NCBI GenBank assembly: GCA_964019135.1
Contig: OZ025258.1
Coordinates: forward strand, 30,870,186 to 30,934,185
Direction: 5' to 3'
Source of the DNA: Arenicola marina
Taxonomy: Eukaryota; Annelida; Polychaeta; Arenicolidae
Length of the DNA: 64,000 nucleotides
Made by a program: the position numbers and the translations under genes. Positions 1-64,000 of this stretch are shown here, in pieces. How positions within the stretch are numbered: the first letter of the stretch is position 1; each line of letters starts with the position of its first letter. The notes beneath the pieces were generated by a model. It was not told where the DNA came from, did not search any database, and saw nothing but the letters and a program-made list of their open reading frames with translations.

Positions 1-120
1 TCTTGAGAGGGTGAGGGACTTTAATGCACGCATTTGAGAGAGGTGAGTGAATTTAATGCACGCTCTTGAGAAAGATCAACGACTTGAATGCGCTCTCTTG
101 AGATAGATCAGTGATGTTAT
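1..120. repeat. Degenerate tandem repeat, about 31-35 bp unit
   Basis: Three to four imperfect copies of a unit beginning TTGAGA and containing TTTAATGCACG follow one another at the window start. The array is probably cut by the window edge. It lies upstream of, and presumably in an intron of, the gene whose exon begins at 287. Confidence 0.5.
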
Positions 121-286
121 TACACCGTTTTGGGAGAGCTAAGTCACTTGGAACGAGGTACGAAATATAATGCTCGATCGGCAGCCAGTGGAGGGACTTA
201 AAATATGAAAGGATCGGCGTCGTTTTTTCACGCCTTTGCCTTCTGCAATGCTATTTCTGTAATATGTATGTTAATTTGAATTGCAG

Positions 287-3200
287 ATCGAATGAATGCC
301 ACAGCATTTGAACCACCAACGATAGAGAGTCCAGAACTAGATCACAACAGACCAAAGTCAGGTATGACATGCGTCTTTAATGAAAGATATGTACGCATAC
401 ACGTTGTTCTAACATGCAGTGAGATTCCTCAAGGAATATCGTTGCAAGGTACATTGATATCCCATGTGAAATGACGAAATTGCCCAGTGCTATTAAATAA
501 GTAATCTATCAAAGAGTTAACGGCACAACGTTTGTAATTCCTCTTTATGTTCAACTATTTAAGCGGGTCTAACATGATTAATGAACGATAAAGGCATTCG
601 CGCGCACGTGTTTGTGTATTCCCAATTATCGCCCAACCTGAATTTCATGTGTCGTGTTGCCCGCAGACTTCATGGAGGGTTACGGCGACGACCGAGACAA
701 GGATATGGGTGCCTTCCCCTTTGATCGCTCCGTCTCAGGCGACAAACACACTGAGTTCAGACGGCAGTTGAAAAACATGGGTGGATGTAAGTCTGATGGA
801 TGGCTCACGTGGCAAAGATAAAGATGGAGCTATTTGATAATTATTTTCTTCACCACTGCCGTCATCATATGAGCGGTGTTAGTATATAGAGTGTGGAGGG
901 TAATGTTCAGGGTCAAACACGTATATAATGGGATAAGGCTCGACCCAGTTTATTGTTGTGCATTCCTTACAAATGGACCAGCATATGTGACGTATTCATA
1001 TTCTTATCGATAATATCAGCACATTCGAAAAATACAGAGGCATACACTACGCCCCACATATTTCCCCTCATAATGTGGGGTAGAATTCATCGTCTCAGGA
1101 GTTTAGCCCGTGTGTGTTCAAAGGTGGCCTACACCACACCAACAGTTCATATTTCTACCCTTTCCCCGTGTATTGGCACCACACGCTGGCGTTATTACCG
1201 GCGCCACTGATGTGTATTTCGCCATGTGGATTCAGCTTCCAGAAAAAAGTTCGTCGACGCCGCACGAGGCTTTTTCTCCCGGAAGCGGAAGTCGCCAAAG
1301 CAGATGTATCCTTACCCCGGTTACGACCGCTTCCGACAGCTGGAGGGCTACAACAGTCTCCGCAATCGCGGCTCCATGACCGCCGACGACTTTACCACTG
1401 TCAGCAGTTCCACGGGATACGACCAGCAAGACGTGGGTGGTCACACGGTTGTTATGTTATGCGAAGTCGTGTTACGCGCAGCCGTGTTACGCGCAGTCGT
1501 TTATGGCCCAATTATGGGGACTATTACTTCACAGTGTAGCGTTGTAAGATATTAACAACCATATCGGCAATAGTAAAGATAATGAGGATAATATCATTGT
1601 TCATGTATTTGGGGTGGCAAAGTGTTCGGGGGTTACATTCTCAGGTGAGTTCCAGTTTAATTCCCGTTAAATTAAAAGTTTCCCAGAATTCTGAAATTAT
1701 TCGACTAAATCAGATTCTGAGAAGCAATAATAATATTACAATGTGTAGATTTTAGTGCACTATTAATATTAGTTAGGGTGTGATAAAAGAAACCTTAAAG
1801 GCTCATATTTGGTTATCATCAACTTATCATGTAGATAATTGTGAGTTAATAAGAGGCTAATCCATATGAACAACTCCTTTATAAATATGAATTCTGTACT
1901 CGCATGCTCTTTTTCTCCAGTGACATTGCTAGTCAGGGTTTGAATTCTGGATTAATCCATCTCTAAGCATGTTCTCCAACATCATCTTCTCAGTCTGACT
2001 TCCTTGTTCGAAACATAATTGACTTTGTATGTAAATAAGTCTTTTTCTCACTAGATACCTGGTAGTATTTTTTTCTCTTCAGTAACGTGAATGTTTGTCG
2101 AATGGTAAAGGAGGATGTATGTTGTTTATATCTCACTAACATATGTGGGGCAACCCGCAACTCTTCTCGTGGGGGCCAATCTCCACTGGACTAAGGCCTC
2201 CTTAACCCTAGTCGCTAGCAGGCTGAGGGACTCTGTGGCGCCATCTACCGCTAACTTACTGGAGGAGGAGGAAGTCGTCGAGGCGACGTCACCAGTCGGT
2301 GGGGACGCCTGGGACTGCCGGTCACGTGATAGGGTGCGTCTCCTCGTGCGTGCTGCTGCGTTGCTAGCTTAGTTCTTCGGCTCACAGGATATGACGTCAT
2401 ATGTATATGGGGAAGTTATTGTGACGGGAGCATATTTATTGCGCCAACCGTTAGACTCGCTGGTATGCTAAACGTGAAGCTTTTTGGGTGGAAGTTTTGG
2501 CTAAAGTGTTGGGAACACGGATGGTGGTGGGGCTAAGGGACGCGCTATGTTCTCATGGGTCACTCACCCGTTTCGCTTATCTTTTTACTCGCTATAACTA
2601 GAGGATGCACAAACTACAACATTGGCTTTATTCGTCTTCCATTTAGATAATCTCGCCACTGCCTCTCTTTGTTAACACAAATCATCGGTAATCCTCACAG
2701 TGCTTTGACACTGGTACTCCTTTAGATTAAGTATGATTTGCATGTTTTCTTAATTCATTCGGTTGACACTGTTGTCATCTGTCGCAATACTATGATAGTC
2801 TTCGAGCCAATTGCATTTACACTTTCCAGACCCACAAAGTCAGAGCAACCTAAAACAAGTCTGAGAACTATATTGTTACATGATATAATTCACACAATCT
2901 TTGTGTCTAAGTCAAATTCGGACATTGTGTGCCTGTTTTGAATTTTCCATATATATTCCTGGTCTGGTGAATTCAAATGCGATGTTGCGAATACATGCCA
3001 CAGGTTATCACAATACACATGCCATACGGTCTATAAGGTGGTGGTTGGATGCACTCGAATTTCCCGGCGCCGTCGGGCCGTCACGGCTGTTGTTTGATTC
3101 ACATCGCCGGTGACCCACTTTCAGGAGCGGTATGGCTACTAGGTCCCGACGCACAGCACCATCGCACATATCTAGTCACCCGTGAGTCCCTTGCTGGTGG

Positions 3201-4075
3201 GTTTCAGTACTAAATCACTATCAAGTTATGCCATGGGCTTTGGAGAGAGGCTGATCCTCTGGCGTTGTTAATCATAATTCTCCGTTTTTGTGCAAAAACA
3301 TGTTATTAATCTTAATTCTCCGTTTTTGTGAAAAATCAATCAGAGTGGCAAGTTCGGCAGTTATCCTTCTCTGATATCTAACAGTAAATTTCTGCGAATA
3401 TCTCGTCACATTTCTCAGCGGATGTGTTCTACTTTAAGGTGTTCCTTTATCAATTCTAAAATGGCGTTGTGATGATTGTGAAGTGCTGTTAATACCTCCC
3501 ATGGCGTCTGCCCCCAGAGCTCATGGCTTTGCTTTCTTCCTGTCCATATTTGTTGTTGTCTAAAGTATTAGTTTATACCGATGATTATTTGTATGGCCAA
3601 TAGTACCAACAAATTGGCATAAGACTTTTAAAATTTTGCTAGCGATCAATCCCTTTTACTTGCTCGGTGTGTTATCACTATGACTTAATGTATGACTGGG
3701 CTGTTATCAGTCTGCTTCGTCTCTTCAATGGGTGTTCTTTCCTGTGTGTTACACCAATGTGCACTACAGCGTTTTTACGAACGTCGTCGGTCGTCCAGAC
3801 ACATCAGACAGATCGTGGTCCTCGGGAACAGATATGTTGGTAACAATCCCTGGCTTAGTATATCCGAGATAACATACTCTCGACAGTGTTTGAGCACACG
3901 TGACTCCTAACGTTGAAGTGACTGTGTCTGATGGAAGGTTGATTGATGCCCTTTGCAGAATTCTCCCCCTGCTGCTGAAGTCGCCGTACCGGACTACAAA
4001 CTGCTACAGCGGCCCATGTACTGCCCGGACATGGTCACTTCGTTCCCAAGCCACGACAACACGGAGAGAGTGTGA
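287..4075 (+). CDS. Unidentified gene, last four exons (tyrosine-rich C-terminal region)
   Basis: Four exons join in consistent phase: 287-361, 667-786, 1236-1432 and 3959-4075, ending at TGA 4073-4075. The first begins at an acceptor (TTGCAG), so the gene starts before the window. Donors are G|GTATGA, T|GTAAGT and GAC|GTGGGT; acceptors are CCGCAG, TTCAG and TTTGCAG. The roughly 168 residues are hydrophilic with no membrane segment. They include a basic stretch (FFSRKRKSPK) and several YxxPhi-like motifs (YDRF, YNSL, YKLL), and end in NTERV. This looks like the cytoplasmic tail of a membrane protein, but that is inference; I do not recognise the family. The third donor is weak. If unused, the frame runs on to a stop at 1553-1555, but the phase-0 match and clean tail of the 3959 exon favour splicing. 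Confidence 0.62.
1433..3958 (+). other. Intron of the unidentified plus-strand gene
   Basis: This 2.5-kb interval lies between the third and fourth recognised exons. Just inside it (about 1468-1500) a 16-bp motif containing GTGTTACGCGCAG is repeated two to three times. I see no further exon of matching phase and no recognisable mobile element. Confidence 0.4.
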
Positions 4076-4145
4076 TCGATAACGGTGTGCATACCCACGT
4101 AGAGCGCCCCAACCGCGATGTCGGCCTCGCCCGTCGGCAATGTGC

Positions 4146-4456
4146 GAGATGGCCGTGTCCAACTCGTACCAGGCCCCGCGAGATGGCCGTGCTCAACTCG
4201 TACCAGGCCCCGCGAGATGGCCGTGCCCAACTCGTACCAGGCCCCGCGAGATGGCCTTGCCCAACTCGTACCAGGCCCCGCGAGATGGCCGTGCCCAACT
4301 CGTACCAGGCCCCGCGAGATGGCCTTGCCCAACTCGTACCAGGCCCCGCGAGATGGCCTTGCCCAACTCGTACCAGGCCCCGCGAGATGGCCTTTCCCAA
4401 CTCGTACCAGGCCCCGCGAGATGGCCTTGCCCAACTCGTACCAGGCCCCGCGAGAT
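4146..4456. repeat. 34-bp minisatellite, about 9 copies
   Basis: Units containing GAGATGGCC and CCAACTCGTACCAGGCC repeat every 34 bp with very few differences (mainly GTG, TTG or TTT after GGCC). Because 34 is not a multiple of three and the unit lacks stops, several frames on both strands stay open. Those ORFs are by-products of the repeat. The array starts about 70 bp after the stop codon at 4075, so it is probably in that gene's 3' untranslated region. Confidence 0.92.
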
Positions 4457-4459
4457 AAA

Positions 4460-7400
4460 TGCAGTTGCATTCCGACGCTTCGGCCTATGTATCTATGTGT
4501 TGTCCCCGGGGTGATTTTGATTTGCAATGGCGCGATAGCTTCCTCTGTGATTCTCATACTATTATAAGGTGAACGGTAAGATACCAACTCTCCAAGGTGA
4601 AGTATTAGGCGGCAGCCATATGATGATGTTGTTCCTATACAGCCCAGCCCACGCTTTACACACATTTAGAAGTGGGACGAATGGACGACCTGTGGTGGTC
4701 GGGTTGACAGGCGTCTCCCCCCTTCTGTCGTCCTGTTGACTTGTCGTACCCAGCCTCAGCCCACCCAATGATTGTGGTCACGTTATTAAGTTCTGAGTTG
4801 CGTTTTTATTGACTTAGTTAAGGTGTAGATGAGGTTCGCATAGGTGCTGTATATTATAAAGTAATCGAATAATCCGCATTCTTTTGGAACTCTGCTACCT
4901 TAATTATGATCTAGGTGACACAATCATGAAATACTCACTGTCTTGATGTAAACTCTCAGTTGTGATACTCGTCTCCCTTCGACCCGTGGTCGGCTACGCC
5001 CCTTGGAAGGGCCATCTCAATGTAGAATACTCGAGCTATGTTCAATCGTGTATTTGGGCGTACTCCCTGGTCAGTTGTTCTCGTCACGAGGGTTGTCCGT
5101 ACTCTATACCTACCGGGCGTCCAGGTGGTGACGTCCGCTATGTCGTCTGGCGCGACGGTTTCTGTTCGGCGTATTATTTGTAAACTATACATCATGTTAT
5201 CAAAGTGCTTGCATAGTCACTCACTGCCCTATTTATACTAGTGTGTCTCAACGCATGCGTACACTTTATATAAACACATACACACGAAGAGTGATCTAAG
5301 GAAAACTGTTATTCCCTGCAAATAGAATGTCTTTATTTCTTGTGGTAGCATTTTTATTTTCAAATGTGTATCATTTTCACGAACGAGATCGGGTTTAAGC
5401 GGCTATGTTTGTCAATTAGAAGAACAGCTGTCAACCAAGTTATGCTCTTTATGTTACACATGATGTTACTAAAAAATGTAACATCCGGCCTTGCAAGGAT
5501 TCACATTTTCGCGGTTTAGTTAAGGAGACGAATTGTTCAGTTATATGCTGCAAAGTACAAACAACAGTAACTTTAGGCGGTCGAACTGGTGCTATTTAAT
5601 TTAACTTTATTTTTCATATATCTTCGACTGATGAGATTTCCCCTTAAATCCGACATTATTTATTATTTAATATCAACGTGCCCTTGCGAAATTAAAATCT
5701 GTTATGCTTTTGTTTAAGACCAGGATCGGGCACCTCTTTTATCCTGCTGAAATACTTCTTTGTCTTAATACCCATGCGCCCGTAATCTCGTGAGACTCAT
5801 TCGCTACGTGTTAACTTACCCGATCAGTGTTTGAAATTGATTTATACTACAATGATTATACTTGACCGTGTCTACATTTGTACACATTAGGTTCTGGTGA
5901 GAGTTTAGTCACATGTCTGTTTGATCCGTACGTTGTTCTCGCGGGTGAAACGCGTCGCATATTCTCGTCATACCAGGGTCGACTGTCTAGCGTCGTGACC
6001 AAGTCTTTACTGAAAGTGTATTCTACTGTGCTTAAGTCCGCACTGCCGTTTATACATAGATATATCCAGCTATATACACCCCCTAATATATTCATTTTAA
6101 ACGTTAGTATTAAGAATAAGGATGCATGAGAGGACGTTTTTGCTGCATGAAATATGTTCTTGCCTGTCTAAATAATACGTGGATTTTCTTTGGGAGGGGC
6201 TGTGTTCTACGTTACGATGGTTGTGCAATGTCTAAGGACACCTGGGTAATTATTGGCAACGAATCAGTGCGTGAAAGACTTCGATCCAGGACTAAAGAAT
6301 GTTGCTGGATATGCTTGGTCCGTCTTGTCCGCATGGTGTGCCTCTCCACCCCCCAAGGTGATGGTGATGTGTACGGTAGAGAATTCCTCTGGAGCAGGTC
6401 TAAAATCAGGTATTGTAGCTTGGAAGATTTGGGGAAATAACGAACCGAACATCTGCCCAGACGAGGGGACTTACCCCCGGTGCATGGCTTCTTTCTGCCT
6501 TCGACCCTTTCCATGGTGACGGTTTAACAGTCTAAGGCGTCTTGAACCAGCCAATACAGAACTATTGGTGCCGGTTTTGCAGATTATAGGATTAACTACG
6601 TCGATAAGGTGATTTGGGGGTCGTAACATCCATTTTTGTGAAAGAAAATTGCGAGATTATTCAACATTGTCCGAAAAGCCGAAGGATTTAATAAGCGTCA
6701 ACCAGTTATGCGTAACTGAAGCTGCTAAAGGAAGTGACTTCATCATGTTGGTGACGTTGTCCGGTTATGTGCCAGACCCGTCAGCGCCATGGTTACTCGT
6801 CACTTCACACGTCACGTGAGTTGTATGTTTCCCTGCACGTGGCTCCTCATGGATGTACGCGGAATTTGCGCCCACAAGGCACAATTTGGACTTTTCGCTG
6901 GTGGCGCCTGTGGTACTAACTTGCATTTGAATCGTTGTACAGTCAATATGAGCATTGTTTTGTTACCATTCACTGTGTAACCGTTTATCTACGCACACAC
7001 TTTTTTGTTATTTTGAGGAAACTGTTATTAGTTTAAAATCAAAATCTGTTTTGCAATTGATGGATATATTTGTATATAAAGTGCGACTATTCCTAGTGTT
7101 TAGTCCAAGTTATGTTTGCATTTAAGTTGCATTGTTTAATTTTGTGTTCCGTTTGCTCAGTGTAGTGATCAGACCCAACCGGGGCCTGGCCATGTGGTAA
7201 ATATATCCATATGCATACTCTTGCAGCGTGAGCCCAAGAAGGAGTGTTTCGCGATTACAGTTTTGTTGTTGAGCGCTCATAGCAAACATTTAATTTTTAC
7301 TATTAAGAATTTGTAGATACATGTGATCGTTATTTATGTTAAGAACGTCTTGGATTAGCTTATCCTCGGAACTAACGCTCCGAAATAGAGCCTTGGGCAG

Positions 7401-8842
7401 ATTTTGTTGTATTTATCCACTGAGTTGCAGTTAATCCCAGTAGAGGTGACGTCACGTAGGCTCGAAAGGAGTGCGTCTTCTGTTGTTTCCTGTAGAAATG
7501 TTAAACTATTTTATTTTTTGCACGATATTTTGTTAGCTTGTGTTTTTTTTTTCTTGCCAACGTACAAATGTCTTGAAAATACTCAAACATGTATTAATAA
7601 ACGACGAAATCCATGTGCTCGATGAACCGGTGTCTGTCGTGATTTATAAATGTGTCGTCTTAGGCTTAGCTCAGTTGGTTAGCAGGCTGAGCTGCAGATC
7701 AAGACTAATTTCATTCAACCCCATTGCAGTGTCCCGGGAGGTTTCCAATTGATCATCATGTACGCAAAAGCGGCGTTAAAACATTAACATATACTTTCCA
7801 TATAGATTCGCTGTATGGCGAACTCAACGTCTGTAAACTTTACCATGTCGATCATGTATTGTTCGCTAAAACCAGCATAGTTAACTTCAAAATCACCAAG
7901 CCAGTCCGATTGTCCCTATCGGAACACTTTATTGATTGACAACAATTAACCACTGATGCTCGTTTCAGATGGTCAATCAATCTCATTAAAAATTTATAAA
8001 TTACATCTACCTGTTTTTTTCAGTACGGGCCGTGACTAGAATCATACGATTGTTTTATAACAAAAAGTAGGAACACATTTTTTTCAATGCAAAACTCTTC
8101 AGTACAAATGGATAATTTGTACGCAATATTATTGGTTGTATCACAGACCAGACCTTCGACATACGAAAGTGAAAGTAAATTACCCACTGTAAACAATAAC
8201 TCGGTTCGAGCGAATGACACTTATTATTACCGATAATACTGGGGATTTGATTAGGGTATCCTTGTTTAATAAAAAACACCATAATATCACAATATTCATT
8301 AACACAATTTACTTGAATAAATAACATAAAATTGGCAATCAACATATTAAGATAAGTACCAAAGTTGTTTGATCAGAAGTCTACATATAATATCACAAGT
8401 TAAAAGATACAAGTTAAATGCAAGATTTAAACTGACCTCATACCACACCTCTTACTAATGGTTCTAATAATCTCATCACCGTCATATGCCATGGGTCGAT
8501 ACACATTCCATACGTAAACACAAAGTCCTAAGATGAATTCGTACTATACGTGAAGGGGATTAAAGTCCTGCAAAGTTATTTTTTGTCCTTCGCCTCTACG
8601 GGCTTCTTATCTGAACGTACAGTATTCTGGAATGCAATATAAGCAGATCAACAAATATTCTGAGGCATGAGAAATGTGTCGAATACAGCGGCAGAGAATG
8701 TCTTGTTCATGTCGGGTTATGAACCACTTTGTTACATATGACCACGGAGGCCGTCGAGTGGTGGTAACCCGGACATAATGAGCAAATAATGGACTTGATC
8801 CTCTGGAGCTGTTTGCAGGATGTCATGCGCGGCGTGATGACG
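4460..8842. other. Intergenic region between convergent genes
   Basis: This 4.4-kb stretch separates the plus-strand gene ending at 4075 from the minus-strand ACOX3-like gene ending at 8843. It is AT-rich, with no ORF that looks conserved and no convincing exon. One tRNA-like remnant lies at 7660-7735. A 240-nt minus-strand ORF at 4956-5195 has no recognisable motif. Confidence 0.4.
7660..7735 (+). repeat. Decayed tRNA-derived SINE head or tRNA pseudogene
   Basis: The segment GGCTTAGCTCAGTTGGTTAG matches a polymerase III A box in tRNA-like context. About 45 bp downstream the expected B box is reduced to TTCATTCAACCCC. The acceptor arms do not pair, so this is not a working tRNA gene. It is most likely the head of an old SINE. 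Confidence 0.38.
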
Positions 8843-11800
8843 TCACAGCTTAGCCTTCCGCAGACCGCCGACGACTGGCTTGTCCAGCCAGTCTCTCCAC
8901 CAATCAGGACGCTGCAGCGCCTTGGGGCCCTGGATCATGGCGCTGTACAGATTCTTGTAGATCTGGCAACACAAGCAAACAGAGATCTTTAGGGTGTGTC
9001 AGTAGAGACCGCTCTCTTACCGCAATACGTATTCACGTCGAGAGACTCATTCACAAGAGACTCAACAGATCACGGAGATGAGGTGAGCTACAGCAATGAA
9101 GGCACGAAGATGTATTATGTCCAGGTGCAAGAACAAATACCTCCTGCGGTTCGCTGTCTCAAAGTTACACTCCACCCTACGCTGGTACATATCGCAATCT
9201 GACCAGGCCAAGGTCTATAACTTCCTTCAACACATGATGTGGTCCCACGATTTGCAGAAAAGTGGCGGTTGATTCTCCATGGAAACATCATGCATGGAAG
9301 CTGTCGGCCTCAGCACATATTCTATTCCTATATATTAATCTCGTACTGGCTCACATATCCATTTCGCACCTAGATGATCATCCACCCCATGCCCTCCCCC
9401 CACTGCCCTTTATCCCGGAAACAGCGGCCCTTCTTTCAGGGTCGGTCGCCAAACCCAACCCCCAACACCGCCTCGCTCCTCTAGTGTCTCACCTCGCCGT
9501 CAGAGGCGCCGATAGGAGAGTTGAGGATGAAGTCTGGCGGCGCCATGGCGTCCACCAAGGACACAGCGTCGTCCTTCAGTTCGCCGCACAGATCCAAGAT
9601 GGTGGATCGCACGTAGTCAGCCGGCTCGCTGCCCCGGAAGTAGCCGCCTGCGAGTGAAAAAGGGAAAACACGTAAGTCTTGCGCCATCAAAGAAAACGCA
9701 CAACATGGTGTAAAAACGAGCAAGTTTATACCATATTTTGTTCTTCCATCCAACATAAGTTGGTTGGTTGTATATTCAGGACGCTTTAATAAATTTTGGT
9801 CCCTTCCATCATAAGTAGTTTTCGTATGATATAAATACGTCGCATTACAATTATCAACCTTTGCTGATTCATTCTCTCATTCATTAATTCCATTGAAATT
9901 CCATAAACGTAGCTAGATTTTATGTCCATTCGCACCCAAGCAGTCTGTGAAGGTATTCCAACCTGCTTGACTTTTGCTATTATTCTTCACATATAGGAGT
10001 AACAACGGCAATGAAGGCCACAAGAAATATTCTCTGATATTTGAAGGTTGCCACATAGCAGCCAGCCGGGACGGACCTTGGTAGAGGGAGGCCATGTGTT
10101 TCTCCAGGCTCCAGAGGCCGTAGAGAAGCCCCATCCTTCGGAGTGCCGGGCTCAGCTCGGCGGGTCCACCCTCGTCCAGGAAATCCGCATATCTTTGCAT
10201 GGCGGTATGCTGAAAGCGTTCACAGGCGGACGTGGCATTAAATATCCAAAGTCTGCTATAGAACTTGTATGAATGAAACACGCATAACTATGACCCATTG
10301 AGCTTCAAAGACGTAATTCTTTATGTTGCACTGATCAAAGTGATGCATTGTTTTTGCCAATTGCACATATCTTATTTAAACAACAATGCGAGAGTTCATA
10401 TTGACTCATTTTCATGCTAGACCAGTGACAAAATTCGGCAATTGTAAAAACGACAGATTTAATTACCTCGCTGTGGACGTACCCCAACATAGGCCAGCGA
10501 CAGAGTTCGGCAATTGTCAAGACGGCAGATTAAATTCCTCGATGTAGACGTACTTTTCTATATAGGCCATAGGGATAGTTCGGCCATTGTCAACACAACA
10601 AATTCAATTCCCTCGCAGCAGACGTTTGTCAATATAGGCTAGAGAGTTCGGCAATTGTCAAGACGACAGATTCAATTCCTTGTTGTAAACGTACCTCAAT
10701 ATAGGCCAGCGACAGCGTTCGGCAGTTGTAGACCTGGCTGTCGTTGCGGGCGGTGAAGGCGTCCTTGCCTGACGCCAGCTGATCCTTGTACCGAGTGGCA
10801 CTAGCCACCAGAAGGTGAGCCACCAACCACTGGTAGGCGTTCAGGATGACTGCAATAACAACATGGTGAAGAAAAGGTCCAGTAAACCATATCTACAATT
10901 GTATCAGTATTGGCTTCTTCCATCCATTGTTGGTCTTTTGGGTTGTGGGTCAGGCGTTCCATAGACAGAGCTTAATCTGCCAAAATCGCGTCCAGTGAAA
11001 ACATATTATATCAGCTATACCAAGAAAATCTGAATAATCGCACTGGTTTTTAAAGTCATGGGCATTTGTTGAGAACTAATACATGAAAACAGTACATTAT
11101 TGCAAATAATAAACATAACGTTTCTTCTTGCAATTACACGAATGTGTATTCCACTAAACCAATAACATCCATACAAGAGGAAAAGTTCCGAAAAAATAAA
11201 GCTGCATACGACCACAAAGCATGAAGAGCTATAGGCTTGGCGCTCCAGACTCACACTGGAAGTCCCTGCACTGCCCCTTGTTCTGGATCTGGCACGTCAT
11301 GCCTTGAAGCGACTCCAGATCATTGAGGAAGTTGACGCTCTCGAATGGCGACTCGATCACATCCCCTGGAAGCGACACAGAGAACGCCAGGGAACGCCGT
11401 GATAAGTGTGCACAGGGAGACATCTACACGTCACACAGAAACGATATAATAGAAGATAGCGCCGGTATTCACTGCTGTAACACGCTCAAATGTTCAGGAT
11501 ATGGTCTAACTCTCCCGATAAGTAGAACTATTCGAGTCACCGTTCTCCTTAAACAGCTTCCCAACATGTAACCTCATGTACACCCCACCCCCACCCCCTC
11601 CCCGGTCTCGTCCTCACCCCGAGTCTTGGCCTGGTACAGTCCCAACAGGTAGTTGCTGGTTTGCTGCAGCAGGACATTGTTATCGCCCTCGTACGTGCAG
11701 TTGGCGTCGTGGTCACCACGGAGATCACCCAGACGGTTCACTGAAATACGATATGTACAATCTTCCTAACTGCAGAAATGCGCAGACAATACCGATAACA

Positions 11801-12861
11801 AGTTATAGCGTGCAAAAACATTGTATCCATTTGTAAGACTGGGACGGAATAGTGGCAACATGATGTACCGTTAGCAGACATTGTTTTTGTTAGATAGTCT
11901 AGTGTGATATCATGTCAAAAATATATCGTACATCAGACAGGACATGAGGGGTTGGTGTATTAGGCCATCTTTGTGAACATGAAGGCTACATAGGGCCAAC
12001 ACACCTCCCGTGTACTGAAATTAAAAACTTCTTCGTGTGAAGCTGTTTGTTCTTCATTTTGTTAAGAGACATGAAATACGACTGACCACGGTCACGCCCA
12101 CTGACCTCTGAAGTATCCGTGACCTCCGCATGCCTCGCGACACTCCTGAATGGCGTCCCTAGCAACCCATCCGGCCAGCGGCTTGGAGGCCGAGGACAGC
12201 GCGTGGATCTCGGGTCCCATGTCCGCCTGCAAGGTTGCGGGGGGGGGGGTAGGCGGACGGGGAGGGGCAGATGACAGGTTACTTAATGGTGTTAAACACA
12301 AATGGCGCCGTCTGCATGGTTCGTGGGCAGAGCTAAGGTAATAAAATAAAATAAATGAAATTATTTTTATTAGTGCGCCATCGTCTGCGCCCGGATACCT
12401 CATTCGTGCATGTGCTTATTACGAACGATCTATCCAAATAATGCTTGGCAGCGAGACATTACAACAGCGTAGAAGCCTAATCGTAGTCGTGCTGGCATTA
12501 GACAGGTCAGGTTACCTTAACAAGCGTCCTCTATCTATAAAGCAATGCCGCTAAATTACATTTTACGCAGTTCGTTTCATTAACAACGTTGCCCCAGATT
12601 TTACCCTCGAAAAGGACGATTAACATATTCAGTGGTCCGAAAAACCTCGACAATGGAACACTCATGACACCAGTGACCGCAGCAATAACGTAAATATAAT
12701 ACACTTCCTGTCTATATGGCCGTCTCAGGCTGAGTTACCTGTCTGTCATCGCCAGTGTCAAACATCATTCCGACTCGGACCTCCAAGTAGTTATTGTAGA
12801 TGGTCTTGGAGAAGACCTCCAGCACGTACATCGCCGCCAGGTACGGAAACAGGCGCCATTG
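8843..12861 (-). CDS. ACOX3: ACOX3-like exons 8-15: catalytic and C-terminal domains
   Basis: Exon 8 begins [19 protein letters not shown]. Exon 9 holds [13 protein letters not shown] (about residues 432-444). Exon 10 holds [13 protein letters not shown], whose glutamate (about residue 465) matches the catalytic base of acyl-CoA oxidases. Exons 11-14 form the ACOX C-terminal domain, with [34 protein letters not shown] and LNSPIG. Exon 15 ends GGLRKAKL then TGA. Exon 12 is followed by a second splice-site-containing repeat array. The exon 13 acceptor is TTTCAG|CAT at 10209; the nearer-looking ATAGCAG at about 10255 would put a stop in frame. Confidence 0.95.
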
Positions 12862-15800
12862 CTGCAACAGGCATGACGTCCTCACCAAAGGGTCAAAGGT
12901 CAAATGTAAAATCAGGAATTTGTATATATTATATGTATTGTTATATATATGTATTTTTATATCTACTTATATGTATTTTTATACATACTTATATGTATTT
13001 TTATACATATTTATATGTATTTTTATAGATACTTATATGTATTTTTATACATACTTATATGTATTTTTATATAAATACTTATATTTCCAGGTATGGATTT
13101 TAATGTGTATCATATAAGTTAGGCTCACCATGCTTATATATATATTTCATAGAATGCAGCAGCTATATTTTCATGCGCTGAAGCTGGTACTCAGTGACTG
13201 GTCAATGCTGAACAAGGTACGATATGACTGAGGGACGGCTATACCTGGAGCTGGTACTCGGTGACTGGCCAATGCTGAACAAGGTACGATATGACTGGGT
13301 GACGGCTATACCTGGAGCTGGTACTCGGTGACTGGTCAATGCTGAACAAGGTACGATATGACTGGGGGACGGCTATACCTGGAGCTGGTACTCGGTGACT
13401 GGTCAATGCTGAACAAGGTACGATATGACTGGGGGACGGCTATACCTGGAGCTGGTACTCGGTGACTGGCCAATGCTGAACAAGGTAAGATATGACTGGG
13501 GGACGGCTATACCTGGAGCTGGTACTCGGTGACTGGCCCATGCTGAACAAGGTACGATATGACTGGGGGACGGCTATACCTGGGGCTGGTACTCGGTGAC
13601 TGGCCAATGCTGAACAAGGTACGATATGACTGGGGGACGGCTATACCTGGGGCTGGTACTCGGTGACTGGCCATTGCTGAACAAGGTACGATATGACTGG
13701 GTGACGGCTATACCTGGAGCTGGTACTCGGTGACTGGCCAATGCTGAACAAGGTACGATATGACTGGGGGACGGCTATACCTGGGGCTGGTACTCGGTGA
13801 CTGGCCAATGCTGAACAAGGTACGATATGACTGGGGGACGGCTATACCTGGAGCTGGTACTCGGTGACTGGTCATTGCTGAACAAGGTACGATATGACTG
13901 GGAGACGGCTATACCTGGAGCTGGTACTCGGTGACTGGCCAATGCTGAACAAGGTACGATATGACTGGGGGACGGCTATACCTGGAGCTGGTATTCGGTG
14001 ACTGGTCAATGCTGAACAAGGTACGATATGACTGGGGGACGGCTATACCTGGGGCTGGTACTCGGTGACTGGTCAATGCTGAACAAGGTACGATATGACT
14101 GGGGGACGGCTATACCTGGGGCTGGTACTCGGTGACTGGTCAATGCTGAACAAGGTACGATATGACTGGGGGACGGCTATACCTGAAGCTGGTACTCGGT
14201 GACTGGTCAATGCTGAACAAGGTACGATATGACTGGGAGACGGCTATACCTGGAGCTGGTACTCGGTGACTGGCCAATGCTGAACAAGGTACGATATGAC
14301 TGGGGGACGGCTATACCTGGAGCTGGTATTCGGTGACTGGTCAATGCTGAACAAGGTACGATATGACTGGGGGACGGCTATACCTGGGGCTGGTACTCGG
14401 TGACTGGTCAATGCTGAACAAGGTACGATATGACTGGGGGACGGCTATACCTGGGGCTGGTACTCGGTGACTGGTCAATGCTGAACAAGGTACGATATGA
14501 CTGGGGGACGGCTATACCTGAAGCTGGTACTCGGTGACTGGTCAATGCTGAACAAGGTACGATATGACTGGGGGACGGCTATACCTGGGGCTGGTACTCG
14601 GTGACTGGCCAATGCTGAACAAGGTACGATATGACTGGGGGACGGCTATACCTGGGGCTGGTACTCGGTGACTGGCCATTGCTGAACAAGGTACGATATG
14701 ACTGGGTGACGGCTATACCTGGAGCTGGTACTCGGTGACTGGCCAATGCTGAACAAGGTACGATATGACTGGGGGACGGCTATACCTGGGGCTGGTACTC
14801 GGTGACTGGCCAATGCTGAACAAGGTACGATATGACTGGGGGACGGCTATACCTGGAGCTGGTACTCGGTGACTGGTCATTGCTGAACAAGGTACGATAT
14901 GACTGGGAGACGGCTATACCTGGAGCTGGTACTCGGTGACTGGCCAATGCTGAACAAGGTACGATATGACTGGAGGACGGCTATACCTGGAGCTGGTATT
15001 CGGTGACTGGTCAATGCTGAACAAGGTACGATATGACTGGGGGACGGCTATACCTGGGGCTGGTACTCGGTGACTGGTCAATGCTGAACAAGGTACGATA
15101 TGACTGGGGGACGGCTATACCTGGGGCTGGTACTCGGTGACTGGTCAATGCTGAACAAGGTACGATATGACTGGGGGACGGCTATACCTGAAGCTGGTAC
15201 TCGGTGACTGGCCAATGCTGAACAAGGTACGATATGACTGGGGGACGGCTATACCTGGAGCTGGTATTCGGTGACTGGTCAATGCTGAACAAGGTACGAT
15301 ATGACTGGGGGACGGCTATACCTGGGGCTGGTACTCGGTGACTGGTCAATGCTGAACAAGGTACGATATGACTGGGGGACGGCTATACCTGGGGCTGGTA
15401 CTCGGTGACTGGTCAATGCTGAACAAGGTACGATATGACTGGGGGACGGCTATACCTGAAGCTGGTACTCGGTGACTGGTCAATGCTGAACAAGGTACGA
15501 TATGACTGGGGGACGGCTATACCTGGGGCTGGTACTCGGTGACTGGTCAATGCTGAACAAGGTACGATATGACTGGGGGACGGCTATACCTGAAGCTGGT
15601 ACTCGGTGACTGGTCAATGCTGAACAAGGTACGATATGACTGGGTGACGGCTATACCTGGAGCTGGTATTCGGTGACTGGTCAATGCTGAACAAGGTACG
15701 ATATGACTGGGGGACGGCTATACCTGAAGCTGGTACTCGGTGACTGGTCAATGCTGAACAAGGTACGATATGACTGGGGGACGGCTATAACTGGAGCTGG

Positions 15801-18800
15801 TACTCGGTGACTGGTCAATGCTGAACAAGGTACGATATGACTCGGAGACGGCTATACCTGGAGCTGGTACTCGGTGACTGGTCAATGCTGAACAAGGTAC
15901 GATATGACTGGGTGACGGCTATACCTGGGGCTGGTACTCGGTGACTGGCCAATGCTGAACAAGGTACGATATGACTGGGTGACGGCTATACCTGGAGCTG
16001 GTACTCGGTGACTGGTCAATGCTGAACAAGGTACGATATGACTGGGGGACGGCTATACCTGAAGCTGGTACTCGGTGACTGGTCAATGCTGAACAAGGTA
16101 CGATATGACTGGGGGACGGCTATACCTGAAGCTGGTACTCGGTGACTGGTCATTGCTGAACAAGGTACGATATGACTGGGTGACGGCTATACCTGGAGCT
16201 GGTACTCGGTGACTGGTCAATGCCGAGCAAGGTACGATATGACAGGGTGACGGCTATACCTGGAGCTGGTACTCGGTAACTGGCCAGTGCTGAACAAGGT
16301 ACGATATGACTGGGGGACGGCTATGCCTGGAGCTGGTACTCGGTAACTGGCCAATGCTGAACAAGGTACGATATGACTGGGGGACGGCTATGCCTGGAGC
16401 TGGTACTCGGTAACTGGCCAATGCCGAACAAGGTACGATATGACTGGGGGACGAGTATACCTGAAGCTGGTACTCGGTGACTGGTCAATGCTGAACAAGG
16501 TACGATATGACTGGGGGACGGCTATACCTGGATCTGGTACTCGGTGACTGGTCAATGCTGAACAAGGTACGATATGACTGGGGGACGGCTATACCTGGGG
16601 CTGGTACTCGGTGACTGGCCATTGCTGAACAAGGTACGATATGACTGGGTGACGGCTATACCTGGAGCTGGTACTCGGTGACTGGCCAATGCTGAACAAG
16701 GTACGATATGACTGGGGGACGGCTATACCTGGGGCTGGTACTCGGTGACTGGCCAATGCTGAACAAGGTACGATATGACTGGGGGACGGCTATACCTGGA
16801 GCTGGTACTCGGTGACTGGTCATTGCTGAACAAGGTACGATATGACTGGGAGACGGCTATACCTGGAGCTGGTACTCGGTGACTGGCCAATGCTGAACAA
16901 GGTACGATATGACTGGGGGACGGCTATACCTGGAGCTGGTATTCGGTGACTGGTCAATGCTGAACAAGGTACGATATGACTGGGGGACGGCTATACCTGG
17001 GGCTGGTACTCGGTGACTGGTCAATGCTGAACAAGGTACGATATGACTGGGGGACGGCTATACCTGGGGCTGGTACTCGGTGACTGGTCAATGCTGAACA
17101 AGGTACGATATGACTGGGGGACGGCTATACCTGAAGCTGGTACTCGGTGACTGGTCAATGCTGAACAAGGTACGATATGACTGGGAGACGGCTATACCTG
17201 GAGCTGGTACTCGGTGACTGGCCAATGCTGAACAAGGTACGATATGACTGGGGGACGGCTATACCTGGAGCTGGTATTCGGTGACTGGTCAATGCTGAAC
17301 AAGGTACGATATGACTGGGGGACGGCTATACCTGGGGCTGGTACTCGGTGACTGGTCAATGCTGAACAAGGTACGATATGACTGGGGGACGGCTATACCT
17401 GGGGCTGGTACTCGGTGACTGGTCAATGCTGAACAAGGTACGATATGACTGGGGGACGGCTATACCTGAAGCTGGTACTCGGTGACTGGTCAATGCTGAA
17501 CAAGGTACGATATGACTGGGGGACGGCTATACCTTGGGCTGGTACTCGGTGACTGGCCAATGCTGAACAAGGTACGATATGACTGGGGGACGGCTATACC
17601 TGGGGCTGGTACTCGGTGACTGGCCATTGCTGAACAAGGTACGATATGACTGGGTGACGGCTATACCTGGAGCTGGTACTCGGTGACTGGCCAATGCTGA
17701 ACAAGGTACGATATGACTGGGGGACGGCTATACCTGGGGCTGGTACTCGGTGACTGGCCAATGCTGAACAAGGTACGATATGACTGGGGGACGGCTATAC
17801 CTGGAGCTGGTACTCGGTGACTGGTCATTGCTGAACAAGGTACGATATGACTGGGAGACGGCTATACCTGGAGCTGGTACTCGGTGACTGGCCAATACTG
17901 AACAAGGTACGATATGACTGGGGGACGGCTATACCTGGAGCTGGTATTCGGTGACTGGTCAATGCTGAACAAGGTACGATATGACTGGGGGACGGCTATA
18001 CCTGGGGCTGGTACTCGGTGACTGGTCAATGCTGAACAAGGTACGATATGACTGGGGGACGGCTATACCTGGGGCTGGTACTCGGTGACTGGTCAATGCT
18101 GAACAAGGTACGATATGACTGGGGGACGGCTATACCTGAAGCTGGTACTCGGTGACTGGCCAATGCTGAACAAGGTACGATATGACTGGGGGACGGCTAT
18201 ACCTGGAGCTGGTATTCGGTGACTGGTCAATGCTGAACAAGGTACGATATGACTGGGGGACGGCTATACCTGGGGCTGGTACTCGGTGACTGGTCAATGC
18301 TGAACAAGGTACGATATGACTGGGGGACGGCTATACCTGGGGCTGGTACTCGGTGACTGGTCAATGCTGAACAAGGTACGATATGACTGGGGGACGGCTA
18401 TACCTGAAGCTGGTACTCGGTGACTGGTCAATGCTGAACAAGGTACGATATGACTGGGGGACGGCTATACCTGGGGCTGGTACTCGGTGACTGGTCAATG
18501 CTGAACAAGGTACGATATGACTGGGGGACGGCTATACCTGAAGCTGGTACTCGGTGACTGGTCAATGCTGAACAAGGTACGATATGACTGGGTGACGGCT
18601 ATACCTGGAGCTGGTATTCGGTGACTGGTCAATGCTGAACAAGGTACGATATGACTGGGGGACGGCTATACCTGAAGCTGGTACTCGGTGACTGGTCAAT
18701 GCTGAACAAGGTACGATATGACTGGGGGACGGCTATAACTGGAGCTGGTACTCGGTGACTGGTCAATGCTGAACAAGGTACGATATGACTCGGAGACGGC

Positions 18801-21800
18801 TATACCTGGAGCTGGTACTCGGTGACTGGTCAATGCTGAACAAGGTACGATATGACTGGGTGACGGCTATACCTGGGGCTGGTACTCGGTGACTGGCCAA
18901 TGCTGAACAAGGTACGATATGACTGGGTGACGGCTATACCTGGAGCTGGTACTCGGTGACTGGTCAATGCTGAACAAGGTACGATATGACTGGGGGACGG
19001 CTATACCTGAAGCTGGTACTCGGTGACTGGTCAATGCTGAACAAGGTACGATATGACTGGGGGACGGCTATACCTGAAGCTGGTACTCGGTGACTGGTCA
19101 TTGCTGAACAAGGTACGATATGACTGGGTGACGGCTATACCTGGAGCTGGTACTCGGTGACTGGTCAATGCCGAGCAAGGTACGATATGACAGGGTGACG
19201 GCTATACCTGGAGCTGGTACTCGGTAACTGGCCAGTGCTGAACAAGGTACGATATGACTGGGGGACGGCTATGCCTGGAGCTGGTACTCGGTAACTGGCC
19301 AATGCTGAACAAGGTACGATATGACTGGGGGACGGCTATGCCTGGAGCTGGTACTCGGTAACTGGCCAATGCTGAACAAGGTACGATATGACTGGGGGAC
19401 GAGTATACCTGAAGCTGGTACTCGGTGACTGGTCAATGCTGAACAAGGTACGATATGACTGGGGGACGGCTATACCTGGATCTGGTACTCGGTGACTGGT
19501 CAATGCTGAACAAGGTACGATATGACTGGGGGACGGCTATACCTGGGGCTGGTACTCGGTGACTGGTCAATGCTGAACAAGGTACGATATGACTGGGGGA
19601 CGGCTATACCTGGGGCTGGTACTCGGTGACTGGTCAATGCTGAACAAGGTACGATATGACTGGGGGACGGCTATACCTGAAGCTGGTACTCGGTGACTGG
19701 TCAATGCTGAACAAGGTACGATATGACTGGGAGACGGCTATACCTGGAGCTGGTACTCGGTGACTGGCCAATGCTGAACAAGGTACGATATGACTGGGGG
19801 ACGGCTATACCTGGAGCTGGTATTCGGTGACTGGTCAATGCTGAACAAGGTACGATATGACTGGGGGACGGCTATACCTGGGGCTGGTACTCGGTGACTG
19901 GTCAATGCTGAACAAGGTACGATATGACTGGGGGACGGCTATACCTGGGGCTGGTACTCGGTGACTGGTCAATGCTGAACAAGGTACGATATGACTGGGG
20001 GACGGCTATACCTGAAGCTGGTACTCGGTGACTGGTCAATGCTGAACAAGGTACGATATGACTGGGGGACGGCTATACCTTGGGCTGGTACTCGGTGACT
20101 GGCCAATGCTGAACAAGGTACGATATGACTGGGGGACGGCTATACCTGGGGCTGGTACTCGGTGACTGGCCATTGCTGAACAAGGTACGATATGACTGGG
20201 TGACGGCTATACCTGGAGCTGGTACTCGGTGACTGGCCAATGCTGAACAAGGTACGATATGACTGGGGGACGGCTATACCTGGGGCTGGTACTCGGTGAC
20301 TGGCCAATGCTGAACAAGGTACGATATGACTGGGGGACGGCTATACCTGGAGCTGGTACTCGGTGACTGGTCATTGCTGAACAAGGTACGATATGACTGG
20401 GAGACGGCTATACCTGGAGCTGGTACTCGGTGACTGGCCAATACTGAACAAGGTACGATATGACTGGGGGACGGCTATACCTGGAGCTGGTATTCGGTGA
20501 CTGGTCAATGCTGAACAAGGTACGATATGACTGGGGGACGGCTATACCTGGGGCTGGTACTCGGTGACTGGTCAATGCTGAACAAGGTACGATATGACTG
20601 GGGGACGGCTATACCTGGGGCTGGTACTCGGTGACTGGTCAATGCTGAACAAGGTACGATATGACTGGGGGACGGCTATACCTGAAGCTGGTACTCGGTG
20701 ACTGGCCAATGCTGAACAAGGTACGATATGACTGGGGGACGGCTATACCTGGAGCTGGTATTCGGTGACTGGTCAATGCTGAACAAGGTACGATATGACT
20801 GGGGGACGGCTATACCTGGGGCTGGTACTCGGTGACTGGTCAATGCTGAACAAGGTACGATATGACTGGGGGACGGCTATACCTGGGGCTGGTACTCGGT
20901 GACTGGTCAATGCTGAACAAGGTACGATATGACTGGGGGACGGCTATACCTGAAGCTGGTACTCGGTGACTGGTCAATGCTGAACAAGGTACGATATGAC
21001 TGGGGGACGGCTATACCTGGGGCTGGTACTCGGTGACTGGTCAATGCTGAACAAGGTACGATATGACTGGGGGACGGCTATACCTGAAGCTGGTACTCGG
21101 TGACTGGTCAATGCTGAACAAGGTACGATATGACTGGGTGACGGCTATACCTGGAGCTGGTATTCGGTGACTGGTCAATGCTGAACAAGGTACGATATGA
21201 CTGGGGGACGGCTATACCTGAAGCTGGTACTCGGTGACTGGTCAATGCTGAACAAGGTACGATATGACTGGGGGACGGCTATAACTGGAGCTGGTACTCG
21301 GTGACTGGTCAATGCTGAACAAGGTACGATATGACTCGGAGACGGCTATACCTGGAGCTGGTACTCGGTGACTGGTCAATGCTGAACAAGGTACGATATG
21401 ACTGGGTGACGGCTATACCTGGGGCTGGTACTCGGTGACTGGCCAATGCTGAACAAGGTACGATATGACTGGGTGACGGCTATACCTGGAGCTGGTACTC
21501 GGTGACTGGTCAATGCTGAACAAGGTACGATATGACTGGGGGACGGCTATACCTGAAGCTGGTACTCGGTGACTGGTCAATGCTGAACAAGGTACGATAT
21601 GACTGGGGGACGGCTATACCTGAAGCTGGTACTCGGTGACTGGTCATTGCTGAACAAGGTACGATATGACTGGGTGACGGCTATACCTGGAGCTGGTACT
21701 CGGTGACTGGTCAATGCCGAGCAAGGTACGATATGACAGGGTGACGGCTATACCTGGAGCTGGTACTCGGTAACTGGCCAGTGCTGAACAAGGTACGATA

Positions 21801-24800
21801 TGACTGGGGGACGGCTATGCCTGGAGCTGGTACTCGGTAACTGGCCAATGCTGAACAAGGTACGATATGACTGGGGGACGGCTATGCCTGGAGCTGGTAC
21901 TCGGTAACTGGCCAATGCTGAACAAGGTACGATATGACTGGGGGACGAGTATACCTGAAGCTGGTACTCGGTGACTGGTCAATGCTGAACAAGGTACGAT
22001 ATGACTGGGGGACGGCTATACCTGGATCTGGTACTCGGTGACTGGTCAATGCTGAACAAGGTACGATATGACTGGGGGACGGCTATACCTGGGGCTGGTA
22101 CTCGGTAACTGGCCAATGCCGAACAAGGTACGATATGACTGGGGGACGAGTATACCTGAAGCTGGTACTCGGTGACTGGTCAATGCTGAACAAGGTACGA
22201 TATGACTGGGGGACGGCTATACCTGGATCTGGTACTCGGTGACTGGTCAATGCTGAACAAGGTACGATATGACTGGGGGACGGCTATAACTGGAGCTGGT
22301 ACTCGGTGACTGGTCAATGCTGAACAAGGTACGATATGCCTGGGGGACGGCTATACCTGGAGCTGGTACTCGGTGACTGGTCAATGCTGAACAAGGTACG
22401 ATATGACTGGGGGACGGCTATACCTGGAGCTGGTACTCGGTGACTGGCCAGTGCTGAACAAGGTACGATATGACTGGGGGACGGCTATACCTGGAGCTGG
22501 TATTCGATGACCGGCATCTCCTGGCCGCCCTCGACGGGGCCGAACTGTTTGCGGGCCGCCGAGTAGCGGATGGCGATGGTCAGACACGTCTTCAGGTTGG
22601 CGACCCCCATGCTGGTGATTCCGACCCGGCCGCCAGAGAGCGCTCCGAGACTGGCCCCATGACGCTTCCGGGGATCCTGCAAATTGTCACGTGACGCGTT
22701 CGTGAAATGTCGAGACGTCCCTGGGTGTTGAGCATGACTAAATACTGTTTGGCACATCGCCATTGCTGAAACGTTGTTCTTACACGTGTAGGTTTAATGA
22801 ATGCAATTGAGGCTAGAATGTGAAATGCAGATGTAAGTTTGAAGCAATGATCATGAGTTGAAGGCTGTCTCGGTACAATCGTTTACCATTGAATAGATGT
22901 TGTGTCAACTTGCTTTAGTCCAGCAGCAGTGTTGATGCGTGTGACAAATCGATCACGTGCCTACCTGGTATGGCGTGACGTACTTGCCGTCGGCAGTGAC
23001 GTCACCAGTTTTGTTCATCAGCTGATCCTTGGGAATACGAACTTTGTGAAAGGCCACAAATCTGCAAAGCAAATACATGCCATTTAGTACCAGTGTTAAT
23101 ATAAGATTTCAACAGATATAGAGCAAATGTCTGCTTTAAGCAGTAACATACATCCCTGCTAACTTTCTTTTTTGCTCGAACTAATAGTAAACCCTTGTCC
23201 ACCCCACCCCTTTCCCTTGGCCACCCCACCTATAGCCACCCCGACCCACCCGTTGTCCAGGGCGTTGAGGCCGGTCTTCTCGCCCATGTCGCCGACGAAG
23301 ACCCCCGGGAGGGCCATGAGGGTCTGGGGGTCCCGGAGCGGGACGATGAAGGAGTGGAGGCCGTGGCAGCGGCCGTCTGGGGTGTACAGCTGGGCGTACA
23401 CCACGGCGTGGGTGGCCATCTTACCCAGGTTGCCCACCCAGATCTTGGTGGCCTCGAAGTCTGGGGTGTTGATGACAAACTCCTGCGAACAGTCACAGTG
23501 TGTAAACCGCATGTCATCCATTTCAGCAGTCACACCATTCAAAGTCAAACAAACCATAAGCAAATATTTTATCTCAAACAATGATGGCAATAAAATATAT
23601 ATGTATTGGAATTTAATGTCATTACTTTTGAAGAAAGTAAATAATATCGACTAGCCGATAATCCAATTGTACTTTAATAATTATATTACTGGTAATAATG
23701 ATAATTTTGTCAAATTGTCTGTTTCTGCCAGCGGGACATTAGCATTAGTAATGTCATTTTTGTGGTAATGCCAAGAACGGTGTTCCACATAGACTAAATC
23801 TATATTTTTCCCGTTTTATACATTATAAGATGATAGTTACATCAGAATTACCTGGGTCTCCGGATCAAATCTGGCCTCTGTCCTCATGGCTTTACTGTTG
23901 CTGCCGTGGCTCAGCTCAGTCAGGGCAAAGCAACCGTACACCTAGGAGACACGAGAGCTATCTTAAACAATTGTTAACACGTCAAAGTTAGCTAAAATAA
24001 CGCAAAACAAGTAAAGAAAACACGCGTATTTTAACACCAAGATTAAACAAGACATAATATTAGCTCGCCACGTTACAACATTTAAAAAACCCCTCAACCT
24101 CATCTTGAGACGTTAATTAATTAATTAAATTTTCACTTGACATAATGCAAAACTTTCATTTGACATAATGCAAAACTTTCATTTGACATAATGCAAAAGC
24201 GTAAGTCGACAAAAACAATACACGTTCAGGTGACATACATGCAGCTTTCACGTGACATAATATTGCATTTGAACGTGCCAATATTACATGTAACGTGAAA
24301 GAACACTGAACCTTCCGATGACTCCCGGGCCGTGATAGCTCTACATTGCTACATTACAGCCTCCCCATACCTCCATGTTGTCACATTGGTCGGCAAACTT
24401 GTTCAGTCTGTGAGTCGGGTTCCGACCGACGTTGTTGCGGATGATATTCGTGAACATCTAAAGACAAAAGACGCTTACAACATGATTGTATGTTATCATT
24501 GTTCCAATGAACGAAAAAAGAATATTTATATATTGGTCGTTGAATTGATGAACATATGTTGCAAAACTCATTTAACTATGTTGTATATTCATAATGACCA
24601 TTGACATATTGATACAACACTGTTACAAAATCTAGGTTTATCACGTTATAGATAGTGAGACAGCTAGAGTCGTACAGGCGACTCTATAAATAGTTCGAGG
24701 GTTAGTTTTTTAGACGCGTAACTAGACACGTGCGCTGGATATCTCGTGATCTGGCCACACGTGCGATGAACCTTGGAAACCACTTCAGCATAATCTAAAC

Positions 24801-26718
24801 ACACTCGGAAGCGACGGCCTCTTGCATGCGTACAATACCAGATCATTAAGCGCTGCTTCACATTTTTCGATACAAGATAAATGTATTCATTTACTACATT
24901 AAGCATCAAAGAACACTTTAAATTTTTAGCCGTTAGCTTGTCCAGCGATGTTAGATGACACAGACACAAGTTATCAAATGGCATAAATGCAGAACACTAG
25001 TCGTTAGATGACATAGACGCAGAACAAAAGTTCTTAGATGGCACAGATGCAGGACAAGAGTTCGAAGCGGACATAGAAGCAAGTTGACGACATAGACGTT
25101 GAACACAAGCTGGTGGACGACACAACCCCAGGACACATAAGTTCCGGCATTTGCCGTCACTTACTCCAGGTACAAGTATCTGACCACGCCTGGCATTTGC
25201 TGTCACTTCCTCTACGTACAAGTATCTGACTACGCCTGATCACGCCTCCTCGGACGAGTATAAACCAGGGTTCATACAGGCAAGGTTCCATCAAATTCAA
25301 GCTTTTTAAGGCAAGTACTAGAAAAATTGAAGGACTTTCCAAGGGCAATTTTTATTTTCTCTGGTCTATTTTAAGCATACAAATTGCAAAACTTGGGACT
25401 AAATTTTATACATAAAATTTTGATATGCGGAAATAAGTGTGCACGTTTATTTACTACCAGCCAACAGCATATATTGGAGTTAACAACTTAACTTTTATTA
25501 ATTGCTACTTCTTCAATTCAGCCAGCTTTTGTTTGATTTTTTCTTGGGTCTTTGCCAGTGCCCAGTCCAGTTTGAAATCAAGCACTTTTCATTGTAACTG
25601 CCTTATTTTCAAACAAGCAAATTCAAGTACATTGGATCGACATCAAGGCCCATTTCTGTTTTTATGACCTTTTCCAGGCATCAGTCAAAATTCAAGCACT
25701 TTTTAAGCCTGTGCACACCCTGATAAATGCTTGATAACAGACAGATCATTATTATTACTAATTAAAGACATAAGGTGACGAGGTGGGACATGGGCCAGCA
25801 TGCACACTCCCAGCCTTTACTCGCCTCCCAGTGCAGCAGGTACTTGGTGGTCAGTGCCCAGTCATACATGCCCAGGATACTGACAAATTCTCTCATCATG
25901 AGAGGATTGGCCATGATCTCATCCCATGTCAGGAAGTTGTACTCAAATAGCCGCTTGGTGCGCTGATAGGTGGCCTGTCGCTGTTCTTCTAGTGGGAGAG
26001 TGTGCAACGGTCGCTGAAATACTGGGTCACTCTCCATTGTCTTCCATACATGGTGCTGTACAAAAAGATAAAGTTACACCATTTTGACATTTTTCCTCAG
26101 GGCATTAACTTATGTAATGTAATTGCCTAATTTATGATTTAGAACAAAAGATAGTCACATGCATTTCCTGCAAATATGACTACTCAGATTATAGTCCATA
26201 TTGTTAATAGTATTCATCACAAAATTTCCTGATTGATAATGGTCAACAAACAAACAAACAGCAAAATATCATTAATCATCTATAAAACAAGTCACATTTA
26301 CCATCAACAACTATGTTCTACATTAGATGTGAAGATACAAGCCTATTATAATCTCTGCTGGTAGCATCTTATTACTTATTAGTACTTATTTTAATATAAT
26401 TACACCATTTGTCTATAATATTCACTGGTACTTTCAATAAAATATTTTTCCCTATTCATATAAATTATAACATATATAATGATCTCTGCAGGTAGTATCT
26501 TATCTTTTATCTGTGTCATTACAAGACTTATATATATTATTTACCTTAAATAGAACAGTTTGTTCCCCATCCATATGCATCTTCATTTTCTTCCAGTTGA
26601 AGCTTGCTTTCTGTCTGTATGTGTCTAATGGTCCAGTTGGAAAATCTTGTAAGATCTCTGCCAGTGATGGGTGAGAATCCATTGCTTTGACAGTTTCCTG
26701 TACATCTGTAGCTGCCAT
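8843..26718 (-). CDS. ACOX3: Peroxisomal acyl-CoA oxidase, ACOX3-like (complete, 15 coding exons)
   Basis: The exons join into an open 712-residue protein; human ACOX3 is about 700. From 5' to 3' they are 26718-26545, 26055-25825, 24457-24371, 23941-23852, 23482-23250, 23061-22965, 22676-22491, 12861-12739, 12226-12106, 11740-11618, 11365-11255, 10849-10695, 10209-10077, 9647-9493 and 8962-8843. All phases agree and all introns are GT-AG except the second, which is GC-AG. The ATG has a good context (AAGATGG). The family oxidises acyl-CoA to trans-2-enoyl-CoA with FAD and passes electrons to oxygen, giving peroxide; ACOX3 prefers 2-methyl-branched substrates such as pristanoyl-CoA. The C-terminal AKL is a PTS1, placing the enzyme in the peroxisome. 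I aligned it by eye to human ACOX3 from memory. Assignment to ACOX is near certain, to subtype 3 likely. Confidence 0.95.
9880..10020 (-). other. Intron 13 of the ACOX3-like gene
   Basis: This is part of the 429-bp intron between exons 14 (9493-9647) and 13 (10077-10209). It is AT-rich and I see no repeat or element in it. Confidence 0.35.
10412..10730. repeat. Degenerate 68-73-bp tandem array containing exon 12 end and splice donor
   Basis: The motif TTCGGC recurs at 10434, 10506, 10579, 10647 and 10718, and the last copy lies inside exon 12. On the gene strand each unit repeats a version of the exon 12 end (TGCCGAACGCTGTCGCTGG, then CCTATATTGAG), the donor GTACGT, and about 35 bp of intron ending in CTTGACAATTG. 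The donor GT survives in two of the intronic copies and is lost in the others. Copies differ by roughly 15-25 percent, so the array is old. It shows the same architecture as the 67-bp array in this gene. Confidence 0.82.
11945..12016 (-). repeat. Old SINE 3' end, same family as the copy at 31123-31312
   Basis: The stretch with TTGGTGTATTAGGCCATCT and GGGCCAACACACCTCCCG matches the body of the SINE at 31123-31312 with scattered substitutions. It lies in the intron between exons 10 and 9 of the ACOX3-like gene. No tRNA-like head is preserved here. Confidence 0.6.
12944..13090. repeat. 22-bp AT-rich minisatellite, 6-7 copies
   Basis: Units of the form ACTTATATGTATTTTTATAC repeat every 22 bp with few changes. 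The array lies in the same intron as the 67-bp array, between exon 8 and that array, and is unrelated to it in sequence. Confidence 0.85.
13177..22505. repeat. 67-bp minisatellite, about 139 copies, each carrying a 5' splice site
   Basis: The anchor GGCTATACC recurs from 13237 to 22483, exactly 138 x 67 bp with no net indel, after a partial first copy. The array fills most of the 9.6-kb intron between ACOX3-like exons 7 and 8. On the gene strand each unit reads as the end of exon 7 (GTCACCGAGTACCAGCTCCAG with one base to spare), the donor GTATAGCC, and intron sequence to TTGTTCAG. Almost all units keep CAG|GT. A few have CAG|GC (for example near 16320) or CAG|TT (near 15788, 18735, 21281, 22290). 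Long blocks inside the array are repeated at 44- and 38-unit spacing. Confidence 0.97.
22491..23061 (-). CDS. ACOX3: ACOX3-like exons 6-7, ending at the 67-bp array
   Basis: Exon 6 (23061-22965) encodes [13 protein letters not shown] and [10 protein letters not shown]. Exon 7 (22676-22491) encodes [12 protein letters not shown] and AARKQFGP, both standard in the C-terminal alpha domain, and ends [10 protein letters not shown] at a phase-0 donor CAG|GTATAG. That donor is the first unit of the giant minisatellite. The last 25-30 bp of exon 7 are recognisable, with a few substitutions, in every repeat unit beyond it. Confidence 0.95.
23250..26718 (-). CDS. ACOX3: ACOX3-like exons 1-5: N-terminal and middle domains
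   Basis: Exon 1 (58 codons) opens with a variable leader and then [10 protein letters not shown], matching the FPRGPLDAYR of ACOX3. Exon 2 (77 codons) carries the acyl-CoA oxidase N-terminal domain through ILGMYD and TTKYLLH. Exon 3 (29 codons) is the least conserved and is about four residues longer than the human equivalent. Exon 4 supplies [12 protein letters not shown] (about residues 168-179), the flavin-contacting motif of the middle beta domain. Exon 5 continues with [13 protein letters not shown] and [13 protein letters not shown] and ends at ALDNG. No stop or frame problem is seen. Introns 2-4 hold only small tandem repeats and AT-rich sequence. Confidence 0.95.
24130..24270. repeat. 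23-bp tandem repeat, three copies plus related flanks
   Basis: GACATAATGCAAAACTTTCA is repeated three times with a 23-bp period, followed by looser relatives (GACATAATATTGCATTTGA). It lies in intron 3 of the ACOX3-like gene. Confidence 0.7.
24955..25240. repeat. Degenerate about 30-bp repeats followed by a duplicated about 48-bp unit
   Basis: Between 24955 and 25140 a unit like TAGATGACATAGACGCAGAA recurs about five times with heavy divergence. From 25144 to 25240 a unit starting GGCATTTGCCGTCACTT and ending TATCTGACCACGCCT occurs twice. Both lie in intron 2 of the ACOX3-like gene. Confidence 0.6.
25823..25824 (-). other. GC-AG splice donor of ACOX3-like intron 2
   Basis: Exon 2 ends TGGGAG and the intron begins GCGAGT, which fits the consensus except for C at the second position. 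A GT four bases further in (GTAAAG) would shift the frame against exon 3, which begins in phase 0 at TTTAG|ATGTTC. The GC donor is therefore the one that works. Confidence 0.75.
26245..26544 (-). other. Intron 1 of the ACOX3-like gene
   Basis: This AT-rich part of the 489-bp first intron between the coding exons shows no gene or element. The donor is AAG|GTAAAT at 26545. Confidence 0.4.
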
Positions 26719-26942
26719 CTTCTATGGTACAAGATTTATATTAAAAATTATACATTTGAAACTAATTTGCACAAATACATATTGAGAACATTCATCTGTT
26801 CTCGAACAGGCTAGATTACAACTATATTACAATGGTAATATATAACTAACTAAAGTAATTGACTAAAGTAATTCTGTATTTTCTGATTAGGAGTAGACCT
26901 ATGTTCGCTGGTCAGTTGGAACAAGTACCCCAGACAAGCCCT

Positions 26943-26977
26943 CTTCTCTAGGGAAGCAGGCTTTCCTGGGAGCACTG
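26943..26977. repeat. Short dispersed motif, also at 28195-28235
   Basis: CTTCTCTAG followed by a variable centre and CCTGGGAGCACT occurs here and again at 28195-28235. It may be the remains of a dispersed element. The 26.7-28.9 kb interval upstream of the ACOX3-like gene otherwise shows no gene. Confidence 0.35.
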
Positions 26978-27493
26978 ACGCCAAGCTGCTCAACTGCTAG
27001 GTACCTAGAGGTAGCCCTTATTATTATATCTCTCAACCATGTCATACACAAAAGAGAGTGATATACACTTAATACAATTTTCTGGTAGATATTCTGGCTA
27101 GCAAAATGTAGTCACCAGGATAAATTTGTGATGGCTTAAATTTTTAAAGTCTATAGATATATGAATAAATTCGGGTCAATAGTTCTGCAACGCTTCTGAC
27201 ATTATTAAATTGGTTTGAAACTATAGCTTTACTGCATATAAAATATACGGCAAAGTACTACATTCTTAAGAACAGGAAAGATGAAGTTAGATGAAGTTAG
27301 AAGAAAGATGAAACCAGGCTACCAGCTTTGCTGATACTGGTCACCCAGCAAAAAATGTATTCACTATAGGTAACCTAGTGCCTAAGCTATCCATATTCCT
27401 CTTGTAAATATGTTTGAAATAATTACTATTAGGCCTACTATATTATAATTAAGGCCCAACTGATAAAATTCAGATGTCACATAAACCCCTCAC

Positions 27494-27570
27494 CTTGGTA
27501 TTTCCTTGAGTCTTTGAATACACGAACCTACTCGCAGAACAGCAAATTACACTGACGTTGGGCCAATGAG
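27494..27570 (-). promoter_or_regulatory. Putative 5' untranslated exon and promoter-proximal region of the ACOX3-like gene
   Basis: The minus strand has a good donor, CCAAG|GTGAGG, at 27494. The coding ATG at 26718 lies only three bases past a good acceptor (TTGTACCATAG|AAG). Together they suggest a noncoding first exon ending at 27494. An inverted CCAAT box (ATTGG on the gene strand) and a TGACGTT half-CRE lie at about 27561-27571, with no TATA box near. The transcription start is not visible, so the upstream edge is a guess. Confidence 0.4.
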
Positions 27571-28926
27571 ATTTTAGGTCAACACAACAAAAAACATCTC
27601 AAGCCGAGGATGATAGGAAAGATCATCCGATTAAAACGTCAGCTGTCCGGAGTGGGCGAAAATAAGGGAATCACGGCACAACTTTACACCTTGATCCTAA
27701 TCTATAACCTTTGAAGCGTACCAGATACTTCGAACACATTCAATGTTATGTGTGTGTCGACTGTCAGATAAAGGTGTATGATAAGGTGCCCTAGTTCTAG
27801 ACCTTATTAGAAGACGCGGACTTTCCGCTTCTCATCTGCTCATAGGGACCTCAGACCTGCAATGTTTACATGCTTGTGGCGCCTCGTAGTGGCGTCTGAG
27901 AACAACAGATAGACAGATTTAGACAAGAACAATTTCATTGGTGTCCTATTTTGAAATAATTTAACATTTCAAAAAAAGCCCGAATGCTCTCAATGCAGGG
28001 TTTCTGATAAGCTTAATTAGTACCTTGTTCATAGGTCATGTAAAAATATAGAAAAGAAAAGACCACGCACTCTTGGCGTTAGAAAGAAACTCTTGACTCT
28101 TGACTGCGAAATGTCTCTTTTACTTAACTTTACTCGAACAGTCATTTCCCGCCAAAATCATGCAATCTTGCTCGCTTCTCTAGTGGAGAAAGCTCGCTTC
28201 TCTAGAAGAGAAACGGGTTTGCCTGGGAGCACTTGCAAAAGGCCATAATCTAAAATTGTTACATTTTAAGGCCTGATTAATGCAACAATTGTTTATTCTT
28301 ATCGCTTAATTAGTTATCCTTAAAATGCCTGGAGCCCGCTCAGCTTCCTCAAAATGGTGCAATAAACCGGTGAACACTGCACATATCTGTGACGCAGTTC
28401 ACACAGCTTCCAACTTGTGGTCAACTGTCAAGCAAAAATACTTATTGTTACAAGGTTTCCCTTACATTTTTAAGCCAATGTTACAGTTTTGTTTAATGTG
28501 AATGCTAATTTTTCCTTTCAGTGCAGTATGCAGATTGAAGACTGAAGACATGAATTCCAATATATTTAGTCTATAGAAGTCTGCCCGTAAATTTTCTTGT
28601 ATAGGGCACTAATATGAATAGGCATGGCTTAGTTGCGAGCTCTTAAAGTTCTGCTCATCTTTTCTATACAAATTAGTAATCTTGCTTATATTTTCTGTTA
28701 AAAAATATCAATAGAATAAGCATAGCTCGATCTGTTGTTTGGCATTAATATTAGGCTTAGAATATGTACAATCATGCCAAGAGAAAGATAACAATAAGTA
28801 ATTAATTAGGTCTATAATTCATAAAATCATTTTAAGATCATTATTTGTAACTTTTTTGTGACATTAATTCTGTACTTAAATAGCTTGATCAATTATGCTT
28901 TAAATCAAGTTTACAGCTGGACAGAG

Positions 28927-30215
28927 GTATAGGGGAACATGGGGCAAAGTTACCACCTTAACTTTCTTTGTATTTTTTGGAGGACAAGCAGTGCTATAAA
29001 AAGAGCCAAATTTTGGTAAACTGACGACAGTAGTATTGTGAATAACATAGATTGGATACATGCGAGTGACACGAACACAATTTTTACTAGCACAAAAAAC
29101 ATGCTTTATGTCACAGTGGGTCATTTTGCCCCCCTAATGGGGCAAAATGGTCAGCACATTATTTCAGCATGTTAATGAGTGAACTGAACAGCCTGAGAAG
29201 GCAAACTGCTAACTCTCTGGAACAGTTTGACCCAGAAGGATCACACACAGGAATTCCAAAAAACGTTGAAGTCAGCAGAGGCGGATCGGGCGGGGGGGAC
29301 ACCCCCTTCCCCAACTTTTTGCCATTTTTCAGTGCAAAATTTAGGCCATCTGAGGCGCGGAATTCAGCTTTCATGCGAAGTCCTACTGTTGAACAGACCC
29401 GGGGCAGGGGCGCATCCAAGGGGGGGGGGGGGCGACCCGGCCCAGCCCCCCTTTTCAGGGCGGAAATGTATACTATTTATACCATTTACCGGCCCCCTAT
29501 CCAGCATATCTGGATCCAACCCTGAAACCGGCCCCCCGGATTTAGGGAGGGGGGGGGGGGGTAAAAAATACATTGCTGGGTTTGGGGGGTTCCGGGGTAA
29601 AGCCCCCCCTTTTCAACCGTCAAAATCCGCTCTATGAACGCACATTTTCAAAGCCCCCCCCCCACGATCGCAAGTTTAAAATATTCGCTCTACATTGGTA
29701 TCTTCATCATAAATGTCCGCTCTATAGGGGAATCTTTTTCATCATAAATGTCTGCTCTGTAGGGGTATCTTTTTCATTATAAATGTCCGCTCTATAGGGG
29801 TATCTTTTTCATCACAAATATCCGCTCTCTCAGGCATCAAGGCACCCGCGGACCCCCCCCCCCACCAGATTTGTATAATAATGTCCCCCCCCCCCCTCCC
29901 CATCTGCGTTTTATCCTGACGAGCTGTATGTATCGAATGGAGACACGATGTCGCGTGCCGCCTGGCTTTGCCTCAATCAACGCTTCCGGCTCCCTGGGGC
30001 GCACAACTCTCCCTTCTTCAAGCTCCCTGTGACGCACATCGTTTTCTTCTTCAAGCACATTCATGATCATCAAAGATGTTCCGATTCAGCCGACATATCA
30101 TCCAGTTTGCTAAAGATAATCTTTTCTGTTAAAATCTACATATTAAATTGGATGTGGGTAAAACGGCCCACTGGGTGATTTTGCCCCAAGCAGCGTGGGT
30201 CATTTTGCCCCTGTT
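28927..30215. mobile_element. Possible TIR DNA element with nested G/C-rich insertions
   Basis: GGGGCAAAGTTACC near 28937 and its relatives in inverted form near 30175-30213 (GGTGATTTTGCCCC and GGTCATTTTGCCCCTG) could be the ends of one nonautonomous DNA transposon. Between them lie long G and C runs and pieces resembling the CAGGGGCGGATC-type TIR element seen at 44574. The boundaries are uncertain and no transposase is visible. Confidence 0.33.
29694..29832. repeat. 36-bp tandem repeat, about four copies
   Basis: GTATCTTTTTCATCATAAAT followed by GTCCGCTCTATAGGGG repeats every 36 bp. A related single copy with GCTCTATAGAAGCACATTTT occurs near 41940, so the unit comes from a dispersed element. 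Confidence 0.8.
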
Positions 30216-31122
30216 AGTAACCTTAACATTTGACCACTGCATGAAAAATATGGCGCAGTATATTCCGCATCTGAATTACGTTTGGGGCTTAACTTGGACT
30301 TATCTTTGATTGTGGTAATTTATCAAAAGTTTCCCCCAAGCTAGTATCCACTGAGCTCGACTTTCTTCCAGTGTTTACCATAGATGGAAACAGCCCAGAA
30401 TCTTTTACTTCGGTAACGAAGGTCAGCTGTCTGCTTCAGCGTCCATGTAGATTTGTTTTAAATTTAGATTTAGATTTAGATTTTATAATAGTCCCCCCCC
30501 CACTCCTGGGCCAGAGCTAATTAAGTGGCGTGAATGTCAGTCTTAGAATTTGGCTTGTTTGTGAAGATTGCTTATTCTGTGAGGTCTCCCCCGCCTCTCC
30601 AATGCTCAGCGAAGGTCAAAGTATATATCCGATTAAGACCGAATCAGGCACCCTCTTGATATCGGCTCGATCATTCCATGTCAATACTATATAACGTTAT
30701 AAATTTACACTAGGGATTCGTCATATGAAGCGCGAATCGTCCGGCACGATTATATTATAAACGTGCGCAGGTTAATTAGAATAATTCCTGAATTACTTAC
30801 CTAGCTTGATACCGTAGTTGACCATTTAACATTTAACGAGCCTTCTTCTTTGCCAAAGCTGTCTTTAGCGGTTGTCACTGTCTACCTGCCTAAAGGTTCC
30901 CCCCCCCCCCCACCCCTCAATCGCCGCGGACTAATCCCCTCGCGGCTTGACCAACCCCGACCACCCCCCGCCCCCCTCCACCTATGGTAGGGGGTGGTGA
31001 GAGCGACTCGGTCGTTATGCCGTTCGGCCATTATGTATAGCATTCGGCAGGAACCCCTCTCGTGAACGGGAGAGGCAGAGAGGGAGCTAATTATGCATTG
31101 GATCTTAGGGCGATAGAGGTGA

Positions 31123-31312
31123 AATGAAATGAAATGTTGGTGTTTTAGGCCACTTTTGTGCATATACAGGCTAAATTGGGCCAAGGAACCTCCCGGGACG
31201 ATGAAGGATGAAGGAATGAAACATGCCCTAGATTAGGTGCCCGAGCCCGGATTCGAACCCGGGACCTATTGATCTGCGGTCTAGTGCGCTAACCACTACA
31301 CCAGGGAGGCCC
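31123..31312 (-). mobile_element. tRNA-derived SINE with 12-bp target-site duplication
   Basis: On the minus strand the head carries an A box (TGGTGTAGTGGTTAGCGC) and a B box (GGGTTCGAATCC) at tRNA-like spacing. The body contains AGGTTCCTTGGCCCAATTTA and the tail is (CATTT)n. The 12-bp CGATAGAGGTGA is present on both sides, at 31111-31122 and 31313-31324, as expected for LINE-mediated insertion. The perfect duplication indicates a fairly recent event. The acceptor stem does not pair, so this is not a functional tRNA gene. Confidence 0.88.
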
Positions 31313-31576
31313 CGATAGAGGTGAGGCGGGGCAGGGTTGTATAGGGGGTTGACTTTAATGGGCGTACATGTCGGCCTACAATCCAAGCTTTACTTTGTTT
31401 ATCCCTTATCACGGATGTGTCCACAATCCCTGGAGGCAATCGGTCTTTTCAGCAGGTCTGAAAGTGCTCCTTGTCTTTTGACATGCTGACTGACCGCCCC
31501 ATTACCTGGAGCAGATATCTCAAGTACAGCCCGGCTCTGTCACGACCACAAATTAGCGCAAATTAGCCAAGTGATA

Positions 31577-32395
31577 ATAATAATATTTTTTTAATAATAA
31601 TCAGTTTATTGTGCACTGTAGGCTCACAGCCTCAAAGTACAAATATATGTATATACAAATAACATCAAGTAAATAAGGCAACATTTTGAAACAGTTTTTC
31701 CCTTAATTTGTACGCATCGCGGAGAAATAGCACGATGTTATATAGGGTGGGGGTATCTATTGACATCATCAAAAAGGTAAATTCCCAACTCAAGTTCTGC
31801 TTCTGGTCTGTGACTTCAGGTAGGTATTTTTTTCGTGACGCTTGATACAAAGGGCAACAACAGATTAGGTGTATCTCATCTTCTATAACACTTTCACCAT
31901 TATTTTTACAATACATACACAGTCTTTCTTCCCTTGGGATTCCTAAATGTCTGCCTTTCTCTATGTTTAGTGGGTGTGTGGAACATCGAAATTGGGCCAG
32001 GAGTTTTCGAAGATAGCTTTCCTTAATAGCAAGTATATACGGTTCTGTTGTCAAGGTTCTTTTATACTTTCTATATGTGTCGAGTCGGTTATTTTCTTCT
32101 AGGCAGTTGAGCCAATTTGTATGTGCTCTATACATCAGTTCACCCTTAGTTGTTTTTAAAAATAGACCCTCATCTCCTATTTGCTGATGCGTCCAGGCTT
32201 CTTCAAATCCGAGCTCTAACAATATTATTTTCACTTCAGTGGCCCATGTGCGCCTCCCCATATAATCTAATTCAAATAGCATAGTATATGTTTCTCTCGG
32301 GAGGGACTGGTCCTCATTCCTGACGAGCTTCATCCAGAACTTTAGCATCTTCATAAAACACATTATTTGGACTGGGTACGTTAGTGATAAAAATT
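31577..32395 (-). mobile_element. LINE (non-LTR retrotransposon), 5'-truncated 3' end
   Basis: The minus-strand ORF 32363-31665 (232 codons) encodes the region after the reverse transcriptase of a CR1/Jockey-like LINE. It includes LLAQFRCSTHPLNIEKGRH, PREERLCMYCKN and an IEDEIHLICCCPLY zinc-knuckle-like CxxC...H...C. It ends with a stop followed by about 65 bp of 3' UTR, AATAAA and a run of ATT units, the usual simple tail of such elements. The reverse transcriptase and endonuclease are missing, as in most 5'-truncated copies. It has inserted into segmental copy A. Confidence 0.75.
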
Positions 32396-32701
32396 AGTAC
32401 TGAGGCTTTATTACCCAAAGCGGTCTATCCAGATGGCGACACCCCGTGGCGCATGGAGTCGATCTGACGGACAGATAGATATGGTAATACGTACATGTCA
32501 GATTAGGTCGCGGTGGATGGGGTGGAAGGGGGGGGGGGGCGTGGCTGGGATCATATTATGCGGCGGTTTGTGTTAATCAGTTGCCGGGTATCTCTATTAA
32601 CCTCATGGGGTGGATTTTCTCCAGCTGTTATAAAAACGATTTATGGGTCATTCGTCCGGATTGTTAATTCTGGGGTGATGTTCTCGAGGGTGACTGTGTA
32701 G

Positions 32702-35700
32702 TATTTTGGGAATGTAGACAGTCATAACGGCCAGTTCAGAACGCCTCGGTTCCCCCGTATGGGTGTCGGCAGTTCCTGGAACAGCCGACGGTTCTGTGTA
32801 GACTATCGTAAGCTTAACGATGTCACACGCAAGGACGCGTACCCCGTACCCTTAATCTCCGACACGCTGGATGCCTTGACTGGGGCTCAGTGGTTTTGTA
32901 CCCTCGACCTGGCCTCTGGCTACTGGCAAGTAGAGATGGACGAGCGTGATAAGGAGAAGACCGCCTTCATCACCCGTCAAGGTCTCTTCCAGTGGAAGGT
33001 GATGAGCTTCGGGCTGTGCAACGCGCCGGCCACTTTTGAGAGGCTGATGGAGCTAGTTCTCCGTGGTCTCTGCTGGCGTAGTTGCCTGGTGTATCTCGAT
33101 GACGTCATCGTCTTCGGGAAGACCTTTGAGGAGACGTTGAGCCGTCTCACCATTGTGTGGGACAGATTCAGAGAGGCAGGCCTGAGGATGAAGGTCTCGA
33201 AATGTCGACTCTTCCAGACCGAGGTGCTGTACCTAGGTCACGTGGTTTCGCGTCACGGCATCTCGACGGACCCTACGAAGGTGTCGGCGGTGCGTGATTG
33301 GCCAATACCCGCGACCGTCAAAGAGGTGCGGAGTTTTCTGGGACTGGCCTCATACTACCGGCGATTCATACCTGGGTTCGCTCAGGTCGCTGGCCCTATG
33401 ACGGCAATGACCCGGAAGAACGTGCCCTTTGTCTGGGATGACGACAAGGAGAGGGCCTTTCGAGCCCTTCAGACAGCCCTCTGTGAAGCTCCGATCCTCG
33501 GGTATCCCACGAGAGAAGACCGGTTCGTGCTGTACAGCGATGCGAGCGGCGATGCCATGGGCTGTGTGCTGGCTCAGCAGCAGGAGGGTGGTGAAAAGGT
33601 CATCGCGTATGTGTCCAAGACCTTCAGTCGCACTCAGAGGCGCTACTGCACCACTCACCGAGAGCTGCTGGCCGTGGTGACGTTTGTGAAGCAATTCCGT
33701 CACTACCTGTGGGGTCGGCCGTTCACCGTTGTGACAGACCATGCGTCACTCACGTGGCTCTTGAACTTCCGGGAGGCGGAAAACATGGTTGCTCGCTGAT
33801 TGGCTACGTTGGGCACTTACGATTTCAAAGTGATCCACAGGCCCGGCTCGAAGATCGGCCATGCCGATGCCCTCTCCCGGAAGGTGACGCGTCCCTGTAA
33901 GCGCATGGAGTGTGAAGACTGCCTGCCGCTCAGGGGGCGCGTGGAGAGAAAGGAAGACGAGGGGACCCCAGGGCTAGTCCAGGGGGCGCAGGCTGTCCTC
34001 ACTGGATCAGTGGAAGGACAGTCTGACGAGGTGAAGACGATAGCCTTTACAGCCTTAACAGCTCCGGTACAGGTCGGTGACCCTGTTGTCGCTGGTGATA
34101 CTGACGGTAAGCAGACGGAAGGGAAGGTGGCTACCGCCATGGTGCGTGAGCTGCGATGGGCCCCGGATGTGGCATTGACGGATATCCGTCGCTGGCAGAG
34201 CGAGGATGAGAGCATAGAGTGTATGCTCAGCCACTTAAAGACTCGGGTCCATAAACCCCCGTTTGCCGAGGTCAGGAGCCAGAGTGGGATGACGAAGTGC
34301 CTCTGGCAGCAGTGGGACAACCTGGTCATGGAGGATGACATCCTGTACCGGAAGAAGAAAGCCAGCTGTGACACTGGGGTGGTGCAACAGTTGGTAGTGC
34401 CGCTGGGGTTGTGAGTGCCTCCAAGACATGATCTTCACGTATGCACGATTGCATCCGCAGGGTTGGGAAGATCACCTCCCGTACGCCTTGTGTGCCTATC
34501 GGTCGTCCGAGCATCGGAGCACGAAGGTCTCCCCTTACCGACTGCTATTCGGTCGTGAGATAACCCTCCCACTCGACCGCCAAGTTGAAGGTCCCCCACG
34601 CGAGCGCGCTCCCGCATGCGTGACCGCGCTCGCGTCCGCGTCCGCGTCCGCGCCCGCATGCGTGACCGCCTACGGAGAGTGGTTGCGTGATGCGATGGAG
34701 ATTGGCCACCACATTGCCCGTCGGGAGAGCTGCAAGGCAGCGGTCCGGCAGAAGACCGGCTACGACATGAGGGCAACCCCAGTGAACTTCCCGGTAGGAA
34801 GTTGGGTGTGGCGCTACTGTACAGCCACAGCCAAAATCAATGGGCAGGCCCATTCCTAGTGGTGAGGAGACCATCGGCCGTCAATGTGTCCATCCAGCGC
34901 TCCGCTGTCGACAGGACCATTGTGGAGCACGTGGACCACCTGAAGGAGTATGTGGAGGACCCGGACGATCCCTTGGTTAGTTGGTTGACACCACCTGCGA
35001 TGCAGGAGCCGGCTGCGCAGGAGAGCGAGGCCACTGAGACCCCCGCAGCCGCCGAGGCACCAGGGTTGCCCCCGGACGGTAGTGACGAGGAGGGGGTAGA
35101 CGAGAGACCTGACCAAACGTCCCACCAGTCAGACGCTTCCAACGTACCGGAAGTACTGGTGGGGACGCCCAACACGGAAGAGAGCGCCCCAAGTCCACGC
35201 CGTGGCCAGCGAGTAAGGCGGCCACCAGTGAGGCTGGATTGGTAAGTGACCCAGTTGATACAGCGATATGGCAGAAGCCATCGAGCGGCCATGGAAGGAG
35301 TCAGCGCTGCTGTGGGAAAGGTGTGAGGTTGGTAGGCCCAGCCGGCCGATTGGCCGGAGTCGTCACTCTGGTTGGTCGTGCTGAGGAGACTGTAGGATGG
35401 ACCTGATGCCCTACAGTAGGCTGGTCCGGGGTGGCAGTGAACTAGGCAGCGGTGTCTCAGAAGCAACGGGTGATACATCGCCCATGCAGATCCCTGTTCC
35501 GCAGCCGGACGCAGGGCGGTGTCACTCCCCGCTTGTGAGGAAGAGAGCTCAGTCACGCTGTAGCTGGACGGCCTCAGCTCTCTTGACGAGGAGGGTTGTT
35601 GCCCCCAGCACGGTAGTATGATGAGTAGTAGCCGTCTGTTGATGTTTATTGCCACGCCAGCCCGTTAATCACACAACTACCAGCAGTCAGCGCAGAGGAG

Positions 35701-37504
35701 GGCTCTGGGCCGTAGGCTCGATCGGGGCCGTAGCGTGTGTCCTGGGTGCAATGGCGTAAAAAGTGTTCTGCATAATATCAGGGTCTCGTCTAATCGTTGA
35801 TGTTGTTGCTCCCCTTTTGACAGATGGACGCTGGAAAGGAACCTCCGGACAAGGAGACGGCCCCCGAGGAGCCAGGGGCAACAGCAGAATTAGACGAAGC
35901 CGTCGATGAAGTGCTGGGGGACAGTTTGTCCACGGATGACCTCGAGGAGATGACCGTTGGCCTGGAGGCCCTATGCGCAGCCGAATCGGTTGTGAAAGCC
36001 GAGCCGATGGAGGTGGTGGAAACACCTCCCTCTACCGGCTCGTTGGGCGCCGCCTTCACGGTTGTCGCACCGGCGGGTATCATGATTGATATCCCGGACG
36101 GAGCGACCTGTGAGGACGAGGGTCCCATGTCGACGGTCCCCTCGAGCCCACCCGGGCTTCCCGAAAAGGTAATCGCGCTGATGTGCGCACAGGCCCAAAT
36201 GTTCGAGGGAGTGTCGCAGCCCGCCGACCAGAAGGGTCGGGATAGAATGGTCAACAGGGCCATAGAATCCCGGGGTGTGGTACTGCCCCTCGACAGATGG
36301 CGCCAGGGGACGGGGTTCGTGTGCCGGGTGAAGGGGTGCCGTGGGGAGGGGCAGGTGTTCCCTCATCGGCGGTTGCTCAATGACCACTGGCGGGCGAAGC
36401 ACATGAGCCTCGTCTGTCCCTTTGGGGACTACTGGTACCGGAAGGCAGTCGCGGCCCGGAAGCATATCGCCCGGAGGCACGCTGAGCACGCTCAGCCGGT
36501 TGAATCGTGCGCCGTCCTAGGCCGCAATCCCGGTTGTGTCGAGGCCGACGTGCGTCCCCCGGGCGTGGCGCTGGTGACCCAGGGAGACGGGGCCGCTAAC
36601 CGGAAGCGCGGGCGACGGTTGTCCGCCTCGCCGCAGGGTGAGCGCCGGGAACGGATACGTTCCTCGCCCCCTGCGACGCGCGCCGCGGTTGCCGGAGAGA
36701 GTGCCAGACCGGCGGAGACTCGGGATACCGAGAAGTCATGGGACGACATGTATGAGGGAGAGGGGACGGATTTCGTCAACTACGCCGCTCAGTTGAGCGA
36801 GCGACCGGAGACGTTTATCAGAACGGCTTCCGGGGTGTACCTGTACAGCCCTCTGTTCCCGGGCGGCGTGTTGTACGACCACCTCCCCTCTACCAATGGG
36901 CCTCACAAGTACGACCGAATGGGCAGGCCGATGGCCTCGATCAGTGTGCCATCGGGCAGCGGTCGCGTCCTGGTAACGTGCTTGGTGAAGGGCATGTTTC
37001 GCCGCCACCAAGGCGAGATAAGGGCGCGTCGCAACGACTCTTGTCGGCGTCAGGGGTTGCGCCTGTTGTTTGATGGTACCAAGACTCGGGCGACCAAAGC
37101 CGAGATAATGGCGCATGCCGCTCCCCCCGGCTACCTCCAGGTCTGGAAGCAATACCAGCGTGACAAGGGCATCGGGGTGGAAACGGAGCCGCCGGACCGT
37201 CCGACGGGGGTGAAGCGTGCGAGGGCAGGGGCCTGCGCGCGTACCGTCACACAAACAGCCTTTGGCCCCTTCGCCTCTCGGGACGTTCGCTATTATGCGA
37301 CGACAAAGGATGGGGGCGCCGAGGGGGCGACTCCTGGCTTGGAAGCGGCCACCCAGGCTGATAGCCAGAAGGTGGCCGCCAAGGCAACCGCCCCACAGCC
37401 TCTGGTGGAGGTTAGTAATAAGCTGCCGACCCCGCCGCGAAGTTTTGCGGCTGTGGCGTCGGGAGTCTCTCCTTTGACTTTGCAGGTAGAGCTGCCGGGC
37501 CGCC
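32702..37504 (+). mobile_element. Ty3/Gypsy retroelement fossil, incomplete
   Basis: Pol sequence (32759-35245) includes a reverse transcriptase with FCVDYRKLNDVTRKDAYP, LDLASGYWQVE and the YLDD box, then RNase H, integrase pieces and a proline-rich C-terminus ending RRPPVRLDW. An extra ORF lies downstream. The front of the element, with gag and protease, is absent, and no LTR pair is seen. Pol is broken in a few places, so this is a fossil of moderate age. GTGTAG occurs at both edges (32696-32701 and 37505-37510), and the flanks are continuous in segmental copy B, which supports insertion with a 6-bp target duplication. Confidence 0.8.
35824..37504 (+). CDS. Extra ORF downstream of pol in the Ty3/Gypsy fossil (zinc-finger-like)
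   Basis: A long open frame begins at an ATG directly after a strong acceptor-like sequence (TTGCTCCCCTTTTGACAG at 35806-35823). The product starts acidic. It then has a Cys/His-rich stretch with CRVKGC, HWRAKH and HIARRHAEH that resembles paired zinc fingers. Next comes a segment with YLYSPLFPGGVLYDHLP, and the C-terminus is Pro/Ala/Lys-rich. There is no signal peptide and no membrane segment, so it is not an envelope-type protein. Its place after pol and the preceding acceptor suggest it was made from a spliced message; that is inference. I do not recognise the family. Confidence 0.5.
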
Positions 37505-38137
37505 GTGTAGCGTTTCTCTGGTGCGATCAAAGACAGAAAACCTACGGGGACATGCAGGCAAAACACACTTCAATCGCACTGGCGTCCCGTGTTCAACCAC
37601 ATGGAGATGGAATGCAACGTAGCCTGGTTTAAATTTAACGCTTTAAACATACATAGCAATAGCCCGCAAGAATAGCCGGTCGCGCTCCGTTTAACGACAA
37701 GCTTAATTACGCAATTCAACCCAGCCTAAATAAAATTATCGTAACTCCTTTCGGCACTGAAACAACGAAAGCTGGTCGCGTATTTTCAAATCTTATCTTA
37801 AGCAATTTAACATATAGCCTGGGTGAATTTACCTTTAAGGACTATTGCGCTGAAACACCCTCGTTAAAAAACCCGTCGCAAATGTGCAAAGGATGGGTGA
37901 TCTCGAGTTGATATCACATGTGGTTCCCTCTATCTGATGGGTTAAGTTAGCGAGAATCTCTATCTCTCTCTTTCGTGCCTCCGTCTGGGGTTCCTTTTCT
38001 TTCCTGAAACAGATAATTGCAAAAGTGAAATTAATTAGGGCTTTCGTTATATTCCGAAGCTAAAGAAAAACGAATTAATTATTTGCTAATGACCCACAAC
38101 TTCTTGAATATTTCCTCAACGCGAGTCAAAACTTGTG

Positions 38138-38480
38138 CCTGTGGCGAAACGTCTTTATAAACTTATGAACATGTTGTTTACCGATACCTCGGACAGGGGG
38201 CACCCCAGTCCTAGCTGGACAGTCCTAACTATATCTGACTACAGAAGCGTCCAGAGCGCCACTTCCCCTTACCGGCGGCCGTTGACACTGCGTGGATTGT
38301 TTGAACCTCAACAGGTGCTCAAAAGAGGATGGTGAGATCAGGTCTAAATGGCCGTTGCATTGCATCTCTCGATCGTTTGACACATCGATCAAACTTTCAC
38401 TTGTAACAAATACCCATTTAGTAAAAAAAGTTTATTTTGGGGGCACCCGCTCCAACGATGACATCGGGGTGTATCTTTAA
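38138..38480 (-). repeat. Dispersed repeat, inverted partner of 42000-42370
   Basis: The reverse complement of this stretch matches 42000-42370 over most of its length, for example AACGGCCATTTAGACCTGA, TTTTGAGCACCTG, GTGTCAACGGCCGCCGG and AAGGGGAAGTGGCGCTCT. It is absent at the equivalent point of segmental copy B (near 61290), so it entered copy A after the duplication. It shows no coding potential and is probably a nonautonomous transposon. Confidence 0.8.
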
Positions 38481-39489
38481 GCATTCTTTAATCGTATAAT
38501 CAAACAGCATTGAAATTACAAGACGATACTAGGGTAATAGGCCTGTGTTCGCGTGTGGCTGTGTTATCGGTCGTGTTTGAAATAAACTGTATGCGAGGGC
38601 CTTATACTATGCCCCCCCACCCCATCCACGGTACACCCTCCACTCTCCGCATCCTCATTTACCCTGATTACCCCCTGACCTTCGTGCGACCCCCAGCACC
38701 GGCCCATGCTAGCACCTACCCCTGTTCATCCTCATTTACCGCCATGGGGCCCTAAAACCCATTGTGGCCATAGCCCTGGCCCTTTTGTGCCCCCCACCCC
38801 TCACCCCAGGCGCCAAGATTCTGCGGCGAAGGTAAACAGGCCTGGCCCAGGCCGGCCTCGGGATGTGTGCGCTGAGGCGAGACGAGACGGGGAAGGCTCC
38901 GAGCGTCGACAACACCGTTACGGCACCCATTCAAATGCTCCACTGCAGCTGAAGAGGGCGGAGGTAGACTGCGCAGCTAGAGTTTGGTGGAAGAACAGCA
39001 ACCGCCTGTGGTAGATGGAACTATAATCCTTACTAAAGGCGAAGCATTGGAATTTGTTCGTTTCTCATCGCAGAAACTACGGTAGGTTCAAATCTATATA
39101 CATAAGTATATAAGAGTACAAGTATATATATGAATGTCAGCTGATTCCTTTTTCTGAGCATTATAACATATAGAATATAGACATTTTAGGGACTAACTTT
39201 ATTTAAATTTGTGTATTCAAATATATTTACGTTTCAATTTTGTGACTTGTCATAATCAATCAAATTAGGCCTACGTAGCTAGAACATTATCGTTGAAAAT
39301 TGCCTATTCATACCAAGGTAGCACAAGTATAAGATAGCATACAGTTGATTCCTCTCTGGGAGAATGCCTGTATTATAAAACAGATATTATGTTGCATGCA
39401 ATATTAATCACTAACACGCATCTGTCAAGGTAGCAACACTGCTGAGCACTATTTAGAAATTAATATATCATTTTATGTTATTGCTTTTA

Positions 39490-40016
39490 TTAACCGTATT
39501 TATTATCTGTATCGACAGTATTGTTTTTATTGACAGAATTGTTTTCAATGACAGTAATGTCTTTATTGACAGTATTGTTTTTATTGACAGTATTGTTTTA
39601 TTGTCAGTATTGTTTTCATTGACATTATTGTTGTAATTGACATTATTGTTATCATTGACATTATTGTTGTCATTGACATTATTTTTTTATTGACAATATG
39701 GTTTTTATCGACAGTATTGTCTTTATCGACAGTATTGTCTTTATTGAAAATATTTTATCTTTCTTTACAATATATTGTCTTTCTTTACCATATATTGTAC
39801 GTATTGTCTTTATCGACAGTACGTATTGTTTTTATCGACAGTACGTATTGTCTTTATCGACAGTACGTATTGTCTTTATCGACAGTACCTATTGTCTTTA
39901 TCGACAGTATGTATTGTTTTTATCCACAGTACGTATATTGTTTTTATCCACAGTATTGTCTTTATCGACAGTACCTATTGTCTTTATCGACAGTATGGTC
40001 TTTATCAACAGTAACG
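39490..40016. repeat. VNTR with 18-bp units shifting to 22-bp units (copy A)
   Basis: The first part repeats TATTGTTTTTATTGACAG every 18 bp with variation. The second part repeats TATTGTCTTTATCGACAGTA with two further bases every 22 bp. The homologous place in segmental copy B holds a related 18-bp array. ORFs rich in IVFIDS across the array are products of its periodicity. Confidence 0.88.
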
Positions 40017-40849
40017 TTAGCTGATCTATGGACCTGAAAATAGAAATTTGAAAGCGATTTATAATCGGTCCCTGATCTCGGAAACCGACTAGGTCCGTGT
40101 ACGTGTGTTAGGACCCAGAACGTCATAGTGACGAAAACGTCAGACCACACGGCCTGCGCCATCTAGGAGCAAATGTACAGTTTAACACCGTGCCTCGATC
40201 GCCGTGTCTATTGACGGCGACAATGAATATATCAGGCCGTAACTCTTTAGATTCAGATATATATATATAAGTGCTTTGATAAACGATGGACTTAGCGGTA
40301 TCGCTCCCTATCCCCGGGTTCTATTCCTTGGAACCTTCCACTCCTAGAAACGACAGATTTCTTTATTTACGGGCGCCTGCCTTAATTCGCGAACTTCGGC
40401 CTGCAAGAAGTCACTGATTGTCCATCAATCACTTCTTCAGCCTTAAGTGTCCCCGCCTCGTCTCCTTCACAACGTCACGCAGGGTTGTGTGCGGGATAAC
40501 CGGGATGATTGAAACTTAAACTGTATATTTCATTTTGCCAAGGTATGACGTTTTCGTCACTACGACCTGACTTCTAACAGATGTGCAGTTGTGTCCCGCC
40601 CGCCGTTGTAAAAGGCGGTATCGCTATCAGCATGAACTTCTTTCAACCACGCAAAGTAGAAAGCATGCTTATCAGTTTTAGTCTGACGTAACATGTCAGA
40701 TTGTTGTCTGATTACGTCACTTCCTTCTTTCAACGAGCAGCACTATGCCAGCAGAGGGAGCTCGTTCCTCACATCACTGTGGCGTGCAGGCAGGAAACTG
40801 ATATCTTGGGATGGAAACGGAGTTGATGGAGGAGTTGTAGCAGGGTTGT

Positions 40850-41180
40850 GTATATACTGTATATATAGAATGAATAGAGTGAAACCATGGTGGTGGGGGA
40901 GTTATTGCCGGGGGTGGGGTGTGTGTGTGGGGGAAGGGGGGCGGGGGCATAATACCCCGCACGGTTTCTCGGCAGCGTTAAAGAGTCGAGAACAATGTTG
41001 GTACAGGTGGTGTGGCGACATGGGTGCGGATGGGTGGGGCGTTAAAGGGAGGGGGGTGACTACGGCAGGGGAGGGGGTGGCGAGTAGGAAGGGGGGGGGG
41101 TGGAAAGTAGGGGAGGGGTGGCCGTTGTATGCCGTCAGTTACATTTCACACCTGTATCTAACTGTTAACGATAGCGATCG
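40850..41180. other. G-rich low-complexity stretch
   Basis: The sequence is dominated by G runs separated by T and A (GGTGGGGGAG, GGGGAAGGGGGG). It could form quadruplexes. A 492-nt plus-strand ORF across it has no recognisable motif and is most likely chance. Confidence 0.4.
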
Positions 41181-41759
41181 TTAGTTGCGGGTCTGTTAAC
41201 CCCAAAACTATAGCCAATTACTGCATTATGTGCAATGTTAAGCCGGTGAAGGTCTTGACGCTGTAGGACACTACGCGAATGTGGTGTAAATGTCACCTTA
41301 ATGCGGATTGGATATTATATTAGCTTACGCCTATCTACGCCATATTTACGGGGTGGTTTGCCCTGTTTTCACCTGAGACCTATAACGCAGTGCATTCTAA
41401 GCCATTCCTTCTTATCCACTCATAGACCCCCGTTGTAGAAACCCCAGAGGAGGTACTTAAAGCAGCCTACTTATATGCGCCATCTTAGATTTTTTACATT
41501 TTAGAAAAAACACTAAAAGTATCTCAAAATTAAGATGCATATGTTTTAAATCTGTATGAGTTTGTAAACCACCATTTTACGCACAAAACTGCGCGGTTTA
41601 TTTATATCGCGCGCGGACGTCCTAGCGAGCCGCGGTGGACATCACACAGAATAGCGAACAGGCGCGCATTGATATAAAACTGGCCGCCAACTTTTGCTGG
41701 AGAATAGGTTGGTAATACAATAAGTTACAGTATATATCACGTTAATAATGCAATGCTGC

Positions 41760-41995
41760 GTTTCAGATGGTTTCGCAGTAAAGCCTCCCCCCCACCCCCG
41801 CCTTTTTTTTCATCTACAAATTCCGCTCGGAAGGTGAATTCTACCTCCAGAATCCCATGGCAAACGTTTTCTATTGACCTGCTTTATATGTCGCCGCTCC
41901 ATGCAGACCCGCTCGGTATATTCTTTTTCCCCGGCAAACCTGCTCTATAGAAGCACATTTTCAGAGTCGCACCCACATTCCTAGATCCGCACCTA
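41760..41995. repeat. Fragment of a dispersed element related to 29580-29840
   Basis: GCTCTATAGAAGCACATTTTCA followed by C-rich sequence and CCTAGATCCGCACCT resembles the 29.6-kb region, and its end resembles the TIR of the small element at 44574-44775. I cannot define its ends. Confidence 0.35.
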
Positions 41996-41999
41996 TACA

Positions 42000-42370
42000 A
42001 AACACTTACACTCCGAGCTGATCGTTGCAACGGGTGCACCAACATGAACTGTTTCTGCTTGAGTGTTTAATGGGTGTTTGTGGCAAGTAAAAGGTTGATC
42101 GATATGTTGATTGATATGATCAAGCGATGAGGCGAAACGGCCATTTAGACCTGAGTCTAAATCTTCTGAGTCTGAGGATTTAGACCCCCCACCCCTTTTG
42201 AGCACCTGCTTGCTTTGAGGTTCAAACATTCCACACACAGTGTCAACGGCCGCCGGCAAGGGGAAGTGGCGCTCTAGACGCTTCTGTCAGATACAGTGTG
42301 GGGCTAGGGCGCCCCCTGTCGGTGGGACCGGTAAACCACATGGGTACACACGTTTATGACGCTTCACAAG
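42000..42370 (+). repeat. Dispersed repeat, inverted partner of 38138-38480
   Basis: This is the second copy of the repeat described at 38138-38480, in opposite orientation. It has a small local duplication (AGTCTAAATCTTCTGAGTCT) not present in the first copy. It lies about 3.5 kb away, so the pair could fold as a long inverted repeat. Confidence 0.8.
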
Positions 42371-42764
42371 AGGCACGTTTTCACTTTTGTGGATGCAAAA
42401 TTCAAGAAGTGGGATTGTTTTGGTCATTTCAGATAATTGGTGCTAGATATAGTAGGTGTTTATAGCTTGTTATGAATCTTAAGGCCTTAGGTTTGTGTTC
42501 TTATACGCAAAATCGAAAATTCAAAAATTCAAAAATCAAAAATAGCAAAACAGCTAGATATGCAACTTTAATGAATTTGCTTCATAAATTTAAATAGTTT
42601 ACTATCGAGTGTGTTAGCTCTCTAGATATCAGGCATCTTATTGCTATCTGTGTGTTCCTTCTCTGAACAGTTTTAGCGAATTTGGCACCAATGGCGCCTA
42701 GTCTCCTCCACAGCCCCCCGCTGCGTGGCCAGCTCACTCAGATTGGGTCTGTAAACGGCTAAAT

Positions 42765-42795
42765 TCACTGTACGGAATTCCGTACAGTGACGTCA
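42765..42795. promoter_or_regulatory. 26-bp perfect palindrome overlapping a CRE
   Basis: Positions 42765-42790 form a perfect palindrome centred on GGAATTCC with arms starting TCACTGTAC. Its right end overlaps TGACGTCA (42788-42795), a full cAMP-response element. No gene start is evident next to it, so a regulatory role is only a possibility. Confidence 0.45.
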
Positions 42796-42799
42796 CAAA

Positions 42800-43887
42800 A
42801 ATCCCATCAGCCTTCGATCGCGGCATCTCACCAACTAAGAATAGTAGGATGGCGAGAGCAAGTGTTCGACATAACCATTCCCATGCAAAGCTGTGCATGG
42901 CGTAAGAACACAATAATGCGTCATTACACTACACGATAAAGATAAAACAAGACCGTTTTGATGTTTTGGTATCACTTTTTGATCATGACATAACACAGTT
43001 TCTCCATTTTTGGAAACTTTGCAGTCGGCTTCGTCGGTGGTTTACTGGCGCTGGTACCAACTTAGCAAAAATATGTCGGAAAGTCGCTGACGGGACGGGC
43101 CATTTGATCCCAAGGGCGAGAGGGGGCGATGGTTTTGTTTCACTTAAAACTTTAAATCTAGAAGTCGATCTATTTTTGGATGCAAAGAGTTGTAATGTCC
43201 AAAATTTAGATGTCTAAAATCTAGTTACAGCTATATAGACATTGTAAAGCGACCCCACCTGGCTATTCCGCTGTGGACCGCGCCGGAGCAGGCTCTCTGG
43301 TCTCCGTATCGTGCGAGGCCTGCAAGTCAGAGACTCGTTTCAGGACTAGGGGTGGGGGTGCGACTATGCAGCCCAATACAGCCCGCCCCTCCCTCTGTCA
43401 CTTTACGATGCCCGTGAATTTAGCATTCAAGGTGTGATTACTTTATTTAACTGCAAAAGTATTTAAAAAACCTTATCCTGGTCAAATTCTTTAAAAGTTC
43501 TGCCTGCTGGAGGATTGGATTATTCACCAATCGACCTGAAATTTGAACACAGGCTAGCTAGATCACTGGTGCATCATATAATGAAAACACATAAATTTCA
43601 TTCTTTATTTAATATTTTTTACGACCGGAGATAAATCAGACATGAAGACATTTTTCGCTTAAATTCTCTATTATTTTATTTCGATCTCCCATATTCACCA
43701 AAAAATATTCATATATCATCTGAACATACTGCATAAGAAATGTGCAGAAATTACTGATCTTTAAAAGGCAAAAACAATAAACACAATAGATTGAATACAA
43801 CTAAAGTTACGGTATAAAGAATTAGCACCCATAAACTATGTTGCAGGAAGATCCCTTGGCTAAAATGTACACTATTTACAATTCTTC
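42800..43887. other. Interval without a recognisable gene
   Basis: This kilobase between the palindrome and the piggyBac-like remnant is AT-rich in its right half. A 252-nt ORF at 42966-43217 shows no motif, and I see no repeat here. Confidence 0.35.
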
Positions 43888-44557
43888 TCAGGCAGTGCCC
43901 AAAATATGCTCACAATGATTTAAAAACAAAAGTAATATCTTATTTAGTAAACTAAATATAACTGGCAATGTGTGTCTGGGTCCTGTTTCTTCTTCAAATT
44001 GCTGGATATCAATGTTGCGCAGCTGATCGGTGAATGCCTCCACATCGCCATCTTGTTCTGGATCAGATTCAGAATCTGACTCATTGGAATCAACGTCAGA
44101 TATGGAAATATCACTGTCATCTCCTTCAATACCAGCCACATGACATGTCTCACCGGCTGAACATCTTCTTCATCAAATTCTGATTTACTTTCCTCAGACA
44201 TGTTGAAACAATGTGACAAGTATCAGACCACGTGCTGCCAGGTTTTTTTAGTACACAAAAAAAGTCCAAAGTCCAAACTCCAGAGACAATGATAAAAATC
44301 AATGAATGTTGACTCGAAAACTTCCCAAAAACTGACAATACCATGTGCTATGAACTTCTGGTAACGTCTGTCCCGGGGTAAATCAGAGAAGCGTTTTCAT
44401 TGGCTAAAAATTATGAAGCAAGAGCGGGAGTTTCAAATGCTGTTTTTGCGGCCGTATACGGCCGTACTGGCCGTGACCCGTGGGCGGCGGCATGCGGCCG
44501 CTATGGCCGTCAGCCCTAGTCGGCTGCATGCGGCCGCTATGACCAGGAAAGGGTTAA
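43888..44557 (-). mobile_element. piggyBac-like DNA transposon remnant (5' end and N-terminus)
   Basis: The minus strand begins TTAACCCTTTCCTGG at 44557, matching the TTAA target and CCC start of piggyBac ends. GC-rich subterminal repeats follow (GCGGCCGCATGC twice, about 40 bp apart). Further in, two overlapping frames give an acidic N-terminus (MSEESKSEFDEEDV, then DDSDISISDVDSNESDSESD) and FEEETGPRHTLP, a motif seen before the catalytic domain in piggyBac-like transposases. The DDE domain is absent, and the transition between frames indicates at least one frameshift. The far terminus was not found. Confidence 0.6.
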
Positions 44558-44573
44558 AACGGCATTAAATCAG

Positions 44574-44775
44574 TCAGGGGTGGATCTAGGATTTTGGAAA
44601 GTGGAGGGGGATTGTCTCTAAAAACTAAGAGACCGGGTTGTAAGGGCCCCGGTGGGGAGAGGTACTCGAAGAACCCGACTTTTACAGTGTATGTTTAATT
44701 AAGTTCCCAAGGGAGGGGGGGGGGGGTAGGGATTGGTTGCAACCCCCCTGACCCCACATCTAGATCCGCCCCTGA
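44574..44775. mobile_element. Small nonautonomous TIR element (MITE), about 202 bp
   Basis: The left end TCAGGGGTGGATCTAG and right end CTAGATCCGCCCCTGA are inverted repeats with one mismatch in 16. The centre contains G runs and no ORF. It sits 16 bp from the piggyBac-like end. Related ends (CAGGGGCGCATCC) occur near 29405. I could not fix the target duplication, so the superfamily is undecided; hAT is possible. Confidence 0.7.
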
Positions 44776-46840
44776 TCTTAGCAGTATCTTCCTGTTGGAA
44801 GTTGAAGGAAGGGAATTGGAATTATTGCGGTGAAAGTTTTCTTCCATCACTATATGCATGTATAATATATATATCATAATAATATCTGTTCTGCTAAAAG
44901 CCTTACCTGGCTCTAAGGTCACATGGTGCTGTTACACCACAGCATACATCCTGCTTAGAGAGAGGCCTAATAAGCTTACAACCATGCCCCCCACCCTACC
45001 TGCTGGAATCAAATGGTATGCCCCTTTTAAAGCTAAAGGTATAATGGGTGACCTGACTTTTTTTTTAAACATTGGTCATGTAAACTTTGATTGTTCCGCA
45101 ACATTCAGGTCATAAAGATCAATATAAAATTACCTGCATCAACCTATTAAAGTAATATTTCACTTTTATTAAGAATCATTATAAGTATTATCATATATTA
45201 AGTATCATCATTAGCCTGATATAATATTTTATTGCACACTATTACATTTAATTGTTTAAAAGTAATCAATGAACATTTTACTGTATCACTCCTCTCACAT
45301 GCTGCGTCCTATAGTGAAAAAGCTTTTGTTTGTTAGGTGATTTTATCTTTTGGGGAAATAGAAATCTGTATTATGTTATTTGGTGAAAATTATAGGTTTT
45401 GATTAGAGAAAAAAGCTATTATAGTTCTATAGCGGATAAAATTACAGGTTCATTAACAGTTATATGTACATGTTTATGCAGGCTTCACATCACTTAGAAA
45501 AAGAATCTAGGAAGTTAACTTTTCATGGTCCCACACATTCATAATAATTAAGTACAGAGTCTACCAGAAATTAACTTTAGCCTCAAATATCAAATAAATC
45601 ATCAATATGAGATTTTAAGTACTAAATACCGGTTTGCTGCAAAGAGTACAACATAATAAAATAAAACCTATCATAAATTTCTTTTTATAACAGTTATAAC
45701 TGTAACTACATATATACATAAAAATGAGAAGTGACTGCCTGAGAACATTATTGGACAGTTTTTGCAGCAAAAAAAGTGTGCTGCACGTATAACATGGAAT
45801 ATATCTGTTCCCCTGGGAATACTGGTAATTAGAAAGGTATTTTGTGCTGTAGCAATTCCTCCTGAAGTTTCAGAAGTTTAGGGGATTTATATGTGTGCGT
45901 GTAGACAAAAATTATATAAACAAAACATCAGCCATATTCGATTGAAGAATGACAAAGACATTTATTGAAAGCATTAATAAGCATTATGAAATACATTTCG
46001 TCCAATTATTCTTAGGTAGCATTGATGTAAATCAACATTGGCTACCAAGTTTTCATAATGACCCAGCTCATAATTCTAAAAAATCCCTGGCTTATTTCAT
46101 TTCAAAATCTTGCATTAGCATGCATTCGAACTGTGCTTCACTGTGATAGTCATGAAACAGCATCCTGTGATGGCTCCAGATGTGGTGTCCTGGTCTTGAC
46201 AAAGCACTATTCTTGCATGTTTGACCTCTCACGAAACAGTAACACTAAAGGGTTAACATGAGTTGGTTCTCCTCCGTGTGTTCAATAGTCCAGTGCCTCA
46301 ACCAGCCTCTTGACAATATGCTGTGAATATAAAAATAACTTTTATATATTAGGGGTTTGACAGATTGATCATAACTTTGATACATGATTATGTATCATAA
46401 GGTACTGGGCCAAGCTCCCTTCATGGGAGTTTTGAAGATGCAGTGTATGACTAAACAAAGGTATCTAAGTAGAGCAGACAACTATGTACAATTCTCTCAG
46501 ACAAAGTAAATTACCCAGGTAAAAAAAGTAATACTTGCTGCTTAATACTTTATCATCTGAGTTTACTATACAGAGGCATAATCTGCTCATATGGGTCATA
46601 TGTCATATTGCTCAGTCAGTTGCTTAAAAATCATGCTTAATTGTACTTCACATAAATGACATGTGGGGAGAGGTAGTCATATGCTGGCTCTTTTATATTG
46701 ACACACCACTGATATTACAGCTGCATAAAAAACATCATTAATTTAAAATGCAAAATTTGGCACAAATTAATCAAAGGCATTTAATTGCATCTGTATACCT
46801 AATGAAGCTTACTCATAATCATATGTAATTTAATAAACAT
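44776..46840. other. AT-rich interval without a convincing gene
   Basis: About 2 kb of AT-rich DNA with many short ORFs, none with recognisable motifs. At its right edge a weak two-exon candidate (46285-46960, minus) is described among the findings. Confidence 0.4.
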
Positions 46841-47218
46841 AAAGAATTTAAATATAACTGAAATTTACCTGCAATTTCCAGCATAGATGTTGCTTCTGCC
46901 AGCTTATTTCTTCGCTGGTGTATAACCGCATTGACAGTGACACCACTATCATTTCTCTTGGGAGGTCACTGAAGGCATCCGCTGATCAGCACCCCCCCCC
47001 CCCCGGCTGAACTGAAAACTAAACATTCTTGATTTTCTCGAAACGTCCCCCCGATCGGAGGTTTCTTCCACGTATTTCCGCGTACAATCACATTAATTTT
47101 TTCCTAAATAGCCATGAGTCTGCTTTTCTTTTCTGGTTTTCGCTTTGGCTACACGTGTAAGTCATATTTCCTTAAACTTATTTTGGCATTGATTAACTCG
47201 GATTTCGCGTGTCTACAC

Positions 47219-47400
47219 AATAATAACATACTATTACATACACAGAAGGAGTGTTAATTGCACCACTTCTGTTATTTCCTAGCTGGCACGTTATTACGCC
47301 GACACTTACATCAAAGTACTGCTGAGACGATGGAATAGGTTCTTTCTTTGATGCGATGTAATCCTGTGTTGTTCGTGGACTACTGTGCACTGTACTACAT
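47219..47400 (+). repeat. Dispersed repeat, direct partner of 56611-56790
   Basis: AATAATAACATAC, GTGTTAATTGCACCA, CTAGCTGGCACGTTATTACG, CGACACTTACATCAAAG and TCTTTCTTTGATGCGA occur in the same order in both copies. The two copies are in direct orientation about 9.4 kb apart and bracket the Crypton-like gene. Both are followed by G-rich sequence. They may be unrelated dispersed copies or mark the edges of a larger unit. Confidence 0.78.
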
Positions 47401-47421
47401 GACTACCCCCTACATGGGTGG

Positions 47422-47530
47422 GGGCATGCGGGGTGGGGGTGGGTAGGGCGGGGGAATACGGGGTTGGGGTGGGTAGGGCGGGGGAATGCGGGGTGGGGTT
47501 GGGTAGGGCGGGGCAATGCGGGGTAGGTAG
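47422..47530. repeat. 30-bp G-rich minisatellite, about four copies
   Basis: GGGTAGGGCGGGG followed by AATGCGGGGTGGGGTTG repeats with a 30-bp period (anchors at 47441, 47471 and 47501). The unit is a multiple of three and leaves a minus-strand Pro/Thr-rich ORF that I do not regard as a gene. It lies about 400 bp upstream of the Crypton-like start codon. Confidence 0.85.
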
Positions 47531-47717
47531 GGTGGACCTTGGAGGGTACATGAATCAGTGTTAACAGTTCGGTGTCATTATCACTAACCAGTTGACTGCT
47601 GATTGGACGCTTCCCACAAGACCAGTGCTAACCAACGCGTGCGCTTTACAAGGTGTCACATTGGTGTTATTCCAATGTTGCTGGAATGTTTTAAATGGGG
47701 TTGGCCGCATGCAATTG

Positions 47718-47724
47718 TATATAT
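47718..47724 (+). promoter_or_regulatory. TATA-like box upstream of the Crypton-like gene
   Basis: TATATAT lies about 210 bp before the ATG at 47931, with a GC-rich segment and a pyrimidine-rich stretch between. Position and composition suit a polymerase II promoter, but nothing else confirms it. Confidence 0.35.
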
Positions 47725-47930
47725 GCGAATGAGGGGCCGCTCCGCCCGCCACTTTTACAACTTCTCCCGCCGTGATCGGTGCTTGTGGCCGTGGCTCTGG
47801 CACCCCTCCGCTCCTCTCCGCGGTGGCACTGTTACAGTGTAGACCTGCGACGTGTAGCCTTCGGGACTCCCGCGTGTGACCCTCACACCCGTAGGATTTA
47901 TTCTCGATATATTCCCCAGAATTGGTCAAC

Positions 47931-48828
47931 ATGGCCAGGACTCCAGGTAACAGTACCTTCCTTGCCGCCAGGGTGGCCAGCAGTCCGAATCGCCGACCAA
48001 CGATGAACTCCACGGGTCTTCGGGTGACTTCGGATGGTCCCCGAACTCCGGGCCGCCCGACCCCGGGCCCCCGGACCCCGGGCCGCCCGACCCCGGGCCG
48101 CAGGACACCGAACCGTAGGACACCAAGCCGCAGGACACCGAGCCGCCAGACGCAGGGCCGCCGGACGCCGGACAGCAGGACATCGGGCCGCAGAATACCA
48201 AGCCACCAGACACAGGGCCACCAGACACAGGGCCGACCGACTCAGGGCCGCCGGACTCCGGGCCGCCTAAGGATGCCAACAGCGCCAGCGGTGCCACAAA
48301 GAACAGCGGCGTCACAGGGAACGGCGGCAACACAAGAGACATGGGGAACAAATGGGGCATGGGTGCCACAAGGGACGATGGCGACAAGAGAGACGGCGGC
48401 TTTACAAGAGATGGCGGCACCACAAGACAATTGGGGGCCACACGGAACATGGGAGCCGCAAGAGATGGCGGCGCCACAAGGGACGGCGGCGCCACAAGGG
48501 ATGTTGGCACCACAAGGGAAATCCTGTGTCCCCTCAATGACCCCCGTCGGTGTGTCGGCAGACGAGGAGTTCGACGAGGAGTCCTTGTTGGCGCTGTTGC
48601 GCGAAGAGGATCTTTCCGAGCTCATGGCGGACACTGCCTGGCTTGGTATCGATCCCGACCCCACAATTCGCAGCCCGGCAACTGTCGCGACAGCCAAGAA
48701 ATCCAGACTACGTAACAAAGTAGTAGGGAGTACTGGCGTCACAGTTAAGTCAACAGCGACTGGCCGCGGGGACACGGCAGCCGTCACCACTGACCCGGAG
48801 ACCACGGCGATCCTCAGTCCCAGTCGAG
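47931..48828 (+). CDS. Exon 1 of the Crypton-like gene: repetitive N-terminal region
   Basis: The 299 codons begin MARTPGNSTFLAARVASSPN. A Pro/Arg/Thr repeat (TPGRPTPGRRTPNRRTPSRR) follows, then a Gln/Ala/Gly repeat (MAAPQGTAAPQG, ATQETWG), then an acidic-hydrophobic segment (DEESLLALLREEDLSELM). The last resembles an activation-type or protein-docking segment, though this is only inference. Internal codon repeats leave other frames open too. No cysteine-rich or catalytic motif is seen. Confidence 0.65.
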
Positions 48829-51800
48829 GTAAATTAGTTGTTTTGAGTATCGGGCGCCTCAACGACAGTCACTGTAATTCGTATAATAGCCATAAGTAAA
48901 TAATAAGTCATGTCTCGTAGCAAAATATTATTTCGCCGTAATAGTGTAATGTTGCGCAGTACCTTAAGGTTACAAAAACACAAGGTAAATATGTCCTTTG
49001 AATATAGTCACAAACTTTACTTTCGTGCGCAGTGAAGGGATCTTTATCATGCACAATATATTGCAAGCAGGACGCCATCAGATAATAATTATCGACATCC
49101 GATTTACTCATTGTTATTGATCATTGCACTTTGCATCATTACATCCGGCACCATGTGATAATACGCAGCTATTTGGTCATGTTTAATTAACACGTTGATT
49201 ATTATACCCATCAGGCGTCAACATGGAAACTGGGGCAATGCAGACAGTCATGAATGGAAATGAAACCTACAACTGCTCCATGTCGGCATCGGAACCGGAG
49301 CGCATGAGCAATGCGTCAGGATCGGCGGCACACACCGGAAGTCGAGCAAAATCGGTGCTTCCTAACATCAAGAAAAGACAGAAAAATGAACAAAGCAAGA
49401 AACAAGCAGAGAAGGAAAGTGCCTCGCTGCGGGGGGCGGTCTTGAAGGACCCGGATGGGTCTGACGTCAGCAAGGAGCATGCGAAAACCACGGAGCTGTT
49501 GGTGGTTCGATCTATGAACGAAGCTTGGCCCAATAGTAACATTTACCATGGCGCAGAAGTCTTGTGTATGTTGCGCGAGTTACTGAAGTTACGCATGCGC
49601 CGTGACGTGAGGTTGTCGCCGTTCAACCCAAAGGACTTTTATTCTCCCATTCGGCGTGACTCCGTGCGTGCAACCAGAACCCGTCGGGAACAGGATGAAG
49701 ACAACGATGATGACGACGATGATGCTGACACTCGCGACGAGGATTATCAGTTCGAAAAGGATCACGCAGGCGACAGTGATACGGGTGATAGCGGCGACGA
49801 TGATGTTGGCAAATATGGCAGCGTGGCTACAGATAACACAGTCGTACATGAAGTCACTAGCGCCAGTGATGACACTGCCATGGCACAGACTCGTGAGGAA
49901 AGTCGCCGGTCTGAGGACATGAACTGGACCCTCCCGATGTTGTACAACAACGTACTGGAACCACCAAACCAGTCCGGGGTATTTGTCCGTAAGAACAGAA
50001 GCAGCGACGGAGGGCAGTCCGAGGTCGACTCCACGGCCGATACCTCCACAATCACGGACGCAGGGGGCCCTCCCAGCCGGAAGAAACTCAAGTACAATGG
50101 CGGTGATAAAGCCTGCGGCCGGCGGAATCACAAGGATGAGACGGACGAGAAGTTGGTGGACGAGGAGGAGGAGGATGGAACGGACGATGAGGGAATTGAG
50201 CTCGAGGAGAGGGAAGACAGTCTAGAGCAGACGCGAACTCAATCCAGCTCCAGGACGTCTAAAGACGACTCCAACCCGTGGCACCAGTTTTCGTTCGCGG
50301 AGGGCGAAAAGGCGCCTACGCAGGGAGGGCGAGAGGCGGGCCACTCTTACCCGCCGACCGCGACCCTTAAGTCCAAGCGCGGCGATCAGTACCGCGGTCG
50401 AAGTATGATTGCCGAATTACGGAGGATGCGGATTGCGAGGGGGATGCATGTAGGCTTTCCCTGGTCGCCGGACGCTGGCGATCAGGAGTTGCGAGAATTC
50501 TTCTTGTACTGCTCACAACTGTGGCAGGGGACGCTCACCTCAGTCAGCAAGGTCAACATGGTGTCAAAGTTGCTCTTCTGGCTCCAGAAGGGAAAGAATC
50601 CAGACGGCGAGGATCCGAAAGCCGCGGATCCAAAGGCGTTAGCCGATGTCATGGGAGTGATGCAGTTCTATCACATCCTGCACTCCGATCTAGATGGTTC
50701 TGGTCGTGGCTTCGGACTTCAGGCGGCATCGATGAAGAACGAGCTACTCGCTGTCAAGTGGTACATACGATTCCTGCAAAGCACACGCTCTTATCGCACC
50801 ACAGACGTGACCTTCCACAACGCTCTTATCCGTTTGAACGCACAACTGGACGACATTAGGGCTGTGAACCAAAAACTGCTGAAGCAACAGAATCAGGTGA
50901 AACGGACTGAGCGCCAGGAGGCCGGACTGGTCATCACTCCGACCATTGCGGACGAGGTCCGGAATTGTGAAGCGATCCAGAAGCAACTGGCGGAGATAAA
51001 GAAAAAGTACGGTAACCCGAAAGGTTCACGCTGTGACGTCCGCCAGGATTTCATCTTCTTTACGCGCTTCCTGATAGACCACCTGGCAGTAAAGCATGCC
51101 TGCAGGAGTAGTGTAATCTGCGGTATGACCTACGGAGAGTTCTTGGCCTGCCGAGCCTCTGACGTCACCGCTGACCACCGCCTCCTCAAGGTCAAAGATC
51201 ACAAGACATCGGGCATGGGATCGTACGACTTGACGCTCGACAGCGAAGACTACAGCTTGCTCAGTTTGTATTCCAAGAAGTTTCGTCATTGGGACGACCC
51301 CAACGATAAGGAACGCGGCACTTATAAGTTCTTCCGTCGCTGGCGCTCGATGAGGCCGTACGATCACCCATGTGAAGAGATTCACCAGTTCAGGCGTCAG
51401 TACGGCCTCACGCGCGTTACCCCTTCGGACATGAGAATTATGGTGGAGGGGCTAGCGTGCTTCCAGGGCGTAGGAGATGAGGCGGCCAATTACTTGCACC
51501 ATAGCCAAAAGACCGCTGAGTTGCACTACCGGGCGCAAACCAAAACTGCGCGCAGCCTGAGATCCGGAGTGACCATGTCCAACCTGACCCGTGAATACCG
51601 TGGGCTGGAGCAGGAGCCGGTGCCCGATGTGGATGAACTGTTGGGCCTAAGGAAGGCGATGCTAGCGGATAACGTGGAAGAGGGTAGCGGCAGTCATGGT
51701 CCGGTTGGAGATGACTCTCCACCAAAGTCTCTCCAACCCGCCGGCGCCTTAAAAACCCCGCGTGTGGGTTTCCGCAATCTACAAACCACCACCGGGCAGG

Positions 51801-52297
51801 GCCAACCGGGGAAGCCCCAGTCCACCACCCCTACCTCCTCACGCACTCCGGGCCGCCCAGCCCCCACCCCGGGACGCTCGTTCCCCACCCCGGGTCGCAA
51901 GAAACTCCACCGGGAACCAGAGCCTTCGAGCGAACAGCTGGCAGCCACCCTGCGGGAGCAAGTGTTTAAGTGTTACCCGATGACCCTCGAAGGTCTATGT
52001 CCTTCGGCCTATCGTGTCCGCCGTCTGATGACCAAGCTGGGGATGAACGCAAAGAGCATTGAGGAATGGCGGGAGAAGGAGCCATTTCTTCAAATTAATT
52101 TTTGGCGTGAGAGGCAGTGCAGGATGCGCGCGGAGCAGATAATCCGTGAGCTTGGGCCAACGCCGGTGGGGTTGGAGACCGTGGAGGCCCACATAAAGGA
52201 GAAATACCCTCAATGGGCGTTGAAGATGACAGCCACTCGTGTTATGTTGTTCTACAGGCACCCCCTCAAAGTGCAGGAGATTATGTCGGTATCATAG
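47931..52297 (+). CDS. Crypton-like tyrosine recombinase, two exons
   Basis: Exon 1 (47931-48828) and exon 2 (49215-52297) join in frame through donor CGAG|GTAAAT and acceptor ACCCATCAG|GC, giving 1326 residues. Both starts (47931 and an internal ATG at 49223) have strong contexts, and both exons encode TPGRP/TPGRR repeats, supporting one gene. The recombinase domain, numbered from 49223, has R628 (RSSVICGMT), K661 (VKDHKT), R738 in SDMR, H759/H760 (LHHSQKTAELHYR) and Y769, the full tyrosine-recombinase set in Crypton style. No reverse transcriptase is present, so it is not a DIRS element. The protein would cut and rejoin DNA by a 3'-phosphotyrosine link. The long uninterrupted frame means a young element or a domesticated gene. 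Confidence 0.8.
49215..52297 (+). CDS. Exon 2 of the Crypton-like gene: recombinase and C-terminal domain
   Basis: Order, numbered from ATG 49223: a basic N-terminus; an acidic run near residues 155-195 (EDNDDDDDDADTRDED); a helical core-binding region near 420-600 with a likely coiled coil (IRAVNQKLLKQQNQVKR); the recombinase domain near 605-775; a TPGR-rich linker near 855-895; and a charged, helical 125-residue C-terminus with no family I recognise. The frame ends at TAG and a polyadenylation signal AATAAA follows at 52553-52558. Confidence 0.82.
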
Positions 52298-52552
52298 CTG
52301 TTGAGACTTTGGGACGAAGTGACAGACAGTCAGGTGAAAGGTTTCTTATGTGACGTTTTCTTTCGGCGTAAACGTTACGTTCCCTTCAAGGTTATTAATT
52401 TCATAGTTTACTATTACATTCATTCATTGAACGCATGGTTCGAACCAGAGCGTTCCTTCCAGTCATCATAGTTACAGCGCTTGACTGCGCTCTGAGGCGC
52501 CATACTGTCGTTATTGTCATTAAATAGTATGATGTGTTCGGCTAACTTTTAT

Positions 52553-52558
52553 AATAAA
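52553..52558 (+). terminator. Polyadenylation signal after the Crypton-like gene
   Basis: AATAAA lies 256 bp after the stop codon on the coding strand and is followed by a T-rich stretch, as expected at a cleavage and polyadenylation site. Confidence 0.55.
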
Positions 52559-53146
52559 CGTAGCAAATTTGAATTGAATTTTGTTCGTGTTCATGGTGCC
52601 ACACCGAAAGTCGGACAGTAAACGCTATGACATGGCGCTCATTAACGACAAGGAAAATATAGAGAGCATGGCACCCCGATCATAAACGTCATTTTTTTTC
52701 TAGAATCGAAAAATTCCAACGAGCGTCATCACATGATCTCCGCAGACACTGTCCGGACAAGTTATTTCTCATTTTGCGAGAAAATATTTACTGTGAAGTA
52801 CGGTCTATAGGTACCGCAAGTTAGGGTGTTAACCTGATTCGCGCTAGGTTACGCACATGTAAATCGATGTCTAGTGAAATAGACCAAAGTACATCGGCAT
52901 GAATACAATATTGTCATTGGCCTAATGTGTTTTTGTTGGTGGAAAGTTTTTTTTGTTAATTTGTATTTAATGCGAGGTATTTAACCGTCGTTTTTGGTAC
53001 AAATTTTAAAACATGTTTTGTTTTTTCTTGCGATTGTGATATTATAACTCGATGAGATCAAATACGATCTGACAGTCTACAACCCCCTCCCTTTATATCA
53101 GATATATACCACCATATTTTGATGTTATTATACATGTATGTAGACA

Positions 53147-53700
53147 AAGTGGGGAGGATGCAGACACAGTGTGGAGGGTGCAGATACAGTGGGGAGTGTG
53201 AAGATACAGTGGGGAGGGTGCAGATACAGTGGGGAGGGTGAAGATACAGTGGGGAGTGTGCAGATACAATGGGGAGTGTGAAGATACAGTGGGGAGTGTG
53301 CAGATACAATGGGGAGTGTGAAGATACAGTCGGTAGGGTGCAGATACAGTGGGGAGTGTGAAGATACAGTGGGGAGAGTGCAGATACAGTGGGGAGTGTG
53401 AAGATACAGTGGGGAGGGTACAGGTACAGTGTGGAGGTGCAGATACAGCGGGGAGGGTGCAGATACAGTGGGGAGGGTACATGTACAGTGTGGAGGGTGC
53501 AGATACAGTGGGAGGGTGCAGACACAGTGGGGAGGGAGCAGATACAGTGGGGAGGGTGCATATACAATGGAGAGGGTGCAGATACAGTGCGGAGGGTGCA
53601 GATACAGTGGGGAGGGTGAAGATACAGTGGGGAGGGTGCAGATACAGTAGGGGGGGGGGGTGCAGATACAGTGGGGAGAGTGCAGATACAATGGGTTCAA
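53147..53700. repeat. 20-bp minisatellite, about 27 copies
   Basis: GTGCAGATACAGTGGGGAGG repeats with a 20-bp period and frequent single changes (GTGAAG for GTGCAG, GTGTGG for GTGGGG). A few units gained or lost one or two bases near 53440, 53510 and 53650. All frames on both strands stay mostly open; the resulting His/Pro/Cys-rich ORFs are artefacts. Confidence 0.95.
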
Positions 53701-53849
53701 AGACCTATAGATCAATTAATCAAATTACGCTAAAACTTGGGACTGTCAATCAACTTAAATTAAACAAAGACGGTGGTATTTAGACATGGAGAGAAACGAA
53801 GGTCAAATAAAATGTGCTACTATGTAGGACAACAAATCCAAATAGTGTC

Positions 53850-54225
53850 AATATTTGATCAATATTTAGAACTTGTGCTAGCTCCAAAGGTAATCTGGAG
53901 CCTTTCCCAACAACTGTGGCAGCACAATTGCAGAAAACAGCCAATGTCATCAAGAGTTGGAAGAAAGTGTGGCGGGTTAGAGCCTGACATCCAATTTGAG
54001 TTGTTTAATAGAACGATTGTACCCACGTTGACACATTGGGCAGAAATCCAGGGTTATAGAGTTATATGTATAGAAAGAGTTTAGTCTAAGTATTGTAAAT
54101 GGATTATACTCCCTCTGCACCTCCAAATGCAGCAGCACTAGGAGATAGCGGACTGTATATCCCATCAGAATAACTTGCGATCTTAAGCTATTGAAATATT
54201 GGTTAAAAGTAATTAAAATCGACAA
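53850..54225 (+). mobile_element. Dead LINE fragment (reverse transcriptase C-terminal part)
   Basis: One frame reads FELFNRTIVPTLTHWAEI, matching the LELFDRTIVPILTYGSE motif that closes the reverse transcriptase region in many LINEs. In a shifted frame, PIRITCDLKLLKYWLKVIK follows, also a standard LINE segment. Stops and frameshifts between the pieces show it is inactive. It belongs to the same broad type as the LINE end at 31577. Confidence 0.6.
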
Positions 54226-54229
54226 TAAT

Positions 54230-56600
54230 TTTTATATTATGATAATAATAGGTTAATTTCTTTTAGAACATTACATAACATTGTTTACATCGCAAGGGGA
54301 AGCAGTGGTTATATGCTCGTGCTAGAACAGTGAAATGAAATAAATAAATAAATGCCCTACACAAAATAACTTTTGGATCACTCAAACGATATTAAGCTGG
54401 GATACGTATACAAGCTATAAAAGCGATGACAAATGCTATGTTTCTCAATTATCAATATAACAATAGCGCCAGTTACCGGGCGTTTGGCAATATTATTGGC
54501 CCCATCAACTTGTAGCAGCCATCCCAATTTAAACGAGGCGTTATGACGTCACACGGATTCTCCCCGGTGACAACTTTGCGCAAGGCTTCAAACAGAAAAC
54601 GCAGAATTAATCAACTTTGGGTTTTCGTGATAAAAAATAATACGAAAACAGCCAACTGGTCTTATTGTACCTTTACTGTGTGGTTTAATGACGCATCAGT
54701 GTGTTGTTACTTCATGCACTGCACATTTTGACAGCGGTATGGTTAAGTCTATCACTTGCTCTCGCCATTTAGTGGACTCGCAAAAACCCACATGCAGGCT
54801 TAAATTTAGAACGCTATTTTTAGCTCTCGAATATTCCAAAAGTTCTGCGCTTCATCGCGTCTAAATATTTTGACGTATACCTCCCATAGCCATGTTTAGT
54901 GAAATGGGACTTATGAGTCTTAAGAATAAAGCTGGATATAAATTGACTTATAGCTGCCTATACTTCAACATGGAGCACGTGTGTTTGTTTGTCCCCAAAA
55001 CTGAAGTCTCGCGGCCCGATCGCCCTATAGGCCTAGTGTACAGTCACAACGGGATCTTATCGAGACCCCGCGATACAGGCATACTTATGTTTTACGTCAA
55101 TGCGTAGCATCAACGGCCTGTTCTTGCTGCCTACATTCCGGTTGTTCGCCTTCACTCGCTTCACACTCATAATTGGCTAAAACTGTCCTTGGATGCACAA
55201 CTAACCACAGACGTTTTGTGCATATCAGAATTATAACCATCCGAGTAGATGTAAGTAATATATGAGCGGTTAGATATGCAGTTGATACACCAGAATGCGG
55301 TTGTGCTGCGCGGGGTTTTCCATGTCGTATGACGTAATAATCGCATGTCTGCGCGCGGTATCTATGATTACGTAACAACGCTCCTTATATGGGCTGACCA
55401 GGCGAGGCAAATGGTGTTACGTTTGTCCAAAAAATGTAAACATCGATGATTTGCCTGAAAAAAACAACGCTTCCCACAGTCTCATAGAACGGACCACATG
55501 TATTGTGAAGAAATAACCGTCTTCTCTTTAACTTTATTATGATTCCATGGTTAGCAATGCCTGAACCAAAGCAAACAAAAAATAGTTTCATACCCACTCG
55601 ATTCTTCAGGCACAAACCGTATATCGTGACCAAGAACCGGCAGATTACAGGATTTTAGCGGCCTTTAGATTTAGTGCTATTGTACTAGTTAATACAACCA
55701 TCAACTCCTAATAATTGACTATTGACGGGGCCATAGGGCGGTTTGGGTCCGATAACACCATTTTAGCGGCCTTCAGATTTAATGTTATTGTAAGTACGAG
55801 GGATCACAGTGGCGCCACCTAGCGAGTACTTAATATATGTGAGCGTTTCGCAACCTTCCGATCATATTTTGGTTTTCGTTATCTCAATATTAATCTAATG
55901 TACAAATAATATAAAATAAGAAATGTCAGGATCGTTGACCAAAAACTCCCGAAATTCCGTAAATGACAACGCTTCCATAGGGGGTTCGGGGTAGGACGGT
56001 TCCAGCTCATATTGCAAAAAAAGTAGCCTGAAAAGTTATGAAAATTATAGTATTATTCTTGTTGGCATATAAGTTAACAAAGTACTCCTTGTGCAAACAT
56101 CCTGATGTGTTACGGTCTTTTTTGTTTATAACCAAAAATACCCAAAAAGGATAGGCTGGCATGTTAAAAAATGTAAAAGGAGGATGGGAAGGCTTCTGTC
56201 TCACTTTTTCGAAAAACATGGCCTGAAAACACCGTGTTAGCGTGCTAGTATGTGACGATAACTGTTTCGTGCAATTAAAAACGTACGCTTCAAAGCTGGA
56301 GGTGTGCATTGTAATAATTCAGACGCACACTGTTGCTGCTTGATCAGCACGACACAGTTACTGAACATCCTAGTGGGTTATGCCAGCCTAAATATTTCTG
56401 TAAAAACACCCCTTGAGTGTAGATAACACAGAATCATCAGTCCACCCAAATGGCGGTCGGCAAGCTGCAATATGCTTGTCATATTCCACACACATTCCCG
56501 TTTTTGTCTATACACCTCTCGACAAACGTTCATACTAATCAAAATGCATGTATACATGTAACTTACATAGCCCTCATATTAGTAGGCTCTACGGTTCCGT
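54230..56600. other. Interval without a recognisable gene
   Basis: About 2.4 kb with short ORFs only. A 33-bp motif (TTTTAGCGGCCTT then AGATTTA) occurs twice, at 55652 and 55761. Nothing else stands out. Confidence 0.4.
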
Positions 56601-56610
56601 CTGTTTACAG

Positions 56611-56790
56611 AATAATAACATACCTTTATAGGAGGTGTTAATTGCACCATTTTGGTTAATCCCTAGCTGGCACGTTATTACGTCGACACTTACATCAAAG
56701 ATTTGTTGAGACCATGGGATGGGGGTCTTTCTTTGATGCGAAATAATCCTGTGTTGTTGTGGACGACTTTCGCGGTCTGGGATAACATGT
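56611..56790 (+). repeat. Dispersed repeat, direct partner of 47219-47400
   Basis: This is the right-hand copy of the repeat at 47219-47400, with about 75-80 percent identity by eye, and it leads into G-rich sequence at 56850-56930 as the left copy does. Confidence 0.78.
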
Positions 56791-58439
56791 CACCCGTGTC
56801 AACAAAGGCCAATCAGTCTTTGTATGGTCTAGGGGTCTTGTGGGGTGTCGACGGTTAGTACGGTGAGCTGTGGGTGGGGTGGTTACACCCGGGTGGGGTT
56901 ACTCTGTGCCGGGGGTGCTGAGTCAGGGCAGGGTCGCATAGTGTGACATGAATAGCTTATGTTAGGGACAGTTGTTTCATGATATTTTAGGCATACTGTA
57001 AATATGTGCCGTGCACAGTTCTTACGGACACCACTCGGTCCTCACACAGGTAATTAATAACGAACAGGCCCCAGAACGAGTCCGGCGGAAGGAGTATATA
57101 TATCGGTGTCTTAAATTAGGTCGCCTTTGTGCATGGTGTCTTAGACAAGGTGTCTAAGGAAGTGCAGTTTATTGCACTGAATGCCAGCATGACTAGGGCA
57201 TACTTCCAAACACGAACAAACATAATTCCATTGGATGTAGTATGTACAACTTTTTTCACACGCACTATTCCGTCTTAGTCATAGTCAAGTCAACAATCAT
57301 TTATTTAACCAAGTGTACACATACGAAATAAGATGAGATTGATGGGGTGAGGTGGGGTTGTAGGGGATTGACTTTATAGGGCATGTAGGCCTACAGATCC
57401 CCATTAAAGAGAGACGTATTCCGTTGGCATAATAACTGGGCGGTTTGTTCGGACAGCTTGACTAAAACATTACATATGGCAATATGTCCGTCAATCTACC
57501 GAGGCACGGACAGGACTGGTTATGACCTTGAATTCGCCTGCGCCTGCTGGGTATAGTTTCTCTTGAACACTTTTTTACATCATTATAAAATCTCTTTGTG
57601 CATATAGGAGTCTGGAAGGGGTAATTGACAACACACGAGACAGGCATATTTGGAAAATCAACAATTTCGTTCATCGCATATCGGCCAAAAACTCGACATT
57701 TACCCCCAAATGCCGATACTAAGGATCTGAAAAGCGCCATCGACACAGATTTTAAAAAAAAACGACGCTGAATTTAGCCAAAAAGCGACACTAAATTGGA
57801 CACTGAGAATTTTGAAACCGACACTGGGCCCCCCCCCTCCCCTCCCTCCCGCTTCCAGACCCCTGCATATGCCTTATCACGGATGCGTTCACAATCCCTG
57901 GAGGCAATCGGACGTCTTATCAGCAGGTCTAAAACTACTTTTTATCTTTTGTCATGCGGACTGACAACGCCATTCTCTCGATCCCAACCACAGCGAGTCT
58001 CTGTCAGAGCCAAACATGTGCGCCAATTAGCAAATTATAAAAAGTAGCGCAACCATCTCCACCCCTCCGCACTGTCCCCCGTCTACGGAGATGAATGCAT
58101 TGGCGTCGGATGCTTAATGAGGCATTAACTAAGTTCGTGACATGTGTTCTGATACCAGAGCCAGAATTCCCTTCACACCCAGACCGCTAGGCCGAATGCA
58201 AAACTATGCACTATGCCTGACCTCCTGTTTCCCCCTATCGGACGGCCAGCGGAGCTAATAATTACACGTGAAGTAGGCTTTACCCAAAGCGGTCTATCCA
58301 GATGGCGACACCCCGTGGCGCATGAAGTCGATCTGACGGACAGATAGATACGGTAATAGGCCCTTCTCACAAAATGTATGCATGCGGCACCAGAACGAGG
58401 CTGCCCGCACAGCTACGCGAAGCGTCGGTGGCAACATGG

Positions 58440-59072
58440 CGCACTGACGCGTTCCCTACTGTGTTAATGGCAGCTGAAAACAGCTTCCACCAAGTACTCA
58501 AGGACAAAAAAATACGCCAAGAACGGATGGTAATAATCCGAAGTGATGGTGGGCCTAATTTTTAGGTATTCGTTCACTTATTGCCACTGTTATTTGAAGA
58601 GAATAGTTCAATGTATCGCCTAAAATTTAGTTTACTTGGGACTACAACGCTGACCCTACATTGCACAGCATGGATTGACTCAACAACAACAACTCAGTAG
58701 CTTGAAAAGAGCTAAATGAAGAAGTTCAATCATTATTTGATTATTTAAAGTGGTTCAAACTAAATTAGAAACACATAATTTAATGGCGTGTCCTATGTGT
58801 CAGTTGGCCTTATCTCAAATTAATGGGGCAGTCTCCACCTCCATGCAGTCACCTCTCTGGGGCCATCTCTTTCTTGGGGGTTACCCCATGGAGTACTGTG
58901 GTGGGGATATGTTAATACATGTAATTCTGCATGTATTTACTATTCCTCTTTCTGACAGATTAAAACTAGCACTGATGTGCTGGGAGCAATTTACCAAAGA
59001 CGATTTTAATTGGAGAAAGACCTGGTGCCGTTCCCTCCAGACTCACGTCAAGTTTGGGTGCATAATAGAGTG
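58440..59072 (+). mobile_element. Possible decayed transposase-like fragment
   Basis: One frame gives RQERMVIIRSDGGPNF, resembling a VDGGPDEN-type motif of a transposase-like protein family, and a later frame gives AVSTSMQSPLWGHLFLGGYP. Stops separate the pieces. It occupies a place that has no match in segmental copy A, consistent with an insertion. The family assignment is weak. Confidence 0.28.
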
Positions 59073-59089
59073 AACATTACTGTGGTTTA

Positions 59090-60090
59090 TATCGTCCGCA
59101 TATATTCTTACCCACTATATAACATATGGGAGCTAGAAAAAGACATCGTGCTGTAAACAAAACATATCAACATGATTAGGTGTGTTTCTCATGACATTGT
59201 AAGACCCACATACATACACATCCGACACATATACCACGTACTGAAGCTGTCCAAGAGAAGCCTCAAGTGATAGACGAATTCTGACACAGGTGCTAATGAA
59301 AAGCAAATCCCCGGAAAAAAATACAAGAACCTCAGTCAAACTTGATGAGAAAATAAATCGTCATTTGGTGTTTTGGACTTTTACAATGGTATGATAATCG
59401 TTTGTAAAAGGCTTTTCTAATTGCCATGTGACTCGAACCGTCAGCCCAGCATCTTCAGGTTGTAAAGACTCCTGCAATGTATGCCTACAACCGGCATCCA
59501 CTGCTTGAACGATAATAATTAATGCAATTATAATGTAACACGAAGCATTATTATTATTGCAATAGTAATATTTTTAATTCGAATATTAATTGATCAATTG
59601 CACTTTATCGTCTCAACCCGATTTATTTATTAGCCATAGCTAGACGATCCGTGGAGTGACCCCCAGATTTTAGATGTTCCATTACAAGCTTCTGGATCAT
59701 GCTGTTGTCATCAGCCTCAGTGTACTTTTTCAAATGCCAGGCTCATGTACTGAAGGGTATCTTGGGACGTTTTGGAATACGCCAGGACTTGCTTTCATGA
59801 CAGTTTCAAACTTGCCTCTCATGTTACGGATATAAACTTTGAACTTTAAACGTTGAACTAGCCTTTGCAGGTGTGGTTATGTCCTGACGATTTACTACAC
59901 GTTGTGACATATTCTTCAACAAATGTAAATATATAGCCAAGAACGATAAAAAGTCACGATCGCTCTGTGTAACCGACGGATTATGCGAAACACCCGAGAG
60001 GTTAGTGCCAGTCGCCATGTTATAGCGCCGCATGCAGTAAGACCGCTGCCATGGTAGCCTCGTTCTGGATTATTCATGAGATAATATTAA
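59090..60090. other. Interval without a recognisable gene
   Basis: About 1 kb of AT-rich sequence unique to copy B, with no recognisable ORF or repeat. Confidence 0.35.
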
Positions 60091-61375
60091 AAAGGGTCTA
60101 TACGTACATGTCAGATTAGGTCGCGGTGAATCGGGGGCCGTGGCTGGGATCATATATACGTGTCTGATCGTCTATATCTATGTTAATCAGCTGACGGGTC
60201 TGTGTCTCACCCTCCTGGAGGGGATTTCACTGGCTGTCATTGTTGTGGCGCAATTTGGTGGTAATTATACTAAATCAGGATTTCGCGAAGGATGAAGATC
60301 GAGGGCTATCGGGCAAGGGAGCGGGAGGGTCCGACGATGTGGGAAGCAGGCAGGGGGTAGAGCGAGCAAGGTGACGGGTCGGAATGTGGTGGGATTTAGA
60401 GATGTTGTTGAGCAACGGGGTTGGGAAGGTCTGGTTGGGAGGGAGAGTAGTTGTTGGGTAAGGGTGAGAGGGCGGGGATGTCGGAAGGTGGGAGGGGGTG
60501 ACAGCCTGGGACGACAGTTGTCCTGGGGCAATGTTCTCGAGGGTGACCCCATTAGCGTGCCATATCTCTGGTGCGATCAAGGGCAAAACAACGTACATGA
60601 ACAGGTTCGAGTAAAGAGCATATTGCACTTCAATCGAACAGTTGTCCAGTGCATAACCACATAGCTAAGAAATGCAACGTAGTCTGGCTTGAGTTAATGC
60701 CTTTAAAAAAAATAGGAATCGCCGGCAGAAAGAGCCAGTTGCACCCTGTTTAACGAGAAGCAATTCAAATTTTGGGGCAAAATAAACAAAACATGGTCGT
60801 GTATTTTCAAATCTTGCCCGAAGCCATTCCACATATAACCTGAATGAATCCACCTTTTGGTGTGAAAATTGCGTGGAAGTTGTACTGCACTCGCACACCC
60901 TCGTACGAACCGTCCTTGGCCAAACATCTCCTGCAATAGTGGATGGGTGATCGCTCGGCGGGGGGTGGGGGGGGGGGGCAATACTATAAACATCTGGTGG
61001 GGAGGTTCCGCTGGTACCTTGGTGCCTGAGAGAGCGGACATTTGTCCTCTCTCTCTCTCTCTCCTTCATGCCTTCGTTTGAGTTGCGTTAACGTCTTTGC
61101 CCGACGTCTTTCTTATGATGGTACAAAGCGGATCAAATCAGAAAAAGACGACTCCATACATGACAAGGGAATATGTCATTGCACATGCTAGCACTAAAGC
61201 TTCGGCTAACATTAATATAAACAGGAAAGGTAAGTAAGTTTTGTGAATTGCTAAGTATTCGAAAATCTTATGATTATGCCGCATTGATATTACAAGACGC
61301 CACTAAGGTCATTGGCTCGAGTGCCCTATAGTCTCCTCCCTCATAACCACCTCCCTACCGTACAATCACGTTGTA

Positions 61376-61475
61376 CCCTGACCCCTCCCCCCCCCTCCAC
61401 GGTATACCCTCACCCCTCCCCACCCCCCATCCACGGTTTACCCTCACCCCTCCCCACCTCCCATCCACAGTGTAC
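61376..61475. repeat. C-rich tandem repeat, about 33-bp unit, three copies
   Basis: CCACGGTATACCCTCACCCC followed by TCCCCACC repeats three times with small changes. The corresponding place in copy A (near 38625) has only one to two units. Confidence 0.65.
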
Positions 61476-62224
61476 CCTCATCCTCATTTACCCTGATTGC
61501 CCCGTGGCCTTCGGGCGACCCCGAGGCCAAGCCAATACCAGCACCCGGCCCTGTTCCCAGGCACCAAGATTCCGCGCCAAAGGTATATACACCTAGCTCA
61601 TGCCGGCCTCTTGGGATGTGTGCTCTGACGCGAGACGAGGCAGACTGACGAATGAAGGCTCCGAGCGTCGACAACAGTGTAAGGCCGTTTCAAACGCACT
61701 GAAATGCCTTGCTGGACATGAGGGAGAGCAAACGGCCTGTTTGGTAGAATAACCCGTAGGAGAAGAACAGCAACCTTCTTTGAAAGATGGAATTATAGTC
61801 CTAATTAAAGGCGAAGCATTGGAATTTGTTCCTGTCTTATCGCAGCTATTACGGTAGGTTCAAATGTATATCAGTATCGTACGTAGAGAAATATTGCATA
61901 TGCACACCAAGGTTGTAACACCATCACAAGTGTACAAGTATAAGTTCCAGTATATATATATATATATATAGTCAGTTGATTCCTTTTAGGGGAATAGTAG
62001 CAGTATAATTATAAAACAGGAATATGTTAGAGGAGAACTTTCTGGCTTGAATCTGTTTTGCATTTTGAGATTTGTCAGTGCCTAATCACGTCAATTAAAG
62101 GTAGGTATAACATTATCTTTGCTTGTTCATACCAAGGCAGTTGTAGCACAAGAAAAAGAGTTTTGGTAGAACACCGGTAGTATATGTCTCCGTGGGCCCG
62201 GCCTCCATGTCTTTCACCTGTTTA

Positions 62225-63062
62225 CACAAATCGTGACAGTGTTGTATTAATTGACAATATTGTATTGATTGACAATATTTCATTGAATTACAACATTTTA
62301 CACACGGATAGTATTGCCTTCATTGACAATACTTGATACAATGATAGTATTGTCTTCATTGACAATACTATATTCGGTAACAGCACTGTATTCATTGACA
62401 GTATGGTATTTGTTGACAGCATTTTATTTGTTGACAGCACTGTATTCGTTGACAGCATTGATTAGTTAACAACATTGTATTCGTTTACACTATTGTATTC
62501 GCTGAGAGTATTGTATTCATTGACAGCACTGTATTCGTTGACAGCATTGCACTCATGGACAGGATTGTATTCGTTGACAGTATTGTATTCGTTGACAGTA
62601 TTGTATTCCTTGACAGTGTTATATTAGTTGACAGTATTGCATTCTTTGACAGCATTGTATTCGCTGACAGCATTGTTTTCGTTGACAGCACTGTATTCGT
62701 TGACAGCACGGTATTCGTGGACAGCATTGTATTAGTTGACACTATTGTATTAGTTGACAGGATTGTATTAGTTGACAGGATTGTATTAGTTGACAGGATT
62801 GTATTAGTTGACAGGATTGTATTTGTTTACAGTATTGTATTCCTTGATAGTATTATATTAGTTGACAGTATTGTATTCGTTGACAGCATTGTATTCGTTG
62901 ACAGCATTGTATTCGTTGACAGCATTGTATTCCTTGACAGTATTATATCAGTTGACAGTATTGCATTCTTTGACAGCATTGTATTCGTTAACAGCACTGT
63001 ATTCGTTAACAGCACTGTATTCGTTGACAGCAATGTATTCGTTGGTATTATTTGTATTCATT
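62225..63062. repeat. 18-bp VNTR, about 45 units (copy B)
   Basis: TTGACAGCATTGTATTCG repeats every 18 bp with frequent substitutions. It is the counterpart of the 39490-40016 array in copy A and shares its core (ATTG..TT..TTGACAG). Because 18 is a multiple of three, a plus-strand ORF of IVFVDS repeats is open from 62555 to 63067; I see no sign it is a gene. Confidence 0.9.
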
Positions 63063-64000
63063 ATTGAGTGCCGTTCGTTGAGTGAAAGCCAATGAACAGG
63101 AATAATGCAACCTCAATACGAAAGCACGTAGGTTTATGTCTTTTCTATGGCGTAATATTCCTCCCTCTTAAAATTCAGCTATTTCAGATGAACAATGATA
63201 GCTGTTAAAATTGAATCGCAGCACACAAGAATACATTAAAACTTAAAGGTACTTTGGTGAAAGGGGGCAACGAACCAGTAGGTGTTCGATGTGTTGAAGT
63301 CATAACATCTAGAATAGTGTTTTAACCTGCGATATTTTGTAACGGCATTATTAAAAAAATTATATAGAACGACTGCCCGTCTCATGCCTCATAAAATGGG
63401 AACTTATATTTTACCTCACGAAACGACGAATGTTCACCTCTGATTATCTATTTTTATGGCGAAGTAATATATCGGCTTTAATATCTTGAAAGTCTCTTTG
63501 GACCGCAACGTTAGCTGATCTATAGAACGGAAAATAACTGTGGCTCCTTTTATAAGCGATTTACAATCCGTCTCTGGTCTCGGAAAACGACTAAGTAGGT
63601 GCAGATTCCCAGCCAGCCGTTGTAAAACACCTGTACGACTTTCAGCACGAACCTCGTGCAACCACACAGGAGTAGGATGCATACTTATCAGCCTTAGTCT
63701 GACGTAACATGACACATTTATTGTCGGATGACGTCACTTCCTTCCTCTCTCAACAGGCCATGCAGCAGACTGATAATGGGGTGGTAATGGAGGTGACAGC
63801 GGGGTGTAACAGGATAAAGTGGCGTGAGACGTCTATGGAGTCTCTACGGGCCGCTAGGCGTCACCACTAGTTAAGTAATATACATGCATATATATAGAGG
63901 AATATTTGCCCTTGTTGGCGGGAGAGGTGCTTAATACCCCGCACGGTTTCTTGGTAGCGGTAAAGAGGCGAGAAGAACAATGTTGGTACAGATAGGGGAG

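Follow-up and report, generated by a model that had tools for sequence, protein, structure and literature searches.

Tandem copies of an exon end and its 5' splice site fill an intron of an ACOX3-type gene in an annelid, with similar arrays at other splice junctions

The closest described counterparts of the locus studied here are the 'mirage' minisatellites of amphioxus. In the available parts of the published accounts, they are described in the globin genes BflGb6 and BflGb9, with an Adh3 case cited (PMC3087553), and in PGBD5 and troponin C (PMC3902484). AG/GT splice signals lie in many copies of the repeat, not in all, and the boundaries of the cluster escape homogenisation; BflGb6 has haplotypes with 6 and 3 units (PMC3087553, PMC3902484). 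The accessible text of the first account also describes regular splicing as undisturbed, together with length instability between haplotypes or tissues (PMC3087553). Among the matches listed from the open-licence PMC literature, we recognised no annelid and no genome-wide case.

The window, that is the whole 64,000-nucleotide stretch of DNA that was analysed, contains an ACOX3-type acyl-CoA oxidase gene (Table 1), whose exons were fitted manually between splice-like sites so that a single frame stays open throughout. The protein carries the Pfam domains ACOX (172 bits) and ACOX_C_alpha1 (164 bits) and is 52-63% identical to the 120 relatives listed, many of which bear the name peroxisomal acyl-CoA oxidase 3; among these, identity is 57% to Branchiostoma floridae versus 61-63% to mussel, nemertean and annelid proteins. 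COX1 of the assembly lies on a 15.9-kb contig; the best of its 120 listed matches is Pilargis wolfi at 91% identity, followed by other annelids at about 83-90%, with gastropods lower in the list. COX1 places the host among the Phyllodocida within Annelida, and an amphioxus origin is rejected by both COX1 and the ACOX3 identities. Intron 7 measures 9,629 nt (GT at 22490-22489, AG at 12863-12862); the 14 introns of the gene have a median length of 429 nt. The end of exon 7 was set by homology: E-Y at -5/-4 and Q|QWRL at the junction are found in all 120 listed relatives, and the protein alignment of exons 7 and 8 with these relatives has no gap columns between them.

Table 1. Features of the ACOX3-type gene (positions in the window) and junction-spanning arrays at other genes of the assembly
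Feature	Positions	Strand	Details
ACOX3-type acyl-CoA oxidase gene	8843..26718	minus	15 coding exons, 712 aa
Exon 7	22491..22676	minus	186 nt, phase 0 end; origin of copied exon end
Intron 7 true 5' splice site (GT)	22489..22490	minus	outermost of 139 donor positions
Donor-spanning minisatellite	13178..22511	minus	TRF: period 67, 139.3 copies, 96% matches
Units 7-44, 38-unit block, first copy	19506..22051	minus	2546 bp
Units 45-82, second block copy	16960..19505	minus	100% identical to units 7-44 over 2546 bp (string comparison)
Units 91-111	15017..16423	minus	21 units, 1407 bp; repeat earlier units at lags 44 and 82
Exon 8	12739..12861	minus	phase 0 end; starts directly after exon 7/8 junction
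Exon 12	10695..10849	minus	ends ...SLAYIE, donor GTACGT from 10694
Second donor-spanning array	10434..10708	minus	~72 bp unit, ~4 copies; TRF 74-76% matches
Aldehyde dehydrogenase gene, C1			two donors and one acceptor
Aldehyde dehydrogenase gene, C12			one donor; 48 bp, 5.5 copies
Aldehyde dehydrogenase gene, C6			one donor; 49 bp, 29 copies
Aldehyde dehydrogenase gene, C8			one donor; 43 bp, 72 copies
Myosin gene, C7			two donors; 10 and 12 copies, real ones counted
Myosin gene, C12			one donor; 62-bp unit with 4 or more donor copies, near-identical to exon

Intron 7 consists almost wholly of a tandem array (about 9.3 of 9.6 kb). A scan of the gene strand found 139 donor positions, with a spacing of exactly 67 nt in 138 of 138 cases. 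The 9-mer of the true donor, CAG|GTATAG, is common to 123 of the 139 (true donor counted), and the others read CAG|GCATAG (6), CAG|TTATAG (4), CAG|GTATAC (4) and AAG|GTATAG (2), so that GT is kept at 129 positions and GC stands at 6 more. The last 25 nt of exon 7, aligned right up to the junction, agree with the unit consensus at 21 positions (binomial p 4e-9), and no other placement of the consensus within exon 7 matches better. Three of the four mismatches are internal, two of these being synonymous, and the fourth is the outermost base (codons were compared by eye). Local alignment of donor 7 with its own intron scored 65, the maximum in 100 simple shuffles being 23. On the exon-8 side the array breaks off within a copy of the exon end, ...TACCAGCTTCAG, beyond which the intron has other sequence. 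A 67-mer DNA search of the 867-Mb assembly returned 139 scored matches, all of them at the ACOX3 locus on a 43.1-Mb contig. The original prediction, that every 67-bp unit repeats the end of exon 7 together with its donor and that the true donor at 22490 is simply the outermost unit, is thus borne out, and the listed relatives place the exon end at the claimed junction. Its figure of about 139 copies agrees with the number of donor positions; as the real donor is among them, the array adds 138 donors plus the truncated exon copy. The copied exon part had been put at 25-30 bp, and we find its lower end, 25 nt, and nothing beyond.

The array also retains traces of its history. Its 138 units fall into 30 distinct types, and the duplicated 38-unit block, together with the lags of 44 and 82 units (Table 1), points to recent growth by large blocks. 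Where exon 7 has ATC (Ile), every one of the 138 units reads ACC (Thr); at this position Leu stands in 96 of the 120 listed relatives and Ile in 24, and Thr in none. The array has thus drifted as a group apart from the exon, whose copy takes no part in its homogenisation. Variable sites are about as frequent at donor positions (4/9) as in the rest of the unit (19/58, p 0.48), and we thus see no sign of selection keeping the inner donors.

We consider it highly probable that the array arose by duplication and growth and that the outermost donor is the one spliced. A 67-bp segment across the border of exon 7 and intron 7 (25 nt of exon and 42 nt of intron) would have been duplicated in tandem, with the duplicate on the intron side, leaving the exon and its own donor intact and all copies intronic. 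The array would then have grown by unequal exchange or slippage, lately in blocks of about 38-44 units, stretching to 9.6 kb an intron that would otherwise be about 300 nt. The coding copy would have remained under purifying selection, and the intronic copies would have drifted while being homogenised among themselves. With the outermost exon end unharmed, such growth would be tolerable. The outermost donor is probably the one used because it alone adjoins the real exon and is made first, the inner donors presumably being silent or a source of early-stop transcripts, and the same process would also have acted at other splice sites of the genome.

The unit length of 67 is not a multiple of 3. 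Splicing from any of the 138 inner donors would bring a stop at the second codon past exon 7 (GTA TAG, Val-stop), so the ACOX3 enzyme is expected from the outermost donor only. The earlier claim that all donors are in phase 0 is therefore right as to register, but the inner ones read Val-stop, and for the same reason the idea that each step of growth leaves a usable donor does not hold. Since the 9-mer of the true donor is the same as 122 others, position presumably sets the outermost donor apart. RNA folding gave no special structure at this donor (z 0.30). The true donor has a moderate 6 of 9 matches to the donor consensus, joint lowest with two others of the gene's 14; this score speaks against the favoured explanation, as does the chance that the copy number reflects assembly. 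In cell-free tests with two equal strong donors the intron-proximal one is often favoured, the opposite of what the use of the outermost donor needs.

The inner donors could instead be used, for early-stop regulation of ACOX3, for micro-exons or for stepwise (recursive) removal of the intron, which we regard as unlikely. Joining exon 7 to an inner CAG| would recreate the same CAG|GTATAG donor, which would fit recursive use, and the identical 9-mer at 123 of 139 donors is compatible with inner use in general, as is an acceptor-like TTGTTCAG seen by eye about 30 nt upstream of the donor in each inner unit. Against such use stand the early stop from every inner donor, donor positions without extra conservation and the absence, by eye, of a polypyrimidine tract before the inner CAG. 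As for micro-exons, 47 of the 138 units are open as a 10-codon exon, but 91 contain a stop. It is likewise quite unlikely that a shorter array was misassembled into the present copy number or block structure. The 2546-bp block repeated without any difference would fit such an artefact; on the other hand, unit types vary from one stretch of the array to another and towards its edges, the third copy of the block is not identical, and the same architecture is found at other loci with modest copy numbers. That an unrelated intronic minisatellite adjoins exon 7 by chance is highly improbable, for even in a minisatellite-rich genome (33% of ten 10-kb samples), where most of 60 arrays examined lack a strong donor, it would account neither for the agreement with the exon at 21 of 25 bases up to the junction nor for the synonymous or outermost nature of three of the four mismatches.

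The duplication and growth of a junction-spanning segment, with splicing from the outermost site, would also fit a second array in the same gene. Each ACOX3 junction (14 donors, 14 acceptors) was compared with up to 1.5 kb of its own intron, and no junction other than donors 7 and 12 exceeded its shuffles. Donor 12 scored 57 against a maximum of 22 in 100 simple shuffles, and the end of exon 12, aligned with three copies, shows a mean column identity of 82%. Judged from the sequences, this decayed array appears to be older than that of intron 7.

Counting ACOX3, junction-spanning repeats were confirmed at 10 donors and 1 acceptor, at seven loci of the genome; beyond ACOX3, confirmation was by self-alignment against 200 shuffles. 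The others lie in aldehyde dehydrogenase and myosin genes (Table 1). The single acceptor array, in the C1 gene, has a period of 41 and 32 fuzzy acceptor matches, the real one counted. Joining exons across the outermost sites gave unbroken Pfam domains in both genes tried, a myosin head of 259 bits (profile 30-184) and an aldehyde dehydrogenase of 150 bits (profile 277-403). The 25-aa peptide of the C6 exon had no Pfam match, and this exon was assigned by its position in the gene; the FLERV exon of C1 was likewise assigned by position. All 15 control junctions (4 donors, 11 acceptors; three with less than 300 nt searchable) failed self-alignment. Several candidates were dropped: the donor of the EQGPQ exon at L030 scored 19 against a shuffle maximum of 28; the arrays at L048, L049 and L058 are wholly intronic by eye, self-alignment at L048 being also negative; and at L018 a 24-nt repeat sits within the intron and the IDGK donor was negative. 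Two longer arrays look alike to those confirmed, their border exons lying outside the sequence seen. One, on C12, extends over 11.5 kb or more and has a 67-bp unit; when the peptide that the unit encodes is joined to the following exon, the aldehyde dehydrogenase score climbs from 103 to 119 bits, and the match begins at profile position 93 instead of 110. The other, on C3, comprises about 17 kb of a 68-bp unit carrying AAG|GTAAGC. The annelid host, the second ACOX3 donor array and the recurrence at other genes all go beyond the original prediction.

How often such arrays occur was estimated from exons chosen without regard to arrays, except in ACOX3 itself, where one of the two positive donors is the focal donor 7. 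Arrays were found at 2/14 donors and 0/14 acceptors of ACOX3, at 0/13 and 1/13 in aldehyde dehydrogenase (all 13 matches, with approximate exon ends and some near-identical gene copies), and at 1/20 and 0/20 in myosin (the first 22 of 77 matches by E-value, less two already fetched, with flanks of 200 bp on each side, which longer units would escape). From these small samples, a few per cent of junctions carry an array, with no significant excess at donors over acceptors (3/47 versus 1/47, p 0.62, focal donor counted). At exactly placed junctions the counts are 10/28 donors versus 1/26 acceptors (p 0.005), but many of these exons were chosen after an array had been noticed, and the myosin stretch on C7, counted here, was chosen for its long open frame. 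Tandem repeats of period 10 or more occupy 33% of ten 10-kb stretches picked by position before viewing, two being wholly array and the other eight 1.8-27.7%. The junction rate lies below this figure for bulk DNA, which would be expected of arrays that can originate at any point and are purged by selection where they disrupt splicing. Donor motifs were modestly enriched over the 60 arrays (6 at a score of at least 5 versus 1.7 expected from non-array DNA), a count in which two of the six are pieces of one array and gene regions are over-represented; the focal ACOX3 array scored only 3.9, through an opposite-strand site. One could speculate, though we find it rather doubtful, that minisatellites in this annelid lineage arise preferentially at splice junctions, mostly at donors, that a few per cent of its introns carry tens to hundreds of decoy donors resembling the real one, among which the spliceosome chooses by position and timing and not by sequence, and that donor arrays outnumber acceptor arrays because extra downstream donors are tolerated and extra upstream acceptors are met first and used.

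The choice of the spliceosome among near-identical donors is usually studied with two competing sites. ACOX3 presents 123 donors of the same 9-mer in series, and the genome offers confirmed arrays of about 3 to 139 copies, of differing ages, at donors and at an acceptor. Such arrays make models of proximity, exon definition and transcription order testable, as a natural test of splice-site choice, and they suggest a route by which an intron of about 300 nt may expand to nearly 10 kb with the protein untouched.

On sequence grounds the ACOX3 arrays appear to be structurally the same as amphioxus mirages, a likeness already pointed out in the original prediction (PMC3087553, PMC3902484). Of the features given in the available part of the main account, the repeat unit lies across an exon-intron border here too, splice signals are kept in many units and not in all (GT in 129/139), unit lengths fall within the mirage range of 10-160 bp, with 67 and about 72 bp for the two ACOX3 arrays and values between 32 and about 140 bp at the remaining confirmed sites, and in the intron-7 array the border unit is excluded from homogenisation, as seen in ACC versus ATC (PMC3087553). 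The host differs, being an annelid and not a cephalochordate, and distribution forms no part of the definition in the text available (PMC3087553). Models of intron gain by tandem duplication (the Rogers model; human internal tandem repeats, PMC2812944; potato RdRp, PMC4974935), as far as their available text goes, likewise duplicate or activate splice signals within a gene, but they propose new introns, whereas here an existing intron grows. The minisatellite clusters in intron 1 of earthworm metallothionein (PMC12783039) are likewise large intronic arrays in an annelid; unlike for the ACOX3 unit, coverage of a splice site is not described in the available part of that report. In summary, what would be new is the phylum, the scale (139 donors at one site, compared with the 6 and 3 units of the BflGb6 haplotypes) and the recurrence (seven loci within a single genome, where most of the cases found are at donors), and the mirage architecture would thus extend from cephalochordates to annelids.

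The window also holds an open frame of about 1,030 codons (49199-52294) that matches nothing in Pfam at an E-value threshold of 0.01 and is possibly a piece of a mobile element. Within the ACOX3 gene itself, intron 2 has a GC donor, GAG|GCGAGT (window 25823-25824).

Tandem repeats and retroelement domains in the window and in stretches elsewhere in the same assembly (L024, L026, L035)
Feature	Location	Details
Tandem repeat	window 4144-4456	34 bp, 9.2 copies, 97% matches
Retroelement reverse transcriptase and RNase H domains	window 32702-33796	Pfam
Very long minisatellite	L024:2371-8432	tandem-repeat survey of stretch
Very long minisatellite	L026:1-4152	tandem-repeat survey of stretch
Very long minisatellite	L035:1-10000	tandem-repeat survey of stretch

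The three very long minisatellites comprise 148 to 323 copies of 27-31 bp units, and donor-motif scoring found no strong donor motif in them. On contig C4 of the genome assembly (G000), the same myosin-head positions are matched repeatedly at C4:367768-371306 and C4:380231-384073, a pattern resembling alternative exons, arranged in tandem, of a muscle myosin gene.

In the aldehyde dehydrogenase gene on contig C12, the open reading frame is kept through the 48-bp unit (L025:5314-5575), and since that frame is open, use of the inner donors could add blocks of 16 residues to the protein. Such additions would be possible for the aldehyde dehydrogenase array but not for that of ACOX3.
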